Of a stretch of 62,309 nucleotides of DNA, positions 1-62,309 are shown in pieces. The translations under genes were made by a program, and so were the position numbers. Position 1 is the stretch's first letter, and every line of letters begins with the position of its first letter. The DNA is taken from the NCBI RefSeq assembly GCF_024124745.1, contig NZ_JAMXRU010000010.1:1-62309 (forward strand), in the 5' to 3' direction. The notes beneath the pieces were generated by a model, which saw only the letters and a list, made by a program, of their open reading frames with translations, was not told the origin of the DNA and did no database searches. The stretch comes from Aeromicrobium sp. CnD17-E (GTDB lineage: Bacteria > Actinomycetota > Actinomycetes > Propionibacteriales > Nocardioidaceae).

Positions 1-375
1 GGCCTCGACCCGTGGGTGCTCGCCGGCGGCGCGACCGAGCGCGACGGCGTCCGGGCCACGGCCACCCTGCTCGAGGCGGCCGCGCCCCCGACGGGCGTGG
101 TCGCCTTCAACGACCACTGCGCGTCGGGCGTCCTCGACGCGCTGCTGCGCGCTCGTCGTGACGTGCCTCGTCAGGTCTCGGTCACGGGGTACGACGACTC
201 GCGCCTGGCGGTCGCGCGACAGGACCTCATGACCACCGTCTCGCAGAGCGCACGGGAGATGGCCGAGCGCGCCGTGGCCGGTGCGCTCGGCCTCCTCGCC
301 GGTGAGCCCGCCCGCGACGTGGTGCTCACGCCGGAGCTCGTGGCGCGCAGCACCACCGGTCCGGCGCCCGCCTGA
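1..375 (+). CDS. LacI-family transcriptional regulator, C-terminal part (5' truncated by window edge)
   Basis: The open frame enters from the left edge and ends in TGA at 373-375, so about 124 residues are visible. They fit the sugar-binding (periplasmic-binding-like) domain of LacI regulators: a VVAFNDHCASGVLDAL segment, then VSVTGYDD, then a TTVSQSAREMAERAV helix and a final VVLTPELVARSTT strand. The DNA-binding half lies outside the window. It converges on iolG with 3 bp between the stop codons. A link to inositol use is plausible from position only; the GntR gene at 12879 is the better candidate regulator of the cluster. Confidence 0.85.
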   Translation, partial: GLDPWVLAGGATERDGVRATATLLEAAAPPTGVVAFNDHCASGVLDALLRARRDVPRQVSVTGYDDSRLAVARQDLMTTVSQSAREMAERAVAGALGLLAGEPARDVVLTPELVARSTTGPAPA

Positions 376-385
376 GTCTCAGGCG
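369..385. terminator. Short palindrome spanning two convergent stop codons
   Basis: CGCCTGA (369-375) and TCAGGCG (379-385) form a 7-bp perfect inverted repeat around a 3-nt loop. The stop codon of the LacI gene and the stop codon of iolG each sit inside one arm. It could act as a minimal shared terminator for the two convergent genes, but the stem is short and has no T-tract. Confidence 0.4.
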
Positions 386-1371
386 TAGAGCGACGGACGC
401 TCGGGCACCACGACGTCGCGCTTCTGCCCCGACCGCAGCGCGTCGACGCCGGCCGCGGCCACGACGTTGGCCAGGTAGCCGTCCCACGCGCTCGCGCCGA
501 CGACCTCGCCGCGCAGCGACGCGTCGGCCCAGGCGGCGAGCTCGATCCGGTAGGAGTCGGCGAAGTGCTCCACGAAGTCGCTGCCGATCGCCGAGCCACC
601 CAGGCCCGAGACGCGACGCAGCACGGGGTGACGGGGCTCGAGCGACGCGGACCCGCCCGTGCCGACGACCTCGACGCGCACGTCGTAGCCGTACGCCGCG
701 TTCACGAAGACCTCGGCGGTGGCCATCTGGCCGCCGTCGGTCCACAGCGTGGCGACCTGCGGGTCGCGGAAGCCCTCGACGACGGGCGACTCGACGCGGA
801 TCGCGACGATCTCGCCGTCGAGCAGCCAGCGGAACGTGTCGAGCTCGTGGATCATCGAGCCGGTCACGAGCGTGGCGTCGTCGGTGCTGGTGCTGTTCGA
901 GGCGTTGCGGTGGATGCCGTGCAGCACGCGCACGTCGCCCAGCGAGCCGTCGGTGATCGCGGCCTTGAGGTCGACGAAGCCGGGGTCGAAGCGGCGGTTG
1001 AAGCCCACCTGCACGAACCGTCGGCCCGCGGCGACCTCGGCGTCGACCACGCGACGCGCGTCGTCGGCGGTGACGGCCAGCGGCTTCTCGCAGAGCACGT
1101 GCTTGCCGGCCTCGATGCCGGCGACCGCGAGGTCGGCGTGCGTGAAGTCGGGCGAGGCGACGACGAACGCGTCGACGTCGGCCACCAGCGCCTCGGCGCT
1201 GTCGGCGGCCTCGGCGCCGACGCCGTGCGCGACCTCCTTGGCGCGCTCGGTGTCCATGTCGAAGACGCGGACGACCTCGGCCGCCGGGACGCTCTCCGCG
1301 AGGGTGCGCGCGTGCGCCAGGCCCATCGCTCCGGTCCCGATCACGCCCACGCGCAGACGGTTCGTGCTCAC
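379..1371 (-). CDS. iolG: Inositol 2-dehydrogenase (Gfo/Idh/MocA family)
   Basis: A 330-residue protein oxidising myo-inositol to 2-keto-myo-inositol with NAD+, the first catabolic step. The N-terminus has the Rossmann motif VGVIGTGAMG. It is followed by the EKPLAV signature of the family and by GFNRRFDPGF and GSMIHELD (the usual substrate/catalytic H-D region). The GTG start at 1371 overlaps the upstream stop (GTGA, 1368-1371), so it is translationally coupled; a longer reading upstream would only extend into the neighbouring gene. It is the last gene of the operon. The exact inositol isomer is inferred from the neighbouring iol genes. Confidence 0.85.
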   Translation of the reverse strand: MSTNRLRVGVIGTGAMGLAHARTLAESVPAAEVVRVFDMDTERAKEVAHGVGAEAADSAEALVADVDAFVVASPDFTHADLAVAGIEAGKHVLCEKPLAVTADDARRVVDAEVAAGRRFVQVGFNRRFDPGFVDLKAAITDGSLGDVRVLHGIHRNASNSTSTDDATLVTGSMIHELDTFRWLLDGEIVAIRVESPVVEGFRDPQVATLWTDGGQMATAEVFVNAAYGYDVRVEVVGTGGSASLEPRHPVLRRVSGLGGSAIGSDFVEHFADSYRIELAAWADASLRGEVVGASAWDGYLANVVAAAGVDALRSGQKRDVVVPERPSLYA

Positions 1372-2546
1372 AGTCGTACCCACTTCTTCTCGTCGCTGGA
1401 CGTGATCATGGCGTCGACGACCCGCGCCGCCGACAGGGCGTCGTGGACGGTCGCGCCGACGGGCTTGCCGGTCGCGATCGACTCCACGAGCCGGCGGGCC
1501 TCCACGACCTTGAGGTCGTCGAAGCCCATGGGGTTGTTGGCGCCGGGCTGGAAGACGCCCAGCTCGCCGTCGCCGGGGGTGGCGTAGCGCGTCGTGGAGA
1601 ACGCGTTGAGGTAGGCACCGTCGGCGCCCCGCATGCTCACCTGGAGCTCGTTCATGCGACGGAAGTCCCACGACAGCGACCCCTCGGTGCCGTGCACCTC
1701 CAGGCCGTACCGGTTCTGCTCCCCCACGGCCACGCGGCTCGACTCGAGCACGGCGCGCGAGCCGTCCGCGAGGCGCAGCAGCGCGCTCACGTAGTCCTCG
1801 TTCTCGACGTCGCCGAGCGCCCCGGCACCCTTCTCGTAGTGCATCGCACCGGCGACGGCCTCGCGACGCTGCGCGATGAACGTGGCGCGGTCGACGACGA
1901 GCTCCTCGACGTCGGCCACGACGTGGCGCAGCAGGTCGGCGGCGTGGCTCACGAGGTCACCGAGCACGCCCGTGCCCGACGTCGCCGTGCGGAAGCGCCA
2001 CGACAGCGCCGCGTCCGGGTCGGCGGAGTAGTCGGCGAGGAAGCGCACGGTGGAGTGCTCCACGCGACCGATGCGGCCCGACGCGACGAGCTCCTTCGCG
2101 AGCTCGACCGCAGGCACGTTGCGGTAGTTGAACCCGGCTGCGGCCTGCACGCCGGCCGCCTCGACGGCGGCGACGATCTCGGCCGTCTCGGACGCGTCGC
2201 GTCCGGCGGGCTTCTCGACCCACAGGTGCTTGCCCGCCTGCGCCGCAGCCACCGCGACGTCGCGGTGGATGAAGTTCGGACCGGTCACGCACACGACGTC
2301 GAGGTCGTCACGCTCGACGAGCGACTGCCAGTCGGTGTGGACGTGCTCGAAGCCGAGCGCGTCCACCGCCCGCCGCGTCCGCTCGTCGTCGACGGGCTCG
2401 GCCACGGCGACGAGCCGCGGCCGCAGCGGTGCGTCCGGGTAGTGGTGCAGCAGCCGGGTCATCGCCCGGGCGTGCACCTGCCCCATCCAGCCCAGCCCGA
2501 CGACGCCGACGCGCAGCTCCGGGCGCCGCGTGGTCTCCTGCGTCAC
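1368..2546 (-). CDS. Gfo/Idh/MocA-family oxidoreductase (second inositol dehydrogenase-type enzyme)
   Basis: A 392-residue NAD(P)-dependent dehydrogenase with the Rossmann motif [15 protein letters not shown] near residue 12, an [14 protein letters not shown] segment and a [17 protein letters not shown] helix. It is longer than iolG and only distantly similar to it, so it probably acts on another inositol isomer (scyllo- or chiro-inositol) or a related polyol. The GTG start at 2546 overlaps the ATPase stop (GTGA); no closer start with better context was seen. Substrate is inferred from the operon, not from a diagnostic residue. Confidence 0.8.
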
Positions 2547-3421
2547 GCCCCCACCTCGTCCTTCAGCTGCTGCGCCACGGCCGAGTCGGTGCCCATGGTG
2601 CGCTCCAGCTCGTGCGCCAGCGACTCCAGCTCGGCGCCGCCGGCCATCATCGACGTCAGGTCGTCGAGCGTCATCTCGCTCTTCGGGAAGTCGCCCATGC
2701 TCTTGCCGCGACGCAGCAGCATGAAGCGGTCGCCGACCGGGTAGGCGTGGTGGGGGTTGTGCGTGATGAACACGACGCCGAGGCCGCGCTCGCGGGCCTT
2801 CGCGATGTACTTGAGCACGACGCCGGACTGCTTGACGCCGAGCGCCGCGGTCGGCTCGTCGAGGATCAGCACCCGAGCACCGAAGTAGACGGCACGGGCG
2901 ATGGCGACGCACTGACGCTCACCACCGGACAGCGTGCCGATCGGCTGGTCGACGTCACGCAGGTCGATCCCCATGGCGGCCAGCTCGGACTTCGTCGTGC
3001 GCTTCATGAAGTCGACGTCCATGTGCTTGAACGGGCCGAACCCCTTGCTCGGCTCCGAGCCGAGGAAGAAGTTGCGCCAGACCGGCATGAGCGGGACGAC
3101 CGCGAGGTCCTGGTACACGGTCGCGATGCCCGCGTCGAGCGCCTCGCGAGGGTTGGAGAACGTCGTCGCCTTGCCGTCGACCCGCAGCTCGCCGTCGGTG
3201 TGCTCGTGCGCACCGGCGAGGATCTTGATGAAGGTCGACTTGCCGGCGCCGTTGTCGCCGAGGACGCAGGTGACCTCGCCGGCCTTCACCGACGTGGTGA
3301 CGTCGGACAGCGCGATGATGCTGCCGTACCGCTTGCCGATGTCGACGACCTCGATGAGGGGGGTGCCGGGAGCGGCGCCCTCCGGGGCGGTCGTGGCGTG
3401 CTTCGGGGTGTCGTTCGTCAT
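2543..3421 (-). CDS. Sugar/inositol ABC transporter ATP-binding protein (single ATPase domain)
   Basis: A 292-residue ATPase with Walker A GDNGAGKS, signature LSGGERQ and Walker [10 protein letters not shown] in order. It belongs to the ribose/inositol (CUT2) class by context, but it has one nucleotide-binding domain rather than the two found in RbsA-type proteins of about 500 residues. It presumably works as a homodimer, like fructose FrcA. The ATG at 3421 overlaps the permease stop (ATGA). It powers uptake by the permease and binding protein encoded just upstream. Confidence 0.9.
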
Positions 3422-4455
3422 CGTGAGGTCTCCGCTCGGGTCCGGACCCAGTTGTTGAGGAGCACGGCGGCCAGCAGCATGGCGCCGAGGAAGGTGCGCA
3501 GCCAGTTGGTGTCCCACTGCGCGAAGGTGATGCCCTGGAAGGTCATGCCGTAGATCAGCGCGCCGAGGGCCGCCCCGATCGCCGAGCCGTAGCCACCGGT
3601 GAGGAGGCAGCCGCCGACGACGGCGCAGATGATGTAGATGAACTCCTGGCCGACGCCGGTGTTCGCCTGCACCGTGGAGGTGCGGAACAGCGAGATCATG
3701 CCGACGAGCCAGCCGGCCGCGGCCGTCGTCATGAAGAGCCCGATCTTGGTCTTGAGCACCGGCACGCCGACCTGGCGCGCGGACTGCTGGGCGCCGCCGA
3801 CCGCGAAGATCCAGTTGCCGGCCTTGGTGCGCAGCAGGACCCAGGTGGCGATCGCGGTGACCGCGAGCCACCACAGCACCGAGACGTAGAACGTGCCGCC
3901 CGCGATCGTGAACGACGCGCCGAAGACCGGCTGGATGCTGTCGTAGAAGGGCACGTCGGTCATGCCCTGGATGGTCACCTGGCCGATGATCAGCTTCGTC
4001 ACCGCGAGGTCGATGCCCTGCAGGATGAAGAACGTGCCGAGCGTGATGATGAAGCTCGGCAGGCCGGTGCGCATGACCATGTAGCCGTTGAAGGCGCCCA
4101 CGGCGAGCGCGAGGAGGAGCGCGATGAGCACCGCGGCCCAGATGTTGAGTCCGTAGTTCGTGGTCAGGATGCCGACCACGAGGGCGGTGAAGCCGGTCAT
4201 GACGCCGGCGGAGAGGTCGAACTCGCCGCCGATCATGAGCAGGGCCACCGCGACGGCCATGATGCCGAAGGTCGAGGCGGACTCCAGCCACACGCCGGCA
4301 CCGGCCGTGGTGAGGAAGCGGTCGCTGTTGAGCGAGAAGAAGATCATGACGGCGATGGCCGCGACGGCGGCGCCCATCTCCGGGCGGGTCAGGAGACGCG
4401 ACACCGTCGACGTGGTCGCCAGTCTCTCGTCTGGTGCTGCCGTGGCTGTCGTCAT
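3418..4455 (-). CDS. Sugar/inositol ABC transporter permease (CUT2 family)
   Basis: A 345-residue membrane protein with many hydrophobic segments, including [16 protein letters not shown] near the start and the CUT2-type [18 protein letters not shown] loop typical of RbsC-like permeases. The ATG at 4455 is preceded by an AGGAG ribosome-binding site. Its own binding site and the hairpin upstream suggest separate translation and lower expression than the binding protein. The stop overlaps the ATPase start by 4 bases. Confidence 0.92.
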
Positions 4456-4550
4456 GACAGCTCCTTTCGTGGGGCCCGGCGGGGGCCGAGCGGGATCGTA
4501 CGGGTGGGGCGGTGCGCGGGGTGCTGGTCGGCGGGCGGGGCCGCCGGGGT

Positions 4551-4585
4551 GGGACGGGGACGATCCCCCGGATCGTCCCCGTCCC
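4551..4585 (-). terminator. Perfect 16-bp hairpin between binding-protein and permease genes
   Basis: Arms 4551-4566 and 4570-4585 are perfectly complementary around a CCC loop, starting 6 bases after the binding-protein stop. It sits inside the operon, not at its end. The likely role is partial termination or 3'-end protection that keeps binding-protein mRNA in excess over permease and ATPase mRNA, as seen in other ABC sugar operons. Confidence 0.75.
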
Positions 4586-4591
4586 GCGGGG

Positions 4592-5554
4592 TCAGCGCGT
4601 GCCCTGCGAGGCGAACTTCGCCACGTCGGCCGCGTTGTCCTTCGTGACGAACGCGGGGCCGGAGTTGATCGGCTGGCCACCGCCCACGTCGTTGCCGTTG
4701 ATCGACTTCAGGTACAGCGTCGTGACACCCAGGAAGCCCTGGACGTAGGGCTGCTGGTCGACCGCGAACAGGATGCTGCCGGCCTCGATGTCCTTGACGA
4801 CGTCCTCGGAGAGGTCGAACGTGGCGACCTTGGCCTTCGAGCCGGACTCGTCCACGGCGCCGACGGCGTCGATCGCGTACTGGCCACCGAGCGTGAGCAC
4901 GGCGTCGATGCTGTCGTCGGACTGCAGCTTGGACTTGATGGTGGCCTTGACCTCGGCGTCGTTCGTGCCGTCGACCTGGATGTTGCTCATCTTCCCACCG
5001 AAGGTCGAGGCGGCGGCCTTGCAGCGCTCCTCCAGACCGACGTTGCCGGCCTCCTGGATGACGCAGATGCCGTTCTTCAGACCGGCCTCCTTGAGCTTCT
5101 CGCCGACGGCCTCGCCGGCGATCGTCTCGGACTGGCCGATGTGCGTGATCGCGCCGAACTCCTTGAAGCGGTCGACACCGGAGTTGATCGTCACGACGGG
5201 GATGCCCGCCGCGACGGCCTTCTTGATGCTCGACTCGAGGCCGTCGGGGTTGGCCATCGAGACGACGATGCCGTCGACCTTCTGCGCGACGGCGTTGTCG
5301 ATGAGCTGTGACTGCTTGGCCGGGTCGGGGTCGGCGTTGTAGTCGACCTTGACGCCGTAGTCGTCACCGGCGCGCTCGGCACCGGACTTGACGCGGTCCC
5401 AGAACGCGTCGCCGGGGCCGGAGTGCGTGATGACCGCGTAGGTGAGGTCCTTCGTGTCGCTGGACGCTCCGGTGTCCTCCTTGCCGGTGCCCGAGCAGGC
5501 GGCGAGCAGCGATCCGGCGAGGATCACCGCGCCGATGACCTTGAGCTTCTTCAT
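4592..5554 (-). CDS. Sugar/inositol ABC transporter substrate-binding lipoprotein
   Basis: A 320-residue protein with a type II signal peptide: KK at the start, a hydrophobic stretch, then lipobox LAAC with Cys20 as the lipidated residue. The mature part is a Peripla_BP_4 (ribose-binding-like) protein: YAVITHSGPGDAFWDRVKSG, then VDGIVVSMANPDG, and IPVVTINSG. It delivers inositol or a related polyol to the permease. The 33-bp gap after iolA is the only break in the otherwise overlapping upstream gene chain. Confidence 0.9.
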   Translation of the reverse strand: MKKLKVIGAVILAGSLLAACSGTGKEDTGASSDTKDLTYAVITHSGPGDAFWDRVKSGAERAGDDYGVKVDYNADPDPAKQSQLIDNAVAQKVDGIVVSMANPDGLESSIKKAVAAGIPVVTINSGVDRFKEFGAITHIGQSETIAGEAVGEKLKEAGLKNGICVIQEAGNVGLEERCKAAASTFGGKMSNIQVDGTNDAEVKATIKSKLQSDDSIDAVLTLGGQYAIDAVGAVDESGSKAKVATFDLSEDVVKDIEAGSILFAVDQQPYVQGFLGVTTLYLKSINGNDVGGGQPINSGPAFVTKDNAADVAKFASQGTR

Positions 5555-5587
5555 GGTGGGGGTTTCCTTCTCTTTCTGGGCCCGGCG

Positions 5588-7089
5588 TCAGTGAGCCGTC
5601 GGGAAATGGAGGGCGGCGAGGGACTCCTCGCTCACGTGCGGCCACCTGGCGGTGACCACCTTCGCGCGGGTGTAGAAGCGGATGCCCTCGGGACCGTGGA
5701 CGTGGTGGTCACCGAAGAGCGAGTCCTTCCAGCCTCCGAAGGAGTGGAAGGCCATGGGCACGGGGACGGGGACGTTGATCCCGATCATGCCCACCTGCAC
5801 CCGACGCTGGAACGTGCGGGCCACCTCTCCCGAGGAGGTGAACACCGCCGTCCCGTTGCCGTAGGGGTTGCTGTTGATGAGGTCGAGCGCCTCGTCGAGG
5901 CTGTCGACCCGCAGGACCGCGAGGACGGGTCCGAAGATCTCGTCGGTGTAGACGCTCATGTCGGTCGTGACGTGGTCGATGAGCGTCGGGCCGACGAAGA
6001 AGCCCTCCTCGTGGTCCTCGACGACGAGGTCGCGGCCGTCGACGACGACCTTCGCGCCGGCGGACTCGCCCTGCCCGATGTAGTCGACGATGCGGTCGCG
6101 CGAGGCCTTGGTGACGACAGGACCCATGCCGGCGTCGGGGTCGGTGCCGACGCCCACCTTGATCTCGTGCGTACGCTCGCGGATCTTGTCGACGAGGGTG
6201 TCGGCGGCCGGCCCGACGGCGACGACGGCCGAGATGGCCATGCACCGCTGGCCGGCCGAGCCGTAGCCGGCGGCGACGATGTGGTCGGCGGCGAAGTCGA
6301 GGTCGGCGTCGGGCATGACCACCGCGTGGTTCTTGGCACCGCCGAGGGCCTGGACGCGCTTGCCGGAGGCGGAGGCACGCTCGTGCACGTACTGCGCGAT
6401 CGGCGTGGAGCCGACGAAGGAGACGCCGTCGACGTCGGCGTGGTCGAGGAGCGCGTCGACGGCCACCTTGTCGCCGTGCACGACGTTGAAGACGCCGTCG
6501 GGCAGACCGGCCTCCTGGTACAGGCGCGCGACCAGGGCCGACGCGCCGGGCACGCGCTCGGACGGCTTGAGCACGAACGTGTTGCCCGTGGCGATGGCGA
6601 TCGGGTGCATCCACAGCGGCACCATGATCGGGAAGTTGAACGGCGTGATGCCGGCGACCACGCCGAGCGGCTGGCGGAAGGAGTAGGAGTCGACCGAGCC
6701 GGAGACCTGGTCGTTGTACTCGCCCTTGAGCAGCTGCGGGATGCCGCAGGCGAACTCGACGACCTCGCGACCGCGGACGACCTCGCCGCGTGCGTCGTCG
6801 AGGGTCTTGCCGTGCTCGGCGCTGATGACCTGCGCGAGCTCCTCCTCACGCTCCACGAGCAGCTGGCGGAAGGCGAACATGACGCGCGAGCGCGCCGTCA
6901 CGGACGTCTCGCTCCAGGTCGTGAACGCGGTGCGCGCGGACTGGACGGCGGCGTCGACGTCCTCGACGGAGGCCAGACGGACGCCCTTCTGCGGCGTGCC
7001 GAGGGCCGGGTCGAACACGTCGCCGACGCGCTCGGAGGTGCCGGCGACGCTCTGTCCGCCGATCCAGTGGTCGTAGGTGGTCTCGTACG

Positions 7090-7093
<4 letters not shown>
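5588..7093 (-). CDS. iolA: Methylmalonate-semialdehyde dehydrogenase (acylating)
   Basis: A 501-residue ALDH-superfamily enzyme that converts malonate semialdehyde (from inositol) to acetyl-CoA and CO2 in the last step of the pathway. Visible features: PFNFP (residues 151-155), GGAKNH (251-256, where Asn replaces the glutamate of ordinary aldehyde dehydrogenases, diagnostic for this family) and the catalytic Cys284 in GQRCMA. The ATG at 7093 overlaps the iolD stop (ATGA). Length is normal for the family. Confidence 0.93.
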
Positions 7094-9059
<1,966 letters not shown>

Positions 9060-9063
<4 letters not shown>

Positions 9064-9971
9064 CGGTGTCCTCCGAACGGAAGTCGGGGGTCGACCGGCT
9101 GGTCGGCCCAGGTGTCGCGGACCCAGGTGTGGGCGGGGTCGTCGCAGATCAGCCACGCCCGCTCGTCGCCGGGGCCGGCCATCACGTTGAGGTAGTAGAG
9201 GTCGTAGCCCGGGGCGGCCATCGACGGTCCGTGCCAGCCGTGCGGGATGAGGACGACGTCGCCGTCGCGCACCTCCGCGAGCACGTCGATCTCGGCCTTC
9301 TCGTGCCCGTAGACGCGCTGGTACCCGATGCCAGGGCGCTCCGTCTGCGGCCCGTCGCCCCGCACCCCCGCCGGGGCCGGTCCGGCAGCGACCTCGTAGT
9401 AGTAGATCTCCTCCAGCCGGGTCTCGCCCTCGCGCTCCTCGTCGTGCTTGTGGGGCGGGTAGGACGACCAGTTGCCGCCGGGCGTCAGCACCTCGCACGC
9501 GATGATGCGGTCGGCCTCGAGCACGCCGGGGACGCCGAAGTTGTTGACCTGACGGCTCGCCTGGCCCGCTCCGCGCATCTCGACCGGCACGTCGGCCGCG
9601 GGCAGGTACGCAGGCTCCAGGCGCGCCGTGGCAGCGGCGGTCGGGATCGCGAACCGGCCGCCGGCGGCCGACGTGACGGTGACGGCCGAGCCCAGCGGTG
9701 CGTACACCACGTCGCTCGGCCCGGACCAGACGTCGGGACGTCCGGCCAGGTCGAAGGAGGTCGGCGTGCCGTCGACGTCGACCACCACGGTGGCCGAGCC
9801 CGACAGGGCGAGCACGAGCAGCTCGTGGCCGTCCTCGGTGACGGTCTGCGAGGCACCGGGCGCCAGCTCGAGCACCTTGAGGCCGGTGTGGTCCCAGCCC
9901 GCGCTCTTCGGGGTGACGTCGAGGACGAAGGGTGCGACCGCACCCTCGCCCTTGCGTACGACGTGGGACAT
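9060..9971 (-). CDS. iolB: 5-deoxy-glucuronate isomerase
   Basis: A 303-residue double-cupin protein converting 5-deoxy-glucuronate to 2-deoxy-5-keto-gluconate. Recognised by WSSYPPHKHDEE (metal-binding His/Glu cluster of the C-terminal cupin), the LEEIYYYEV strand and the HGWHGPSMAAPGYDLYYLNVMAGP signature region. The ATG shares one base with the stop of the upstream aldolase gene (TGATG at 9969-9973). Confidence 0.94.
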
Positions 9972-10885
9972 CAGAGCATCGCCACCGTGGCGTCGACCGC
10001 GGCCTCGACGTCGCCGTCGGGCGGGAAGAGCAGGCTGCGACCCACGACCATGCCGCGGACGGCCGGGTGCGAGAGGGCCTTCGACCAGGCCGCGAACTGC
10101 GCCTCCTGGTCGCTGGAGACCTCGCCGCCGAGCAGCAGCACCGGCAGGCCGGTGGCCGAGAGGACGGCGTCCATGTCGTCGACGACGGGCAGCTTCAGCC
10201 ACGTGTAGGCCGACGTCGGCGCGAGGCCGGCGGCGACGGTGGCGGAGCGCACGACGGCGGCGGTCGACAGGTCGTTGACGACCCGTCCGTCGCGGCGGTG
10301 GGAGATGAACGGCTCGACCATGGCCATGACCTGCGCCTCGGCGAGGTCGCGCACCGCCTCGGCGCACGCCTGCATCGTGGCGACGGTGCCGGCGTCGTCG
10401 GGCTCGATGCGGAACAGCATCTTGCCGCCCTGCATGCCGTCGCGCTGGATCGTCGCGGCGTCGTGGCCGGTGAAGCGGTCGTCGATCTCGAAGGCCGTGC
10501 CCGCGAGACCACCGCGGTTCATCGATCCGATGACGACCTTGCCCTCCAGAGCACCGAGGAGCAGCAGGTCGTCGAGCACGTCGGCCGTGCCGAGGACACC
10601 GTCGACGCCCGGTCGGGCGAGCGCACGGACCATGCGGTCCAGCAGACGCGCGCGGTCGCCCATGGCGAAGGCGTCGTCGCCGGCGCGCAGCGCACCGCGG
10701 GCAGGGTGGTCGGCGGCCACGAGCATGAGGCGTCCCGTGCTGCCGACGAGCGACGTCGGGCGGCGGCGCTCGGCCCACGCCCGGGCGATGGAGGCCGGGT
10801 CGCTGACGCGCTGCTCGATGATGCGGCCGATCGCGGCCTGGTCGACCGTGGCGCGACCCTTCTGGTCCTGCTCGGCGATGCTCAT
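9971..10885 (-). CDS. Class I aldolase-like protein (Cgl0159 family) of the inositol pathway
   Basis: A 304-residue predicted (beta/alpha)8 protein. MLVAADHPARGAL and KVVIGSMNRGGLAG resemble the family named after Corynebacterium glutamicum Cgl0159, found in actinobacterial iol clusters. It probably stands in for IolJ, cleaving 2-deoxy-5-keto-gluconate 6-phosphate to dihydroxyacetone phosphate and malonate semialdehyde, because no other aldolase gene is present. This role is inferred. The ATG at 10885 overlaps the iolC stop (ATGA). Confidence 0.8.
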   Translation of the reverse strand: MSIAEQDQKGRATVDQAAIGRIIEQRVSDPASIARAWAERRRPTSLVGSTGRLMLVAADHPARGALRAGDDAFAMGDRARLLDRMVRALARPGVDGVLGTADVLDDLLLLGALEGKVVIGSMNRGGLAGTAFEIDDRFTGHDAATIQRDGMQGGKMLFRIEPDDAGTVATMQACAEAVRDLAEAQVMAMVEPFISHRRDGRVVNDLSTAAVVRSATVAAGLAPTSAYTWLKLPVVDDMDAVLSATGLPVLLLGGEVSSDQEAQFAAWSKALSHPAVRGMVVGRSLLFPPDGDVEAAVDATVAML

Positions 10886-11847
10886 GCGACGACCTTCCCG
10901 TTGCTCAGGACCTGTTCGACCACGTCGGGCGTGGGCATGGCGTCCGCGCACGAGAGCTGGCCCGCCACGTAGGCGCCGGCCGCGTTCGCGAAGCGGAGCG
11001 TCCGCTCCAGGTTCCACCCCGAGAGCAGTCCGTGGACGAGCGACCCGCCGAACGCGTCGCCCGCACCGAGACCGTTGACGACGTCGACCGGCACCGGCGG
11101 CACCACGACGGACTCGTCGCCACGCACGCCCAGCACGCCGGCCGGGCCCTGCTTGACGATCGCGGTCTCCACGCCGGCGGCGCGCAGGGCCTTGGCGGCC
11201 GCCTGCGGCTCGGTCTCGCCGATCGCGACCTCGCACTCCTCGCGGTTGCCGACGGCGACCGAGACGTAGGGCAGCACCTCGGCGATCGCGGCGGTGGCGT
11301 CGGCGGGGTCGGACCAGAACATGGGCCGGTAGTCGAGGTCGATGACCGTCAGCCGGTCCTTGCCACGCGCCTCGAGCGCGGCGAGGTGGGCCTCGCGGCT
11401 CGGCTCCTCGCTGAGGCCCGTCACCGTGAACCAGAGGATGTCGGCCTCCTGGACGCTGCGGTACAGGTCGGTGGAGGGGGCGAGCTCCTCGGCGCGCAGC
11501 TGCAGGTCCGGCGCGGAGGGCCGGCGGTAGAAGTAGAGCGGGAAGTCGTCCGGCGGGAAGATCTCGCAGAACGTGACCGGCGTGGGCAGGTCGGGGTCGG
11601 TGCCGACGAACGCGGTGTCGACGCCGAAGCCCTCGAGCGCGCGGCGCACGAAGCGGCCGAACGGGTCGTCGCCGGTCTTGGTGACGACGGCGCTGCGGTG
11701 GCCGAGCCGCGAGGCGGCGACGGCGACGTTGGTGGGCGAGCCGCCGAGGAACTTCGCGAACGTCGCGACGTCCTCCAGGCCCACGCCCACCTGCTCGGGG
11801 TAGACGTCGACGCCGCAGCGGCCGAGCGTGATGACCTCGTACGTCAT
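10882..11847 (-). CDS. iolC: 5-dehydro-2-deoxygluconokinase (PfkB family)
   Basis: A 321-residue sugar kinase phosphorylating 2-deoxy-5-keto-gluconate. N-terminal PfkB signature region KFLGGSPTNVAVAASRLG and C-terminal NGLGAGDAFGGSLVHGLL with the catalytic Asp in GAGD. FYRRPSAPDLQL is a conserved segment of IolC proteins. The ATG at 11847 overlaps the iolE stop (ATGA), giving strict co-translation with the dehydratase gene. Confidence 0.93.
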   Translation of the reverse strand: MTYEVITLGRCGVDVYPEQVGVGLEDVATFAKFLGGSPTNVAVAASRLGHRSAVVTKTGDDPFGRFVRRALEGFGVDTAFVGTDPDLPTPVTFCEIFPPDDFPLYFYRRPSAPDLQLRAEELAPSTDLYRSVQEADILWFTVTGLSEEPSREAHLAALEARGKDRLTVIDLDYRPMFWSDPADATAAIAEVLPYVSVAVGNREECEVAIGETEPQAAAKALRAAGVETAIVKQGPAGVLGVRGDESVVVPPVPVDVVNGLGAGDAFGGSLVHGLLSGWNLERTLRFANAAGAYVAGQLSCADAMPTPDVVEQVLSNGKVVA

Positions 11848-12737
11848 GCCACGGTCTCCGTGGCGAGCGCGCCCTCGACGTACGCGAGGCAGGCGGCGAC
11901 GTCGACCTTCGGGCCCTCGCCCTCCGGCTCGCCCGTGAGCTTGAGGTCCTGCTCGAGGACGTACCAGCCGGTGTAGCCGTGGCCCTCGAGCGCGGAGATC
12001 ATCGCGGCGACGTCGACGCTGCCGCGTCCGAGCACCGTCCACAGGCCCTGCGAGACGGCGTCGGAGAAGGCGAGGTCGCCGGACTGGACGCGCGCGGCGA
12101 GGTCCGCGTCGACGTCCTTGAGGTGGACGTGCACGACCCGCTCGAGGTTGGCGAGGGTGATCGCGACCGGGTCGGCGCCCGCGGCGACCAGGTGGCCGGT
12201 GTCGACGCAGAGGCCGACGTGCGAGCCGTCGAGGACCCGCTGGGTCTCCTCGGCGTTCTCGACGAGCGTGCCGACGTGGGGGTGGACGGCCGCGACCACG
12301 CCACGCTCGGTGGCGCGGTCGGCGATGCGGTCGAGGTGGCCGAGGAGCGTCTTCCACTCGACGTCACTGAGCGCGGGACGCTCGTCGTAGCCGTCCTGGC
12401 CGGTGGCGACCGCGATGACGACGACACCGGCGCCGGCGGCGAGGCAGTCGTCGATGAACGCGTCGACCTCGGGCATCGGGTCGTGGTCGGTGTGCAGCAC
12501 GAGCGGCAGGAAGCCGCCGACCGCGGAGAGACCGTAGGACTCGAGCAGCTCCGCCTTCGCCTGCGGCGCGTCGGGCAGGAAGCCCTCCGGGCCGAACTCG
12601 GTGGCGGCAAGGCCCAGCTCGCGCATCTCGGGGAGGACGCGGTCGGCGGGCAGCTGGTAACCCCAGCCCGGCACCTCGCACACGCCCCAGGAGATGGGGG
12701 CACCGGCGATGCGGGAACGGGAGGCGATCTGCGACAT
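11844..12737 (-). CDS. iolE: Inosose dehydratase-type TIM-barrel protein
   Basis: A 297-residue xylose-isomerase-like TIM barrel, the first gene of the operon. It dehydrates 2-keto-myo-inositol to the 1,2-diketone. Characteristic parts are GAPISWGVCEVPGWG at the N-terminus, VAAVHPHVGT, GLCVDTGHLVAAG and VHVHLKDV, which carry the expected metal ligands. The ATG at 12737 has an AGGA site about 10 bases upstream. Its promoter lies in the divergent region shared with the GntR gene. Confidence 0.9.
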   Translation of the reverse strand: MSQIASRSRIAGAPISWGVCEVPGWGYQLPADRVLPEMRELGLAATEFGPEGFLPDAPQAKAELLESYGLSAVGGFLPLVLHTDHDPMPEVDAFIDDCLAAGAGVVVIAVATGQDGYDERPALSDVEWKTLLGHLDRIADRATERGVVAAVHPHVGTLVENAEETQRVLDGSHVGLCVDTGHLVAAGADPVAITLANLERVVHVHLKDVDADLAARVQSGDLAFSDAVSQGLWTVLGRGSVDVAAMISALEGHGYTGWYVLEQDLKLTGEPEGEGPKVDVAACLAYVEGALATETVA

Positions 12738-12772
12738 GGGGGTCCTCGAGTGGGAAGAGCGGCGGTTTCGAA

Positions 12773-12789
12773 TGTCAGGACATGACGTC
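12773..12789 (-). promoter_or_regulatory. Operator 1 for the GntR/IolR-type regulator (iolE side)
   Basis: TGTCAGGACATGACGTC. Its core TGTCAGGACA reads TGTCCTGACA on the other strand, which fits the C. glutamicum IolR consensus KGWCHTRACA as I recall it. It sits just downstream of the predicted iolE transcription start (about 12791), so binding would block the operon. A matching copy lies exactly 60 bp away at 12833. Confidence 0.65.
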
Positions 12790-12797
12790 CGTGGAAA

Positions 12798-12827
12798 ACT
12801 CTGGACCGTGTCCTGGGTCACTGTCAA
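12798..12827 (-). promoter_or_regulatory. Predicted promoter of the iol operon
   Basis: On the minus strand a perfect -35 TTGACA (12822-12827) and a -10-like CAGAGT (12798-12803) are 18 bp apart. They lie between the two operators and point toward iolE. The -35 is strong and the -10 weak, which fits a regulated promoter. Confidence 0.55.
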
Positions 12828-12832
12828 GCATT

Positions 12833-12852
12833 TGTCAGGACATCTTGACGTC
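12833..12852 (+). promoter_or_regulatory. Operator 2 for the GntR/IolR-type regulator (gntR side)
   Basis: A second copy beginning TGTCAGGACA, followed by CTTGACGTC, so it shares the downstream GACGTC element with operator 1 but with 3 extra bases. It overlaps the predicted -35 (TTGACG, 12845-12850) of the gntR promoter, which suggests autorepression. Confidence 0.65.
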
Positions 12853-12878
12853 TGAACCTCGACTGCTAGGTTGCGTGC
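12845..12878 (+). promoter_or_regulatory. Predicted leaderless promoter of the GntR regulator gene
   Basis: TTGACG (12845-12850), 16-bp spacer, TAGGTT (12867-12872), then 6 bases to the ATG at 12879. The spacing places the transcription start on or next to the A of the start codon, and no ribosome-binding site is visible. Leaderless mRNAs are common in Actinobacteria. Confidence 0.6.
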
Positions 12879-13619
12879 ATGTCGAGCCCACGGATCACCC
12901 TGGACCGCTCGAGCCCCGTGCCCCTGTACTTCCAGGTCGCCGAGCAGCTCGAGCGCGCCATCGTGTCCGGCGAGATCGGCGCCGGGGAACGGCTCGAGAA
13001 CGAGATCACGATGGCTCAGGACCTCGGCCTGTCGCGGCCGACCATGCGCCAGGCCATCCAGGTGCTCGTCGACAAGGGCATGCTCGTGCGGCGCCGCGGC
13101 GTCGGCACCCAGGTCGTGCACGGGCAGGTGCGGCGCCAGGTCGAGCTGACCAGCCTGTTCGACGACCTCGCCGCCGCCGGCCAGCACCCCCGCACCACGG
13201 TCCTCGAGCAGCTGCTCGTCCCCGCGGACGAGCAGGTGGCCGAGCAGCTGCAGGTCGACCTCGGCGAGCCCGTCTGGTCACTGCGACGTCTGCGCTTCAT
13301 CGCCGGCGGCGAGCCGCTCGCCGTCATGCACAACTACCTGCCCTCCTCCATCGTCGACCTCGGCGACGTCGACCTCGAGGCGCAGGGCCTGTACTCCTAC
13401 CTGCGTGACGCCGGGTTCGTCATCCGCGTCGCCCGCCAGAGCATCGGCGCCCGCGGCGTCCGCCCCGTCGAGGCGCGCCTGCTCCGCGAGGAGGTCGACG
13501 CGCCCCTGCTCACCATGCAGCGCACCGCCTACGACAACCTCGGCCGCGCCGTCGAGTTCGGCCGCCACGCCTACCGCCCCGGCCTGTACAGCTTCGACGT
13601 CACCCTCGTCGACCGCTGA
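12879..13619 (+). CDS. GntR/HutC-family transcriptional regulator of inositol genes (IolR-like)
   Basis: A 246-residue regulator. Residues 10-80 form a GntR winged helix (VPLYFQVAEQLERAI, GERLENEITMAQDLGLSR, TMRQAIQVLVDKGMLVRRRGVGT), followed by a UTRA effector domain from about residue 95 to the end, with VWSLRRLRFIAGGEPLAV and EFGRHAYRPGLYSFDV. It is transcribed divergently from iolE, and two matching operators lie between them. It probably represses the iol operon and itself until an inositol-derived effector binds; the effector is not shown by the sequence. Confidence 0.85.
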   Translation: MSSPRITLDRSSPVPLYFQVAEQLERAIVSGEIGAGERLENEITMAQDLGLSRPTMRQAIQVLVDKGMLVRRRGVGTQVVHGQVRRQVELTSLFDDLAAAGQHPRTTVLEQLLVPADEQVAEQLQVDLGEPVWSLRRLRFIAGGEPLAVMHNYLPSSIVDLGDVDLEAQGLYSYLRDAGFVIRVARQSIGARGVRPVEARLLREEVDAPLLTMQRTAYDNLGRAVEFGRHAYRPGLYSFDVTLVDR

Positions 13620-13626
13620 CGTCGCG

Positions 13627-13655
13627 CCGCGACCGCGCCGGTGGGCTGGTCGCGG
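13627..13655 (+). terminator. Hairpin downstream of the GntR gene
   Basis: CCGCGACC (13627-13634) pairs with GGTCGCGG (13648-13655) around a 13-nt loop, starting 8 bases after the stop codon. There is no T-tract, as is usual in GC-rich actinobacteria. Confidence 0.5.
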
Positions 13656-14156
13656 TCGCCGGGGCCTTGCGGTGCGCTGCCTGCGGAGGTCCGGGCGTGC
13701 TGGTGCGCTGCCTCCGCTGGCGCTGGGCCTGACCTCCGAAAAGGCCTCGACCGGGCGGCTGGCGACGGCGCTGGTTCGGGGTCTCCGGCTGCGGGTTGGT
13801 GCTGAGGATGGACACAAGAATCTGCGGTGATGCGCTGAGGGTCCAACGGTTCTGCGTTTCCTCCGGGATCCCGTCATGAACGCAGAGACTTTCGCGCCGA
13901 CAGCCCACTATCGGTCGATCTGCAACCGCAGAACGGCTTCTGAGGTTGCAGATCCACCGATAGGAGGCGCCAACGCAGAACGGTGGGTCAAGAACGCAGA
14001 AACGAAGAATCGTGCGTCACCCGAGAGCCCAGACCAGACCCCGAGACCCGAAGCCAGCCCCGGACCCGCTGCGGCAGCGCACCGCCAACGTCACGACACC
14101 CGCAGGCCGCGCACCAGCAGGCCACGACCCCCGCAGCCACCGAACAGGCCCGCCCC
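13656..14156. other. Non-coding region with repeated AACGCAGAA motifs
   Basis: No credible gene is seen here. From about 13810 to 14010 the base composition falls and a short motif recurs on both strands: TTCTGCGTT near 13853, AACGCAGA near 13879, GCAGAACGG near 13928, AACGCAGAACGG near 13972 and AACGCAGAA near 13992. The long palindrome at 13909-13962 lies in the middle. The left and right outer copies are inverted relative to each other, as in a small non-autonomous element, but no target duplication could be identified. Confidence 0.5.
13909..13962. repeat. 54-nt near-perfect palindrome
   Basis: Left arm 13909-13933 and right arm 13938-13962 match in 23 of 25 positions around a 4-nt CGGC loop. 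The arms are not especially GC-rich (TATCGGT...CTGCAACC), unlike the terminators in this genome. It could be an extragenic palindromic element, a cruciform-forming site, or a shared terminator for gntR and the convergent SRPBCC gene. Confidence 0.8.
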
Positions 14157-14648
14157 TCAGCGCCCCTCCGCCTCCGCCTTCAGGGCGGCGAGGGTGCGAC
14201 GCATGCCGTCGAGGAGCTCGACGTCGTGGTTCTCGGCGCCGCCCATGAGCCACTTCCCGACGAGACGGGTGGAGAGGCCGGCGGACGGGAGGGCGCTGCG
14301 ACGTTCGACGACGTGGGTGCCGCCGTCCTCGGGGGTCAGCTCGTAAGACCACTCGACGTCGACGGGCCAGATGCGGAACGCGAGGGCGGCGGAGCCGTCG
14401 TGGGTGGGTGGCTTCCAGCGGGTGATGCGGGTGGTCGTCGGCCACAGCACCGCACCCTTGCGGTTGAGGTTGACGCCGCGCGACCCGACGCGGGGCGCGT
14501 CGGCGATCACCATGCGCACGGTCTCGGGGCTGCGCTCGCTCATCGAGCGCAGGTCCGACAGCAGGCTCCACACGACGTCGACGGACGCGTCGATCGACGT
14601 CTCCGCCTCGAGGGCCGGCAGGCCCCCGGCGGGGAACTCAGGCGGCAC
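14157..14648 (-). CDS. SRPBCC-family protein (START/polyketide-cyclase-like), second copy
   Basis: About 163 residues with the SRPBCC pattern: AETSIDASVDVVWSLLSDLRSM at the N-terminus, then MVIADAPRVGSRGVNLNR, and a C-terminal helix MGGAENHDVELLDGMRRTLAALK. It is a clear paralogue of the gene immediately upstream. The GTG at 14648 is chosen because it overlaps the upstream stop by 11 bases and keeps the whole domain. Such proteins bind hydrophobic ligands; the ligand is unknown. Confidence 0.75.
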   Translation of the reverse strand: MPPEFPAGGLPALEAETSIDASVDVVWSLLSDLRSMSERSPETVRMVIADAPRVGSRGVNLNRKGAVLWPTTTRITRWKPPTHDGSAALAFRIWPVDVEWSYELTPEDGGTHVVERRSALPSAGLSTRLVGKWLMGGAENHDVELLDGMRRTLAALKAEAEGR

Positions 14649-15114
14649 GGACCCCGGCCTCGGCCTCGGCCTTGATCCGCTGCAGGGTCTGCTGGATGCC
14701 CTGCTCGAGCTCGTCCTCGAACGCCTCGGTCCCGCCGAGCACGTGCTTCGTGAGCAGGTTCGACAGGCTCGAGACACCGTTCGGCGCGGTGCGCGACTCG
14801 GTGAGCCGGGTCCGGTCGCCGTCGAGGGCCTCGAGCCGGTAGGTCCACACGGTGCCGTTCTCGGCGACCTTGAGCGCCAGCTCGTGCTCCGGCTCGAAGA
14901 CCTTGACGTACGAGCGGGTGGGCCAGACCTTCCAGCCCTGCCGGTTGACGTTGATCGTGCGCGCGCCCTGGCGGACCACGCCGCCGCGGATGATCATGCG
15001 GCGGCACTGGGGGCTCCACTCCCCCATCCGCTTGAGGTCGGAGACGATGCTCCAGACGACGGACGGCGGGGCGTCGATCTCGACGGAGCTCTCGATCAGG
15101 CTGCGGTTCGGCAC
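14638..15114 (-). CDS. SRPBCC-family protein, first copy
   Basis: A 158-residue SRPBCC protein: SSVEIDAPPSVVWSIVSDLKRMGEWSPQC, NVNRQGWKVWPTRSYVKVF and a long C-terminal helix EDELEQGIQQTLQRIKAEAE. It shares the layout of its downstream neighbour, including the W-S-P position after the first helix, so the two look like a tandem duplication. No signal peptide or membrane segment. Function unknown beyond ligand binding or lipid/polyketide handling. Confidence 0.85.
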   Translation of the reverse strand: MPNRSLIESSVEIDAPPSVVWSIVSDLKRMGEWSPQCRRMIIRGGVVRQGARTINVNRQGWKVWPTRSYVKVFEPEHELALKVAENGTVWTYRLEALDGDRTRLTESRTAPNGVSSLSNLLTKHVLGGTEAFEDELEQGIQQTLQRIKAEAEAGVRAA

Positions 15115-15165
15115 GGTGCTGACTCCCAGGGTGTCGGGGACGGTTCGGGGCGGGGTGGGACGGGC

Positions 15166-16422
15166 TCAGTCCTGGCCGGACGCGCTCAGCGCCCGGACGG
15201 GACGGTGCGCCGCGCGCACCCACTCGACGAGCCAGTCGGCGACCGTCGGGTGGTTGAGCAGGGCGAAGTGGTGGGCGCTCGGCACGTACTCGAAGCGGGC
15301 ACCTTCGACCACCGGGCCGGTACGCCCGACGCCGGTCGCGGACGAGAAGTGCACGAGCAGGTCGCCGAGGACGGTGCTGAGCGGGTGGCGCTGCGACGCG
15401 CCGAGCGTGCCGGCGACGAAGTGGTACTCGGCGTGCGGGAGCGGCGCGGCGGCGATCCGGTCGAGGCCCCACGCACGGGTGAGGTCCTGGCCCTCCCACT
15501 CGTCGGCCGAGATGTAGCCGTGCCGCAGGTCGACGATGCCGGCAGAGCGGGTGTCGAGGATCGTGCTGAAGGGCCGCGACTCGGGCAGGAAGCGCAGCAC
15601 GGAGGAGCCGAGGTGCGCGACCTTCTCCAGGTTCGCTCCGGCGTGCGGCGTCCCCAGGCACACGACGTCGCGCACGAGGTGCTGCCACGTCTTGCCGCCG
15701 GCGGTCGCGTGGTTGGTGGCGGCGCGCACGACGAGACCGCCCATCGAGTGACCGACGAGGGTGATGCGGGAGACGGGGGTCGGCCACACGTCGACGAGCT
15801 GGGTGAGGAGCGCGTCGAGGTGCTTGCCGTTCTCGGAGATGTGCAGCCCCGTGTTGTAGCGGATCATCACGGGTGTCGCGTCGGTCTCGCTCGCGATCCG
15901 CGTCGCGTAGGAGGTGCCCGACACCTTGGAGCCGAGCGTCCACGACTCGTCGTCCTCGCAGAGGCCGTGCAGGAAGACGACCAGGTGGCTGCCGGCGTCG
16001 CGGAAGGCCTCGGCCACCTGCCAGCCGGTGGGCGGGAGGTCCTCGCCGTCGACCCGCACCGACATGACGATCGCCTGCGGGTCGTCCAGCAGGCGCAGCT
16101 CGTCGCCGATCAGGCCGTTGACGGCGGCCACGACGCTGCGGCCGAGGCGCGTCGACTCGACCGGTGCGCCGATCCCCCGGGCCGACAGGGCGCGGACCGA
16201 GCCGCTCCCGACCCGCAGGACGCCGGAGACCGCGCCGTAGACCGAGGTGACGACGGCGTCGTGCAGCGACTCGGGCACACGACCGCCGACCAGACGGGTG
16301 GCGCGGAAGGCCCGCGCCGCCACGGCCTCGTGCACCTCGCGCACCGTGCCGACCACCAGCCGGTCGAGGTGGTCGAGCGCGAGCGCGGCCACGTCGGTGG
16401 TGCGTGCGGGTGAGCCGGGCAT
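15166..16422 (-). CDS. Alpha/beta-hydrolase (lipase/PGAP1-like)
   Basis: A 418-residue hydrolase. The nucleophile elbow GHSMGG is preceded by ITLV and followed by LVVRAATNHA. The oxyanion region is VVFLHGLCEDDESW, and a late HHFALLNHP may supply the catalytic histidine. The first 150 residues are helical and have no recognised domain. The ATG at 16422 (MPGSPARTTDV) is preferred over a start 120 bp upstream, which would add a low-complexity Arg/Ala segment. Substrate unknown; a lipid ester is likely from the fold. Confidence 0.8.
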   Translation of the reverse strand: MPGSPARTTDVAALALDHLDRLVVGTVREVHEAVAARAFRATRLVGGRVPESLHDAVVTSVYGAVSGVLRVGSGSVRALSARGIGAPVESTRLGRSVVAAVNGLIGDELRLLDDPQAIVMSVRVDGEDLPPTGWQVAEAFRDAGSHLVVFLHGLCEDDESWTLGSKVSGTSYATRIASETDATPVMIRYNTGLHISENGKHLDALLTQLVDVWPTPVSRITLVGHSMGGLVVRAATNHATAGGKTWQHLVRDVVCLGTPHAGANLEKVAHLGSSVLRFLPESRPFSTILDTRSAGIVDLRHGYISADEWEGQDLTRAWGLDRIAAAPLPHAEYHFVAGTLGASQRHPLSTVLGDLLVHFSSATGVGRTGPVVEGARFEYVPSAHHFALLNHPTVADWLVEWVRAAHRPVRALSASGQD

Positions 16423-16528
16423 GCCTACATACTGCCGGTATCCGAGCGCGATGTGAACCGCACGTGGCGAGGTTCTCAGCCTTCGCACAGCCTCACGCCT
16501 CGCACGACCCCCAGCGCCCGGCGACGCA

Positions 16529-16564
16529 CGACGGCCCGACACCCGTGCGGGTGTCGGGCCGTCG
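16529..16564 (-). terminator. Terminator of the trigger factor gene
   Basis: Perfect 16-bp arms 16529-16544 and 16549-16564 with a GTGC loop, starting 14 bases beyond the tig stop codon. No T-tract. Very stable, so an intrinsic terminator is likely. Confidence 0.85.
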
Positions 16565-16577
16565 GTGACGGGTCCGG

Positions 16578-17951
16578 TCAGGCCTGGGCGGCGCCAGCCT
16601 CGTCGGACTCCTCGTCGTCGGCGAGCGAGCCGTCGGCGCGCAGCTTGCCGAGCTCGAGCACCGTGCCCGACGCGTCCTTGACGGTGGCCTGCTGCATCAG
16701 CTCGGCGAGCGCCTTGCCGCGCAGCACCTCGCTCACCATCTCGGGCACGTGGTTGTGCTCCATGATGTGCTGGATGTAGGAGTTCGGGTCCTGGCCCGAC
16801 TCCTGCGCCCGGCGGAAGATGTGCTGGCTCAGCTCGTCGTCCTGGATGCCGATCTCGTTGTCGGCGACCACCTGGTCGAGCACGAACTGGGCGACGATGG
16901 AGTCGCGCACGCGGCGCTCGAGCTCGGCCTCGAACTCCTCCTCGGTCTGGCCCTCGTCCTCGAGGTAGGTCTCGAACGGGATGCCGGCGTAGGACAGCTG
17001 CTGCTGGATCTGCTCGCGGCGACCCTGCAGCTCCTCGGCGACGACGGCGTCGGGCAGCGGCGCCTCGACCTTGCCGACGATCTCGTCGAGGACGAGGTCG
17101 CGGGCCTCGGCGGCCTGCTCCATGCGCTTGCCGCGGACGAGCCGCTCGCGCACGTCGGCCTTGAGCTCCTCGACGGTGTCGAACTCCGAGGCGGTCTGGA
17201 CGAACTCCTCGTCGAGCTCGGCGACCTGGCGCTCCTTGACCTCGTTGAGGGTCACGGTGACGTCGACGGGCGTGCCCTTGAGCTCGCCGCCGACCAGCTC
17301 GGTCGCGAACGTGGTCGTCGCGCCCTTCTCGAGGCCGATGAGCGCCTCGTCGAGGCCGTCGAGCAGGGTGCCGGAGCCGATCGTGTAGGGCAGGCCCTTG
17401 GCGTCGGCGCCCTCGATGTCGGCGCCGTCCTTGTCGCGCGCGACGAGATCGATGGTGACGGCGTCGCCGTCGGCGGCCGCGCGGTCGACGTCGGTGGTGA
17501 CGGCGAAGCGGTCGCGCAGGGCGTCGATCTGCTCGTCGACGTCGGCGTCGGTGACCTCGGCGTCGGCGACCTGCACCTCGACGCTGGCCAGGTCGGGCAG
17601 CTCGATCGTGGGACGCACGTCGAGCTCGGCGGTGATCTCGATGTCCTCGCCGTCGACGAACTTGGTGAGGTCGATGTCGGGCTGGCTCAGCGGCTGGATC
17701 TCCGCCTGCTGCAGGGCCTCGTTGTACCAGCCGGGCAGGGCGCCGTTGATGGCCTCGTCCAGCACGGCGCTGCGGCCGATGCGCTGGTCGACGATGGCGG
17801 CCGGCACCTTCCCCTTGCGGAAGCCGGGGATGGTGATCTGCGAACCGATCGTCTTGTACGCCTTGTCGAGGCTCGGCTTGAACTCCTCGAACGGCACCTC
17901 GATGGTGAGCTTGACCCGCGTGGGGCTCAGGGTCTCGGTGGTGCTCTTCAC
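16578..17951 (-). CDS. tig: Trigger factor (ribosome-associated chaperone and prolyl isomerase)
   Basis: A 457-residue protein with all three trigger-factor parts. The N-terminal ribosome-binding domain carries the signature GFRKGKVPAAIVDQRIG near residue 40. The FKBP-type PPIase domain lies around residues 150-240 (GDAVTIDLVA ... LPYTIGSGTLLDGLDEALIGL). A long helical C-terminal chaperone domain follows, with an acidic tail. The GTG start at 17951 has an AGGAG site about 10 bases upstream; no ATG lies nearby. It binds nascent chains at the exit tunnel. Confidence 0.95.
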   Translation of the reverse strand: MKSTTETLSPTRVKLTIEVPFEEFKPSLDKAYKTIGSQITIPGFRKGKVPAAIVDQRIGRSAVLDEAINGALPGWYNEALQQAEIQPLSQPDIDLTKFVDGEDIEITAELDVRPTIELPDLASVEVQVADAEVTDADVDEQIDALRDRFAVTTDVDRAAADGDAVTIDLVARDKDGADIEGADAKGLPYTIGSGTLLDGLDEALIGLEKGATTTFATELVGGELKGTPVDVTVTLNEVKERQVAELDEEFVQTASEFDTVEELKADVRERLVRGKRMEQAAEARDLVLDEIVGKVEAPLPDAVVAEELQGRREQIQQQLSYAGIPFETYLEDEGQTEEEFEAELERRVRDSIVAQFVLDQVVADNEIGIQDDELSQHIFRRAQESGQDPNSYIQHIMEHNHVPEMVSEVLRGKALAELMQQATVKDASGTVLELGKLRADGSLADDEESDEAGAAQA

Positions 17952-18021
17952 GTCGTGCTGCTCCTGCGGTGGTGGTGGTCGGGGTGCGTGCCGCAACCGC
18001 TCGGGACGTGGCGCGGACGCG

Positions 18022-18060
18022 GGAGGTCGCGCGGGCTCAGCAGCCCGCGGCAGGACCTCC
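18022..18060 (-). terminator. Two-part hairpin between phosphatase gene and tig
   Basis: GGAGGTC (18022-18028) pairs with GACCTCC (18054-18060), and inside it CGCGGGCT (18030-18037) pairs with AGCCCGCG (18042-18049), leaving a small bulge. It begins 45 bases after the phosphatase stop on the minus strand, so it most likely terminates that transcript; it could also fold in the tig 5' leader. Confidence 0.65.
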
Positions 18061-18104
18061 GTGCAGTCTCTCACGCTGCCCCTGGTGCAGGCGAACCAGC
18101 ACGG

Positions 18105-19745
18105 TCAGGTGGGCAGGACGCGGTTCGTCCCGGCCGGGACGCGGCGGGTCGCGAGGAGCCGAGAGGAGGCGTCGGGGTCGGTACGGTCGCTGACCGCGTG
18201 CCACTCCATGCGCGCCTCATCGGGCGTCAGCTCGAGCACGCTGTAGCCGTGGTCGTCGAGGTTGACGAAGCGCACGTGCGGGTTCATGCGCACGATCGCC
18301 TCCTCCATCGCCAGCGAGACCGTACGGGGCTTGGTGCCCATGAAGTCGTCGACGTTGTTGCTGGTGACGGAGCTGCACACGAGCTCGGTCGCGACGGGGG
18401 CACCGTCGAGCTCGACCTCGTTGGCCCAGGCGGTGTGCACGTCGCCGCTGAGGAAGACGACGTCGTTGACGCCCGCCTCCTTGATCCGCTCGAGCACCCG
18501 TCGGCGCTCCACGGGGTAGCCGTCCCACGTGTCGGTGTTCGGTTCCGCGGGCCCCCAGGTCATCGGGTCGGTGGTGCGACGCAGGGCGAGCTCCTGGCCG
18601 CGCGGACGCGGCGGCATGAGCATCGGCGCGACCATCACAGGGTTCCCGACGAGCCGCCACCGGGCACCGGACGTGGCGAGTCCCTCCACCAGCCACGCCT
18701 CCTGGTCGGCTCCGGTGAGGGAGCGGGCGGCGTCGGCCAGGCGCGGGTCGTCGGCCTCGACGCGCTCGTCGCGGTAGCCGCGCAGGTCGAGCATCGAGAG
18801 GTCCGCCAGCCGGCCGAACCGGAACCGCCGGTAGATGCGGGTGCCGTCACCCACGCGGGCGGTGCCGCCGAGGCGGACCGGCATCCACTCGTCGTACGCC
18901 CGCATCGCGGCGCGCTTGCGGCGGTCCCAGGGCCCCTCGGTGAAGCGCTGGTGCTCGAAGGCCCCGCCGGGGTACCAGCCGTCGGCGATCTCGTGGTCGT
19001 CCCACGTGGCGACCATCGGCAGCGCGGCATGCAGACGCTGCAGGTCGGGGTCGGTCTTGTACTGCGCGTGCCGACGTCGGTAGTCCTCGAGCGACACGGT
19101 CTCGTGCGGCGGGTCGTGACGTCGCACGTCGGTCCAGTCGGGTCCGTGGGAGTACTTGCCCGGCTGGTACTCGTACAGGTAGTCGCCGAGGTGGACGACG
19201 GCGTCGAGGTCGTGGTCGAGCAGGTGGCGGTAGGCGGCGAAGTAGCCGGCCTGCCAGTTGGCGCAGCAGACGACGCCGAGGCGGAGCCGCTGCACGTCGT
19301 CGTCCTCGGCCGGCGCCGTGCGCGTGCGGCCGCCGACGGTGTCCGGTCCGTGCCGGAAGCGGTACCAGTAGGTCGTCGCGGGCTGCAGGGCGCGGACGTC
19401 GAGCTTGACGGTGTGGTCGCGGCGGGCGTCGGTGCGCGCCACGCCGGCGGCGACGACGTCGGTGAAGTCCTCGTCGGCGGCGACCTCCCAGTCGACCTCG
19501 GTCGGGGCTCCCCGCCCCGACCCCGGGCTCGCGTCGGGCGTCGGCGTCACCCGCGTCCAGAGCACCACTCCGTCGGCGACCGGGTCGCCCGACGCCGCAC
19601 CGTGCTGGAAGTGACGGTGGCGGCTGGCGGGGGCAGGCGACGGTCGCAGGGTCGCGACGACGGCGCCGGCGCCGACGGTGAAGCCGACGCCGCTCACGAC
19701 CACGTCGCGGCGGGTCAGGGGTGCTCGGGGCGTCCCGGTCCTCAC
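18105..19745 (-). CDS. PhoD-type alkaline phosphatase/phosphodiesterase, Tat-exported
   Basis: A 546-residue secreted metallophosphatase. The N-terminus has a twin-arginine motif (TRRDVVVSG) followed by a hydrophobic stretch. PhoD features in order: FQHGAASGDPVADGVVLWTRVTP, VVHLGDYLYEYQPGKY, MVATWDDHEIADGWYPG (Fe/Ca ligands) and FLSGDVHTAW. The GTG start at 19745 just precedes the Tat region. It probably releases phosphate from organic phosphates outside the cell. No Pho box was identified. Confidence 0.88.
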   Translation of the reverse strand: MRTGTPRAPLTRRDVVVSGVGFTVGAGAVVATLRPSPAPASRHRHFQHGAASGDPVADGVVLWTRVTPTPDASPGSGRGAPTEVDWEVAADEDFTDVVAAGVARTDARRDHTVKLDVRALQPATTYWYRFRHGPDTVGGRTRTAPAEDDDVQRLRLGVVCCANWQAGYFAAYRHLLDHDLDAVVHLGDYLYEYQPGKYSHGPDWTDVRRHDPPHETVSLEDYRRRHAQYKTDPDLQRLHAALPMVATWDDHEIADGWYPGGAFEHQRFTEGPWDRRKRAAMRAYDEWMPVRLGGTARVGDGTRIYRRFRFGRLADLSMLDLRGYRDERVEADDPRLADAARSLTGADQEAWLVEGLATSGARWRLVGNPVMVAPMLMPPRPRGQELALRRTTDPMTWGPAEPNTDTWDGYPVERRRVLERIKEAGVNDVVFLSGDVHTAWANEVELDGAPVATELVCSSVTSNNVDDFMGTKPRTVSLAMEEAIVRMNPHVRFVNLDDHGYSVLELTPDEARMEWHAVSDRTDPDASSRLLATRRVPAGTNRVLPT

Positions 19746-19861
19746 CCGGCCAGTCAGGCAGGGTCGGGGTACGGGACGGCGAGGTCGGGGTGAACGTCAG
19801 GAGTCGGTCGGGGAACGGCTGCCGACGGGTCGCACCGGCTCCCTGACGCGCCGCGCCGCGG

Positions 19862-20548
19862 CTACCCGGCCGTGCTGCCGAGGGGCGTGACGGAGAAGTC
19901 CCGGCTGAGGCAGATCCCGGGATCCTCCAGCGTGAGGTCGCCGTCGCTCTGCGGGATCCGGATGCGCACGCGGTAGGGCTGCTCGAAGCAGTCGTCGGTG
20001 CCGAAGACCATGCTGAAGGCGACGTCGGCCCCCGGCTCGACGACGACCGCGTCGCTCGAACCGGCGAGGTGCTGGACGCGGGGCCCCCGCACTGTCGACG
20101 TCGTGTCGACCAGCTCGCCGCAGCCGTCCTGGGGCTGCCCTGCCACGCACGCCGTGCGTGTCGTGCTGCCCACGAACACGAGACCGACCCACCCGGAGAC
20201 GAAGCAGGCGGAGTCGGAGACGTTCGTCAGGACGACGTCGGCCGAGACGACCGGGCCCCCGAACGTCCTGCCCTTGGCCCGCCGGACCTGCCCGAGCTGG
20301 CTCGCACGACAACGCGCCGCCGCGGCGGGGGCCTGCGTCGTCGGCGGGGCGGACGGGGCGGCCTGCGACGACCCTGCCGTGCCCTGGTCGGCGGGGGCGG
20401 GGTCAGGGGCGGAGGCGGAGGCCACCTCGTCCACGGTGCCGTCCGCACCGGCCTGGACGCCCAGGCCGGCGTTCCCGACGGGCGGTGCCGTGCAGGCGGC
20501 CGGCACGAGCAGGACGGCGAGCAGCAGCACGCCGAGGGGGTTCCGCAT
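19862..20548 (-). CDS. Putative lipoprotein, DUF4232-like
   Basis: A 228-residue protein starting MRNPLGVLLLAVLLVPAAC, a lipoprotein signal ending in lipobox PAAC (Cys19). An Ala/Pro/Thr-rich linker (to about residue 75) leads to a beta-rich domain with paired cysteines: CRASQLG, SDSACFVSGW, TACVAG, DGCGELV and DDCFEQPY. The layout resembles DUF4232 proteins of actinobacterial envelopes, whose function is unknown. It is divergent from the monooxygenase gene at 20690. Confidence 0.75.
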   Translation of the reverse strand: MRNPLGVLLLAVLLVPAACTAPPVGNAGLGVQAGADGTVDEVASASAPDPAPADQGTAGSSQAAPSAPPTTQAPAAAARCRASQLGQVRRAKGRTFGGPVVSADVVLTNVSDSACFVSGWVGLVFVGSTTRTACVAGQPQDGCGELVDTTSTVRGPRVQHLAGSSDAVVVEPGADVAFSMVFGTDDCFEQPYRVRIRIPQSDGDLTLEDPGICLSRDFSVTPLGSTAG

Positions 20549-20689
20549 GGTGCTCCTGTCGTCGGGCGTCGGCCTGGGTCCGACGTGCCGGTCACGCTAG
20601 GACGAGCCCGGTCCCGCGGGCATGCGAACGCCGGAGCGTTCACCGACGGTTCACCCTCGGGGTCAGGCCTGCGCCGACGGTCCGACGGG

Positions 20690-21688
20690 ATGACGCGACC
20701 GGTCCTCGGCGTTGAGCCGGAGGTGAGGCTCTCTCTGCTCGACCGCTCCCGCACCCGCGCCGGACACCCCGACGCCGAGGGGCTCACGGGCAGCGTCGCG
20801 CGTGCCGTCTGGGCGGAGGAGCTCGGCTACGACCGGTTCTGGGTGGCGGAGCACCACGCCGTGCCCGGCATCGCGAGCGGCGCGCCTCCCGTCCTGATGG
20901 CCGCGGTGGGTGCGGCGACGTCGCGCATCCGCATCGGGTCCGGCGGCATCATGCTCCCGCACCACCAGCCGATCGTCGTCGCGGAGCAGGTGCGCATGCT
21001 CGAGGCGCTGCATCCGGGCCGCGTCGACGTCGGGCTCGGCCGGTCGTCGGGGTTCACCCCGCCGGTGCGCGAGGCGTTGCGGGAGACCCCCGACGCCGCC
21101 GACCGGTTCGCCGACGACGTCCGCGAGCTGCGCGGCCTGCTGGCTGGTCGCGGTGCGGTGACGGTGCGTCCCGCGGGCGGCCCGGTCCCGGTGTACCTGC
21201 TGGCCACGGGACGCGGCGTGACCCTGGCGGCCGAGCTGGGTCTGCCGGTCGTCGTCGGCGGGCCGGCGCTGTGGTCCGACGCGCTGCCGCCGGCGCTCGC
21301 CGCGTACCGCCGCGACTTCCGACCCTCGCCCGACGCCGACACGCCGCAGGTGCTGGTCTCGCTCGACGTGCTCGTCGCCGACGACGTCGCGACCGCCCGC
21401 GAGCTCGCGCTCCCGGAGGCGTGGGCGATGGCGCAGTCCCGGCGCACCGGCGTCTTCGAGCCCTTGGAGTCCCCCGCAGCCATCCGCGCGCAGGAGTGGC
21501 CCGAGCAGGTGCGCCGCAGGGTCGAGGCGTCGCTCGAGCAGGCCGTCGCCGGCGACGCCGGCACGGTCCGCCGGACACTCGAGGAGCTCGCGGAGCGCAC
21601 CGGCGCCGACGAGCTGTTGGCGTCGACGTCGACGTGGGACCGCGACGCGCTGCGCGCCGCCGACGCCGCCCTGCGCGCCCTGGTCTGA
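20690..21688 (+). CDS. LLM-class (luciferase-like) flavin-dependent monooxygenase
   Basis: A 332-residue TIM-barrel oxidoreductase. SVARAVWAEELGYDRFWVAEHHAVPG and RIRIGSGGIMLPHHQPIVVAEQVRMLEALHPGRVDVGLGRS are hallmark segments of the LLM family. YLLATG and DVLVADD lie further on. No close F420-binding signature can be assigned, so FMN or F420 remains open. The ATG at 20690 gives the family's usual N-terminus. Substrate unknown. Confidence 0.85.
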   Translation: MTRPVLGVEPEVRLSLLDRSRTRAGHPDAEGLTGSVARAVWAEELGYDRFWVAEHHAVPGIASGAPPVLMAAVGAATSRIRIGSGGIMLPHHQPIVVAEQVRMLEALHPGRVDVGLGRSSGFTPPVREALRETPDAADRFADDVRELRGLLAGRGAVTVRPAGGPVPVYLLATGRGVTLAAELGLPVVVGGPALWSDALPPALAAYRRDFRPSPDADTPQVLVSLDVLVADDVATARELALPEAWAMAQSRRTGVFEPLESPAAIRAQEWPEQVRRRVEASLEQAVAGDAGTVRRTLEELAERTGADELLASTSTWDRDALRAADAALRALV

Positions 21689-21725
21689 GGTCGGGCTGGT
21701 CTGAGGTCGGGCTGGTCTGAGGTCG
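21680..21725. repeat. Tandem repeat, 16-bp unit, 2.9 copies
   Basis: The unit CTGGTCTGAGGTCGGG recurs at 21680, 21696 and 21712 (the last copy incomplete). The first copy contains the stop codon of the monooxygenase gene, so the expansion starts inside the coding end and each unit repeats TCTGA. Confidence 0.9.
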
Positions 21726-21765
21726 TGCCGGGAAGGTCCAGCGCGGTGGCTGCGTTGAGGACTCC

Positions 21766-22458
21766 ATGACCACCATCGGACTCATCGGCAGCGGAAACAT
21801 CGGCAGCACGGTCGCGCGTCTGGCCGTCGACGCGGGCTACGACGTCGTGCTCAGCAACCGGCGCGGACCGGACACCTTGCGCGACCTCGTCGAGCAGCTC
21901 GGCCCGCGGGCGCGCGCGGCGACCCCGGCCGAGGCGGCGGAGGCGGCGGACCTCGCGGTCGTGACGGTGCCGCTCAAGGCACTGCCCGACGTCCCCGTCG
22001 ACCCGCTGCGCGGCAAGGTCGTCATCGACACCAACAACTACTACCCCGAGCGCGACGGGCAGGTGGCACGCCTCGACGACGAGTCGACGACCACCAGCGA
22101 GCTCACGCAGGAGCACCTGCCGGAGTCGAAGGTCGTCAAGACGTTCAACAACATCTACTTCGAGCACCTCGCCCGCCTCGCTCGCCCCCACGGCGACCCC
22201 GAGCGGTCGGTGCTCGCGATCGCCGGTGACGACGCCGACGCCAAGCAGGTCGTCGCCGAGTTCCTCGACGCGATCGGCTACGACGCCCACGACGTCGGCC
22301 CGCTCGCCGAGGGCTGGCGCTACCAGCGCGACACCGCCGCATACGCCGGGCTCTACCAGACGCCGGACGCCGACTTCACGCCCGAGTCGGGCCGCCAGGT
22401 CACGCCCGAGCTGCTGCAGGAAAAGCTCGACGCGGCGCAGCGCTACCGCGACATGTGA
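21766..22458 (+). CDS. NADPH-dependent F420 reductase-like protein
   Basis: A 230-residue Rossmann protein: IGLIGSGNIGSTVARLAVDAGYDVVLSNRRGP at the N-terminus, ADLAVVTVPLKA in the middle, VVIDTNNYYPERDG and KVVKTFNNIYFEHL later. These fit the NADP oxidoreductase coenzyme-F420-dependent family (FNO-like), whose members reduce or oxidise F420 or act as small ketoreductases. It follows the LLM gene by 77 bp in the same direction, suggesting a functional link. Confidence 0.82.
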   Translation: MTTIGLIGSGNIGSTVARLAVDAGYDVVLSNRRGPDTLRDLVEQLGPRARAATPAEAAEAADLAVVTVPLKALPDVPVDPLRGKVVIDTNNYYPERDGQVARLDDESTTTSELTQEHLPESKVVKTFNNIYFEHLARLARPHGDPERSVLAIAGDDADAKQVVAEFLDAIGYDAHDVGPLAEGWRYQRDTAAYAGLYQTPDADFTPESGRQVTPELLQEKLDAAQRYRDM

Positions 22459-22472
22459 CCCGCCAACCATTC

Positions 22473-22488
22473 TTGACCGTGTGGTCAA
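22473..22488. promoter_or_regulatory. TetR operator 1 (overlaps -35)
   Basis: Perfect palindrome TTGACCGTGTGGTCAA. Its left half TTGACC (22473-22478) is also the -35 element of the promoter of the membrane-protein/TetR operon, 17 bp from the -10 TATGTT (22496-22501). Confidence 0.75.
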
Positions 22489-22499
22489 CAGTGCTTATG

Positions 22500-22515
22500 T
22501 TGACCACATGGTCAA
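22500..22515. promoter_or_regulatory. TetR operator 2 (overlaps -10 and start codon)
   Basis: Second palindrome TTGACCACATGGTCAA, 27 bp from operator 1. It overlaps the last two bases of the -10 TATGTT and contains the ATG of the membrane-protein gene (22508-22510). With 6 bases between -10 and ATG the mRNA is predicted to be leaderless, so the operator extends into coding sequence. Confidence 0.75.
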
Positions 22516-22912
22516 GAACTTGTCGCGCCCCACGCCGCAGCGCCACGGGGCACTGAGACTGGCCGCCGCCCTCGTGCGGGTGTACGTCGGGATCGTCGTC
22601 CTGACCCTCGCCGCGCTGGTGGTCCTGAGCCTGACAGCGCCCGGGCAGGCCACCGCGCATGCATGGGGCCACGCCGTCGTCGTCGCAGTGTTCGCCGTCG
22701 TCCTGCCGCTGCGCCTGCGTCGGGCGCGCGCGGGAGACCGAGTAGCGGTGCGGGCCGTCGGGATCGTCGCCGCCGTGCTCTTCCTGGTCAACGTGGTCGA
22801 GGCCATGCTGCCGGCGTTCCCGCTCTGGATGCGTGTGGACATGCTCATCACCGCGGTCGTCGTGCTCGGCGTGGCGCTCGACGTCGTCCGGTGGGCCGTG
22901 CGCCACCCTTGA
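22508..22912 (+). CDS. Small membrane protein of a TetR-controlled operon
   Basis: A 134-residue protein with four hydrophobic segments (about residues 22-42, 53-70, 83-103 and 108-127) and short basic loops such as RLRRARAGDRVAVR, so probably an inner-membrane protein with four helices. No family recognised. Translation probably starts directly at the mRNA 5' end. It is followed after 3 bases by the TetR gene, the likely controlling repressor. Confidence 0.8.
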   Translation: MVKNLSRPTPQRHGALRLAAALVRVYVGIVVLTLAALVVLSLTAPGQATAHAWGHAVVVAVFAVVLPLRLRRARAGDRVAVRAVGIVAAVLFLVNVVEAMLPAFPLWMRVDMLITAVVVLGVALDVVRWAVRHP

Positions 22913-22915
22913 CCC

Positions 22916-23539
22916 GTGCCCCCCACCTCAGAGAGCTCTCCGACGCGCAGCCGCCGGCGGACGCCCGCCGAACGGCGAGAGGAGATCGTCGAGGCTGCCA
23001 CGGCCGTGGTCGCTGAGCTCGGCTACGCGAACGCCACGCTCACCGAGATCACGCGACGGGCAGGCGTGTCGAAGGGGCTGCTGTGGCACTACTTCGACGA
23101 CCGTGACGACGTCATGCAGCACGCGGTCACCCACCTCGCCGGACGCCTGCGGGCGGCACTCGTCTCCGACGTCGACCTCGGCGCGCCGGTGCCCGAGGTG
23201 GTCCGCGCGGTCTTCGCCCGCACGGCGCTGTTCACCCGGACGCACCAGCGGGAGCTCCGGGCGCTCGACGAGATCGTGCACAACCTCCGGACGCCCGACG
23301 GGCGCCGTCGCATCACCCTGCTCGACTACGAAGAGGTCCACGCCGACCACGCCGCGCTGCTCGCCCGCGGGCAGCGCGACGGCACGATCCGCGCCGGCGA
23401 CCTCAGCACGCTCGCCTCGAGCTACCAGGCCCTGATCGACGGCATGATCGCCCACCTCCAGGCCCACCCCGACGTCGATCCTCCGACCTACGCGGACGGC
23501 GTCGCCGACCTGTTCCTGCACGGAGCGGCACTGCGCTGA
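22916..23539 (+). CDS. TetR-family transcriptional regulator
   Basis: A 207-residue TetR protein. The helix-turn-helix covers about residues 18-65: RREEIVEAATAVVAELGYANATLTEI, then RRAGVSKGLLWHYFDDRDDV. The rest is a helical ligand-binding domain. The GTG start at 22916 lies 3 bases after the previous stop. The paired palindromes at 22473 and 22500 in the operon promoter are its likely operators, so it should repress its own operon. Confidence 0.88.
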   Translation: MPPTSESSPTRSRRRTPAERREEIVEAATAVVAELGYANATLTEITRRAGVSKGLLWHYFDDRDDVMQHAVTHLAGRLRAALVSDVDLGAPVPEVVRAVFARTALFTRTHQRELRALDEIVHNLRTPDGRRRITLLDYEEVHADHAALLARGQRDGTIRAGDLSTLASSYQALIDGMIAHLQAHPDVDPPTYADGVADLFLHGAALR

Positions 23540-23576
23540 ACCACCCCGACGGCGGCGTCCCCCGGCGCGCACGTGA

Positions 23577-23610
23577 CGAGGCTCCCGGACCCTGTGGTCC
23601 GGGAGCCTCG
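23577..23610. terminator. Bidirectional terminator hairpin
   Basis: Perfect 15-bp arms (23577-23591 and 23596-23610) with a CTGT loop, placed between the TetR gene (ends 23539) and the convergent secreted-protein gene (ends 23633). It can serve both. Confidence 0.85.
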
Positions 23611-23632
23611 CCAGCCGAGAGCGGCCTCGGGG

Positions 23633-24172
23633 TCAGGAGATGCTGCAGGCGGGCAGCCCCAGGACGACGAGGGCGCAGCGGATGCCGGCCTTGTTGTTGG
23701 CGTAGTTCGTGTCCAGCGCCGCCGTCCGCGGGTCGGACAGCTCGAAGCTCCACTGGCTGAAGGCCGAGACCTCGACCGTCGAGAGCAGGAAGGTCCTGCT
23801 CTGCCCGGGCAGCAGCGGCTCCTTGAGGTACACGTCGCCGTCGTAGCCCGATCCGAGGACGCCGATGGCCCAGTCCTCCTGGATCTGCGGGTCGCCGAAC
23901 AGCCCGATCCCGACCGCGCGGTTCGAGTGGAAGGTGAACTGCGTGCCGGCCGGGATCGTCGTGTTGCCCTGGTTGCGCACGACGAAGCCGCGCTGGCCGA
24001 CGCCGGTCTGCGCGCTGACGACGATCTCGGGATGCCGGACGGGCGCCGGCGCTGCGGATGCCGTCGCCTGGGCGGTCTTCGTCTCGGCGGCGTTCGCCAC
24101 GGAGGCGGTCCCGACGAGCGAGCAGAGGACGGCGGCGACCAGGCCGACCGCAAACGTACGGGAAACGGTCAT
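23633..24172 (-). CDS. Secreted protein of unknown function
   Basis: A 179-residue protein with a classical signal peptide: basic start, hydrophobic core FAVGLVAAVLCSLVG, cleavage after VANA-A (about residue 28). The mature part is beta-rich, with an RNQGNTTIPAGTQFTF segment resembling CARDB-type adhesion folds and two cysteines near the C-terminus (Ile-Arg-Cys and Ala-Cys). An AGGAG site precedes the ATG at 24172. No specific family recognised. Confidence 0.75.
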   Translation of the reverse strand: MTVSRTFAVGLVAAVLCSLVGTASVANAAETKTAQATASAAPAPVRHPEIVVSAQTGVGQRGFVVRNQGNTTIPAGTQFTFHSNRAVGIGLFGDPQIQEDWAIGVLGSGYDGDVYLKEPLLPGQSRTFLLSTVEVSAFSQWSFELSDPRTAALDTNYANNKAGIRCALVVLGLPACSIS

Positions 24173-24200
24173 GATGACTCCTGTACACGAGGTGGAGGTA

Positions 24201-24220
24201 CGCGGCCCGGACGGGCCGCG
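24201..24220 (-). promoter_or_regulatory. Hairpin in the 5' leader of the secreted-protein gene
   Basis: CGCGGCCC (24201-24208) pairs with GGGCCGCG (24213-24220) around GGAC. It sits 29 bases upstream of the ATG on the minus strand. It may stabilise the mRNA or modulate translation; no riboswitch family recognised. Confidence 0.4.
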
Positions 24221-24612
24221 TGGTCTCACCATCGCCGCCACGGACGCGGCTCCCTCCGGACCGGAAGATCTCCGTGGCGTCGCGCCCGGAACTCCGTAAC
24301 GCCATCCCCTCGCGCCGGTGTCCACGGTCAGGATGCAGGTGTCGCCGCGTCGCGCCTCGGGGACATCTCGGCACAGCGGTGAGATCGGACGGCGGGCCGC
24401 CTCGAGACGCTCGCGAGCGCGACCGCGAGCCGCGTCAGTGCCACGCAGCACGGACCCGTGGGTCCAGGTCGCGGCCCCGCACGACTGACCGCGAGCCCTG
24501 CGAGGCCTGGTTTGATCGGCCGACCCGCACGGTGCAGACTGACCGAGGTGGTGGGCCGACCGAAGCACAGACGCAGGTGGGCACCGCCCGGGGATGGAAC
24601 GGAGGAGTCGTC
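24221..24612. other. Intergenic region between divergent genes
   Basis: No credible protein or RNA gene seen. Long open frames here have no supported start or family and are expected in sequence this GC-rich. Promoters for the divergent secreted-protein and cupin genes should lie here, but no clear -35/-10 pair could be assigned. Confidence 0.4.
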
Positions 24613-24684
24613 GTGGCCACACGGAGGATCGTGATCCAGCAGATGAGGACGAGACGGACCGCCGTCGTGCCCCGTCTCGGCTGA
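24613..24684 (+). CDS. Possible short leader peptide upstream of the cupin gene
   Basis: A 23-codon frame from GTG 24613 to TGA 24684 with a GGAGGAG site at the right distance upstream. The peptide is strongly basic (VATRRIVIQQMRTRRTAVV...). It ends 14 bases before the cupin ATG and could couple or modulate its translation. Chance occurrence cannot be excluded. Confidence 0.3.
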   Translation: MATRRIVIQQMRTRRTAVVPRLG

Positions 24685-24698
24685 CCGGAGGAACACGT

Positions 24699-25367
24699 AT
24701 GTCCAGTCCCCGCCTGCGCGATCATCCCGACCTCCTCTACACCATCGGCGACTTCGACGCCCTCTACCGGTTCGGGTCCGCGGGCGGCAGCCGTCCGATC
24801 CGCAGCCACATGCGCCGCGTGCGGGAGACCATCGCCGACGTCTTCGAGGACAACCCGGAGGTCATCGACCGCGAACCCGCGCGGCTCCCCGTCGTGAACC
24901 ACCTCGGGCGGGCGCTGGACCTGGGGTCCCGGGGTGACTTGAGCACTCTCAGCGACTCCATCCGCAGGATCTCCGATCGGCTGACCTGGGAGCACGGCTA
25001 CGAGAAGGTGCCGCGCGGCCTGGCGAAGAAGTACGGGTACTGCGAGATCGTCGGACCGCGAGGGCCGGTCGTGACCGACCGCATCGTCCTCGGGCTCGTG
25101 CTGTTCGCGCCCGAGGCCGTCTACCCGCAGCACCACCACCGCGGCATCCAGGAGTCGTACGTGGCGATAGCCGGCGAGTGGTCGGAGAACGACGGTGCCG
25201 TGCACGCACCCGGGTCCCTGATCCTCAACGAGGCGGGCCACGAGCACCGCATCACGACCGGACGTCAGTCCCCCTGCCTCCTGGCGTACTCCTGGCTGGG
25301 TCCCGCTGACCGGCTCATCGATCCCGCGATGCGCTTCTCGCCGCGTCGCCGCCCGACCAGACCCTGA
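24699..25367 (+). CDS. Dimethylsulfoniopropionate-lyase-like cupin
   Basis: A 222-residue protein. The N-terminal helical part ends in LPVVNHLGRAL (64-73) and is followed by a cupin with YPQHHHRGIQESYVAIAGEW (142-161), LNEAGHEHRI (176-185) and CLLAYSWLG (193-201). This order fits the DMSP lyase cupins (DddQ/DddL/DddW type), which release dimethyl sulfide from DMSP. Candidate metal ligands are His145-147, Glu152, Tyr154 and His181/183. The second His of the usual HxHxxxE pattern is Arg148, so activity is uncertain. A GGAGG site precedes ATG 24699. Confidence 0.6.
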   Translation: MSSPRLRDHPDLLYTIGDFDALYRFGSAGGSRPIRSHMRRVRETIADVFEDNPEVIDREPARLPVVNHLGRALDLGSRGDLSTLSDSIRRISDRLTWEHGYEKVPRGLAKKYGYCEIVGPRGPVVTDRIVLGLVLFAPEAVYPQHHHRGIQESYVAIAGEWSENDGAVHAPGSLILNEAGHEHRITTGRQSPCLLAYSWLGPADRLIDPAMRFSPRRRPTRP

Positions 25368-25475
25368 CACCGCGGCGGACCGGCGTGGACCCGCCCCCAC
25401 GCTTCGCCGTCTCACGGTGGCCGCTGCACGACCTCGGCGTCGATGCCGGGCACGACGACCAGCCCAGAGAACGAT

Positions 25476-25509
25476 GGAACCTCCGAACCCCTGAGGGTTC
25501 GGAGGTTCC
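25476..25509 (-). terminator. Hairpin, probably the displaced native terminator of tRNA-Pro
   Basis: Perfect 15-bp arms (25476-25490 and 25495-25509) with a CTGA loop. On the minus strand it would follow the tRNA 3' end by about 21 bases if the integrated element were removed. It now lies 17.4 kb from the tRNA. It may also terminate the cupin gene, which ends 108 bases earlier on the plus strand. Confidence 0.75.
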
Positions 25510-25530
25510 CGATGTCCCGAGACATCACAC

Positions 25531-25574
25531 GGTCGGGCTGACAGGATTTGAACCTGCGACCCCCTGACCCCCAG
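25531..25574 (-). repeat. Attachment site, left copy (44 bp, tRNA-Pro 3' half fragment)
   Basis: Identical to 42890-42933. On the minus strand it reads from the anticodon loop (CTGGGGG) through the T-arm to ACC. It has no acceptor 5' strand, D-arm or 5' anticodon stem, so it is not a functional tRNA. Confidence 0.97.
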
Positions 25575-25726
25575 AAACTTGCCCCGCATCCCAGGCCGTC
25601 CCATCGAGGGTCAGATGCTCACCGATTTGCTGCGTTACCAGTGGTTGGCGAGAAGGCCTCTCCCATCGAGTACCAGCCCGTCCAAGGCAGTGTGCACACA
25701 CAACTGCACGCACACGAAGGAGCAAC
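25575..25726. other. Left end of the element with integrase arm-type sites
   Basis: No gene. TGCACACACA (25693-25702) and TGCACGCACA (25705-25714) are directly repeated 12 bp apart. They match the pair TGCACGCACA at 42800 and 42811 near the right end, in the same orientation. Such pairs are expected as arm-type binding sites for a tyrosine integrase. Confidence 0.65.
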
Positions 25727-25939
25727 ATGGTCAACGGAAGACCCTCCCAGGCTGCGATCGACGCCGCCGGCGAAGTGCTCGCAGCTGCGTCCTTCGCCAT
25801 CTCGCGCATGACTCCGCGCGAACAGGCCGAGGCGGCGTGGTCGCCGACCTCACGCTTCACAGTCGCCGAACTTGAAGACCAGATCCGAGCGGATCGCGGG
25901 CTTGCGCCGATCCACGCTCGGGTGGGGGCGGAGGAATGA
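25727..25939 (+). CDS. Small hypothetical protein of the element
   Basis: A 70-residue protein, first gene at the left end, with an AAGGAG site 4 bases before ATG 25727. SRMTPREQAEAAW and FTVAELEDQIRADRGL are predicted helices. Its stop overlaps the next start (ATGA), so it is co-translated with the HTH gene. No family recognised. Confidence 0.7.
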   Translation: MVNGRPSQAAIDAAGEVLAAASFAISRMTPREQAEAAWSPTSRFTVAELEDQIRADRGLAPIHARVGAEE

Positions 25940-26253
25940 CCGACTTGCCGGAACGTCTCACCGTTGAGGAAGTTGCGGCCATCACTCGTGAGTCCGCGTT
26001 CACGATCCGCAAGCGGTGCCGCGACGGCGTCCTGCCCGCAGCCAAGCACGGCCGCTCCTGGTGGATCCTCCGCGCCGACCTCGACCGCTACATGCGAGCC
26101 ACCAACACGCCGGCAGCTGGCACCGAGAAGCCGGTCCACCGCTCCACGATCCAGAAGCGTGAGGCGCAGCGTCGGGGTGGCGCTGCATCCCAGCCATCCA
26201 TTTTCCTGACCGCGGACCAGAAGCAGCGTTCGAACGGAGGTGGGAAGTACTAA
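25936..26253 (+). CDS. Excisionase-like helix-turn-helix protein
   Basis: A 105-residue protein. Residues 5-55 form a MerR/Xis-type winged helix: RLTVEEVAAITRESAFTIRKRC, then GVLPAAKHGRSWWILRADLDRYM. The C-terminal half is polar and probably disordered. Small proteins of this type next to an attachment site often act as excisionase or element regulator; here it is at the end opposite the integrase. ATGA overlap with the gene before. Confidence 0.75.
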   Translation: MTDLPERLTVEEVAAITRESAFTIRKRCRDGVLPAAKHGRSWWILRADLDRYMRATNTPAAGTEKPVHRSTIQKREAQRRGGAASQPSIFLTADQKQRSNGGGKY

Positions 26254-26262
26254 ACGCAGGAC

Positions 26263-26297
26263 GGCCCCGCCGCGTGTTCCAGCACAACGGCGAGGCC
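26263..26297 (+). terminator. Terminator-like hairpin after the HTH gene
   Basis: GGCCCCGCCG (26263-26272) pairs with CGGCGAGGCC (26288-26297), one mismatch, 15-nt loop, starting 9 bases after the TAA stop. It would separate the first two genes from the following three-gene run. Confidence 0.55.
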
Positions 26298-26336
26298 TTG
26301 ACCCAACCAACCTTGCACTAGAAGGAGGACGGATCC

Positions 26337-26630
26337 ATGAAGGACCGTACCCGCAACACCCGACAGCACGACGACGCGACGGTGGGGAAGCCGTCGACGC
26401 CGTCGGACCCCTTCGCCGACTTTACGATCGACGAGCTCAAGGCGGCGCTCGCCTGGCATCGCGGCGACCGCAGCGGTGAGCCGCCGGCGCCCCTGCTGGC
26501 GTTCCTCGAGTACCGCCTCGCCGCCCAGGAGCACTTGACCGAAGAGGAGGCCACGCTCGTCGCCTCGACGACCGACCTCGAGAAGCGCTTCAAGATCCTC
26601 GACCGCGCCTACGCCAGGACAGTGTCGTGA
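26337..26630 (+). CDS. Hypothetical protein of the element
   Basis: A 97-residue protein with a strong AAGGAGG site before ATG 26337. FADFTIDELKAALAWHR and EEEATLVASTTDLEKRFKILDRAY are predicted helices; no cysteine motif or membrane segment. Its stop overlaps the next start (GTGA). No family recognised. Confidence 0.7.
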   Translation: MKDRTRNTRQHDDATVGKPSTPSDPFADFTIDELKAALAWHRGDRSGEPPAPLLAFLEYRLAAQEHLTEEEATLVASTTDLEKRFKILDRAYARTVS

Positions 26631-26896
26631 GCGCGTTGACGTGCCCGTTCTGGTGCCTCGTGCACGGCGACGGTGTCACTCTCGCCGACCGGCCTCATGA
26701 GGGCATGCGAACGGTGCTGGACGGGCTCGAGGGCGGGTCGCTCGCGGTAGTGCTCTTGCAGCACGAGCGGAGGGCCGCGGCGGAGCTTGAGTTCGACATC
26801 GACGGACGATCAGTGCTGCTGCGACCCGGAGACGGGCAGCGGATCATCGATGCGATCCGGGACGCGGTCGGGGTCGCCATGCGGGCCGCACGATGA
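26627..26896 (+). CDS. DUF6907-like small protein with CPxWC motif
   Basis: An 89-residue protein beginning MSALTCPFWCLVHGDG. The CPFWC...H arrangement is typical of the small DUF6907-type proteins found on actinobacterial mobile elements and in their hosts. The rest (VVLLQHERRAAAELEFDIDGRSVLLRPGDGQRI) looks like a compact beta/alpha domain. GTG start with GTGA overlap to the gene before and ATGA overlap to the gene after. Function unknown. Confidence 0.7.
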   Translation: MSALTCPFWCLVHGDGVTLADRPHEGMRTVLDGLEGGSLAVVLLQHERRAAAELEFDIDGRSVLLRPGDGQRIIDAIRDAVGVAMRAAR

Positions 26897-27153
26897 GCGT
26901 CCAGGCGACCGAGACGTCCGCAACGGGAAGGGGGCAGCTCCCTGTCGGTCCTCTCGTCGCGCGAATTGCGGCACGAGGCGGCATCGGGGCCTGTCTCGAG
27001 CGGGAGCCGGACCTCGACCGGGTTCGTCTGGAGCGGACGTTGAACCGCGGCATCGTCCGAGGGCATCTGTCTTTCCGCACTGCTGACACCCTCGCGATCA
27101 AGATGCTTGGACTGCATCCGATGTCTGTCTGGGGAGACGACTGGCTCGACTAG
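26893..27153 (+). CDS. Hypothetical protein of the element
   Basis: An 86-residue protein, ATGA-coupled to the previous gene. The C-terminal half, with RLERTLNRGIVRGHLSFRTADTLAIKMLG and HPMSVWGDDWLD, resembles an HTH-like segment ending in the HPxxVWGxxW motif common to small actinobacterial element proteins. Possibly a DNA-binding accessory factor. Confidence 0.65.
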   Translation: MSVQATETSATGRGQLPVGPLVARIAARGGIGACLEREPDLDRVRLERTLNRGIVRGHLSFRTADTLAIKMLGLHPMSVWGDDWLD

Positions 27154-27163
27154 CAGGTCAGGG

Positions 27164-27433
27164 GTGTGGCGAGGCGGGGGGGGTCCGTTCGACCGGCTCC
27201 TCGCCTTCCTCGCCCGCATCGCAGACGGAGACGGCGTCCCGAGCAACTCCCCCGTCGCCGTCCTTCGCAACCGCGTCATCAAGATGCGCGTCTCCGGCGG
27301 CAGGGTCAACGAGACCGAAGCCCTCGCTCTCGTCATCTACGCCTGGAACGCGCACCGAGCCGGCGAGACCAGAATCAAGCTGCAGATGCCGAAGGGCGGG
27401 CTCACTCCGGAGAACTTTCCTGAACCGCGATAG
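27164..27433 (+). CDS. Hypothetical protein of the element
   Basis: An 89-residue protein. GTG 27164 is the likely start, 10 bases after the previous stop. The segment FDRLLAFLARIADGDG, then NRVIKMRVSGGRVNETEALALVIYAWNAHRAGE and KLQMPKGGLTPENFPEPR, is compositionally normal. A run of eight G (27176-27183) lies within codons 5-7. Its end overlaps the convergent cyclase-like gene by 32 bp. No family recognised. Confidence 0.6.
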   Translation: MWRGGGGPFDRLLAFLARIADGDGVPSNSPVAVLRNRVIKMRVSGGRVNETEALALVIYAWNAHRAGETRIKLQMPKGGLTPENFPEPR

Positions 27434-28442
27434 CGCCCGACCCCACCGCGGGGCTCGAAGACTGCGCAGTTGGCAGCTCGTCAACCGGTACGGTCACGAC
27501 GCCGTCGTCCTCCGGGGGGCTCTCCCCGCGATCCTCGTACTCCAGCCGGTCCAGATAACCCTGCAGGGGGTCGATCGGCTTTCCTGTGAAGTGGCCGTTG
27601 CCCGATTCCGGGAGGTAGAGTTTAAAAGGCCACTGAGGGCTTGTGTAGCACGCTTCGCAAAGCTCGTGAATTTGCTCGAGAGCCGTGGCGGGATCGTCGA
27701 ACGGAGCAAACGCCTTGTGAACTGGCGAGTCGTGTTCAAGGTCGAGCGCGAACACCGGGTACCTCTGGTTGCGCCACACCCCCTTGAGACCATCCGAATG
27801 TAGAAGTCGCATCGGAGGCAGCCTGTACTCCGCTTGGGGTCCGGGAGTTTTTTCGAAACAAGCAAGGGCAAAGGACACTTCCACCGACATGGTGAAGTAT
27901 CGCTCATCGCACTTGCTGAAGACTCTGAAGCCGGTGTCGATACTCGGCCCGAAGTAGTCGTACAGAAACTTCGTATGCCTACGGTGTCCGCGGAGAGCTT
28001 CCTGATTCAGCATTACGACATCTTTTCCCGAGGTCTCACTCCCGGGATTTCTCGGGATAGTCGACATGCTGTCGGGCCCCGGAAAAGTCGCGATGAACGC
28101 CCCACCTTTTGTGCCGAGCGTCGTATCGTCAAGGCTGTTGGTCGAGTATCCAGCCATGGCATCCAGCCAAGTGATGATGGCGTCGTGGATGTCCTGTTCT
28201 CGCGAAACGTCGCACGTAAAGATCAACTCATCCCCAACCGGCTTCCATAGATGGAACGTCAGGTTTGTGGTCTTCTGGCGGGTTTGCGCGGAGCGAAGTT
28301 CCTGGGGGAACTCCCTATAGAACTGAAGGAAGACCTTCTGCCAAGGGTCTCGATCGCGGGCAGATGCTTGCTGTTTGAAGTGCGTCGACCCAGTCAGGTC
28401 GCAGGACAGGAACAACGTCGACTGACCCGCAGCGGCCGTCAC
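27402..28442 (-). CDS. Class III nucleotide-cyclase-like protein (Pycsar-cyclase-like)
   Basis: A 346-residue protein with the landmarks of class III nucleotidyl cyclases: FLSCDLTGSTHFK with metal ligand Asp15, KPVGDELIF with Asp71, and GPSIDTGFRVFSK (165-177) with a possible transition-state Arg173. FK after the GST motif and the W..F..FY..FP helix resemble prokaryotic anti-phage cyclases (Pycsar), as far as I can judge by eye. No membrane or sensor domain; the C-terminal 50 residues are acidic and low-complexity. The GTG start overlaps the ImmA stop (GTGA). The product nucleotide is unknown, and enzymatic activity is inference. Confidence 0.55.
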   Translation of the reverse strand: MTAAAGQSTLFLSCDLTGSTHFKQQASARDRDPWQKVFLQFYREFPQELRSAQTRQKTTNLTFHLWKPVGDELIFTCDVSREQDIHDAIITWLDAMAGYSTNSLDDTTLGTKGGAFIATFPGPDSMSTIPRNPGSETSGKDVVMLNQEALRGHRRHTKFLYDYFGPSIDTGFRVFSKCDERYFTMSVEVSFALACFEKTPGPQAEYRLPPMRLLHSDGLKGVWRNQRYPVFALDLEHDSPVHKAFAPFDDPATALEQIHELCEACYTSPQWPFKLYLPESGNGHFTGKPIDPLQGYLDRLEYEDRGESPPEDDGVVTVPVDELPTAQSSSPAVGSGAIAVQESSPE

Positions 28443-28927
28443 AGACCCAACACCTGGGCCCGCACCTCCGCAGCAGCGGGGGAAACCTCAAAACGCTCCG
28501 CCAACGCCCACGCGTCTCCGCCGAACTCATGAAAGGCACGACGGAACTCATTGGCCGGCATGAGCAGAGCCGATGCAAAGACGTTCGCCTCGGTTTCCGC
28601 CCTATTCCTGCCTCCACGTGCGAAAGCTTTGCTGGCAGCTTCCTTCGCCACGACGTAATGCAGAAAATAGTGCCCAAGTTCATGCGCGATCGTAAACCGG
28701 TCTCGGCGCTGCGAGGTGAATCGAGGGATGAAGACGGTAAAGCGACCCACCTTGTCCACGTGCAAGGACTCGCCGTCACTCTCGTACTCGACCGTGCCGC
28801 CGAGCTTCTTCAGCAGAGCATCGAGGTCAGCGCGGCCATCCTCGTCGTAGACCTCGTAGACTTGACCGACGCGCTCCGCGTAGTTCGCGATCGTCGCGTT
28901 GGTCAGGTTCGACGCCTTTGTACTCAC
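28439..28927 (-). CDS. ImmA/IrrE-family metallopeptidase
   Basis: A 162-residue zinc protease. The motif HELGH is at residues 82-86 in FTIAHELGHYFLH, and ETEANVFASALLMP (111-124) supplies the third ligand Glu113, as in ImmA and IrrE. Such enzymes cleave XRE-type repressors. The GTG at 28927 is chosen because GGAGGA lies 4-9 bases upstream; a start 42 bp further up lacks this. It is coupled to the cyclase-like gene (GTGA). A possible target is the XRE protein encoded at 41047. Confidence 0.85.
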   Translation of the reverse strand: MSTKASNLTNATIANYAERVGQVYEVYDEDGRADLDALLKKLGGTVEYESDGESLHVDKVGRFTVFIPRFTSQRRDRFTIAHELGHYFLHYVVAKEAASKAFARGGRNRAETEANVFASALLMPANEFRRAFHEFGGDAWALAERFEVSPAAAEVRAQVLGL

Positions 28928-28939
28928 AGTTCCTCCGCC

Positions 28940-28964
28940 TCGAGGACTGTTGGAGAGTCCTCGA
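28940..28964 (-). promoter_or_regulatory. Inverted repeat next to the ImmA ribosome-binding site
   Basis: TCGAGGACT (28940-28948) and AGTCCTCGA (28956-28964) are perfect 9-bp arms with a 7-nt spacer, directly upstream of the GGAGGA site. A TAGAGT -10-like hexamer lies just upstream on the minus strand. It could be an operator at the transcription start or an RNA hairpin beside the ribosome-binding site. Confidence 0.5.
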
Positions 28965-29105
28965 CTCACACTCTAGCGCGCACCCGTGCCGTTGGGGCTG
29001 TGACGCGCGGGCGTGTTTCGTCACAGCATCCCAGTCCATTTCCGCCATCATTCGGCAGCCCGTGCGATTAACATAACTCCCAAGGAGTGGCGGAGTGGCC
29101 GACCC

Positions 29106-29462
29106 CTAGCGCCAGACTCCGCCGTTGGGCAGGCCGCCCGTGGTCGACGTGGTGTGGTGGGCGCTACGGCCGAAGTTCCAGGTCGCTTCAGCACGCTGCG
29201 TCGCAAGGTCGGGGTCAGCGCCAGCTTCAAACAGGAGCGCCGGGGCGTGCAGGTCCCGTGGCTGCTGAATGCCCGGGTGTGCCAGAAAGCCTCCCAGGGC
29301 CATCCCGCACGCTTCCGCGAGGATGTCCGTCCGTCCCTGAGCGATCTCGCGGAGCTCCGCGACAGCCGACTCTCGGTCGACGCCTTCACGAGCGAGGCGA
29401 CGCGCGGCGGTCGTGAGCCGGATCTCGAGGTGCCGGTCGGGGCTGAGTCGTTGGCGGGCCAT
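29106..29462 (-). CDS. Hypothetical protein of the element
   Basis: A 118-residue protein from ATG 29462. LEIRLTTAARRLAREGVDRESAVAELREIAQGRTDILAEACGMALG is a strongly helical, repeat-like segment similar to small proteins often carried by actinobacterial integrative elements. The C-terminal part (about residue 65 onward) looks less structured. No signal peptide. Function unknown. Confidence 0.6.
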   Translation of the reverse strand: MARQRLSPDRHLEIRLTTAARRLAREGVDRESAVAELREIAQGRTDILAEACGMALGGFLAHPGIQQPRDLHAPALLFEAGADPDLATQRAEATWNFGRSAHHTTSTTGGLPNGGVWR

Positions 29463-29521
29463 GGCGGCAACCTACGGAGTCCCACCGACTCTTCCTCTAC
29501 GAGGCGCAGCCGGCACCTTGG

Positions 29522-30223
29522 TCAAATCCGATTCCGCTGCGACCACTCTCGAAGTATCGCGGGGTCCATTCGGCCGACCTCGGGCCACCGCAGCTTCACT
29601 CCCGCGGCGACGCGCTGGCAGAGCTTGTACGCCTCAGCTGCGTCCTCTGGACGGCATCCCTTCTCCAACATGTGGGCCCGCACTTGCTCAGGCGGCAGCA
29701 CGAGGCGCGCATCGGCCAGGATCTTGATGGTGGACTTCACCATGCCGTAGCCCAGCGTTCCACCTAGATTGCCGACGAGACTCTCCAAGCCAGCTCTGAC
29801 CGTTCTGTCTAGGCCTACGTTTCCGGACGGCACGAACGCCTCTCCCAGCAGTTCCGCCTTGGATCCGTTCGCCCATGCCGTCACCCACGGCAATGGCGAC
29901 GTGGGGGCCTGCCAGGGCAGCAGGCACATCGCTCGGATGTCGCGATCGTGCGACAAGAGCTCTGTGAAAGCCTCCGCCGTGGGCCACACGGCCAGCACCG
30001 GTCCGTTCGGGAAACCGCGCCCACGCTTCGAAACTCTGACATTCGGCATCTTCGCTAGAGCGGAGATCCCCTGCCATTCGCTCAACACATAGGCGTTCGG
30101 AACGTCGAGCAAGATCTCCCCACCGAGTTCTCGCAGTTGCCGCAGGATCCATCGGACCCCAAGACGCACCGCGCCGGACTTGTCCTCGGCGCCAGGGGTG
30201 ATTGCACACGGATACTGGCTCAC
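29522..30223 (-). CDS. Hypothetical protein, divergent leaderless gene A
   Basis: A 233-residue cytosolic protein. ILLDVPNAYVLSEWQGISALAKMPNV and PNGPVLAVWPTAEAFTELLS suggest an alpha/beta N-terminal domain; the C-terminus (ILADARLVLPPEQVRAHMLEKG) is helical. No catalytic motif or family recognised. A -10 TAGCCT (30230-30235) lies exactly 6 bases before GTG 30223, so the mRNA is probably leaderless. Divergent from 30283. Confidence 0.7.
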   Translation of the reverse strand: MSQYPCAITPGAEDKSGAVRLGVRWILRQLRELGGEILLDVPNAYVLSEWQGISALAKMPNVRVSKRGRGFPNGPVLAVWPTAEAFTELLSHDRDIRAMCLLPWQAPTSPLPWVTAWANGSKAELLGEAFVPSGNVGLDRTVRAGLESLVGNLGGTLGYGMVKSTIKILADARLVLPPEQVRAHMLEKGCRPEDAAEAYKLCQRVAAGVKLRWPEVGRMDPAILREWSQRNRI

Positions 30224-30282
30224 TGGTCCAGGCTAGAGCGAAGATCTGACGAATTGTCGGGTCCGAACCCTACGATCGACTC
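30224..30282. promoter_or_regulatory. Back-to-back leaderless promoters
   Basis: Minus strand: TAGCCT (30230-30235), 6 bases from GTG. Plus strand: TACGAT (30271-30276), 6 bases from ATG. Both -35 regions fall in the same 30246-30259 stretch (TGACGA on plus, CGACAA on minus), so the two promoters overlap and may exclude each other. Confidence 0.55.
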
Positions 30283-30699
30283 ATGCCCCCATCTCGCGAC
30301 GCTCAGCGGAAGCACGTCGTCATCGGGCTCGCTCTCGGGGTGCTGCTCGAGGGCGTCGACGCAGTGTCGTCCGACAAGATGAAGTTCGCATTCGCCTTCA
30401 ACCGTGCCTGGAGCGCATGGCCCAAAGCCAACAACTTTCGAGGGATCTCGGGTCCTTTTCCCGGCGACTTCATCTGGGGTGGACTCAGCAAGTCCGCCAA
30501 CAGGCAGATGGCGTTCGCGGCCTGGGACGGCTCGCAGCGCGGTTGGTGGATCGCCTACTCGCCCATGGAAGGCATCACGCTTCAGGATGCCGTGGAGATT
30601 CACTCAGATGAGCGGGCGATTGAAGCCGACTGGCGCCACCTAGCTCGACTCTTCATCGAAGCGATCGGTGATGAAGGCGTCGGTGTTATCGACGACTGA
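30283..30699 (+). CDS. Hypothetical protein, divergent leaderless gene B
   Basis: A 138-residue protein. RKHVVIGLALGVLLEGVDAV is a hydrophobic N-terminal helix, followed by KFAFAFNRAWSAWPKANNFRGISG and FAAWDGSQRGWWIAYSPMEGITLQDAV, rich in aromatic residues. The C-terminus is a charged helix ending in acidic residues. No family recognised. It shares a 59-bp promoter region with the divergent gene at 30223, which suggests a functional pair. Confidence 0.7.
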   Translation: MPPSRDAQRKHVVIGLALGVLLEGVDAVSSDKMKFAFAFNRAWSAWPKANNFRGISGPFPGDFIWGGLSKSANRQMAFAAWDGSQRGWWIAYSPMEGITLQDAVEIHSDERAIEADWRHLARLFIEAIGDEGVGVIDD

Positions 30700-30712
30700 G
30701 CGCGAACCGTGC

Positions 30713-30811
30713 TCATCCGCGACCCGCCCTTCGGTTGCTGTCGTTGAATCGCTCACGAACCGCGATCCCGTAGAGGCCGATGCCGTAGTGCCCGAGACCG
30801 TAGGCCGTCAT
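30713..30811 (-). pseudogene. Remnant of a phage minor tail protein gene
   Basis: A 32-codon frame starting MTAYGLGHYGIGLYG, coupled to the tape measure stop (ATGA 30808-30811). The YGxGxYGxGxYG pattern is typical of the N-terminus of tail proteins encoded just after the tape measure gene in actinophages. It ends after about 17 further unrelated residues, so the tail module appears to have been cut here. Confidence 0.55.
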
Positions 30812-33800
30812 CCGAGCACCCCCACCTTCTGCTGGCCGGCGTCCAGGTTGTGCTGGACCAGGCGGGCGACCTCGCGAGCCAGGGACGTCTCGTCGAACTT
30901 CATCGTGACCGTCTGCTCGAGCTTCGTGACCTGCTGACGCTGCGCGGCCGACAGATTCCCCGACCAGCCCCGGGCGGCCATCCACGCTGGGTCAGTCGTC
31001 AACTGGCCGTAGGCGCCAGCCACCCCCTGCAGGGTCGCGACCTGGGCGTTCACGCGCCGCAACGCGTTCGCGTCGGACAGGTAGTGCCGGGCCAGCTTGA
31101 TCGCCGACTTCGACGGGCCGGCCGCCTGCAGCTGCTGCAGCAGCCACGGGGCCGCGCCACGCTTCTTCAACTGGAACAGCAGACTCGTCAGCGTCGCCAT
31201 GTCCGCGATCGACCGGTCCAACGCCCGCTCCACCTGCTCAGGCGTGGACAGTCCCTCGATTGACGTGTTGCTGCTGATGAACGAGTCGGTCGCCTGGCGG
31301 CGGTCCTCGCGCAGCTGGCGGCGCTGCTCGGCGCGGTTGTCGCGGTACTCGTTGTACTGGTCCGGGCTCATGCCACGGCGGCGGGCATCCCGCGACGCGC
31401 GCAGCGTGCCCGCGTACTCGCGGCGGGTCTCGATCAGATCCTGCCGCGCCTCAACCCGGTCCAGGCCACGCAGCACGTACCGCGTCGGGCGGGTGTCCTT
31501 GCCCTTCGGTTTCTTGCCGTACTTCTCCCGCTCGTTCAACGACCGCTGCAGGTCCCGCATTCGGATCCGCAGCCGGGTCAGCTCGAGCGAGGAGACCGCG
31601 TCGACCTGTCCACCCGACGCGAACCCGGGGACGTCGCCCAGCAGGTCCGACAGGTTGAGGCCAGCGTTGATTGCGGCCAGCCACTGGTCGTTCTCGCGCG
31701 AGGAGCGTTCGTTGATGATCCACTCACCGGAACGCACCATGAGCGTCTTCCCGGCGGGGCCTCGCGCGATGACGTTGTCCAGCATCGGGTTCGACGGGGG
31801 CCGCCCGGGCACCACGCCACCGGATGCGTACCCCTGCGGCACGACTCCGCCGGTGGCTGCGGCCGGCTGGATGGGGATGCTGATCCCGGGCAGGCTGTTC
31901 GCGAAGGACAGCAGCCCGCCGATGGCCTGCCGCGCGGCTTGCGTGTTCGCGTCGACCTTGAGCGTGGCCGAGTCGCCGTCGACGGAGTAGAGGTAGCCGA
32001 CGGCCTCTTGGATGTCGCGCGTGGCGAAGTCCTTCGCCCGCATGATCGTCTCGACCTCTTCGGGCGTCAGACCGTACTGCCGTGATAGGGCGACCACGTC
32101 CTCGATCGACTTCACGGCGCCTGGCGTGGCGATCCTGGTCGTGACTTCGGCCGGCAGCTTGATCAGTTCGTCGGCGTACTTCCCCAGGCCAGCGGAGGCG
32201 AGCCTGGTCCGCTCACCGAGGTCCTCGAACTGCCACAACGCTCCGCGGGTGCCTCCACCACCGCCGAGGTCCTCACCGAAGATCTGATTGCGGAGCTCGA
32301 GCGTCTCGCGCTGCTTCTCGTTCGCCGTCATCGCCGACTGGCGCAGATCCTCGTACCGCTTCGGCAGGGACTCGAGGAGCTTGTCGTTGTAGATCTCGCC
32401 CAGGATGCCGGCGATGCCGATCACCCCGGCGGACCGGCCCAGTGCGGTCTTGGAGACGGCGCCCAGTGCCGTCCCTCGCGCTGCGCCTCCTGCGGCCGAC
32501 CCGGCGGCGCTGGCGCCGGCTCCGGCGGCTGCAGCGCCGGCGGCTCCCGGCAGGACCTTCGGCACGGCGTAGCGCGCGAACGCCCCGGTCACGAGGGCGG
32601 TCTGAGCCCACTCCGGCATCGCGTTGAACGCATCGGCTACGGCCTTGATCGCTGGGGCGAGGGCTTCAGCTGCGTCGGCTGCGATGCCCATCGTCGTGGC
32701 GACAGCGGGCAGGGTGGACTCCGCGGCCGGTCCGAGCGTGTCAACGAGCCAGACCGCAGCGTCCCCTGCCTTGCGACCCCACTCCTCGAAGTCGCCGTCG
32801 GCGGCCACATCCGAGAGCCGGTCCGCGACCTCAACGATCGCGGGCGCCAGACCCTTGCCGAACTGGATCTTCGCGGTCTCAATCTGCCCGGAAAGGTTCT
32901 CGAGCGCTCCCGAAGTGCCCGACATCGACGCGTCCGCGAGACGCTGCGCCGCGCCCAGGTCCGACGTCTGCCGAATGTAGCCCTCAAGCCCCTCGGCGCC
33001 CTCCTGGATGAGGACGTTCGCCGCGCGGCGGGCATCAGCACCAAAGATGGTCGTCAACGCGGCCGTCCGCTCCTTCGCGGACATGCCACCGAAAGTCCGC
33101 TGCAGCCGCTCGGCGATCTGCGTCGCGGACACGAACTCGCCGTTACTGTCGGTGAACGTCAGACCCAGCTCGGCCATCGCCTGAGCCTGTTCCTTCGTCT
33201 GCGGCACCAGACGCGTCAACATCGTCCGCAGCGACGTGCCCGCGTCCGAACCCTGGATGCCCGCGTTCGAAAACGCCGCCAGGATGCCCGTGGTCTCCTG
33301 CACTGACAGGCCCGCCGAGTTGGCCTCCGTGCCGGCCTGAGCGAGCGCCTGCGTGATGTCCGAGACGTCCGCGCTCGAGGCGTTCGCGGCGCCCGCGAGA
33401 GCCGACACCGCCTCGTCGGTCTGCGACGCCTCCAACCGGAACGCGCCCATCGTGTTGACGACCGAGTTCGCCGCCACGTCCAGGTCCAGGCTGCCCGCCG
33501 CCGCCAGGGTGAGCGAGTTCTTCAACGCGCCAGCCTGGATCTGCGCCGGCGACAGACCACCCTTCGCCAGCTCGAGCATCGCCGACGCGGACTCCTGAGC
33601 AGAGAACACCGTGTCAGCACCGAGCTTCATCGCCAAGTCGTCCAATTCGGACATCGCAGCCTTGGGCGCCTTCGTCTGCTGCGCGACCTGACGCATGGTC
33701 CGCGAGTACGCGGCCTCCAGCTGCACCGAGTCCTTGACGAGCTTCGCGATGCCGACCGTCGCGACCGACCCGGCTGCGACCTGCATCGCGTTGCGGATCT

Positions 33801-33921
33801 GGAATCCCGACCGCTGTCCCTGCGAACCCAGCGCGACAGTGTCGCGGGACGCCTGCTGCAAGGCGGTCTTGTACTGCCCAGCATCGAGCGTCAGAACGAC
33901 CCTGACGGACCGGTCAGCCAC
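30808..33921 (-). CDS. Phage tail tape measure protein (TP901 family)
   Basis: A 1037-residue protein. The TP901 core is at residues about 50-330: LEAAYSRTMRQVAQQTKAP, LAKGGLSPAQIQAGAL and STSLRTMLTR-like motifs (here GTSLRTMLTRL). An Ala/Gly-rich hydrophobic stretch follows near 480-540, then YASGGVV repeats and VRSGEWIINERSS, then helical C-terminus. It sets tail length in siphoviruses. The GTG at 33921 has AGGAG upstream and overlaps the previous gene by 8 bases. It is full-length with no frame disruption, although no other structural genes are present. Confidence 0.93.
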   Translation of the reverse strand: MADRSVRVVLTLDAGQYKTALQQASRDTVALGSQGQRSGFQIRNAMQVAAGSVATVGIAKLVKDSVQLEAAYSRTMRQVAQQTKAPKAAMSELDDLAMKLGADTVFSAQESASAMLELAKGGLSPAQIQAGALKNSLTLAAAGSLDLDVAANSVVNTMGAFRLEASQTDEAVSALAGAANASSADVSDITQALAQAGTEANSAGLSVQETTGILAAFSNAGIQGSDAGTSLRTMLTRLVPQTKEQAQAMAELGLTFTDSNGEFVSATQIAERLQRTFGGMSAKERTAALTTIFGADARRAANVLIQEGAEGLEGYIRQTSDLGAAQRLADASMSGTSGALENLSGQIETAKIQFGKGLAPAIVEVADRLSDVAADGDFEEWGRKAGDAAVWLVDTLGPAAESTLPAVATTMGIAADAAEALAPAIKAVADAFNAMPEWAQTALVTGAFARYAVPKVLPGAAGAAAAGAGASAAGSAAGGAARGTALGAVSKTALGRSAGVIGIAGILGEIYNDKLLESLPKRYEDLRQSAMTANEKQRETLELRNQIFGEDLGGGGGTRGALWQFEDLGERTRLASAGLGKYADELIKLPAEVTTRIATPGAVKSIEDVVALSRQYGLTPEEVETIMRAKDFATRDIQEAVGYLYSVDGDSATLKVDANTQAARQAIGGLLSFANSLPGISIPIQPAAATGGVVPQGYASGGVVPGRPPSNPMLDNVIARGPAGKTLMVRSGEWIINERSSRENDQWLAAINAGLNLSDLLGDVPGFASGGQVDAVSSLELTRLRIRMRDLQRSLNEREKYGKKPKGKDTRPTRYVLRGLDRVEARQDLIETRREYAGTLRASRDARRRGMSPDQYNEYRDNRAEQRRQLREDRRQATDSFISSNTSIEGLSTPEQVERALDRSIADMATLTSLLFQLKKRGAAPWLLQQLQAAGPSKSAIKLARHYLSDANALRRVNAQVATLQGVAGAYGQLTTDPAWMAARGWSGNLSAAQRQQVTKLEQTVTMKFDETSLAREVARLVQHNLDAGQQKVGVLG

Positions 33922-34219
33922 GAGCAGCTCCTTCCGTAGGCCTGCACGCGCCGAGGATGATTCGGGCGCGAAGCGCACCAACGACGGCAGCCTCTGGCTG
34001 TCCGGAGAGTCGCGAAAGTTCAGAGACCGCCGCCGACGCCATCCCCGCGAGAACGAAGGCCATCTCTGGGGCACCGTCGTCGACGACGGCGTCGCTGAAG
34101 AGCTCCTCGAGGGTCGGAGTGCCGCCATCACCCGTCATCCGCAGCAGCACCTGCGAGACGCGGTCTACCTCGTCCCGCTCCACACCGATGACCCGCATCG
34201 GCGCATACCGGCCACGCAC
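33914..34219 (-). CDS. Hypothetical protein upstream of the tape measure gene
   Basis: A 101-residue protein overlapping the tape measure start by 8 bases. MRVIGVERDEVDRVSQVLLRM and MAFVLAGMASAAVSELSRLSGQPEAAVVGAL are predicted helices. The position before a tape measure gene is normally taken by tail assembly chaperones with a slippery frameshift; no slippery heptamer was recognised here, so that role is only possible. Confidence 0.65.
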   Translation of the reverse strand: MRGRYAPMRVIGVERDEVDRVSQVLLRMTGDGGTPTLEELFSDAVVDDGAPEMAFVLAGMASAAVSELSRLSGQPEAAVVGALRARIILGACRPTEGAARG

Positions 34220-34220
34220 G

Positions 34221-34904
34221 TCAGACTCCCTGGCTCAAGGGACTGGAAGCTAGCGCCGCTTCGACTGACCAGACAGCCGACTCGCCAACCAGGCAGTCTG
34301 GCCAAAACTCACGCTCCGGCAGTCCGAAGACGGAACCATCCTGGATCGACGCCTGCGAACGAACGAGGGGCCGCGGATCCTCACCGGCCAGCAGCATGCG
34401 CAAGGAACGCGCTCGCAGCTCTGCGATCTTCACCGGAAGCGTCAAACGGTCTGACACCATCGGCTTCTTGAGTCGACGAATCTCCCCAGTGAACTCACTG
34501 CGCTGTTCTTCGAACGCGGGCGCGAACTCACCTTCATGAGCCGCAAGACGCTGCAACAGGCCGTTCGTCTTCTCCTGGTGCTTTGCGAGCACAGCTCGCG
34601 CGGCTGCTGCCGTGTCGTCGTAGTGATCCGCCTCTAGTCGAAGGACGTGCCGGCGAGCCGCCAGCACCTTCGGGGCGACAGCCTCCGCTGCAGCGTCAGC
34701 GACCTCCACGGCGTACGACAGACTGGCGATCTTTTCCGCGTAGCTCTCCGCTTGGGACGGATCGTCAACGACCGCAGATCCCATCTCGGCGCGAGTGGCT
34801 GCGAGAGCGAGACGACCGTCCTCCGCCGCCCTCTCCCATGACTCCCGCGACGCCAGGAGCGAACGAACACGGTCCCCGACTGCAGCACGGTCCTGAGCAG
34901 TCAT
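34221..34904 (-). CDS. Coiled-coil hypothetical protein
   Basis: A 227-residue, mostly helical protein; residues 20-160 (ESWERAAEDGRLALAATRAEM, VLAARRHVLRLEADHYDD, EEQRSEFTGEIRRLKKP) have coiled-coil character. It is coupled on both sides: ATGA with the gene before and 1 base to the gene after. It could be a structural or scaffolding factor of the same tail-related operon. No family recognised. Confidence 0.65.
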   Translation of the reverse strand: MTAQDRAAVGDRVRSLLASRESWERAAEDGRLALAATRAEMGSAVVDDPSQAESYAEKIASLSYAVEVADAAAEAVAPKVLAARRHVLRLEADHYDDTAAAARAVLAKHQEKTNGLLQRLAAHEGEFAPAFEEQRSEFTGEIRRLKKPMVSDRLTLPVKIAELRARSLRMLLAGEDPRPLVRSQASIQDGSVFGLPEREFWPDCLVGESAVWSVEAALASSPLSQGV

Positions 34905-35191
34905 CGGGCACCTTCTGTCGACGAATCGAGCTTCGCCCGCTCCTGCTCGACCACGTTCAACAGGTCGAACCGGACCCTCGAGGATCCGAACATGCTGCGG
35001 GCCAGCCCCGCCTCCCGGAAGCTGCCGTACGTCCCGCGAGCCAGGGAAAGAGCAGCCCGCTTCGCATCAGCCTCGGAAAGCCCGATGCGGCGAAAGTCCG
35101 CCACGTCCCGTTGGCCCCCCGACTCCCGCATGTCACGCACACGACCGAAGATCCGTGCCCGCTGCGCGTCGTTCTCAGCTCTGCTGCTCAT
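34901..35191 (-). CDS. Hypothetical protein of the tape-measure operon
   Basis: A 96-residue basic protein from ATG 35191 (ATGA overlap with the HTH gene upstream, ATGA overlap downstream). DVADFRRIGLSEADAKRAALSLARGTYGSFREAG suggests a short helical bundle. No family recognised. Confidence 0.65.
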   Translation of the reverse strand: MSSRAENDAQRARIFGRVRDMRESGGQRDVADFRRIGLSEADAKRAALSLARGTYGSFREAGLARSMFGSSRVRFDLLNVVEQERAKLDSSTEGAR

Positions 35192-35652
35192 CCGGCCTGC
35201 CGACCCTTCCTGTGGAGATACTCGACGACCGAGTCCTTCTCGATCAGCCATCGCCCTCCTTCTAGCCGGCCCTTGAGGACACCCTGCTTGGCAAGCCTCC
35301 CGGCCCACTGCGGCGATGCCCCCAAGAGCCGGCCAGCCTGCGAGCTGCCAACCCAACCCGTACTCGCCGGTTCCAGAGGAGAACACACAGACCGTCTCTC
35401 ATCAGGACCGTGTTTCGCGCCCTCGGTTTCGGCAGCGAAACTACTTCCGCCGCCGCCCTCCAAGACCGACCGCCACTGCTCCGCAGCCGCCTGCAACTGA
35501 GCACGCCCTTGAACCAGATCCCGCACCGTCACCTCACTGCCGGACAGCCGCCCCCCTTCGACCGCTCTCCGCCACGCCTCGGCTGGCACCTGCGACAGCA
35601 GCCAGTTCGCAAGGTAGGGCGACACCACCGCGAATCGAGTGGCCTCACTCAT
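35188..35652 (-). CDS. Protein with C-terminal excisionase-like helix-turn-helix
   Basis: A 154-residue protein. Residues about 100-150 (GSSQAGRLLGASPQWAGRLAKQGVLKG, WLIEKDSVVEYLHRKG) form a MerR/Xis-type winged helix. The N-terminal half (FAVVSPYLANWLLSQVPAEAWRRAV) is helical and unassigned. Unusually, the DNA-binding part is C-terminal. Overlaps both neighbours (8 and 4 bases). Confidence 0.7.
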   Translation of the reverse strand: MSEATRFAVVSPYLANWLLSQVPAEAWRRAVEGGRLSGSEVTVRDLVQGRAQLQAAAEQWRSVLEGGGGSSFAAETEGAKHGPDERRSVCSPLEPASTGWVGSSQAGRLLGASPQWAGRLAKQGVLKGRLEGGRWLIEKDSVVEYLHRKGRQAG

Positions 35653-35992
35653 CGCTGCCGCCCTCCAGAGCCGCCACGAGCTCCGCCCACACCTCATCGG
35701 TCAGCAGACGGGTAAGAGACCGGCGAAGTGCCTCTCTCGACGTTCCACCCGTGGCTGCGGCGATCACCGCGAGATGCAGTGCCGCACGCATCGCCACCCG
35801 GTCGGTCGTCCGCGAAAGCACCCCGTGAGCGGCCATCAGCGACTGACCAGGGTCATGCTCACGCGTCGCTGCGATCACCATCCGCAGGGCGACCTGCAAC
35901 GGCTCCTCGAGCCCTGGCTCGGCGCACGCCGGTGCATCGAGCTGATCGGCACGGCGACGCAACCACCCGGCCACGCGCGCCCTCACGTCCAC
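35645..35992 (-). CDS. Hypothetical protein of the tape-measure operon
   Basis: A 115-residue all-helical protein (VRARVAGWLRRRADQLD, LMAAHGVLSRTTDRVAMRAALHLAVIAAATGG, LRRSLTRLLTDEVWAELVAAL). GTG start overlapping the ART-like gene end by 10 bases and overlapping the HTH gene by 8. No family recognised. Confidence 0.65.
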   Translation of the reverse strand: MDVRARVAGWLRRRADQLDAPACAEPGLEEPLQVALRMVIAATREHDPGQSLMAAHGVLSRTTDRVAMRAALHLAVIAAATGGTSREALRRSLTRLLTDEVWAELVAALEGGSDE

Positions 35993-36531
35993 ACTCCCAG
36001 GCGTCGGGCCAACGCCTCGCGCTCCGCGACCAGCAACTCAACCCGCGGCTCGATCACCTCGACGTCCAACCCGATCGGATCGACGACAACCAACCGCTCC
36101 CAGTCAAGCCCAAGCTCTGCGAGCTGACGCTCCGGCTCGACCTCTGCCGACACCACCATCCCGCCCGGACGTTTCGCGGCATACCAGCGCGCAACCGCCA
36201 CGTCCGTCGACCAGCACATGCCCGCTACGCCGGCCGGCGTCGCTCCACGGAAGAGCCGCCGCGCCCCGTCGGGACGAGGCGCGGGCCGCCAGTCGCGCGA
36301 GAAGCCCGACGCCCTGAACAGCGACACCCACGCCTCGACCTCCAGCACCTCGGACGGACGCGGACACGAGTCAAACGCTCGAGGAACCAACGCCCGGGCC
36401 GCCTCCCCAAGCGCTCCCCGCCGATGAATCTCGTCCAGCAGCAACCCCAACACCGGCCCCACCACATGATGCGCAACGAACCGCTCCAGGAGCTGCGCGC
36501 CGAATTCGGCCACACTGTCGCCGCCGACCAC
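35983..36531 (-). CDS. ADP-ribosyltransferase-like protein
   Basis: About 182 residues. LFRGA (Arg95), MCWSTDVAVARWYAAKRPGG (Ser108) and LDWERLVVVDP (Glu145) have the R-S-E order and spacing of phage and toxin ADP-ribosyltransferases, including the W-S-T motif followed by an Ala-rich helix and a final VVVDP strand. First gene of the operon that ends in the tape measure gene. GTG 36531 is the likely start; GTG 36513 is possible. Assignment is by motif only. Confidence 0.5.
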   Translation of the reverse strand: MVGGDSVAEFGAQLLERFVAHHVVGPVLGLLLDEIHRRGALGEAARALVPRAFDSCPRPSEVLEVEAWVSLFRASGFSRDWRPAPRPDGARRLFRGATPAGVAGMCWSTDVAVARWYAAKRPGGMVVSAEVEPERQLAELGLDWERLVVVDPIGLDVEVIEPRVELLVAEREALARRLGVWT

Positions 36532-36567
36532 TACCGTCCACCCCAACCCAAACCCAAAGGAGCCGCC

Positions 36568-37014
36568 ATGACCGAACCACTGCACGACACCTGGCACGCC
36601 CGAGACCTGCCCGTGCTCCGCACAACGGTGGCGCTCATGGACGGCAACACGCGACCGCCCGGATACCAAGAGATCGCCGGCGAGGCACACGTCAGCGAAG
36701 ATGAGACTCGAGCGGCCTTGCTCAACCTGCATCGAGCAGGGCTCATCGAAGCGACCATCTCGAACGACTTCGAAGACGCAGGAGTCCTGTGGGTCACCAA
36801 CGTGTCACGGGAGGCTCTCACCCTCAGCGGCCAGTGGCCGTCGCCCGAAACGATTGCAGACCGTCTGCTCATCACGCTCCAGGAGCTCGCAGAGCACGGC
36901 TCCGACCCGGTCGAGAAGGCCAAGGCCCGCAAGGCGCTCGACGCACTTGGTGGATTCAGCCGCGACCTGCTCGTCTCCGTCGCGGGCGCCGCAGCCGGCG
37001 TGGCGATGCAATGA
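36568..37014 (+). CDS. Winged-helix protein of a two-gene insert
   Basis: A 148-residue protein with an AAAGGAG site before ATG 36568. Residues 20-75 (VALMDGNTRPPGYQEIAGEAHVSEDETRAALLNLHRAGLIEATIS) form a winged-helix domain. The remainder is helical and ends in a hydrophobic segment (LLVSVAGAAAGVAM). Only 36 bp separate its start from the divergent ART-like gene. Coupled to the next gene (ATGA). Confidence 0.7.
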   Translation: MTEPLHDTWHARDLPVLRTTVALMDGNTRPPGYQEIAGEAHVSEDETRAALLNLHRAGLIEATISNDFEDAGVLWVTNVSREALTLSGQWPSPETIADRLLITLQELAEHGSDPVEKAKARKALDALGGFSRDLLVSVAGAAAGVAMQ

Positions 37015-37469
37015 GCGAGACACTCCTGGCCGGGCTCGGTGGTGGTGTGCTTGCCCTGCTCGGCGGCTTCGGGGTGCAGTGGTTGGGGGGCAGACAAGCC
37101 CGCCGGTCTCGACGCTCCACTATCGCGGCCTCGTTTCTCGCCGACGTCAACGCGTTCTTGATCGTCACCATCAAGGCCAGCTCCCGCAACGAGTGGACCG
37201 ATGTCGAAACCGCTCGCTCCTGGTTCGACGCCACCACATCGGCGCTCGACCCTCTTCGTCGATCCGGCCACGAACTTGCGCTCCTGACGCCTCGACTCCG
37301 CCAAGACATCATCGATTTGATGGAAGCCTGTGAGGATCTTCTGCTTCTTGCCGCCGAAGCGCCCAGGGCAGATGCGCCGCGCGACGGAACGGACGAGTTC
37401 GGCAACTTGTCGATGGAGGTCCGCGGACGGACCGACCAATTGGCGAAGGCTCTCGCCGAACAGCCGTGA
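37011..37469 (+). CDS. Membrane-anchored hypothetical protein
   Basis: A 152-residue protein. Residues 5-26 (LLAGLGGGVLALLGGFGVQWLG) form a single N-terminal membrane helix, followed by a basic stretch (RQARRSRRS) and a soluble helical domain. Co-translated with the winged-helix gene. The pair is embedded in opposite orientation between the TerS-like and ART-like genes and may be an immunity or exclusion module. No family recognised. Confidence 0.65.
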   Translation: MSETLLAGLGGGVLALLGGFGVQWLGGRQARRSRRSTIAASFLADVNAFLIVTIKASSRNEWTDVETARSWFDATTSALDPLRRSGHELALLTPRLRQDIIDLMEACEDLLLLAAEAPRADAPRDGTDEFGNLSMEVRGRTDQLAKALAEQP

Positions 37470-37482
37470 CCAGGCAGCACAC

Positions 37483-37803
37483 TCACGCCCCATCGTCGAC
37501 ACCTCCCTGCTGGATCGAGCCCGCTGAGACGACGACGGGCGACTGCATAACCCGCACCCACTCCTGCTCGACCCACTCCCGCATCGCAGCCCGAGACCGC
37601 TGCGGCATGCGCCGCCACACCAGCTGCACGGCGAGATAGGCGGCTACGCGTCGCGCCTGCTCGGCCTCGAGGTCGACGGCAGCCGTCCGAACGGCCTGCA
37701 CAGCGGCTGCCTGCGACGACGCCTCAAGCGCGGTCGTCAGCAGACCGAGGGCGCGGGCGACGACTACCTGGGAGGTGGCGCTCACGGAGCTGCCCCTGTC
37801 CAT
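37483..37803 (-). CDS. Hypothetical protein of the element
   Basis: A 106-residue helical protein (ATSQVVVARALGLLTTALEASSQAAAVQAVRTAAVDLEAEQ, then RRVAAYLAVQLVWRRMPQ). Starts 70 bp after the TerS-like gene; the gap contains an inverted pair of the TGCACGCAC-type repeats. Its composition resembles the 115-residue protein at 35645. Function unknown. Confidence 0.6.
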   Translation of the reverse strand: MDRGSSVSATSQVVVARALGLLTTALEASSQAAAVQAVRTAAVDLEAEQARRVAAYLAVQLVWRRMPQRSRAAMREWVEQEWVRVMQSPVVVSAGSIQQGGVDDGA

Positions 37804-37842
37804 GAGTCAAGAGGCCAGCCGCTGACCTGCGACGATGCGCCC

Positions 37843-37863
37843 AGTGCGTGCACTGTGTGTGCA
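37843..37863 (-). repeat. Internal inverted pair of integrase arm-type-like repeats
   Basis: On the minus strand TGCACACACA (37854-37863) is followed by TGCACGCACT (37843-37852). This repeats the left-end pair in the same order and similar spacing, but on the opposite strand, in the middle of the element. Confidence 0.6.
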
Positions 37864-37873
37864 CCCAGCGCCC

Positions 37874-38455
37874 TCACTCCGCAGTCCTGCCCTCGATGGC
37901 AGCAACATCCTGTTGGCGCCCGATCTCGCGAAACGCTGCCGGCACCACCGTCGGAACCAAGGCCTGCTGCTCCGCCGTAAGCTGCAACCCAGCCAGCACG
38001 ATCTGCACCACCCGCGCCAACAACTGCCCCTGAGACTCAGCCAACCGCACCTGGCTCTCCGCGACTCGAGCGCGACGCTCGTCCACCCCCGCGTCCGCAT
38101 AGGCTTTGGCAGTCCGTGAAGCACGATCGATCGCCTCAGACGCCGCGCGCTGGGCCGCCACGTTCGAGTAGCCTTCCCCGACCAGTTGCTCCATGAGCCG
38201 CTCCTTGATCAGGTGGGCATCGCCCATCGCCAGCTCAAGCACGGCACCGACGTCAGGCACTGGGCCCACCTCAAGCCGCTCAGCAGCCAGGGCCTCTGCC
38301 GCGAAGATCCGCGCTTCCCGAGCAGCACGCACCTGCGGCGCGTTGCCGCCATGCCATCGACATGGGCCACCACCGATGACGCGCAGCTGACACCGCTCCC
38401 CTGTCCGCTTCGACGTCGCCGGACACTGCTCGCCCAGTGGGCTCCGCTCAGTCAC
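37874..38455 (-). CDS. Small-terminase-like protein (TerS-like) with zinc-binding N-terminus
   Basis: About 193 residues. CPATSKRTGERCQLRVIGGG followed by CRWHGGNAPQV is the Cys/His-rich segment seen at the start of many actinophage small terminase subunits; a long helical region follows (ASRTAKAYADAGVDERRARVAESQVRLAESQ), likely an oligomerisation helix. The GTG at 38455 gives an 8-base overlap with the small gene upstream; an ATG at 38470 is an alternative. TerS selects DNA for packaging; no TerL is present. Confidence 0.6.
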   Translation of the reverse strand: MTERSPLGEQCPATSKRTGERCQLRVIGGGPCRWHGGNAPQVRAAREARIFAAEALAAERLEVGPVPDVGAVLELAMGDAHLIKERLMEQLVGEGYSNVAAQRAASEAIDRASRTAKAYADAGVDERRARVAESQVRLAESQGQLLARVVQIVLAGLQLTAEQQALVPTVVPAAFREIGRQQDVAAIEGRTAE

Positions 38456-38597
38456 GACGACCATCCCCACTCAACTGGTCTCCGGACTCAAGAGGTCGCC
38501 GACCTCGGGACCTCCGCTCACGAGCTCTCGCGAGGATTCGGTCGATGGTCTGGCGCTGTGCTTGCCGGGCGGTGACTGGTCGGCTACGGGCGTTCAT
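38448..38597 (-). CDS. Small basic protein of the element
   Basis: A 49-codon gene from ATG 38597 (ATGA overlap with the RepA-like gene) to TGA 38448-38450. The product, beginning MNARSRPVTARQAQRQTIDR, is arginine-rich and probably binds nucleic acid. Kept because the stop/start overlaps on both sides match the rest of the operon. Confidence 0.55.
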   Translation of the reverse strand: MNARSRPVTARQAQRQTIDRILARARERRSRGRRPLESGDQLSGDGRRD

Positions 38598-39913
38598 CGA
38601 GGTGTCTCCTTTGCAATGGGTGCGTCTGTTGGAGCAGCTGTCTCGGCGCCTTGCTCCGACCGCTCCGACTGCTCCAACTGCGGGCCTGCGCTTCCAGTTG
38701 GTGCAGTTAGTGCAGTTGGAGCGTCTCCCCTAGGCGGTTGCTCCGACTGGTGCTCCAACTGGGTTCCGGGGAGCGACCAGTAGGTGACTCGGGGGAAGCC
38801 GACGTTCTCGGTGGTGAGTTTGAGCCTGCGGCGAGCACGCTTGAGTGCGTCTTGACTGTGGCCCGCTGCGGCGCCGTGCTTTTTGATGTCGGCGCTGCGG
38901 GCGGTGCCGCCGCTGCCTTCGAGGTAGTCGGTGAGCCAGGTGCCAGCTTCGGTGGCTGCTGAACGGTCGTCGGGGTCTGTTCCGGCGCGTCGCATGGCTT
39001 CGGCGATGGTGCCGTCGACTTCGCCGGTCCAGTGCAGGCGTCCGGTCCATGCGGTGCCGTCGTCGGTTTCGATGGGGTGTCCGGCGACGGTGAAGCCGAG
39101 GGTGGGGAGGTCGCCGCGGCCGAGGTTGTTCTTGGGGGTGCCGAAGAGGCGGCGTTGGCCGTCTTCGTCGTCGGGGTCGTCGATGACGGAGTGGACGGAG
39201 CGGGCGACGGCGGTGAAGGCTTTGGAGGCCATGACGAGCTGGAGGGGGTCGGCGCTGCCGGACTTGTTGTGGTGGATGAGGCCGAGGATGGATAGGTGGG
39301 CTCGGTCGGCGATGGCGACGAGCGGTTCGAGGGCTCGGCGGACGTCGCCGTCGCGGTGAGTGTCGAGGTTCTCGCTGATGCGGGACATGAGGGGGTCCAG
39401 GATGAGGAGGGCGGCGCCGGTGTCGGCCGCGGCGCGTTCGAGGGCGTGGAGGTCTCTGGGGAGGCTGAGGCCGACAGCGATGTCGTCGGCGGTGCGGACG
39501 TCGACTCGGAACACCTGGTCGAGGTCTGCGTCGGCGGCCATGAGGCGTGGCACGATGGTGTGTTCCCAGGAGTCTTCGGCCGCGCAGATCAGGACGGCTT
39601 TGCCTCGGCCTAGGTGTTCGCCGGGGAGGTCGCCGCGGGTGATGCGGGCGGTGATCCAGGCGGAGAGGGTGGACTTGCCGCGGCCTTCGGGGCCGGCGAG
39701 TAGTGCGAGCGTTCCGAGGGCGATGCGGCCGTCCCAGCACCAGGCGACGCGGCGCGGTTTGATCGCGGAGGCGGGCGTGAGGACGATGCGACGCACCGCT
39801 GCCTCGTCGCCATCTTCCGGAGGGACGTCCCCTGCCCACGGGTCCACGGGTGGTTCAGAGTGGTGGTCGGGGTCGACGCCGTCCCAGGGGCCGGGCATCG
39901 GTTGTGCGGTCAC
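38594..39913 (-). CDS. RepA/AAA_25-type ATPase (replicative helicase-like)
   Basis: A 439-residue ATPase. Walker A GPEGRGKST at residues 74-82 in LGTLALLAGPEGRGKSTLSAW; Walker B AALLILDPL near residue 175; GLIHHNKSGSADPLQLVMASKAFTAVAR matches the RepA/AAA_25 family used by plasmids and satellites for initiation. The C-terminal 60 residues are rich in Thr/Ser/Gln/Glu and probably disordered. GTG start with GTGA overlap. It is the only replication gene of the element. Confidence 0.85.
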   Translation of the reverse strand: MTAQPMPGPWDGVDPDHHSEPPVDPWAGDVPPEDGDEAAVRRIVLTPASAIKPRRVAWCWDGRIALGTLALLAGPEGRGKSTLSAWITARITRGDLPGEHLGRGKAVLICAAEDSWEHTIVPRLMAADADLDQVFRVDVRTADDIAVGLSLPRDLHALERAAADTGAALLILDPLMSRISENLDTHRDGDVRRALEPLVAIADRAHLSILGLIHHNKSGSADPLQLVMASKAFTAVARSVHSVIDDPDDEDGQRRLFGTPKNNLGRGDLPTLGFTVAGHPIETDDGTAWTGRLHWTGEVDGTIAEAMRRAGTDPDDRSAATEAGTWLTDYLEGSGGTARSADIKKHGAAAGHSQDALKRARRRLKLTTENVGFPRVTYWSLPGTQLEHQSEQPPRGDAPTALTAPTGSAGPQLEQSERSEQGAETAAPTDAPIAKETPR

Positions 39914-40251
39914 GCGGCGGCCTCCGCTCCGAGGTGGCGCGCGATCTCGTCCACGAGCGTCGGGCTGATCTCATTCACGTCGCAGACGTACGCGCGCATC
40001 CTGTAGACCTCAGCCAGGGTGGCGAGTCTGCGGTCGAGTTCGAGGATGTGTGGGTCGTCGGGGATGTGGTCGAGTCGGCCCCAGCGCTTGCCGAAGTAGT
40101 CGCCGGGCTTCGGGCGGGCGGCGTCGAGACGGTCCGCCCGCTTCCGCCAGTGGGCGGCTGTGGCACCGGCAAGGGCGTCCTGCACGATCCGGTTGGGCTG
40201 CTCGAGCAAGCACAGAGCGATGAACGCTGCGGTCCGATTCTGAGGGTTCAT
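39910..40251 (-). CDS. Hypothetical protein of the element
   Basis: A 113-residue helical protein from ATG 40251 (ATGA overlap upstream, GTGA overlap to the RepA-like gene). RTAAFIALCLLEQPNRIVQDALAG and WGRLDHIPDDPHILELDRRLATLAEVYRM contain no known motif. Always adjacent to the replication gene here, so possibly a replication accessory. Confidence 0.65.
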   Translation of the reverse strand: MNPQNRTAAFIALCLLEQPNRIVQDALAGATAAHWRKRADRLDAARPKPGDYFGKRWGRLDHIPDDPHILELDRRLATLAEVYRMRAYVCDVNEISPTLVDEIARHLGAEAAA

Positions 40252-40463
40252 GCGGCAGGGAGCTCTCGTGCTGCGAGTCGGTAGAGCCGATGGGGCGCGC
40301 AGTGCGCGGGCCGTACAGGCGCGAGGTCGTCGCCCAAACGCCAGATGTGCACGTGCGTGCTGGCGCAGATCGGGCAAGCAACCATCACGACGGGGCCATG
40401 GTTGGCGGTGACACGTGCCGTGGGGAGGTTGTCGTCAGTCGACGCGGAGCGGGTTGAGCTCAT
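40248..40463 (-). CDS. Small zinc-ribbon-like protein
   Basis: A 71-residue protein from ATG 40463. VVMVACPICASTHVHIW and RPAHCAPHRLYRLAAREL contain a CPxC...H...C..H arrangement able to bind one zinc. It overlaps the upstream HTH gene by 29 bases and the next gene by 4. Likely nucleic-acid-binding accessory. Confidence 0.6.
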   Translation of the reverse strand: MSSTRSASTDDNLPTARVTANHGPVVMVACPICASTHVHIWRLGDDLAPVRPAHCAPHRLYRLAARELPAA

Positions 40464-40743
40464 CGTGACCCCCGTCCTTTGGGCCGAAGGGGGTGGTCGT
40501 TGTAGCCGTCGAGGTGGCGTCTTCAGCGGTTTCGTCTGTCTGGAGCAGGTCCGCGGCAAGGTGGGCCGTGCGAACGCGGTACTTGGATCCGACCCGAAGC
40601 ACGGGCACGGGGAAGCTCCCCTGGCGCGCTCCGGCGTAGGCCAAGTTCCTCGACATGCCATAGGCGCGGCCGGCGGTCACGAGGTCGGTGGTGAGGTCAG
40701 TGGCGCAGAGGTGCTCAAGCTCGGCGCGTGTCATCGCGCTCAC
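40435..40743 (-). CDS. Helix-turn-helix protein of the element
   Basis: A 102-residue protein. DLVTAGRAYGMSRNLAYAGARQGSFPVPVLRVGSKYRVRTAHLAADL (about residues 20-66) has the layout of excisionase/AlpA-type winged helices. The C-terminal third is acidic and Thr-rich. GTG 40743 gives the GTGA overlap with the gene before; an internal ATG three codons later is possible. Confidence 0.75.
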   Translation of the reverse strand: MSAMTRAELEHLCATDLTTDLVTAGRAYGMSRNLAYAGARQGSFPVPVLRVGSKYRVRTAHLAADLLQTDETAEDATSTATTTTPFGPKDGGHDELNPLRVD

Positions 40744-40937
40744 GCAGACTCCGACTCGACGGGACCGGGTACAGCCTTAGTCTCGAGCCACTGCTCGACG
40801 TCAGCGGCTCGGTACATCACGCGCCGCGCGTACTTGAACGCCCGTGGCCCCTCCCCCCGGTGACGCCACACGCGAAGTGCTTCCGGGGAGACGCCAAGGA
40901 GGTCCGCGACCTCCGCGGTACCCATCAAGCGTTCCAT
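40740..40937 (-). CDS. AlpA/MerR-type small DNA-binding protein
   Basis: A 65-residue protein: MGTAEVADLLGVSPEALRVWRHRGEGPRAF, then KYARRVMYRAADVEQWLETK, a complete small winged-helix domain of the AlpA/Xis type. First gene of the long minus-strand operon, preceded by a GGAGG site and divergent from the XRE repressor. A candidate excision factor or operon activator. Confidence 0.85.
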   Translation of the reverse strand: MERLMGTAEVADLLGVSPEALRVWRHRGEGPRAFKYARRVMYRAADVEQWLETKAVPGPVESESA

Positions 40938-40990
40938 TCAATCCTCCAGGGGTACGATCCGACTCGATTCAGGATGGCTCCCCGAAACGG

Positions 40991-41036
40991 TTGCCGTCCA
41001 CCCAAAACGCGGTGTAACCTCATCCCATTCGGATGA
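40991..41036 (+). promoter_or_regulatory. Promoter and operator of the XRE repressor gene
   Basis: TTGCCG (40991-40996), 18-bp spacer, TAACCT (41015-41020). Overlapping the transcription start is the inverted repeat TCATCC-5-GGATGA (41020-41036), a likely autoregulatory operator; related GGAT half-sites lie toward the divergent HTH gene. A GAAGGAG site precedes GTG 41047. Confidence 0.55.
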
Positions 41037-41046
41037 AGGAGTTGAA

Positions 41047-41589
41047 GTGGCCCGCACCCCCAAGTCAGTCGATGAGCTCGCGCATCTTGTCGAAGAGTTC
41101 GGCGCGGAGCGTCATCTAGCTGACCGCGTCACCGCGTTGCGTCAGAGCCGCGGCTGGAGCCAAGATCGGCTCGCGGCCGAGATGGCGGCTGCAGGCTGCC
41201 CAATCCCTCAGTCGGCGATCTCCCGCATTGAGAATGCGACAGCGAGACGTGACATCACCGTGGACGAGGCCATCTCTTTCGCCAAAGTCTTCGGCGTCCC
41301 GCTCATCGAGCTTCTCCTGCCGCCAGGCGCTCAGGGCTCAGTGTTGCTGCTCCAGTTGCTGCGACACGGCGGCCACGTCGCCCAACAGCTGCGTGCTTCC
41401 CAGCAGGCGTACGCGGATGCCGTCGAACGCGTGGCCGAGCTATTGCTCGAGGACTCGATGCACTATGCGGCATTCGACATCGCACGAGCAGACGAGCGGA
41501 TCACCTTCGAGGGCAACGAGGAGATCTCGAAGCTCGGGTTCATGGACGAGGTCGAAGCTCGCTATCGCGCTCTCGGAGGCACAGCATGA
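41047..41589 (+). CDS. XRE-family repressor of the element
   Basis: A 180-residue protein. Residues about 26-80 form a helix-turn-helix: RVTALRQSRGWSQDRLAAEMAAAGCPIPQSAISRIENATARRDITVDEAISFAKVFGV. The C-terminal half (LLQLLRHGGHVAQQLRASQQAYADAVERVAELL) is helical and may dimerise. GTG start with good ribosome-binding site. Its stop overlaps the integrase start (ATGA), so integrase level follows repressor transcription. It is a possible substrate of the ImmA-type protease at 28439. Confidence 0.88.
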   Translation: MARTPKSVDELAHLVEEFGAERHLADRVTALRQSRGWSQDRLAAEMAAAGCPIPQSAISRIENATARRDITVDEAISFAKVFGVPLIELLLPPGAQGSVLLLQLLRHGGHVAQQLRASQQAYADAVERVAELLLEDSMHYAAFDIARADERITFEGNEEISKLGFMDEVEARYRALGGTA

Positions 41590-42875
41590 GTCTGTTCCGC
41601 CGGTGCGGCTGCCGCACAGATGAGGGCCGGCAGTACAGCCCCCTTCCCGACTCACCCACCGCCCAGCAGCGGGCGAAGGCTTGCCCGATGATGCTCGAGG
41701 ACGCCAAGCACGGACGCTGGTCGTTCCGCCTGAGCGCCGGCTTCGACCCAGTCACGAAGAAGCGTCGCCAGGTCAACGGCGGCACCTATGGCACGAAGCG
41801 CGAGGCGCAGCAGGCGCGCAACGCCGCCGCAGTGAAGATCGACCAGGGCAGGTACCTCGCGCCGACGAGGGAGACGCTCGCCGAGTACCTCGAGAAGTGG
41901 CTTGAGCGCCGCTCAAAGATCGGACCGAAGGGCGGCAAGCCGCTCGCGCCGGCCACGCTGGACAACTACCGCCGCTACGCAGCCCACGACATCGGGCCCT
42001 CGTTCCTCGGCCGCATGCGTATCCGCGACATTCGCCGCGGCCACGTGCAGTCGTTCATCGACGAGCTCGTCGCCGCCGACCGCGGCCCCACGACCGTGCG
42101 CCGCATCGTCGCGGTCATCCAGGGGGCCATGACGTCCGCCGTGCGAGACGAACTCATCGAGGAGACACCAGCCCGCCTGCTCGAGCTCCCAGCAATCGAG
42201 AAGGACGCCTTCCAGCCGTGGGAGCCGGAGCAGGTCGGTCACTTCCTCGACGTCGCCGGCGAGCACCGCCTCGGTGCCCTATTCGAGCTCGCGATCTTCA
42301 CGGGCGCCCGGCGGGCGGAGATCTGCGGACTCCTCTGGGACGACGTCGACCTCCCGCGCCGGGAGATCCGGGTGCGGCGTGAGACGACCAAGACCGACGC
42401 CGGACGTCGCCGCGTAGCCCTCGACGACCGGGCGGTCGGCGCGCTGGTCGCGTGGCAGATCGCTCAGGCTGCCGAGAAGGCCAGCTGGGGCGAGGCGTAC
42501 GTCGACTCCCGCCACGTGTTCACCATGGAGGACGGCCGGCCGCTCAAGCTGCAGTACGTCACCCGCCTTTTCCAGAAGATCCGCAAGAGCGCTGGTCTGC
42601 CTGAGATGACGTTCCACGGGCAGCGGCACCAGCAGGCCTCGCTGCAGCTCGCCGCCGGCACACCGCTCGCTGTGGTGTCGAAGCGACTGGGTCACTCCTC
42701 GACCGCCGTCACAGCTGACGTCTACTCCCACCTGCTGCAGTCCACCGAGCACGACGCGGCGAATGCTGCGGCTGCTCTGGTGCCGCCTAGGAGGGCCGCT
42801 GCACGCACAGTGCACGCACAAGGGGGTGAGAACGAGGAAGAGGCCGCTTCCGCATCAAGCGGAAACGGCCCCTGA
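41586..42875 (+). CDS. Tyrosine-family site-specific integrase
   Basis: A 429-residue integrase. An N-terminal arm-binding region (about 30-95) and SAM-like core-binding domain (about 95-200) precede the catalytic domain with Arg242 (GARRAE), His344-x-x-Arg347 (HGQRH), His370 (LGHSS) and nucleophile Tyr380 (DVYSHL). All catalytic residues are present, so it should be active. The gene ends 14 bp before the attachment core. The C-terminal coding end contains both arm-type repeats and a terminator hairpin. Confidence 0.95.
   Translation: MSLFRRCGCRTDEGRQYSPLPDSPTAQQRAKACPMMLEDAKHGRWSFRLSAGFDPVTKKRRQVNGGTYGTKREAQQARNAAAVKIDQGRYLAPTRETLAEYLEKWLERRSKIGPKGGKPLAPATLDNYRRYAAHDIGPSFLGRMRIRDIRRGHVQSFIDELVAADRGPTTVRRIVAVIQGAMTSAVRDELIEETPARLLELPAIEKDAFQPWEPEQVGHFLDVAGEHRLGALFELAIFTGARRAEICGLLWDDVDLPRREIRVRRETTKTDAGRRRVALDDRAVGALVAWQIAQAAEKASWGEAYVDSRHVFTMEDGRPLKLQYVTRLFQKIRKSAGLPEMTFHGQRHQQASLQLAAGTPLAVVSKRLGHSSTAVTADVYSHLLQSTEHDAANAAAALVPPRRAAARTVHAQGGENEEEAASASSGNGP
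42800..42820 (+). repeat. Right-end integrase arm-type repeats (inside integrase gene)
   Basis: TGCACGCACA occurs twice, 42800-42809 and 42811-42820, in direct orientation 11 bp apart, within the last codons of the integrase gene and 70 bp from the attachment core. Matches the left-end pair at 25693 and 25705. Confidence 0.65.
42842..42870. terminator. Hairpin at the 3' end of the integrase gene
   Basis: GGCCG-C-TTCCGC (42842-42853) pairs with GCGGAA-A-CGGCC (42859-42870), one internal mismatch, 5-nt loop. It lies in the last codons of the integrase gene and 19 bases beyond the tRNA 3' end on the minus strand, so it can serve both the integrase and tRNA-Pro transcripts. Confidence 0.65.
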
Positions 42876-42888
42876 CCTGCTATTTCTC

Positions 42889-42965
42889 TGGTCGGGCTGA
42901 CAGGATTTGAACCTGCGACCCCCTGACCCCCAGTCAGGTGCGCTACCAAGCTGCGCTACAGCCCG
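42889..42965 (-). tRNA. tRNA-Pro (anticodon GGG)
   Basis: Reads CGGGCTG...CAGCCCG with a 7-bp acceptor stem, a D-arm with TTGGTAGCG, anticodon stem CCTGA/TCAGG with loop CTGGGGG (anticodon GGG) and T-arm with GGTTCAAATCC. Discriminator A and an encoded CCA (42889-42891). It is intact despite the insertion because the integrated repeat restores its 3' half. Confidence 0.97.
42890..42933 (-). repeat. Attachment site, right copy (44 bp, within intact tRNA-Pro)
   Basis: Identical to 25531-25574. It covers the tRNA from the first base of the anticodon loop to the second C of CCA. The next base differs on each side (C/T on the left, A/T on the right), which fixes the repeat length at 44 bp. Confidence 0.97.
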
Positions 42966-43015
42966 AACAACCTGAGCCAGCCTACCGTACGCGCTCGCCG
43001 CGGCCCCACCTGGCC

Positions 43016-43936
43016 TCAGGCGCTCGCGAGGGGCAGGGTCCGGCGGCTCGTGAAGCGACGCGGAGCGTCGTCGACGGGGTCGGTGAAGGCGAGCTCGTGG
43101 GCCAGGAGCTGCAACGGGGTGGTCATGTCGTCGACCGCGACGTCGAGCACGTCGGGGTACAGCGGGTCCCCGACGATCGGCACGCCGAGCCCGCAGAGGT
43201 GCAGGCGCAGCTGGTGGGTGCGGCCGGTCTCGGGGCGCAGCCGGTACACGGCCTCGTCGCCCCGGACCTCCTGCAGCTCCACGTGCGTCACCGCGTTCAC
43301 GGGGGCGTCCGGCACGACCTCGGCGCGCAGGGTCCCCCGGTCCTTGCGCACGTGGTCGCGCACGGTCCTCGGCAGCTCCAGGGACGGGTCGAACGGCGCG
43401 AGCGCCAGGTACGTCTTGCGCATCGCGCGCTCGGCGAACAGCTGCTGGTAGGCGCCGCGCCACCGCCGTTCCTTCACCAGCACCAGCACGCCCGACGTCA
43501 CGCGGTCCAGACGGTGCGCGGGCGTCAGCTCGGGCAGGTCGAGGCTGTCGCGCAGCCGCACGGTGACGCTCTGGCGCACGTGCCGTCCGCGCGGGATCGT
43601 GGCCAGGAACGGCGGCTTGTCGACCACCAGCAGCCGCTCGTCCTCGTGCAGCACGTCGATCGTGCCCGGGACCTCCGGCTCGTCACGCAGCGCGCGGTGG
43701 AACCACACGAACGTGTGCGGACGGTAGGGCTCCTCACCCGTGAGCGGCGTCCCGTCGTCGAGCACGAACCGACCCTCGGCGAGCAGCTCCTCGACGCCGA
43801 CCCGCTCGGGCAGCTTCTGGCGCAGCCACGCGCCCATGGTCGGGGCGGGCGACGGCCGCGTGCGGTCGTGGTCGGGCGTGCGCACCCAGGCCGCGCCGAG
43901 CCCGTGGCGGGGCGGCAGGGGCGAACGCGGCGGCAC
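43016..43936 (-). CDS. RluA-family pseudouridine synthase
   Basis: A 306-residue enzyme. The catalytic motif HRLDRVTSGVLVLVK contains the nucleophile Asp; other landmarks are DVLHEDERLLVVDKPPFLATIPRGRH, RPETGRTHQLRLHLCGLG and PIVGDPLYP. It modifies uridines in rRNA or tRNA. The N-terminal 40 residues are Arg/Pro-rich and the GTG at 43936 is uncertain; an ATG 33 codons later (MGAWLRQKLPE) is possible. Confidence 0.88.
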   Translation of the reverse strand: MPPRSPLPPRHGLGAAWVRTPDHDRTRPSPAPTMGAWLRQKLPERVGVEELLAEGRFVLDDGTPLTGEEPYRPHTFVWFHRALRDEPEVPGTIDVLHEDERLLVVDKPPFLATIPRGRHVRQSVTVRLRDSLDLPELTPAHRLDRVTSGVLVLVKERRWRGAYQQLFAERAMRKTYLALAPFDPSLELPRTVRDHVRKDRGTLRAEVVPDAPVNAVTHVELQEVRGDEAVYRLRPETGRTHQLRLHLCGLGVPIVGDPLYPDVLDVAVDDMTTPLQLLAHELAFTDPVDDAPRRFTSRRTLPLASA

Positions 43937-43948
43937 GAGCCCGTCCCG

Positions 43949-45295
43949 TCAGCGCTTGCGCTTCTCGCGCGGACGCTGCTGGATGTGGATCGGCGTGCCG
44001 ACGAAGCCGAACTCCTCGCGCAGCCGACGCTCGACGAAGCGCACGTAGCCCGCCTCCAGCTTCCCCGACGTGAAGAGGATGAACGTCGGCGGAGCGGTCG
44101 AGGCCTGCGTGCCGAAGAGGATCTTGGCCTGCTTGCCGCCCCGCACGGGGTGCGGGTGCTCGGCGACGAGCCGACCGAGGAAGGAGTTCAGCGCGCCCGT
44201 GCCGATGCGCGTCTCCCAGCCCTCGAGGGCGGCGTCGAGCGCGCGCACGAGCCGGTCGACGTGCCAGCCGGTGCGGGCGGCGATGTTGATGCGCGGCGCC
44301 CACTGCACCTGCACGAGCTCGCGCTCGATCTCGCGCTCCAGGTAGTAGCGGCGCTCCTCGTCGACCTTGTCCCACTTGTTGAACGCGACGACGAGGGCGC
44401 GGCCGGTCTCGGCGACCGAGGACACGATGCGGATGTCCTGCTCGGTGAACGGCATGCTCGCGTCGACGATGACGACGGCCACCTCGGCCCTCTCGATGGC
44501 CGTCGACGTGCGCAGGCTCGCGTAGTACTCGTGCCCCGAGGCCTCGCGGACCCGGCGGCGGATGCCGGCGGTGTCGATGAACCGCCACTCGCGTCCGCCC
44601 AGCTCCACGAGCTCGTCGACGGGGTCGACGGTCGTGCCGGACGCGTCGTCGACGACGACCCGGTACTCCCCCGCAAGCTGGTTCAGCAGGCTCGACTTGC
44701 CCACGTTGGGCTTGCCGACGATGGCGACCCGGCGCGGACCGCCGATCTCGGACTCCCGCTCCTCGGGCGCGTCGGGCAGGGCGGCGAGGACGGCGTCGAG
44801 CATGTCGCCGCTGCCGCGACCGTGCAGCGCGGACACGGGGTACGGCTCGCCGAGCCCCAGGTTCCAGAGCGACGCCGCCTCGAGCTCGCCCCGTTGGTCG
44901 TCGACCTTGTTGGCCGCGAGGACCACGGGCTTCTTCGCCGCGCGCAGGATCCGCACGACCGCCTCGTCGGCGTCGGTGATGCCGACCGTGGCGTCGACGA
45001 CGAACAGGACGGCGTCGGCAGCCTGCACGGCCACCTCGGCCTGCGCGGCGATCCGCTCCGCGAGCCCGCGCGCGTCGGGGTCCCAGCCGCCGGTGTCGAC
45101 CACGGTGAAGGCCTTGCCGTTCCACTCCGCGTCGTAGGGCACGCGGTCGCGGGTGACGCCGGGGACGTCCTCGACGACGGCCTCGCGGCGGCCGATGATG
45201 CGGTTGACGAGCGTCGACTTGCCGACGTTGGGCCGTCCGATGACCGCCAGGACGGGCAGGGGCGCGTCGCCGCGCGGCGCGGTGGACTCAGACAT
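43949..45295 (-). CDS. der: Ribosome biogenesis GTPase Der (EngA)
   Basis: A 448-residue protein with two tandem GTPase domains: GRPNVGKST near residue 20 with DTGGWD and NKVD, and GKPNVGKSS near 195 with DTAGI and NKWD, followed by a KH-like C-terminal domain. Essential for 50S assembly. ATG 45295 overlaps the acyltransferase stop by 8 bases. Confidence 0.96.
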
Positions 45296-46010
45296 CGGCA
45301 GTTCCTTCGGGCAGGGGGCCGGGCAGCTGCAGGTGCCCGGTGTCCGCGGCCCACTCGACGTGGTGCCGCAGGTGATCGGTGATCCGGCGCCCGACCTCGG
45401 CCACGTGGGCCCGGGTGCGGGGCCACGGAACGGGCGCGATCCGTAAGGGTTCACCGTAGACGACGTCGATGCGCGCGCCCCGCGCGGGCCTGCTCTCCGG
45501 GTGCCCGCCCGGTGCCCGCGTGCCGAACAGCGCCACCGGCACGACGGGCGCGCCGGAGACCATCGCGAGCCAGGCGACGCCGTCCTTGGTCCGCCGCACG
45601 TCACCCGCGCCGCGCTGGCCCTCCGGGTACACGACGACGCACTGGCCGGCCGCGAGCGCACCGGCCGCCGTGCGCAGGGCACCGACGTCGCGCTCCTCCC
45701 GCCGCACCGGGATCTGTCCGGCGAGGCGCAGGACCCGGGCCGTGCGACCCTCGAAGGCCTCCCGCTTGACGAGCGCGTGCGCGTGGCGCGGGGCGCACAG
45801 GATGAGCAGCGGGCCGTCGAGCCACCCCACGTGGTTGCTGGCGAGGATGACCGGGCCCGCGACGGGCACGTGGTGCGCGCCGCGCTGACGCACGTCCCAC
45901 TGTCGGTCGACGTAGCGGCGCACGGCCGGGCGCAGCGACCGCAGTCCTGCCTCCGGCAGGGCACGCGGCGCGTACGCCGGGGCTCCGGCGCCGACCAGGG
46001 GCTCGGTCAC
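45288..46010 (-). CDS. 1-acyl-sn-glycerol-3-phosphate acyltransferase family protein
   Basis: A 240-residue PlsC-type acyltransferase: motif [18 protein letters not shown], motif [12 protein letters not shown] (PEGxR) and motif [11 protein letters not shown]. It acylates lysophosphatidic acid or a related lipid at the membrane. GTG start overlapping the cmk stop (GTGA). Confidence 0.88.
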
Positions 46011-46678
46011 GTCGTCCGGGCCTCCTCGACCAGCTGCACCACCGCGTCGACGACCTCGTCGAGGGTCAGGTGGGTGCCGTCGATCTGCACGGCGCCGTCG
46101 GCGCGGGTCAGCGGCGACGTGGCGCGGGTGGAGTCGATGGCGTCGCGGGCGGCCAGCGACGCGGCGGTCGCGGCCTCGTCGGCCCCGCCCCGCTCCGCGG
46201 CGCGACGTGCGGCACGCGCCTGCGCGTCGGCGACGAGGAACACCTTCACCGGGGCGTCAGGGGCCACCGTCGACCCGATGTCGCGACCCTCCACGACGAT
46301 GCCGTCCGCGGCCTCGGTGATGATCGCGCGCTGCTGGTCGACGAGCATGCTGCGCACCTCCGGCACTGCCGCCACCGGGCTCACGTGCGCGTTCACGTCG
46401 TCCTCCCGGACGGCCTCGGAGACGTCGGTGCCGTCGACGGCGATGGTGGGCGCCTGCGGGTCGGTGCCCGACTCCAGCCGCAGGTCGACCGCGTCACGCG
46501 CGATGGCGGCGGGGTCGCCGAGGTCGGTGCCACGCTGCAGCAGCGCCCACGTGACCGCGCGGTACATCGCGCCCGTGTCGAGGTAGGCCAGCGACAGGCG
46601 CGTGGCCACGCCCCGCGCGGTGCTGGACTTGCCCGATCCGGACGGACCGTCGACGGCGACGACGAAGGGGGTGCTCAC
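46007..46678 (-). CDS. cmk: Cytidylate kinase
   Basis: A 223-residue kinase phosphorylating CMP and dCMP. P-loop VDGPSGSGKSSTARGVA near residue 9, LAYLDTGAMYRAVTWALL, and VVEGRDIGSTVAPDAPVKVFLVA are family signatures. GTG 46678 is the start; coupled to the acyltransferase gene downstream (GTGA). Confidence 0.95.
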   Translation of the reverse strand: MSTPFVVAVDGPSGSGKSSTARGVATRLSLAYLDTGAMYRAVTWALLQRGTDLGDPAAIARDAVDLRLESGTDPQAPTIAVDGTDVSEAVREDDVNAHVSPVAAVPEVRSMLVDQQRAIITEAADGIVVEGRDIGSTVAPDAPVKVFLVADAQARAARRAAERGGADEAATAASLAARDAIDSTRATSPLTRADGAVQIDGTHLTLDEVVDAVVQLVEEARTT

Positions 46679-46713
46679 AGGTGCTGGCTCCTCGGAGGGG
46701 GTGGACGGACGGA

Positions 46714-47766
46714 TCAACGGTAGGCCGACCAGGCGCGTTCGGTGAGCCGGGCGACGAGCTCGTCGGCACGGTCGGCGGCGACCGCGATCTCGACGAGTCC
46801 CACCGGGCGACCGAGCTCGTGGTCGATGCGCAGGTCCTCGATGTTGACGCCCGACTCGCCCACGTGGGCGAACAGCCGGGACAGCGCCCCGGGGGTGTCG
46901 GGCACCTGCACGTTGACGACGACCAGCTCGACGGGCTCGCCGCCGTGCTTGCCGGGGATGGCTCGGGTGCCGACGCGACCGGCCTCGAGCACGCCGCCGA
47001 CCACGTCGCGGTCGCGCAGCGCGTCGATCAGGGTGTCGAGGTCGTCGCGCACGGCCGTGAGGACGGCGCCGATCTCGGCGGCGTTCGTGGTGATGATGTC
47101 GCGCCAGAGCGCGGGGTCGCTGCCGGCCACCCGGGTGACGTCGCGCAGCCCCTGGCCCGCGAGGGCGAGGTGCGCGGGCGGTGCGTCCACGAGGCGTGCG
47201 GCGGTCAGCGTCGACAGCACCTGCGGCACGTGCGACACGAGCGCGACGGCACGGTCGTGCGTGTCGGCGTCCATCACGGTGGGCACGGCGCCCAGCATCA
47301 CGGCGACCTCCTCGACCAGCCGCACGGCCGCGTCGGTGGCGCCGGCCGCGGGCGTGATGACCCAGGGTCGTCCCTCGAACAGCCGCGCCGAGGCCGCCAG
47401 CGGTCCGGAGCGCTCGCTCCCGGCCATCGGGTGGCTGCCCACGTAGCGGTCGAGGCCGGCTCCCCCGGCGACCTCGCGCGCGACGCTGCCCTTGACGCTC
47501 GCGACGTCGGTGACGACGGCGGCGGGGTAGGTCTCGAGCGCCTCCCGCACGGCGGCGGCGGTGGCCCGTGGGGGCACCGCGACGACCACGAGCGCCGGGT
47601 CGTGCACCGGCTCGGCACTGCCTGCCCCCCGCTCGACGGCGGCGGCGACGTGCTCGGGGTCGCGGTCGCTCAGGTGGACGTCGATGCCGTGCTCGCGCAG
47701 CGCGAGCGCCACCGAGGTGCCGATGAGGCCGCACCCGACGACGAGGGTCGGGGGCAGCGACGTCAT
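46714..47766 (-). CDS. tyrA: Prephenate dehydrogenase with C-terminal ACT domain
   Basis: A 350-residue enzyme of tyrosine synthesis. N-terminal Rossmann motif VVGCGLIGTSVALAL, then VTDVASVKGSV, and the catalytic SHPMAGSERSGPLAA. A C-terminal ACT domain (VELVVVNVQVPDTPGALSRLFAHVGESGVNIEDL, about 275-345) should provide feedback control by an amino acid. ATGA overlap with the rluB-like gene. Confidence 0.93.
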   Translation of the reverse strand: MTSLPPTLVVGCGLIGTSVALALREHGIDVHLSDRDPEHVAAAVERGAGSAEPVHDPALVVVAVPPRATAAAVREALETYPAAVVTDVASVKGSVAREVAGGAGLDRYVGSHPMAGSERSGPLAASARLFEGRPWVITPAAGATDAAVRLVEEVAVMLGAVPTVMDADTHDRAVALVSHVPQVLSTLTAARLVDAPPAHLALAGQGLRDVTRVAGSDPALWRDIITTNAAEIGAVLTAVRDDLDTLIDALRDRDVVGGVLEAGRVGTRAIPGKHGGEPVELVVVNVQVPDTPGALSRLFAHVGESGVNIEDLRIDHELGRPVGLVEIAVAADRADELVARLTERAWSAYR

Positions 47767-48497
47767 GCGGACACGCTATCGAACAGGTCCCCCAGCTCCT
47801 CGCGGGTCAGCTCGCGCGAGCGTCCCACCCCGAGGCCGCCGAGGTGGATCGGGCCGAAGGTCGTGCGTGTCAGCTCCACGACCGGGTGGCCGACCGCAGC
47901 GAGCATGCGTCGCACGATCCGGTTGCGCCCCATGTGCAGGTCGAGCTCGACCAACGAGCGACCTCGGGAACGGTCCTTCACGACGAAGCGGTCGACGGCG
48001 GCCGGGCCGTCCTCGAGCTCGATGCCGTCGCGCAGCCGACGGCCCACCGCGTCGCCGACCGCACCGTCGACGAGGGCGACGTAGGTCTTGGTGAACTCGT
48101 ACGACGGGTGCGCGAGCCGGTGGGCGAGGTCGCCGTCGTTGGTGAGCAGCAGCAGGCCCGAGGTGTCGGTGTCGAGACGGCCCACGTGGAACAGGCGCTC
48201 GTCGCGTCCGGCCACGAACTCCGTCAGGTCGCGGCGACCCTGCTCGTCGGCCATCGACGAGACGACACCGCGCGGCTTGTTGAGCACGAGGTAGGCGTGG
48301 TCCGACGGTGGCGGGATGCGCCGACCGTCGACCCGCACGAGGTCGGTGTGCGGGTCGACCCGGATGCCCATCTGGGTGACGACCTCGCCGTTGACCTCGA
48401 CCCGGCCGGTCGCCATCAGCTCCTCGCAGCGGCGACGGCTGCCGACCCCGGCCTGGGCGAGCACCTTCTGCAGGCGGATGCCCTCGGCGTCGCTCAC
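47763..48497 (-). CDS. rluB: RsuA/RluB-family pseudouridine synthase
   Basis: A 244-residue protein: N-terminal S4 domain (GIRLQKVLAQAGVGSRRRCEELMATGRVEVNGEVV), then catalytic GRLDTDTSGLLLLTNDG with the nucleophile Asp, and GRNRIVRRMLAAVGHPVVEL. Modifies 23S (or 16S) rRNA. GTG start overlapping scpB; its position after scpA-scpB is the usual actinobacterial order. Confidence 0.9.
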   Translation of the reverse strand: MSDAEGIRLQKVLAQAGVGSRRRCEELMATGRVEVNGEVVTQMGIRVDPHTDLVRVDGRRIPPPSDHAYLVLNKPRGVVSSMADEQGRRDLTEFVAGRDERLFHVGRLDTDTSGLLLLTNDGDLAHRLAHPSYEFTKTYVALVDGAVGDAVGRRLRDGIELEDGPAAVDRFVVKDRSRGRSLVELDLHMGRNRIVRRMLAAVGHPVVELTRTTFGPIHLGGLGVGRSRELTREELGDLFDSVSA

Positions 48498-49318
48498 GCG
48501 GTCCCCTCCCCCTCGGTCGGACCCGGGATGGGCGAGTCTGGGGTGGACGAGCCGGGAGCGGACGATCCTGGGTCGTCGGTGTCGAGTCCGTCGGCGACCT
48601 CGGCCGTCGCGTCGTCGGAGACGCCCGGGGGCACGAGGTCGTCCTCCATGTCCTCGATGTCCGGCAGCATGGGTGCGATGTCGGGCAGCTCCGCGAGCGA
48701 CGCGAGCCCCATCCGCTCGAGGAAGTAGCTGCTGGTCCGGTACAGGTGCGCCCCGCTCTCGGGGTCGGTGCCGGCCTCCTCCAGGAGTCCGCGCGTGACC
48801 AGCGTGCGCACCACGCCGTCGACGTTGACCCCGCGGATCGCCGAGATCCGCGAACGGCTCACGGGCTGGCGGTACGCGACCACGGCCAGCGTCTCGAGCG
48901 CCGCCTGGGTGAGCCGGGCCTGCTGCCCGTCGAGCACGAACCGCTCGACGGCCGGCGCGAAGGCCTCGCGCGTGAAGTAGCGCCAGCCGCCACCGACGTG
49001 GCGCAGCTCGAAGCCGCGTCCCTGCTCGGCGTACTCCGCCGCCAGCTCGGAGAGGGCGGCCTGCACCTCCACGGGCGGGTGGCCCACGGCCTGGGCGAGG
49101 GTCAGGTGGTCGAGGGGCTGGTCGGCGACCATCAGCACCGCCTCCAGCGCCGGCCGCAGCGCGAGCAGCTCGAGCTCCAGCTCGTGCGGGCCACGGAGCG
49201 ACCCGTCCGTGGGCCCTTCCTTGTCGCCCGTCTCCTGCCCGCCCGTCTCCTGTTCAGGGGGTGCCGTCTCGTCGACGGGCGCCTCGGTGGTGCTCGCGTC
49301 GGGCGTGGCGTCAGGCAT
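48494..49318 (-). CDS. scpB: Segregation and condensation protein B
   Basis: A 274-residue protein. Two winged helices cover about residues 50-215 (ALEAVLMVADQPLDHLTLAQAVG, RFVLDGQQARLTQAALETLAVVAYRQPVSRSRISAIRGVNVDGVVRTL). The 40-residue N-terminal and 55-residue C-terminal tails are acidic and Pro/Ser/Thr-rich, longer than in many ScpB proteins. Partner of ScpA in the SMC complex. Overlaps scpA by 8 bases. Confidence 0.93.
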   Translation of the reverse strand: MPDATPDASTTEAPVDETAPPEQETGGQETGDKEGPTDGSLRGPHELELELLALRPALEAVLMVADQPLDHLTLAQAVGHPPVEVQAALSELAAEYAEQGRGFELRHVGGGWRYFTREAFAPAVERFVLDGQQARLTQAALETLAVVAYRQPVSRSRISAIRGVNVDGVVRTLVTRGLLEEAGTDPESGAHLYRTSSYFLERMGLASLAELPDIAPMLPDIEDMEDDLVPPGVSDDATAEVADGLDTDDPGSSAPGSSTPDSPIPGPTEGEGTA

Positions 49319-50171
49319 CGTCGTCCTCCGGGATGGTCAGGGCGGGGGTGATCCCGTCGTCGGCGGTGTGACCGTCGAACTCGTCGCCGACGTCGATGTC
49401 GACGTCGTCGTCACCGCCGGTCCAGCGCAGGTGCAGGTCGCCGAGCGGGCTGGCCTGGTCGAAGCCGACGACACCCTCCCGGAACAGCTCGAGCAGGGCG
49501 AGGAAGCGCGCCACGGTCGTCATGAGGTCAGCGTCGGCGGTCAGCGCGCGGAAGGTGGTGGTGCGCTCGCGGCGCAGCCGGTCGACGACGAGGTGCGCCT
49601 GCTCCCGCACGCTCACGGTCGGGGCGTGCAGGTGCGCGAGCGACAGCACGGGCTCGGGCCTCGGCTGCAGCGCCCGGGCGGCGAGAGCCGCCAGCTCGTC
49701 GGGGCCGATCGAGAAGACCACCTCGGGCAGCAGCGCGGCGAACCGCGGCTCGAGCCCCACCTGGCGCGGGTAGCGCTTCCCCTCCGTCGCGAGGCGGTCG
49801 GCGAGGAAGCTCGCCACCTGCTTGAAGGCGCGGTACTGCATGAGCCGGGCGAACAGCAGGTCGCGCGCCTCCAGCAGGGCGAGGTCCTCCTCGTCCTCGA
49901 CGTCGGCCTGCGGCAGCAGCCGGGCCGTCTTGAGGTCGAGGAGCGTGGCGGCGACGACGAGGAACTGCGTCGTCTGCTCCAGGTCGCCACCGAGCTCGCG
50001 GACGTAGGCGATGAACTCCGTCGTCACGGTCGACAGCGCCACCTCGGTGATGTCGAGCTGGTGCTTGGAGATGAGCGACAGCAGGAGGTCGAAGGGGCCG
50101 TCGAAGACCCCGACGTCGACGCGGAAGCCGTCCGCCTCCGTGGCCTGCGTGTCGTCGGCCGACAGGCTCAT
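49311..50171 (-). CDS. scpA: Segregation and condensation protein A
   Basis: A 286-residue kleisin: DVGVFDGPFDLLLSLISKHQLDITEVALSTVTTEF is the ScpA signature; the C-terminal winged helix (FRALTADADLMTTVARFLALLELFREGVVGFDQ) binds SMC. The tail is acidic. ATG 50171 overlaps the preceding gene by 4 bases. Confidence 0.95.
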   Translation of the reverse strand: MSLSADDTQATEADGFRVDVGVFDGPFDLLLSLISKHQLDITEVALSTVTTEFIAYVRELGGDLEQTTQFLVVAATLLDLKTARLLPQADVEDEEDLALLEARDLLFARLMQYRAFKQVASFLADRLATEGKRYPRQVGLEPRFAALLPEVVFSIGPDELAALAARALQPRPEPVLSLAHLHAPTVSVREQAHLVVDRLRRERTTTFRALTADADLMTTVARFLALLELFREGVVGFDQASPLGDLHLRWTGGDDDVDIDVGDEFDGHTADDGITPALTIPEDDDA

Positions 50172-50518
50172 GCCGAGCCGAGCCGCCGGGCGAGGTCGCT
50201 GTCGTCGCCGCGGGTCTCGAGGTCCTCCAGCGCCAGGGCGATCGCGGCCCGCACCAGGCGTCCGCGGTCGACGTTGCGCCGCACGCTGCTGCGCAGCTGG
50301 AGCCGGGCCTGCTCGATCGCCAGCAGCTCCTCGCTCGTGACGTAGACCGTCATCTTCTCGTCGTGCTTGATGCGTCCGCTGTCGCGCGGTGCCGCGGGAG
50401 CAGCGGACCCGGCGGGCTCCTGCTCGGCCTGGTCCGGCTCGACGCTCGGGTCGGGTGCGGGGCGGCGCGAGCGGGCGGAGGGCGCCGTGGGACGGAACAG
50501 CTCGTCCGCCCCGGGCAT
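50168..50518 (-). CDS. Ribbon-helix-helix-like protein between parA and scpA
   Basis: A 116-residue protein. The N-terminal half is Pro/Ala/Arg-rich and disordered. KMTVYVTSEELLAIEQARLQLR, then VDRGRLVRAAIALALEDLETRG, looks like a ribbon-helix-helix (CopG/Arc) DNA-binding unit of about 50 residues. It starts 2 bases after parA and overlaps scpA by 4. ATG 50518 is preferred; ATG 50536 is possible. It may be the DNA-binding partner of the ParA protein. Confidence 0.75.
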   Translation of the reverse strand: MPGADELFRPTAPSARSRRPAPDPSVEPDQAEQEPAGSAAPAAPRDSGRIKHDEKMTVYVTSEELLAIEQARLQLRSSVRRNVDRGRLVRAAIALALEDLETRGDDSDLARRLGSA

Positions 50519-50520
50519 GC

Positions 50521-51369
50521 TCACGCGTCGGGGCATCGGTGCAGCACCTCCCGGGCGAGCTGGCGGTACGCGTCGGCTCCCGGCGAGCTGGCGGCGTACT
50601 CGGTGATCGGCACGCCGGCGACCGTCGCGTCGGAGAACTTGACGGTGCGTCGGATGACGGTGTGGAAGACGAGGTCGCCCCAGCCCTGCACCAGCGTCTG
50701 CAGCACCTCACGGCCGTGCAGCGTGCGACCGTCGTACATCGTGCCGAGCAGGCCGATGATGCGCAGGTCGAAGTTGGTGCGGTCGCGGACCTTCTCGATC
50801 GTCTCCTTGAGCAGCGCCACGCCGCGCAGCGCGAAGTACTCGCACTCCAGCGGGATGATCACGCCGTCGGCAGCCGTCAGGGCGTTCACGGTGAGCAGGC
50901 CCAGCGACGGCTGGCAGTCGATGAGCACGACGTCGTAGTCGTGCAGCACGGGGTGCAGCGCGCGGGCGAGCACCTGCTCGCGGCCGACCTCGGTCACGAG
51001 ACGCATCTCGGCAGCGGAGAGGTCGATGTTGGCGGGCACGAGGTCGAGGCCCGGCACCGACGTCTCGAGGACGATGTCCTTGAGCGTCAGCTCGCGGTCC
51101 ATCAGCACGTGGTAGATCGACTGCTCGAGGTCGTGGGCGTTGAAGCCCAGCCCGACCGTCAGCGAGCCCTGCGGGTCGAAGTCGAGCAGCAGCACCCGCC
51201 GTCCCGCCTCGACCAGCGCCGCACCCAGGTTGATGGTGGTCGTCGTCTTGCCGACGCCGCCCTTCTGGTTGCACATCGCGATGATCTGCGCGGGTCGGCC
51301 GCCCTGGCGCGGTGACGGCTCGGGGAAGTCGGGCGCGGGGCGTCCGGTGGGTCCGAGTTCGTCGCTCAT
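50521..51369 (-). CDS. parA: ParA-family ATPase (Soj-like)
   Basis: A 282-residue Walker-type ATPase with the deviant P-loop KGGVGKTTTT in IIAMCNQKGGVGKTTTTINLGAAL (about residues 29-52), DFDPQGSLTVGLG, and YDVVLIDCQPSLGLLTVNALTAAD. Encoded next to scpA/scpB, away from the origin, as in other Actinobacteria. Likely acts in chromosome or cargo positioning together with the small RHH-like protein encoded next to it. Confidence 0.92.
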   Translation of the reverse strand: MSDELGPTGRPAPDFPEPSPRQGGRPAQIIAMCNQKGGVGKTTTTINLGAALVEAGRRVLLLDFDPQGSLTVGLGFNAHDLEQSIYHVLMDRELTLKDIVLETSVPGLDLVPANIDLSAAEMRLVTEVGREQVLARALHPVLHDYDVVLIDCQPSLGLLTVNALTAADGVIIPLECEYFALRGVALLKETIEKVRDRTNFDLRIIGLLGTMYDGRTLHGREVLQTLVQGWGDLVFHTVIRRTVKFSDATVAGVPITEYAASSPGADAYRQLAREVLHRCPDA

Positions 51370-51489
51370 CAGTCTCCTTACGCCGCGGCCGGTCGCCGCC
51401 CGGCGATCGTCGGGCCACTGTACCGCGCTCGACGGGCGTCCCGGCGCGCCTGGCCCCGCCGGTCGGGACCGCTCTCCCGGCGCTCCTGC

Positions 51490-52425
51490 TCAGTCGACGG
51501 CGCGGGGGTGCGACGTCGCGTAGACCTCGCGCAACCGGTCGACCGTCACGAGCGTGTAGATCTGCGTCGTGGTGACCGAGGCGTGCCCGAGCAGCTCCTG
51601 CACGACGCGGACGTCGGCACCGCCGTCGAGGAGGTGGGTCGCGAAGCTGTGCCGCAGGGTGTGCGGCGAGACGTCGGCATCGACCCCGGCGGCACGCGCT
51701 GCCCGGGACAGCACCGTCCACGCGCTCTGGCGGCTCAGCCGTCCTCCGCGGGCGTTCAGGAACAGGGCCGCCCCACCGCGTCCGGTGGCCGACACGAGCC
51801 CCGGTCGGGCGACGGTCAGGTAGTCGCCCAGCGCGGCCGCCGCGTAGGAGCCCACCGGCACGATGCGCTGCTTGCCGCCCTTGCCGCGCAGCAGGGCCGT
51901 GCCCTCCTCCAGGTCGAGGTCGTCGACGTCGAGACCGACCGCCTCGGAGATCCGCGACCCCGTGCCGTACAGCACCTCCAGCAGCGCGCGGTCGCGCTTG
52001 GCCAGGCTCGTCCCCGCCGCGCCGGCAGCCTCGAGGATCGCCTCGACCTGGTCGAGCGGCAGCGCCTTCGGCAGCCGCGAGGCGGGACGGGGCGGCTTCA
52101 CGGCCGCCGTCACGTCGGTCGCGACGAGCTGCTCGCGCAGGCAGAACTTGTGGAACCCCCGCACCGCGACGACCGCCCGCGCGGCGCTCGAGGCGCCGAG
52201 GGGCGCGTGCTCCTCGTCGCCCGTGCGCAGCGCCGCGAGGAAGGCCAGCACGTCGGTCTCCGCCACGTCAGCCACGTCGTGCACGCCGGCACCGTGCAGG
52301 TGCTCGCGGTAGCGGCGCAGGTCGCGCCGGTAGCTGCCGAGCGTGTTGGCGGCGAGACCCCGCTCCACGCCGAGGTGGCCCAGGTAGTCCTGGACGGCGC
52401 GGTCGAGGTCGCCGGCGTCGCTCAT
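51490..52425 (-). CDS. xerD: Site-specific tyrosine recombinase XerD
   Basis: A 311-residue recombinase resolving chromosome dimers with XerC. N-terminal SAM-like domain ([33 protein letters not shown]), then [18 protein letters not shown] (Arg), [39 protein letters not shown] (His-x-x-Arg, His, Tyr). ATG 52425 is the start. All catalytic residues are present. Confidence 0.93.
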
Positions 52426-52435
52426 CGTCGCCGGC

Positions 52436-54780
<2,345 letters not shown>

Positions 54781-54831
54781 TCAGCGGGACCGACGGCGGG
54801 CGCCGTGGTCGTCACTGCTCCACGGGATTCC

Positions 54832-54837
54832 AGTGTA
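54832..54837 (-). promoter_or_regulatory. Possible -10 element upstream of pyrG
   Basis: TACACT on the minus strand, 85 bases before the TTG start, in the 146-bp gap between steB and pyrG. No convincing -35 at 16-18 bp. Confidence 0.3.
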
Positions 54838-54893
54838 GCCCCTCGCCGCGGCGGCCATGACCAGCCGGGGCGGCGCGGCGACCACGCGCCGGA

Positions 54894-55742
54894 CTAGCGC
54901 GGGACGGAGCCGTCCTGGCTGCGCGAGGTGCCCCACGCACCGGTCTCGCCGGCGGCCACGCGGGCGAGGGCGAGAGCCGTGACGGCCCGGCCGGCGGCCG
55001 AGTCGGTCACGTCGACGGTCGAGACCTGGGAGGCCTCGCGGCGGACGACGTCGACCGCGCCACCGTCGAGGCTGGACGCCGACGGACCGGCCAGCAGCGT
55101 GCCGTCGCCGGTGCCGGCGAGCGCGCGCAGCAGACCGGTGACGACCTCGGCGGAGTCGCCGAGTCGCGACGGGCCCGCGACCACGACGGCCTGGCCGGCG
55201 AACCGCTCGGGTGCGGCGCTGGCCGAGGTCAGACCGCCCTCCTCGAAGGCGGACGCCGTCGTGCGTGCGGTCTGGTCGAGCTCGCGGCCGGCGCGGCCGA
55301 GCAGCGAACGACCCAGCGCCGCACCGACGCGCGCGTAGCCCTCGCCGGAGGAGTCGGGGGCCGCCTCCTCGGTGACGCTCTCGGCGAACTGACGGTTGGC
55401 CGGGTCGACGAGCTTGGCGGTCAGCGCGACCGTGCCGGTGATCGTCGCACCTGCCCTCTCCAGGTTGCGACGGACGCCGGCGACCTGCTCCGCGTCGGCG
55501 CCGGGCAGGGTGAGCAGCACGACGGACCGGTCGTCGAGGGTGCCCTCGATGAGGCCGGTCGACGTGCGCGCCGCGTACCCGTTCTCGAAGGACACGAGCG
55601 CGGAGTCGCCGGCCGACGACGAGCCCTGCTCGCGGTCGGGGGCGAAGCGGCCGTCGAGCGCGCCGGCGCCGAGCGCGACGCCCGCGGCCAGGGCCAGCAG
55701 GACCGCGGCGATCGAGACGAGGTGGTACCGGAAGGTGATCAT
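54894..55742 (-). CDS. steB: SteB/MctB-like envelope protein (copper transporter family)
   Basis: A 282-residue protein with one N-terminal membrane helix (ITFRYHLVSIAAVLLALAAGVALGAGAL) followed by an extracytoplasmic Ala-rich domain. It matches the MctB/SteB family (Rv1698-like), which works with SteA at the division septum in Corynebacteriales and has been linked to copper. ATG 55742 follows the steA TAG with no gap. Confidence 0.85.
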   Translation of the reverse strand: MITFRYHLVSIAAVLLALAAGVALGAGALDGRFAPDREQGSSSAGDSALVSFENGYAARTSTGLIEGTLDDRSVVLLTLPGADAEQVAGVRRNLERAGATITGTVALTAKLVDPANRQFAESVTEEAAPDSSGEGYARVGAALGRSLLGRAGRELDQTARTTASAFEEGGLTSASAAPERFAGQAVVVAGPSRLGDSAEVVTGLLRALAGTGDGTLLAGPSASSLDGGAVDVVRREASQVSTVDVTDSAAGRAVTALALARVAAGETGAWGTSRSQDGSVPR

Positions 55743-56912
55743 CTACAGCAGTCCTTCGAGCCAGGTGCGGAGGTCGGCCAGGCGCTCGCCGAGCACGGCG
55801 TACCAGTCGGCGCCCGTGGGCGTGGTGCCCACGGCGGCGACGACGGCCAGGACGCCCGCGAGCAGGATGAGCAGCACGGGCCACGCGGGCATGGTGCGGC
55901 GGGTGAAGTGGGCCACGGCGTGCGCGTCGACGAGCGTCGCCGACGTCCGCAGCCGCGTGACGAACGAGCTGGCCACGTCGGCCGTGCCCCGTTCGAGGAA
56001 CTCGACCAGGCCGCGCGGCGCCCCGACCTCGACGACGACCGGCGCGTCGTTCGCGTCGGCCAGCAGGATCGCGAGGTCGGCTGCGGAGCCCGTCGCCTGG
56101 AACACGGTCACGTCGACGTGCGCGCGCTCGAAGCGCTCCGCACCGTCGGTGCGTCCCGACGGGCTCACGACGACCACGTCGGCGCCGCTGCGCAGGGCGC
56201 GGTCGGACAGGTCCTGGAGGTGCCCGATCACGACGTCGGGCTTGATGCGGGTCTCCAGCAGGGCGTCGGCGCCGGCGGCCACGCCGACGACGACCGCGCC
56301 GGAGTCGCGGATCCAGCGACGGATCGCCTTGAGGTCGTGCTCCCACTGGTAGGCGCGCGAGACGACGACCACGGGCCGACCACGGAGCTTGGGGTCGAGA
56401 CGCGGGATCCTGGCGCCCTCGAGCAGCAGGGCACGCTCGCGCTCCAGGTGGTCGGAGGCGTTCGCGGTGAGCGAGCCCAGCTTCGTGGCGAGCTCGCGCT
56501 CCGCGGCACCGAGCCGCTCGGAGCGGGTCGCGTCGTCGACCATCTGGCCCTGCGCGACGAGCACCTCGTTCTTGAAGATCTTGCCGTCGGCGATGCGGAC
56601 GGTGTCGCCGCTGCGCAGCCGGGTCCAGATGCCCGCACCGACGTGGTCGACGAGGGCGATGCCGGCGTCGGCCAGCACCTGCGGACCGGAGTTGGGGTAG
56701 CGACCGGTCGAGGACTCCGCCGCGTTCAGCACCGCCCGGACCTTGCGCTGCACCAGGGCGTCGGCCTGGGCGCGGTCGAGGTCGGGCAGGTCGACGACGG
56801 CGATGTCGCCCGCGCGGAGCGACTTGGCGGCACCGTCACCGGCGCGGGCGAAGCGCACGACCCCGACGATGTCGCCGGTCGTGTCGTCGGTGGATCGGGT
56901 GCGTCGAGACAT
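55743..56912 (-). CDS. steA: SteA-like division protein
   Basis: A 389-residue protein. VVDLPDLDRAQADALVQRKVRAVLNAAESSTGRYPNSGPQVLADAGI is the SteA N-terminal signature; a thiamin-pyrophosphokinase-like catalytic fold follows; two C-terminal membrane helices (MPAWPVLLILLAGVLAVVAAVG) anchor it. In Corynebacterium SteA and SteB affect cell separation. ATG 56912 is preferred to a start 24 bp upstream. Confidence 0.87.
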   Translation of the reverse strand: MSRRTRSTDDTTGDIVGVVRFARAGDGAAKSLRAGDIAVVDLPDLDRAQADALVQRKVRAVLNAAESSTGRYPNSGPQVLADAGIALVDHVGAGIWTRLRSGDTVRIADGKIFKNEVLVAQGQMVDDATRSERLGAAERELATKLGSLTANASDHLERERALLLEGARIPRLDPKLRGRPVVVVSRAYQWEHDLKAIRRWIRDSGAVVVGVAAGADALLETRIKPDVVIGHLQDLSDRALRSGADVVVVSPSGRTDGAERFERAHVDVTVFQATGSAADLAILLADANDAPVVVEVGAPRGLVEFLERGTADVASSFVTRLRTSATLVDAHAVAHFTRRTMPAWPVLLILLAGVLAVVAAVGTTPTGADWYAVLGERLADLRTWLEGLL

Positions 56913-56990
56913 CGTCGTCCATCGTGGCACGCACACCCCGGCCCTCCTGGCAGGTCGGGTCGGCGCGTCACGGCGCGTCGGCCGGTCGGC

Positions 56991-58676
56991 TCAGAGCCGT
57001 CCGGCCAGCTCCAGCAGCTCGCGGGCGTGCGCCTGCGCGGCCTCGGACTCGTCCTGGCCGGCGAGCATCCGCGCCAGCTCGTCGACACGCGCCTGGCCGT
57101 CGAGCCGCACGACGCTGCTGCTCGTGACGTTGCCGTCGTCGTCCTTCATGACGTGGAAGTGGTGGTGTGCGAAGGCCGCCACCTGCGGCAGGTGCGTCAC
57201 CGCCAGCACCTGGGGGCCCTCGGCCAGCCGGGCGAGCCGGCGGCCCACCTCGACCGCCGCGCGCCCGCCGATGCCCGCGTCGACCTCGTCGAACACCAGC
57301 GTCGGGACCGTGCCCTGGTCGGCGAGGACCACCTCGAGCGCCAGCATGAGGCGCGACAGCTCGCCCCCGCTCGCCCCCTTCGCCAGCGGACGCGGTGCGG
57401 AGCCGTTGTTGGCGGCGAAGAGCAGCTCGACGTCGTCGATGCCGTGGGCCGCGGGAACGGCGCCCTCGGGCACGCTGACGGCGACCTCGAGCCGGGCCGA
57501 CGGCATGGCCAGCTGGGTGAGCTCCTCCCCCACCAGCGCCGCGAGCCGGGTGCCGGCCTCCCGGCGCACCTCGCTCATGCGGTGGGCGAGGTCCAGCACC
57601 TGGGGCTCGAGCGCCTCGACCTCCGCCTCGAGGTCGGCGATGGCCTGGTCGTCGTGGTCGAGCTCCCCGGCCTCGGCGGCAGCCTTCTCCTGCCAGGCCA
57701 GCACGTCGGCGACGGAGGGGCCGTACTTGCGCTGGAGGGCCGCGAGGGCCGCACGGCGTTCCTGGACCGCGGCCAGCCGGGCGGGGTCGACCTCGACACC
57801 GTGGGCGTAGGCGCTCAGGTCGGCCGCGACCTCGTCGAGCAGGATGCCCACCTCGCGCAGCCGCTGTGCCACGTCGTCGAGCTCGGGATCGTGCCCGGCG
57901 ACGTCCTGCAGCGCCGCCGACCCGGAGGCGACGACGTCGCGCGCGGCGGCGCCGTGGTCGCCGGCGAGACCCTCGTGCGCGGTCAGCGCGGCCTGCACCA
58001 GCGCCTCGGCGTGGGCGAGCCGGCCCTCCTCGGTGACCAGCTCCTCGTCCTCGCCCTCCCGCGGCTGGACGTCGGCGATCTCCGCGAGTCCGTGCTGCAG
58101 GAGGTCGAGCTGGCGGGCCCGTTCCCGCCCGTGCTGGCGCAGCTCCTCCAGGCGCGCCCGCGCGGAGCGCAGCCGGGCGTACCGCGGGGCGTACTCGTCC
58201 GCGAGCGCCGCGAGCGAGTCGCCCGCGAAGGCGTCGAGCGCCGACCGCTGGGCCGACCCGCGCAGCAGCCGGTGCTGGTCGGACTGTCCGTGCACCGCCA
58301 CCAGGGCGTCGGTCACGTCGGACAGCACCGCGGCCGGCACGGTCGCACCGCCGGCGACGGCACGCGACCGGCCCTGCGCCGACAGCACCCGACCCAGCAC
58401 GACGACGTGGTCGTCGACCGTGCCCCCGGCGTCCTCGACCGTGCGCACGACCGGCGACCCGCCCGGCACCTCGACGCTCGCCTCGACCCGCGCCTGGCGC
58501 TCGCCGTGCCGCACGAGGCCCGCGTCGGCACGCCCGCCGCGCAGCAGCCCGAGCGCCGTCACGACCATGGTCTTGCCCGCCCCCGTCTCACCGGTGATGA
58601 CGGTGAAGCCCGCGTCGAGCTCGAGCTCGGCGGACTCGATGACACCGAGCGAGCTGAGCCGCAGGTGCTGCCACAT
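56991..58676 (-). CDS. recN: DNA repair protein RecN
   Basis: A 561-residue SMC-like ATPase. Walker A GETGAGKT near residue 30 in AGFTVITGETGAGKTMVV; coiled-coil arms in the middle (LRSARARLEELRQHGRERARQLD); ABC signature KGASGGELSRLMLALEVVL and Walker B TLVFDEVDAGIGG in the C-terminal head. Acts in double-strand break repair. ATG 58676 shares one base with the nadK stop (TGATG). Confidence 0.95.
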   Translation of the reverse strand: MWQHLRLSSLGVIESAELELDAGFTVITGETGAGKTMVVTALGLLRGGRADAGLVRHGERQARVEASVEVPGGSPVVRTVEDAGGTVDDHVVVLGRVLSAQGRSRAVAGGATVPAAVLSDVTDALVAVHGQSDQHRLLRGSAQRSALDAFAGDSLAALADEYAPRYARLRSARARLEELRQHGRERARQLDLLQHGLAEIADVQPREGEDEELVTEEGRLAHAEALVQAALTAHEGLAGDHGAAARDVVASGSAALQDVAGHDPELDDVAQRLREVGILLDEVAADLSAYAHGVEVDPARLAAVQERRAALAALQRKYGPSVADVLAWQEKAAAEAGELDHDDQAIADLEAEVEALEPQVLDLAHRMSEVRREAGTRLAALVGEELTQLAMPSARLEVAVSVPEGAVPAAHGIDDVELLFAANNGSAPRPLAKGASGGELSRLMLALEVVLADQGTVPTLVFDEVDAGIGGRAAVEVGRRLARLAEGPQVLAVTHLPQVAAFAHHHFHVMKDDDGNVTSSSVVRLDGQARVDELARMLAGQDESEAAQAHARELLELAGRL

Positions 58677-59608
58677 CAGACGTCCTCGACCCGTCGCCCG
58701 AGGCGACGCTGCTCCGCCGTGCCGCGCCAGCCTGCGACGGGCAGGTCGAACTTGCGGACGAGCCGGTCGGCGAAGGGCGCCTCGTGGAGCCGGGCGAGGC
58801 GGGCCGGGGTGGTGGCACGTCGGACCTCCACACGGGCGCCCCGCGGCAGCTCCGCGGCACGGCGCCCGTCGCACCAGAGCACCCCCGCGGTCGTCTCCCC
58901 CATGACCTCGATCGCCAGGGTCGAGTTGGGCGAGACGACCAGCGGCCGCGCGAAGAGGGCGTGCGCGCTGATCGGGACCATCAGCAGGGCCTCGACCTCC
59001 GGCCACACGATCGGTCCGCCGGCGCTGAAGTTGTAGGCGGTGGAGCCGGTGGGCGTGGCGCAGACGACGCCGTCGCACCCCCAGCGCGAGACGGGCCGGT
59101 CGTCGATCTCGACGACCAGCTCGAGCATGCGCTCGCGCGAGGCCTTCTCGACGGTGGCCTCGTTGAGCGCCCAGTTCGTCGCGACGACCTCGTCGCCGAC
59201 GCTGACCGTGACCTCGATCGTCAGCCGCTCCTCGACCCGGTAGGTCCGGTCGACGACGCCCTGCACGACGGCCTGCAGGTCGTCGACGTCGGCCTCGGCG
59301 AGGAATCCGACGTGCCCGAGGTTCACACCGAGCACCGGCGTCTGGGTGCCCCGGCAGATCTCGGTGGCGCGCAGGATGGTGCCGTCGCCACCGAGGACCA
59401 CCGCGAGCTCGCAGCCGTGGGCCGCGCCCTCCCGCGCAGGGATCACGCCGACCTCGCCGATCCCGGCCGCCACGAGGTCGTCGCGGTCGGACTCCAGCAC
59501 GCAGACACCGATGTCGGCACTGCGCAGGTCGGTGGCCAGGCGCGCCGCGAGCGACGTCGCCTCCTCGCGTGCGGTGTGGACGATCAGCAGGACGCGGCGC
59601 TCGCTCAT
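58676..59608 (-). CDS. nadK: NAD kinase
   Basis: A 310-residue kinase producing NADP+. GGDGTILRATEI, LGVNLGHVGFLAEAD, NEATVEKASRERML and CATPTGSTAYNFSAGGPIV are the four family motifs. ATG 59608 overlaps the tlyA stop (ATGA). Placed between tlyA and recN, the standard actinobacterial order. Confidence 0.96.
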   Translation of the reverse strand: MSERRVLLIVHTAREEATSLAARLATDLRSADIGVCVLESDRDDLVAAGIGEVGVIPAREGAAHGCELAVVLGGDGTILRATEICRGTQTPVLGVNLGHVGFLAEADVDDLQAVVQGVVDRTYRVEERLTIEVTVSVGDEVVATNWALNEATVEKASRERMLELVVEIDDRPVSRWGCDGVVCATPTGSTAYNFSAGGPIVWPEVEALLMVPISAHALFARPLVVSPNSTLAIEVMGETTAGVLWCDGRRAAELPRGARVEVRRATTPARLARLHEAPFADRLVRKFDLPVAGWRGTAEQRRLGRRVEDV

Positions 59609-60438
59609 GCGTCGTCCCCGTCCGCCGTCCCGAGGGGCCCGCGCGCGACGACGTCGGCGACGGCCGAGCGGTCGGGCACCGACGGCTCGGGGTCGCGCCG
59701 CAGCCAGCAGAAGTACTCGACGTTCCCCGCCGGTCCGGGCAGCGGGCTGGCCGCCAGCCCGTGGGTGCCCCACCCCTGCTCGAGCCCGCTCGCGCAGACG
59801 CGCAGCACCGCGTCGGCATGCAGCTCGGGGTCGCGCACGACCCCGTTCTTGCCGAGGTTGCCGCGGCCCACCTCGAACTGGGGCTTGATCATCAGCACGA
59901 TGTCGCCCTCCTCCTGGCAGACGGCGGTCAACGCGGGCATCACCACGGTAAGGGAGATGAACGACAGATCGGAGACGACCGCGTCGACGGCGCCGCCGAC
60001 GTCCTCGCGGGTCAGGGTGCGCACGTTCGTGCGGTCGTGCACCTGGACCCGCGGGTCGTCGCGCAGCCGCCAGACGAGCTGGCCGTACCCGACGTCGACC
60101 GCCACGACCTCGCGCACGTCGCGGCGGAGCAGCACGTCGGTGAACCCGCCGGTGGAGGCGCCGGCGTCGAGCACGCGCCGACCCTGCAGCCGCAGTCCCT
60201 GCGGCTCGAACACCTCGAGGGCCCCGAGCAGCTTGTGCGCGCCGCGGGAGGCCCATCCCGGGTCGTCGTCCTCCCGGACGACGACGGCCTGGTCGGTGCC
60301 GACCTGCGTGGCCGGCTTCGCCGCCCGCTGGCCGGCGACCAGCACCTTGCCGTCCGCGATGAGCTGACCGGCGTGGTCACGGGAGCGCGCGAGCCCCCGG
60401 CGCACGAGCTCCGCGTCGAGCCGGACCCGCCGGCTCAC
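59605..60438 (-). CDS. tlyA: TlyA-family rRNA 2'-O-methyltransferase
   Basis: A 277-residue protein: N-terminal S4 RNA-binding domain (RLDAELVRRGLARSRDHAGQLIADGKVLVAG), then FtsJ-like methyltransferase with WASRGAHKLLGALEVF, VLDAGASTGGFTDVLL (SAM motif) and SDLSFISL. It methylates 16S and 23S rRNA and affects capreomycin sensitivity in mycobacteria. GTG start (GTGA overlap upstream). Confidence 0.94.
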   Translation of the reverse strand: MSRRVRLDAELVRRGLARSRDHAGQLIADGKVLVAGQRAAKPATQVGTDQAVVVREDDDPGWASRGAHKLLGALEVFEPQGLRLQGRRVLDAGASTGGFTDVLLRRDVREVVAVDVGYGQLVWRLRDDPRVQVHDRTNVRTLTREDVGGAVDAVVSDLSFISLTVVMPALTAVCQEEGDIVLMIKPQFEVGRGNLGKNGVVRDPELHADAVLRVCASGLEQGWGTHGLAASPLPGPAGNVEYFCWLRRDPEPSVPDRSAVADVVARGPLGTADGDDA

Positions 60439-60689
60439 GAGGAGCGGCCCGGCCTGCTCGCCCCCGTGAGCACCTCGCGCAGGGTGCGGTGCACCGCGTC
60501 GAGCACCTCGGGGCGACGGGCCAGCTCGACCTCCTCGAGCCGCTCGAGCTGTTCGACCAGGGTCAGCAGCTCGGGGTGGTCGGCACAGGCCTCCTGGGCC
60601 TGCGCGACGAGTGCCGCCACCGGGTCGACGCCGTCGTCCACGGGCGGCTGCGCGGACGCCTCGCTCGCGGGGTCGTGGTGCTCGGTCAC
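60435..60689 (-). CDS. Conserved small acidic protein upstream of tlyA
   Basis: An 84-residue protein. PVAALVAQAQEACADHPELLTLVEQLERLEEVELARRPEVLDAVHRTLREVL is predicted to form two or three helices. The N-terminus is polar. GTG start; coupled to tlyA (GTGA). A small helical protein at this position is usual in the Nocardioidaceae; no function known. Confidence 0.75.
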   Translation of the reverse strand: MTEHHDPASEASAQPPVDDGVDPVAALVAQAQEACADHPELLTLVEQLERLEEVELARRPEVLDAVHRTLREVLTGASRPGRSS

Positions 60690-60693
60690 CGTG

Positions 60694-61692
60694 TCATCCT
60701 CCCAGACGGACGTCCGGCGCGTCGTGCCCGGCGTCCACGGCCGACCAGGCGAGGCCGAGGACCGCGCGCACCGACGTCGTGGCGGCGGGGTCGCCGCTCG
60801 TCAGCACGACGGTGCCGGTCCTGCGCTCTGCGGTCGCGTCGCCGCACCGGGAGGTGTCCCCGTCGACGACGACGGCGAGGTGCTGCTCGACCAGGCCACG
60901 CAGGTCGGTGGAGACGAAGCCCGGGCGGCGGTCGGGCGCGAGCGCCGCCAGCTCCGCGAGGTCGCTCACGCCGGTCAGCACGGCGAGCGCCGGGATGCCC
61001 GCCCGGGTGGCGCCGTCGATGTCGGTGTCCACGCGGTCGCCGACCATGAGGGGGTGCCGGGCACCCGTCCGGCGCAGCGTCTCGTCGAAGAGGGGACGTT
61101 CGGGCTTGCCGGCGACGCGGGGCTCCCGTCCGGTGGCGGCCACGACGGCGCGCACGAGGGTCCCGTTGCCGGGCGCCGTGCCCCGTGGCGTCGGGATGCT
61201 GAGGTCCAGGTTGCTGGCGTAGTACGGAAGTCCGGCGGCGACCGCGTACGCGGCCTCCGCGAGGTGGCGCCACCCGATCTCGCGGTGGAACCCCTGCACC
61301 ACGGCCGCGGGATCGTCGTCCGCGGAGTCGACGCAGACGAGTCCGGCCGCCTCGAGCGGCTCGCGCAGCCCCGGTCCGCCGACGACCAGCACGCGCGAGC
61401 CCGACGGCAGGTCGGCGGCGATCATCCGAGCCACGGCCTGCGCCGAGGTCACGACCTCGCCGTCGTCGTGCACGGGCATCCCGAGGTCGCGCAGGTGCCG
61501 AGCCACCTCACCAGCCGGACGTGCGGCGTTGTTGGTCAGGTAGGCGATCCGTGCGCCGTGGCTCACGCAGGTCTCCAGCGCCTCGGAGGCGCCGGGGACG
61601 GCGTCGGCCCCTACGTAGACGACACCGTCGAGGTCGAGCATGACGAGGTCGTGAGCCTCGCAGAGCGGGACGTCGCTGGTCAGCAGAGGCAT
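60694..61692 (-). CDS. HAD-superfamily hydrolase (NagD/phosphoglycolate-phosphatase-like)
   Basis: A 332-residue type IIA HAD phosphatase: motif I VMLDLDGVVYVG (nucleophile Asp), motif II YLTNNAARP, motif III GKPERPLFDE with MVGDRVDTDIDGATRAG (motif IV). After about residue 255 there is a 75-residue C-terminal extension without a known domain. Likely substrate: a small phosphate ester. ATG 61692. Confidence 0.88.
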   Translation of the reverse strand: MPLLTSDVPLCEAHDLVMLDLDGVVYVGADAVPGASEALETCVSHGARIAYLTNNAARPAGEVARHLRDLGMPVHDDGEVVTSAQAVARMIAADLPSGSRVLVVGGPGLREPLEAAGLVCVDSADDDPAAVVQGFHREIGWRHLAEAAYAVAAGLPYYASNLDLSIPTPRGTAPGNGTLVRAVVAATGREPRVAGKPERPLFDETLRRTGARHPLMVGDRVDTDIDGATRAGIPALAVLTGVSDLAELAALAPDRRPGFVSTDLRGLVEQHLAVVVDGDTSRCGDATAERRTGTVVLTSGDPAATTSVRAVLGLAWSAVDAGHDAPDVRLGG

Positions 61693-61702
61693 GCCTCCGA
61701 GA

Positions 61703-62053
61703 CTACTGAGCGGCGGCCACCGCACTGCACGAGGCCAGCTCGACGGCGTACCAGCTCTGCCCGCCACCGGCTGCTCGACTGAAGCGACGCCGCAGGCACC
61801 CCGTCACCGCGACGGTCGCGCCGTCCTCCAGGCGTGAGACGGTCCGCCTCAGGCGTGAGGTCCAGGCGACGCACTCGATCGTGTCGACGGTCTGCCGCGA
61901 CCGAGCGCGGGCCCCTGCCCGAGGCGGGTCCCGGCGGACCACCAGACGGAACGTGACGATCTCGTCGCCGCTCGGCAGGGTCCGCTGCTCGGGCGGGCCG
62001 GACACCCGGCCCGTGAGGGAGACGAGGTTCTGGTGCGATGGCTGCTGCGTCAT
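61703..62053 (-). CDS. Single-stranded DNA-binding protein-like (short SSB paralogue)
   Basis: A 116-residue OB-fold protein: VSLTGRVSGPPEQRTLPSGDEIVTFRLVVRR, TIECVAWTSRLRRTVSRLEDGATVAVTGCLRRR and WYAVEL match SSB strands. It lacks the long flexible tail and the acidic C-terminal tip of the main SSB, so it is a second, shorter paralogue, as found next to recN/tlyA in related genomes. Possible role in repair or competence. Confidence 0.8.
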   Translation of the reverse strand: MTQQPSHQNLVSLTGRVSGPPEQRTLPSGDEIVTFRLVVRRDPPRAGARARSRQTVDTIECVAWTSRLRRTVSRLEDGATVAVTGCLRRRFSRAAGGGQSWYAVELASCSAVAAAQ

Positions 62054-62159
62054 CTCCCCAGCGTGGCCGCTCCTCCACCGCTGGACGAGGGCGTCCTGAC
62101 GGGCTGTGGACGGCGTCAGTGCAGCGTCGAGGTGCCTGTGGACGACCCCTCGACGTCGC

Positions 62160-62309
62160 TCACTTCTCGTCGTTTTCCGCCGCCAGTTCTTGTTCGAGTT
62201 GGGTGATGCGTTGGGGTGCGTCGGTGGTGTGGTGGGGGTCGGTGGCGATGACGCGGTGGAACCATTGGAGGGCTTCGTGGGTGTTGCCGGTGGTGTGGAG
62301 GGTGTCGGC
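62160..62309 (-). CDS. TPR-like protein, C-terminal end (truncated by window edge)
   Basis: Only the last 49 codons are visible, ending in TGA at 62160-62162. ADTLHTTGNTHEALQWFHRVIA is a tetratricopeptide-type helix pair, followed by TDAPQRITQLEQELAAEN. TPR protein genes commonly flank the tlyA cluster. Codon use is strikingly ACC/CAC/CCC-rich compared with its neighbours. Confidence 0.75.
   Translation of the reverse strand, partial: ADTLHTTGNTHEALQWFHRVIATDPHHTTDAPQRITQLEQELAAENDEK

Follow-up and report, generated by a model that had tools for sequence, protein, structure and literature searches.

A class III nucleotidyl cyclase-like gene paired with an ImmA/IrrE metallopeptidase gene, a candidate mobile signalling and defence unit

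The described systems with which the gene pair reported here was compared are Pycsar, CapH+CapP, ImmR/ImmA and the class III adenylyl cyclases. Pycsar combines a PycC cyclase with either PycTM or PycTIR. CapH+CapP has been described as an ssDNA-activated protease with an HTH repressor, controlling immune operons (PMC13373217), and ssDNA is reported to switch on both CapP and PprI (PMC13373217, PMC10904395). An earlier computational extension of the class III cyclases comprises the DUF2652 cyclase-like proteins, in a paper whose main text mentions no peptidase (PMC4886424); DUF2652 gave no match to the cyclase of our locus. The pair resembles Pycsar in its class III cyclase fold, its two metal Asp residues, the PycTM-type genes in five relatives and its mobile settings, and differs from it in that its cyclase is unmatched by the PADLOC PycC models, that a protease partner accompanies 72 of the 108 cyclases compared and that no PycTM-like ORF lies near the pair at our locus. 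The open-access literature yielded no description of this protease and cyclase pair, no such pair in print without an HTH partner, and no nucleotide-gated protease of such a kind. We place the pair outside all three of Pycsar, CapH+CapP and ImmR/ImmA; by analogy, it may work like Pycsar with a switch like that of CapH+CapP.

The window, that is the whole stretch of 62,309 nucleotides analysed here, belongs to Aeromicrobium sp. CnD17-E and carries on its minus strand an ImmA/IrrE (M78) metallopeptidase gene (28439-28927, 162 aa), overlapping a class III nucleotidyl cyclase-like gene (27402-28442, 346 aa). The cyclase gene runs from a GTG start at 28442 to 27402 and the protease TGA stop occupies 28441-28439, so that stop and start share the GTGA at 28439-28442; in a check against the sequence, the coordinates, the strand and the overlap in the original prediction all proved correct. 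Its protease start at 28927 (GTG, 162 aa) was likewise preferred over the mechanically called first start at 28969 (176 aa), supported by a GGAGG 4 bases upstream, and the closest viral relative begins about three residues or less from this start. The 1-kb bins at 27 and 28 kb have a G+C content of 62.5% and 59.3%, the other bins of the surrounding element lying at 63-71%.

That element, predicted from the beginning, was confirmed as real by a 44-bp exact repeat, a tRNA-Pro, and integrase and XRE genes sited next to the tRNA. It measures 17.4 kb (25531-42965), and its left attachment repeat (25531-25574, 44 bp) is identical to the right one (42890-42933), which lies inside the tRNA-Pro gene (42889-42965). 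The integrase (41586-42875, plus strand) matched phrog_1 at 2.3e-74 and the XRE-type repressor candidate (41047-41589, plus strand) phrog_3 at 1.3e-7 and others, while a primase/helicase-like gene (38594-39913, minus strand) and a tail tape-measure gene (30808-34131, minus strand) matched phrog_10729 at 3.2e-45 and phrog_1533 at 3.8e-82, respectively. None of the ten element proteins scanned matched a capsid or large terminase family; for one of them a terminase small subunit came up weakly (E 0.0015), a match that may only reflect an HTH. The element could be a phage satellite or a prophage in decay. Relatives of the tape-measure gene occur in 4 of the remaining 48 genomes of the genus; in the 19-20 kb around them, none of the 21 further element proteins had a match. 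A shared element backbone in the genus, which would have allowed an argument from the cargo site, thus did not emerge.

The original prediction had required a cyclase fold and named the residues Asp15, Asp71 and Arg173. The predicted model of the 346-residue protein shows the cyclase fold, and the three residues are present and invariant in all 92 aligned relatives. A profile of the cyclase matched Guanylate_cyc proteins (E 2e-9), with Asp15 and Asp71 aligned to the two invariant Asp of 12 of these proteins. The usual position of the transition-state Asn is Asp169 in 92/92 relatives. The likeness to mammalian tmAC, Ma1120 and Rv1900c covers the fold, the metal Asp pair, the Arg, the base-specifying Lys/Asp positions and a C-terminal LKG, whereas the window family differs from these enzymes by the Asn to Asp replacement and by an extra C-terminal segment, with an identity of about 9-19%. 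We take K67 and D162 to be the base-specifying positions, with roles as in class III cyclases; they point to ATP as the putative substrate, a pyrimidine nucleotide being also possible.

The cyclase matched the phage family phrog_18024 (2.8e-30), annotated as of unknown function, and searches of Pfam, NCBIfam and PADLOC did not give the window protein a name. The PADLOC PycC models did not match it at E values up to 10, nor six of its relatives at E up to 1; in a comparison run, the PycC fragment of locus L144 matched eleven of them. At this locus (L144 1-1839), the fragment is followed by a 238-aa gene and then by a PycTM gene, in what looks like a Pycsar operon enlarged by one gene. No PycC structure appeared among the 50 structure matches listed, which bears neither way on kinship, and two designed TIM barrels (5e-5) and a capsid protein (0.008) returned by PDB-chain sequence searches were taken as chance matches. 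In one deep clade, the cyclases carry long C-terminal parts (L107 4938-6353, L081 4950-6305 and L005 3827-5413), those of L107 and L081 with a match to a NUDIX-like domain and that of L107 also matching the PADLOC candidate PDC-S07; phiCD27 orf37 has by eye a similar long C-terminal part, without a Pfam match.

The partner protein was matched by Pfam Peptidase_M78 at 1.9e-20 and combines HExxH with a Glu in the M78 fold. The HELGH motif stood as predicted, whereas Glu113, proposed as the key glutamate, did not: the invariant residue is Glu111, the first of an ExE pair, and position 113 is Gln in several relatives. The closest solved relative is CapP, from which the protein differs in that the region of CapP beyond residue 182, its C-terminal third, has no counterpart here. 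The window protease consists of the catalytic domain only and no cyclic-nucleotide-binding domain was recognised in it. Two variants were noted among related loci, a Dokdonella protease (L053 4324-4941) that lacks the HExxH motif beside a still open cyclase frame, and a second ImmA/IrrE gene that precedes the pair on a Mycolicibacterium plasmid (L003 3623-4198).

In order to follow the pair across genomes, relatives of the cyclase were collected from annotated phages (seven records) and plasmids (five), from which six regions were taken, and from a genome scan, of which the best 80 of 161 cyclase relatives were used, and a viral scan, which contributed 50. The resulting 139 cyclase ORFs were reduced to 137 and then to 108 non-redundant ones, the window included, after removal of L002, a duplicate from the window's own genome, of one L075 fragment and of closely similar copies; the viral loci L167 and L168, both with a protease beside the cyclase, stand outside the 108. 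By the protease model, a protease gene lies directly upstream on the same strand in 72 of the 108, is absent in 34, and 2 are cut by contig ends. The wide co-occurrence on which the original prediction depended was thus borne out, and a recurrence of this extent rules out a chance pairing. By source, the paired share was 47/80 for genome loci, 19/21 for viral loci and 5/6 for record loci. With starts as mechanically called, 69 of the 72 pairs overlap or lie no more than 25 bp apart, and the order, protease first, is fixed.

The cyclase family is rare: among 49 genomes from the genus, and likewise among 396 from the phylum, just one carries it, in both cases the window's own. The paired rows of the tree fall in Actinomycetota, Pseudomonadota, Verrucomicrobiota, Spirochaetota and Planctomycetota, and phages of C. 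difficile (Bacillota) bring the pair to six bacterial phyla in all. Pairwise distances of protease and cyclase at 61 loci correlated at 0.86, a value to which common host descent contributes, and 999 permutations reached at most 0.17. In the cyclase tree (103 rows), 32 of the 34 partnerless rows fall into two clades, one with 22 rows and one with 10, in which all labelled rows are alphaproteobacterial, the remaining two partnerless rows being L042 and L137; the solo rows include L030-L041 and part of L058-L088. These solo cyclases keep identical metal Asp and Arg residues, which indicates that not every family member depends on the protease.

The likeness to Pycsar claimed at the outset held in part: PycTM-type genes adjoin the pair in five loci, whereas the cyclase found no PADLOC PycC match and no PycTM-like ORF was found around the window pair (22401-34000). 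In the Methylomonas/Methylomicrobium loci L045 and L048, the PycTM-type gene (PADLOC 2.3e-21 and 1.3e-20) precedes the protease by 23 and 15 bp, and the cyclase begins 187 and 68 bp after the protease. The gene of L107 (PADLOC PycTM 9e-26) is placed 18 bp upstream of the protease, and its top match is a 2TM effector model (7.3e-36), with PycTM ranking lower. That of L112 (9.3e-24) lies downstream, with a 4-bp overlap with the cyclase stop, and phiCD27 orf36 (2.9e-31) runs convergently, with 63 bp between it and the cyclase stop; a gene with an identical score is found in the orf36 position on 23 viral contigs. The L045 and L112 genes, the two submitted to Pfam, scored above the cut-off for PycTM. 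L107 and phiCD27 share one deep clade of the cyclase tree, which leaves at least three branches on which the association arose, several of these rows being long-branched. A search model built from the four same-strand copies, which it re-finds, detected no further PycTM-like ORF in pair loci or solo cyclase loci at E up to 1, and none within 22401-34000 of the window, although more distant effectors could be missed by it.

The window genome has a PycTM-family gene on a different contig (L141, contig C157); it was dropped as a candidate effector, being also present in the pair-less genome G007 (L140). At these loci it stands beside a SatD-family gene (L140 776-1462, Pfam SatD 4.2e-7) and a second gene that is SatD-like by eye, a grouping that could be another small system. 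In L009 the pair is immediately preceded by the defence genes GajA/GajB (Gabija), and L017 has a SIR2-like gene upstream; DruA, mad3 and PD-T4-3 occurred in an uncontrolled tally over 107 neighbour ORFs.

Our leading reading, which we hold tentatively and at slightly under an even chance, is that the pair forms a mobile signalling-and-defence unit, Pycsar-like with a built-in protease switch; it may represent an undescribed branch of nucleotide-based phage defence. Sequence comparison shows that a class III cyclase whose metal Asp and Arg residues are preserved and an ImmA/IrrE protease are co-inherited, with no HTH partner that recurs. Infection, perhaps through ssDNA as for CapP and PprI, would activate the protease, which would release the cyclase by cutting either the cyclase itself or an inhibitor; the released cyclase would make a cyclic mononucleotide, and a receptor such as PycTM would then stop the cell. 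Since no PycTM lies near the window pair, the receptor there would be encoded elsewhere or would be the protease itself. We prefer a protease-controlled cyclase in view of the reported activation of CapP and PprI by ssDNA (PMC13373217, PMC10904395), and a membrane or other receptor fed by it in view of PycTM, the only known signalling effector found next to the pair on several branches. The weakest step, drawn by analogy, is that the protease would act before the cyclase. In arriving at this somewhat guarded estimate we counted in favour the fold, the catalytic residues, the pairing, the distance correlation, the PycTM-type genes, the defence neighbours and the nearness to CapP, and against it the missing PycC match, PycTM in only 5 of 72 pairs, the 34 of 108 solo cyclases, the Asn to Asp replacement in 92/92 relatives, the 2TM model as best match in L107, and the phage copies L110, L111 and LE1 near a repressor gene.

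The protease has a real chance of being a new kind of effector. The pair could form a separate class of defence, with the cyclic mononucleotide of a new-family cyclase turning on a protease effector, or with the protease licensing the cyclase, and with PycTM as an optional addition; we regard this as unlikely, though not strongly so. In an order of events opposite to our leading reading, infection would be sensed by the cyclase, whose product would turn on the protease as an effector or as a regulator cutting a cellular or phage protein, and the PycTM copies would be additional, second effectors. It fits the far more frequent presence of the protease (72/108 cyclases) than of a PycTM-type neighbour (5/72, the window pair not among them), and also the window, with no PycTM-like ORF and three neighbour proteins without a PADLOC match; the bare catalytic domain of the protease, with no recognised cyclic-nucleotide-binding domain, and the existence of solo cyclases speak against it, and we consider it unlikely.

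The pair could also act as a lysogeny switch, the protease cutting the element's repressor, as ImmA does on ImmR, with the cyclase-like protein as the trigger, as the original prediction had alternatively suggested. The protease belongs to the ImmA/IrrE family, and an HTH repressor gene is found upstream of it in L110, where it is a CI gene, and in L111; LE1 and a Leptospira plasmid carry an HTH gene on the downstream side of the pair. Positional support at the window was lacking: in contrast to ImmR/ImmA, the XRE gene (41047-41589) is not adjacent to the protease, lying about 12 kb off, and neither Pfam (two genes) nor PADLOC (three genes) gave an HTH match for the genes that precede the protease (29106-30603). 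Among 106 of 113 small upstream ORFs (60-160 aa long, at most two from each locus), five HTH families were each found on a single ORF, and among 107 of 162 larger neighbour ORFs at genome loci, with 69 viral neighbour ORFs outside the set, no HTH family among the 25 most frequent of 113 families occurred on two or more. These partial tests leave a CapH/ImmR arrangement as a rule unsupported; the pair differs from CapH+CapP in that no CapH-like HTH gene recurs and its protease is tied to a cyclase instead. As the pair also occurs on plasmids, beside Gabija and beside PycTM, we judge a lysogeny switch improbable. Least probable of all is a toxin-antitoxin-like pair, with unchecked cyclic nucleotide synthesis toxic and the protease degrading the cyclase to keep its level low: the gene overlap, the fixed protease-first order and the mobile elements agree with it, whereas solo cyclase clades exist and the L053 pair has kept its cyclase gene beside a protease without HExxH.

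If our leading reading is true, the pair would add a cyclase family and a layer of protease control to nucleotide-based phage defence, and would point to what uncharacterised genes of the known phages phiC2, phiCD27 and LE1 may do. It would also offer a tractable system for how an immune cyclase gets switched on, a step that to our knowledge is poorly understood for Pycsar.
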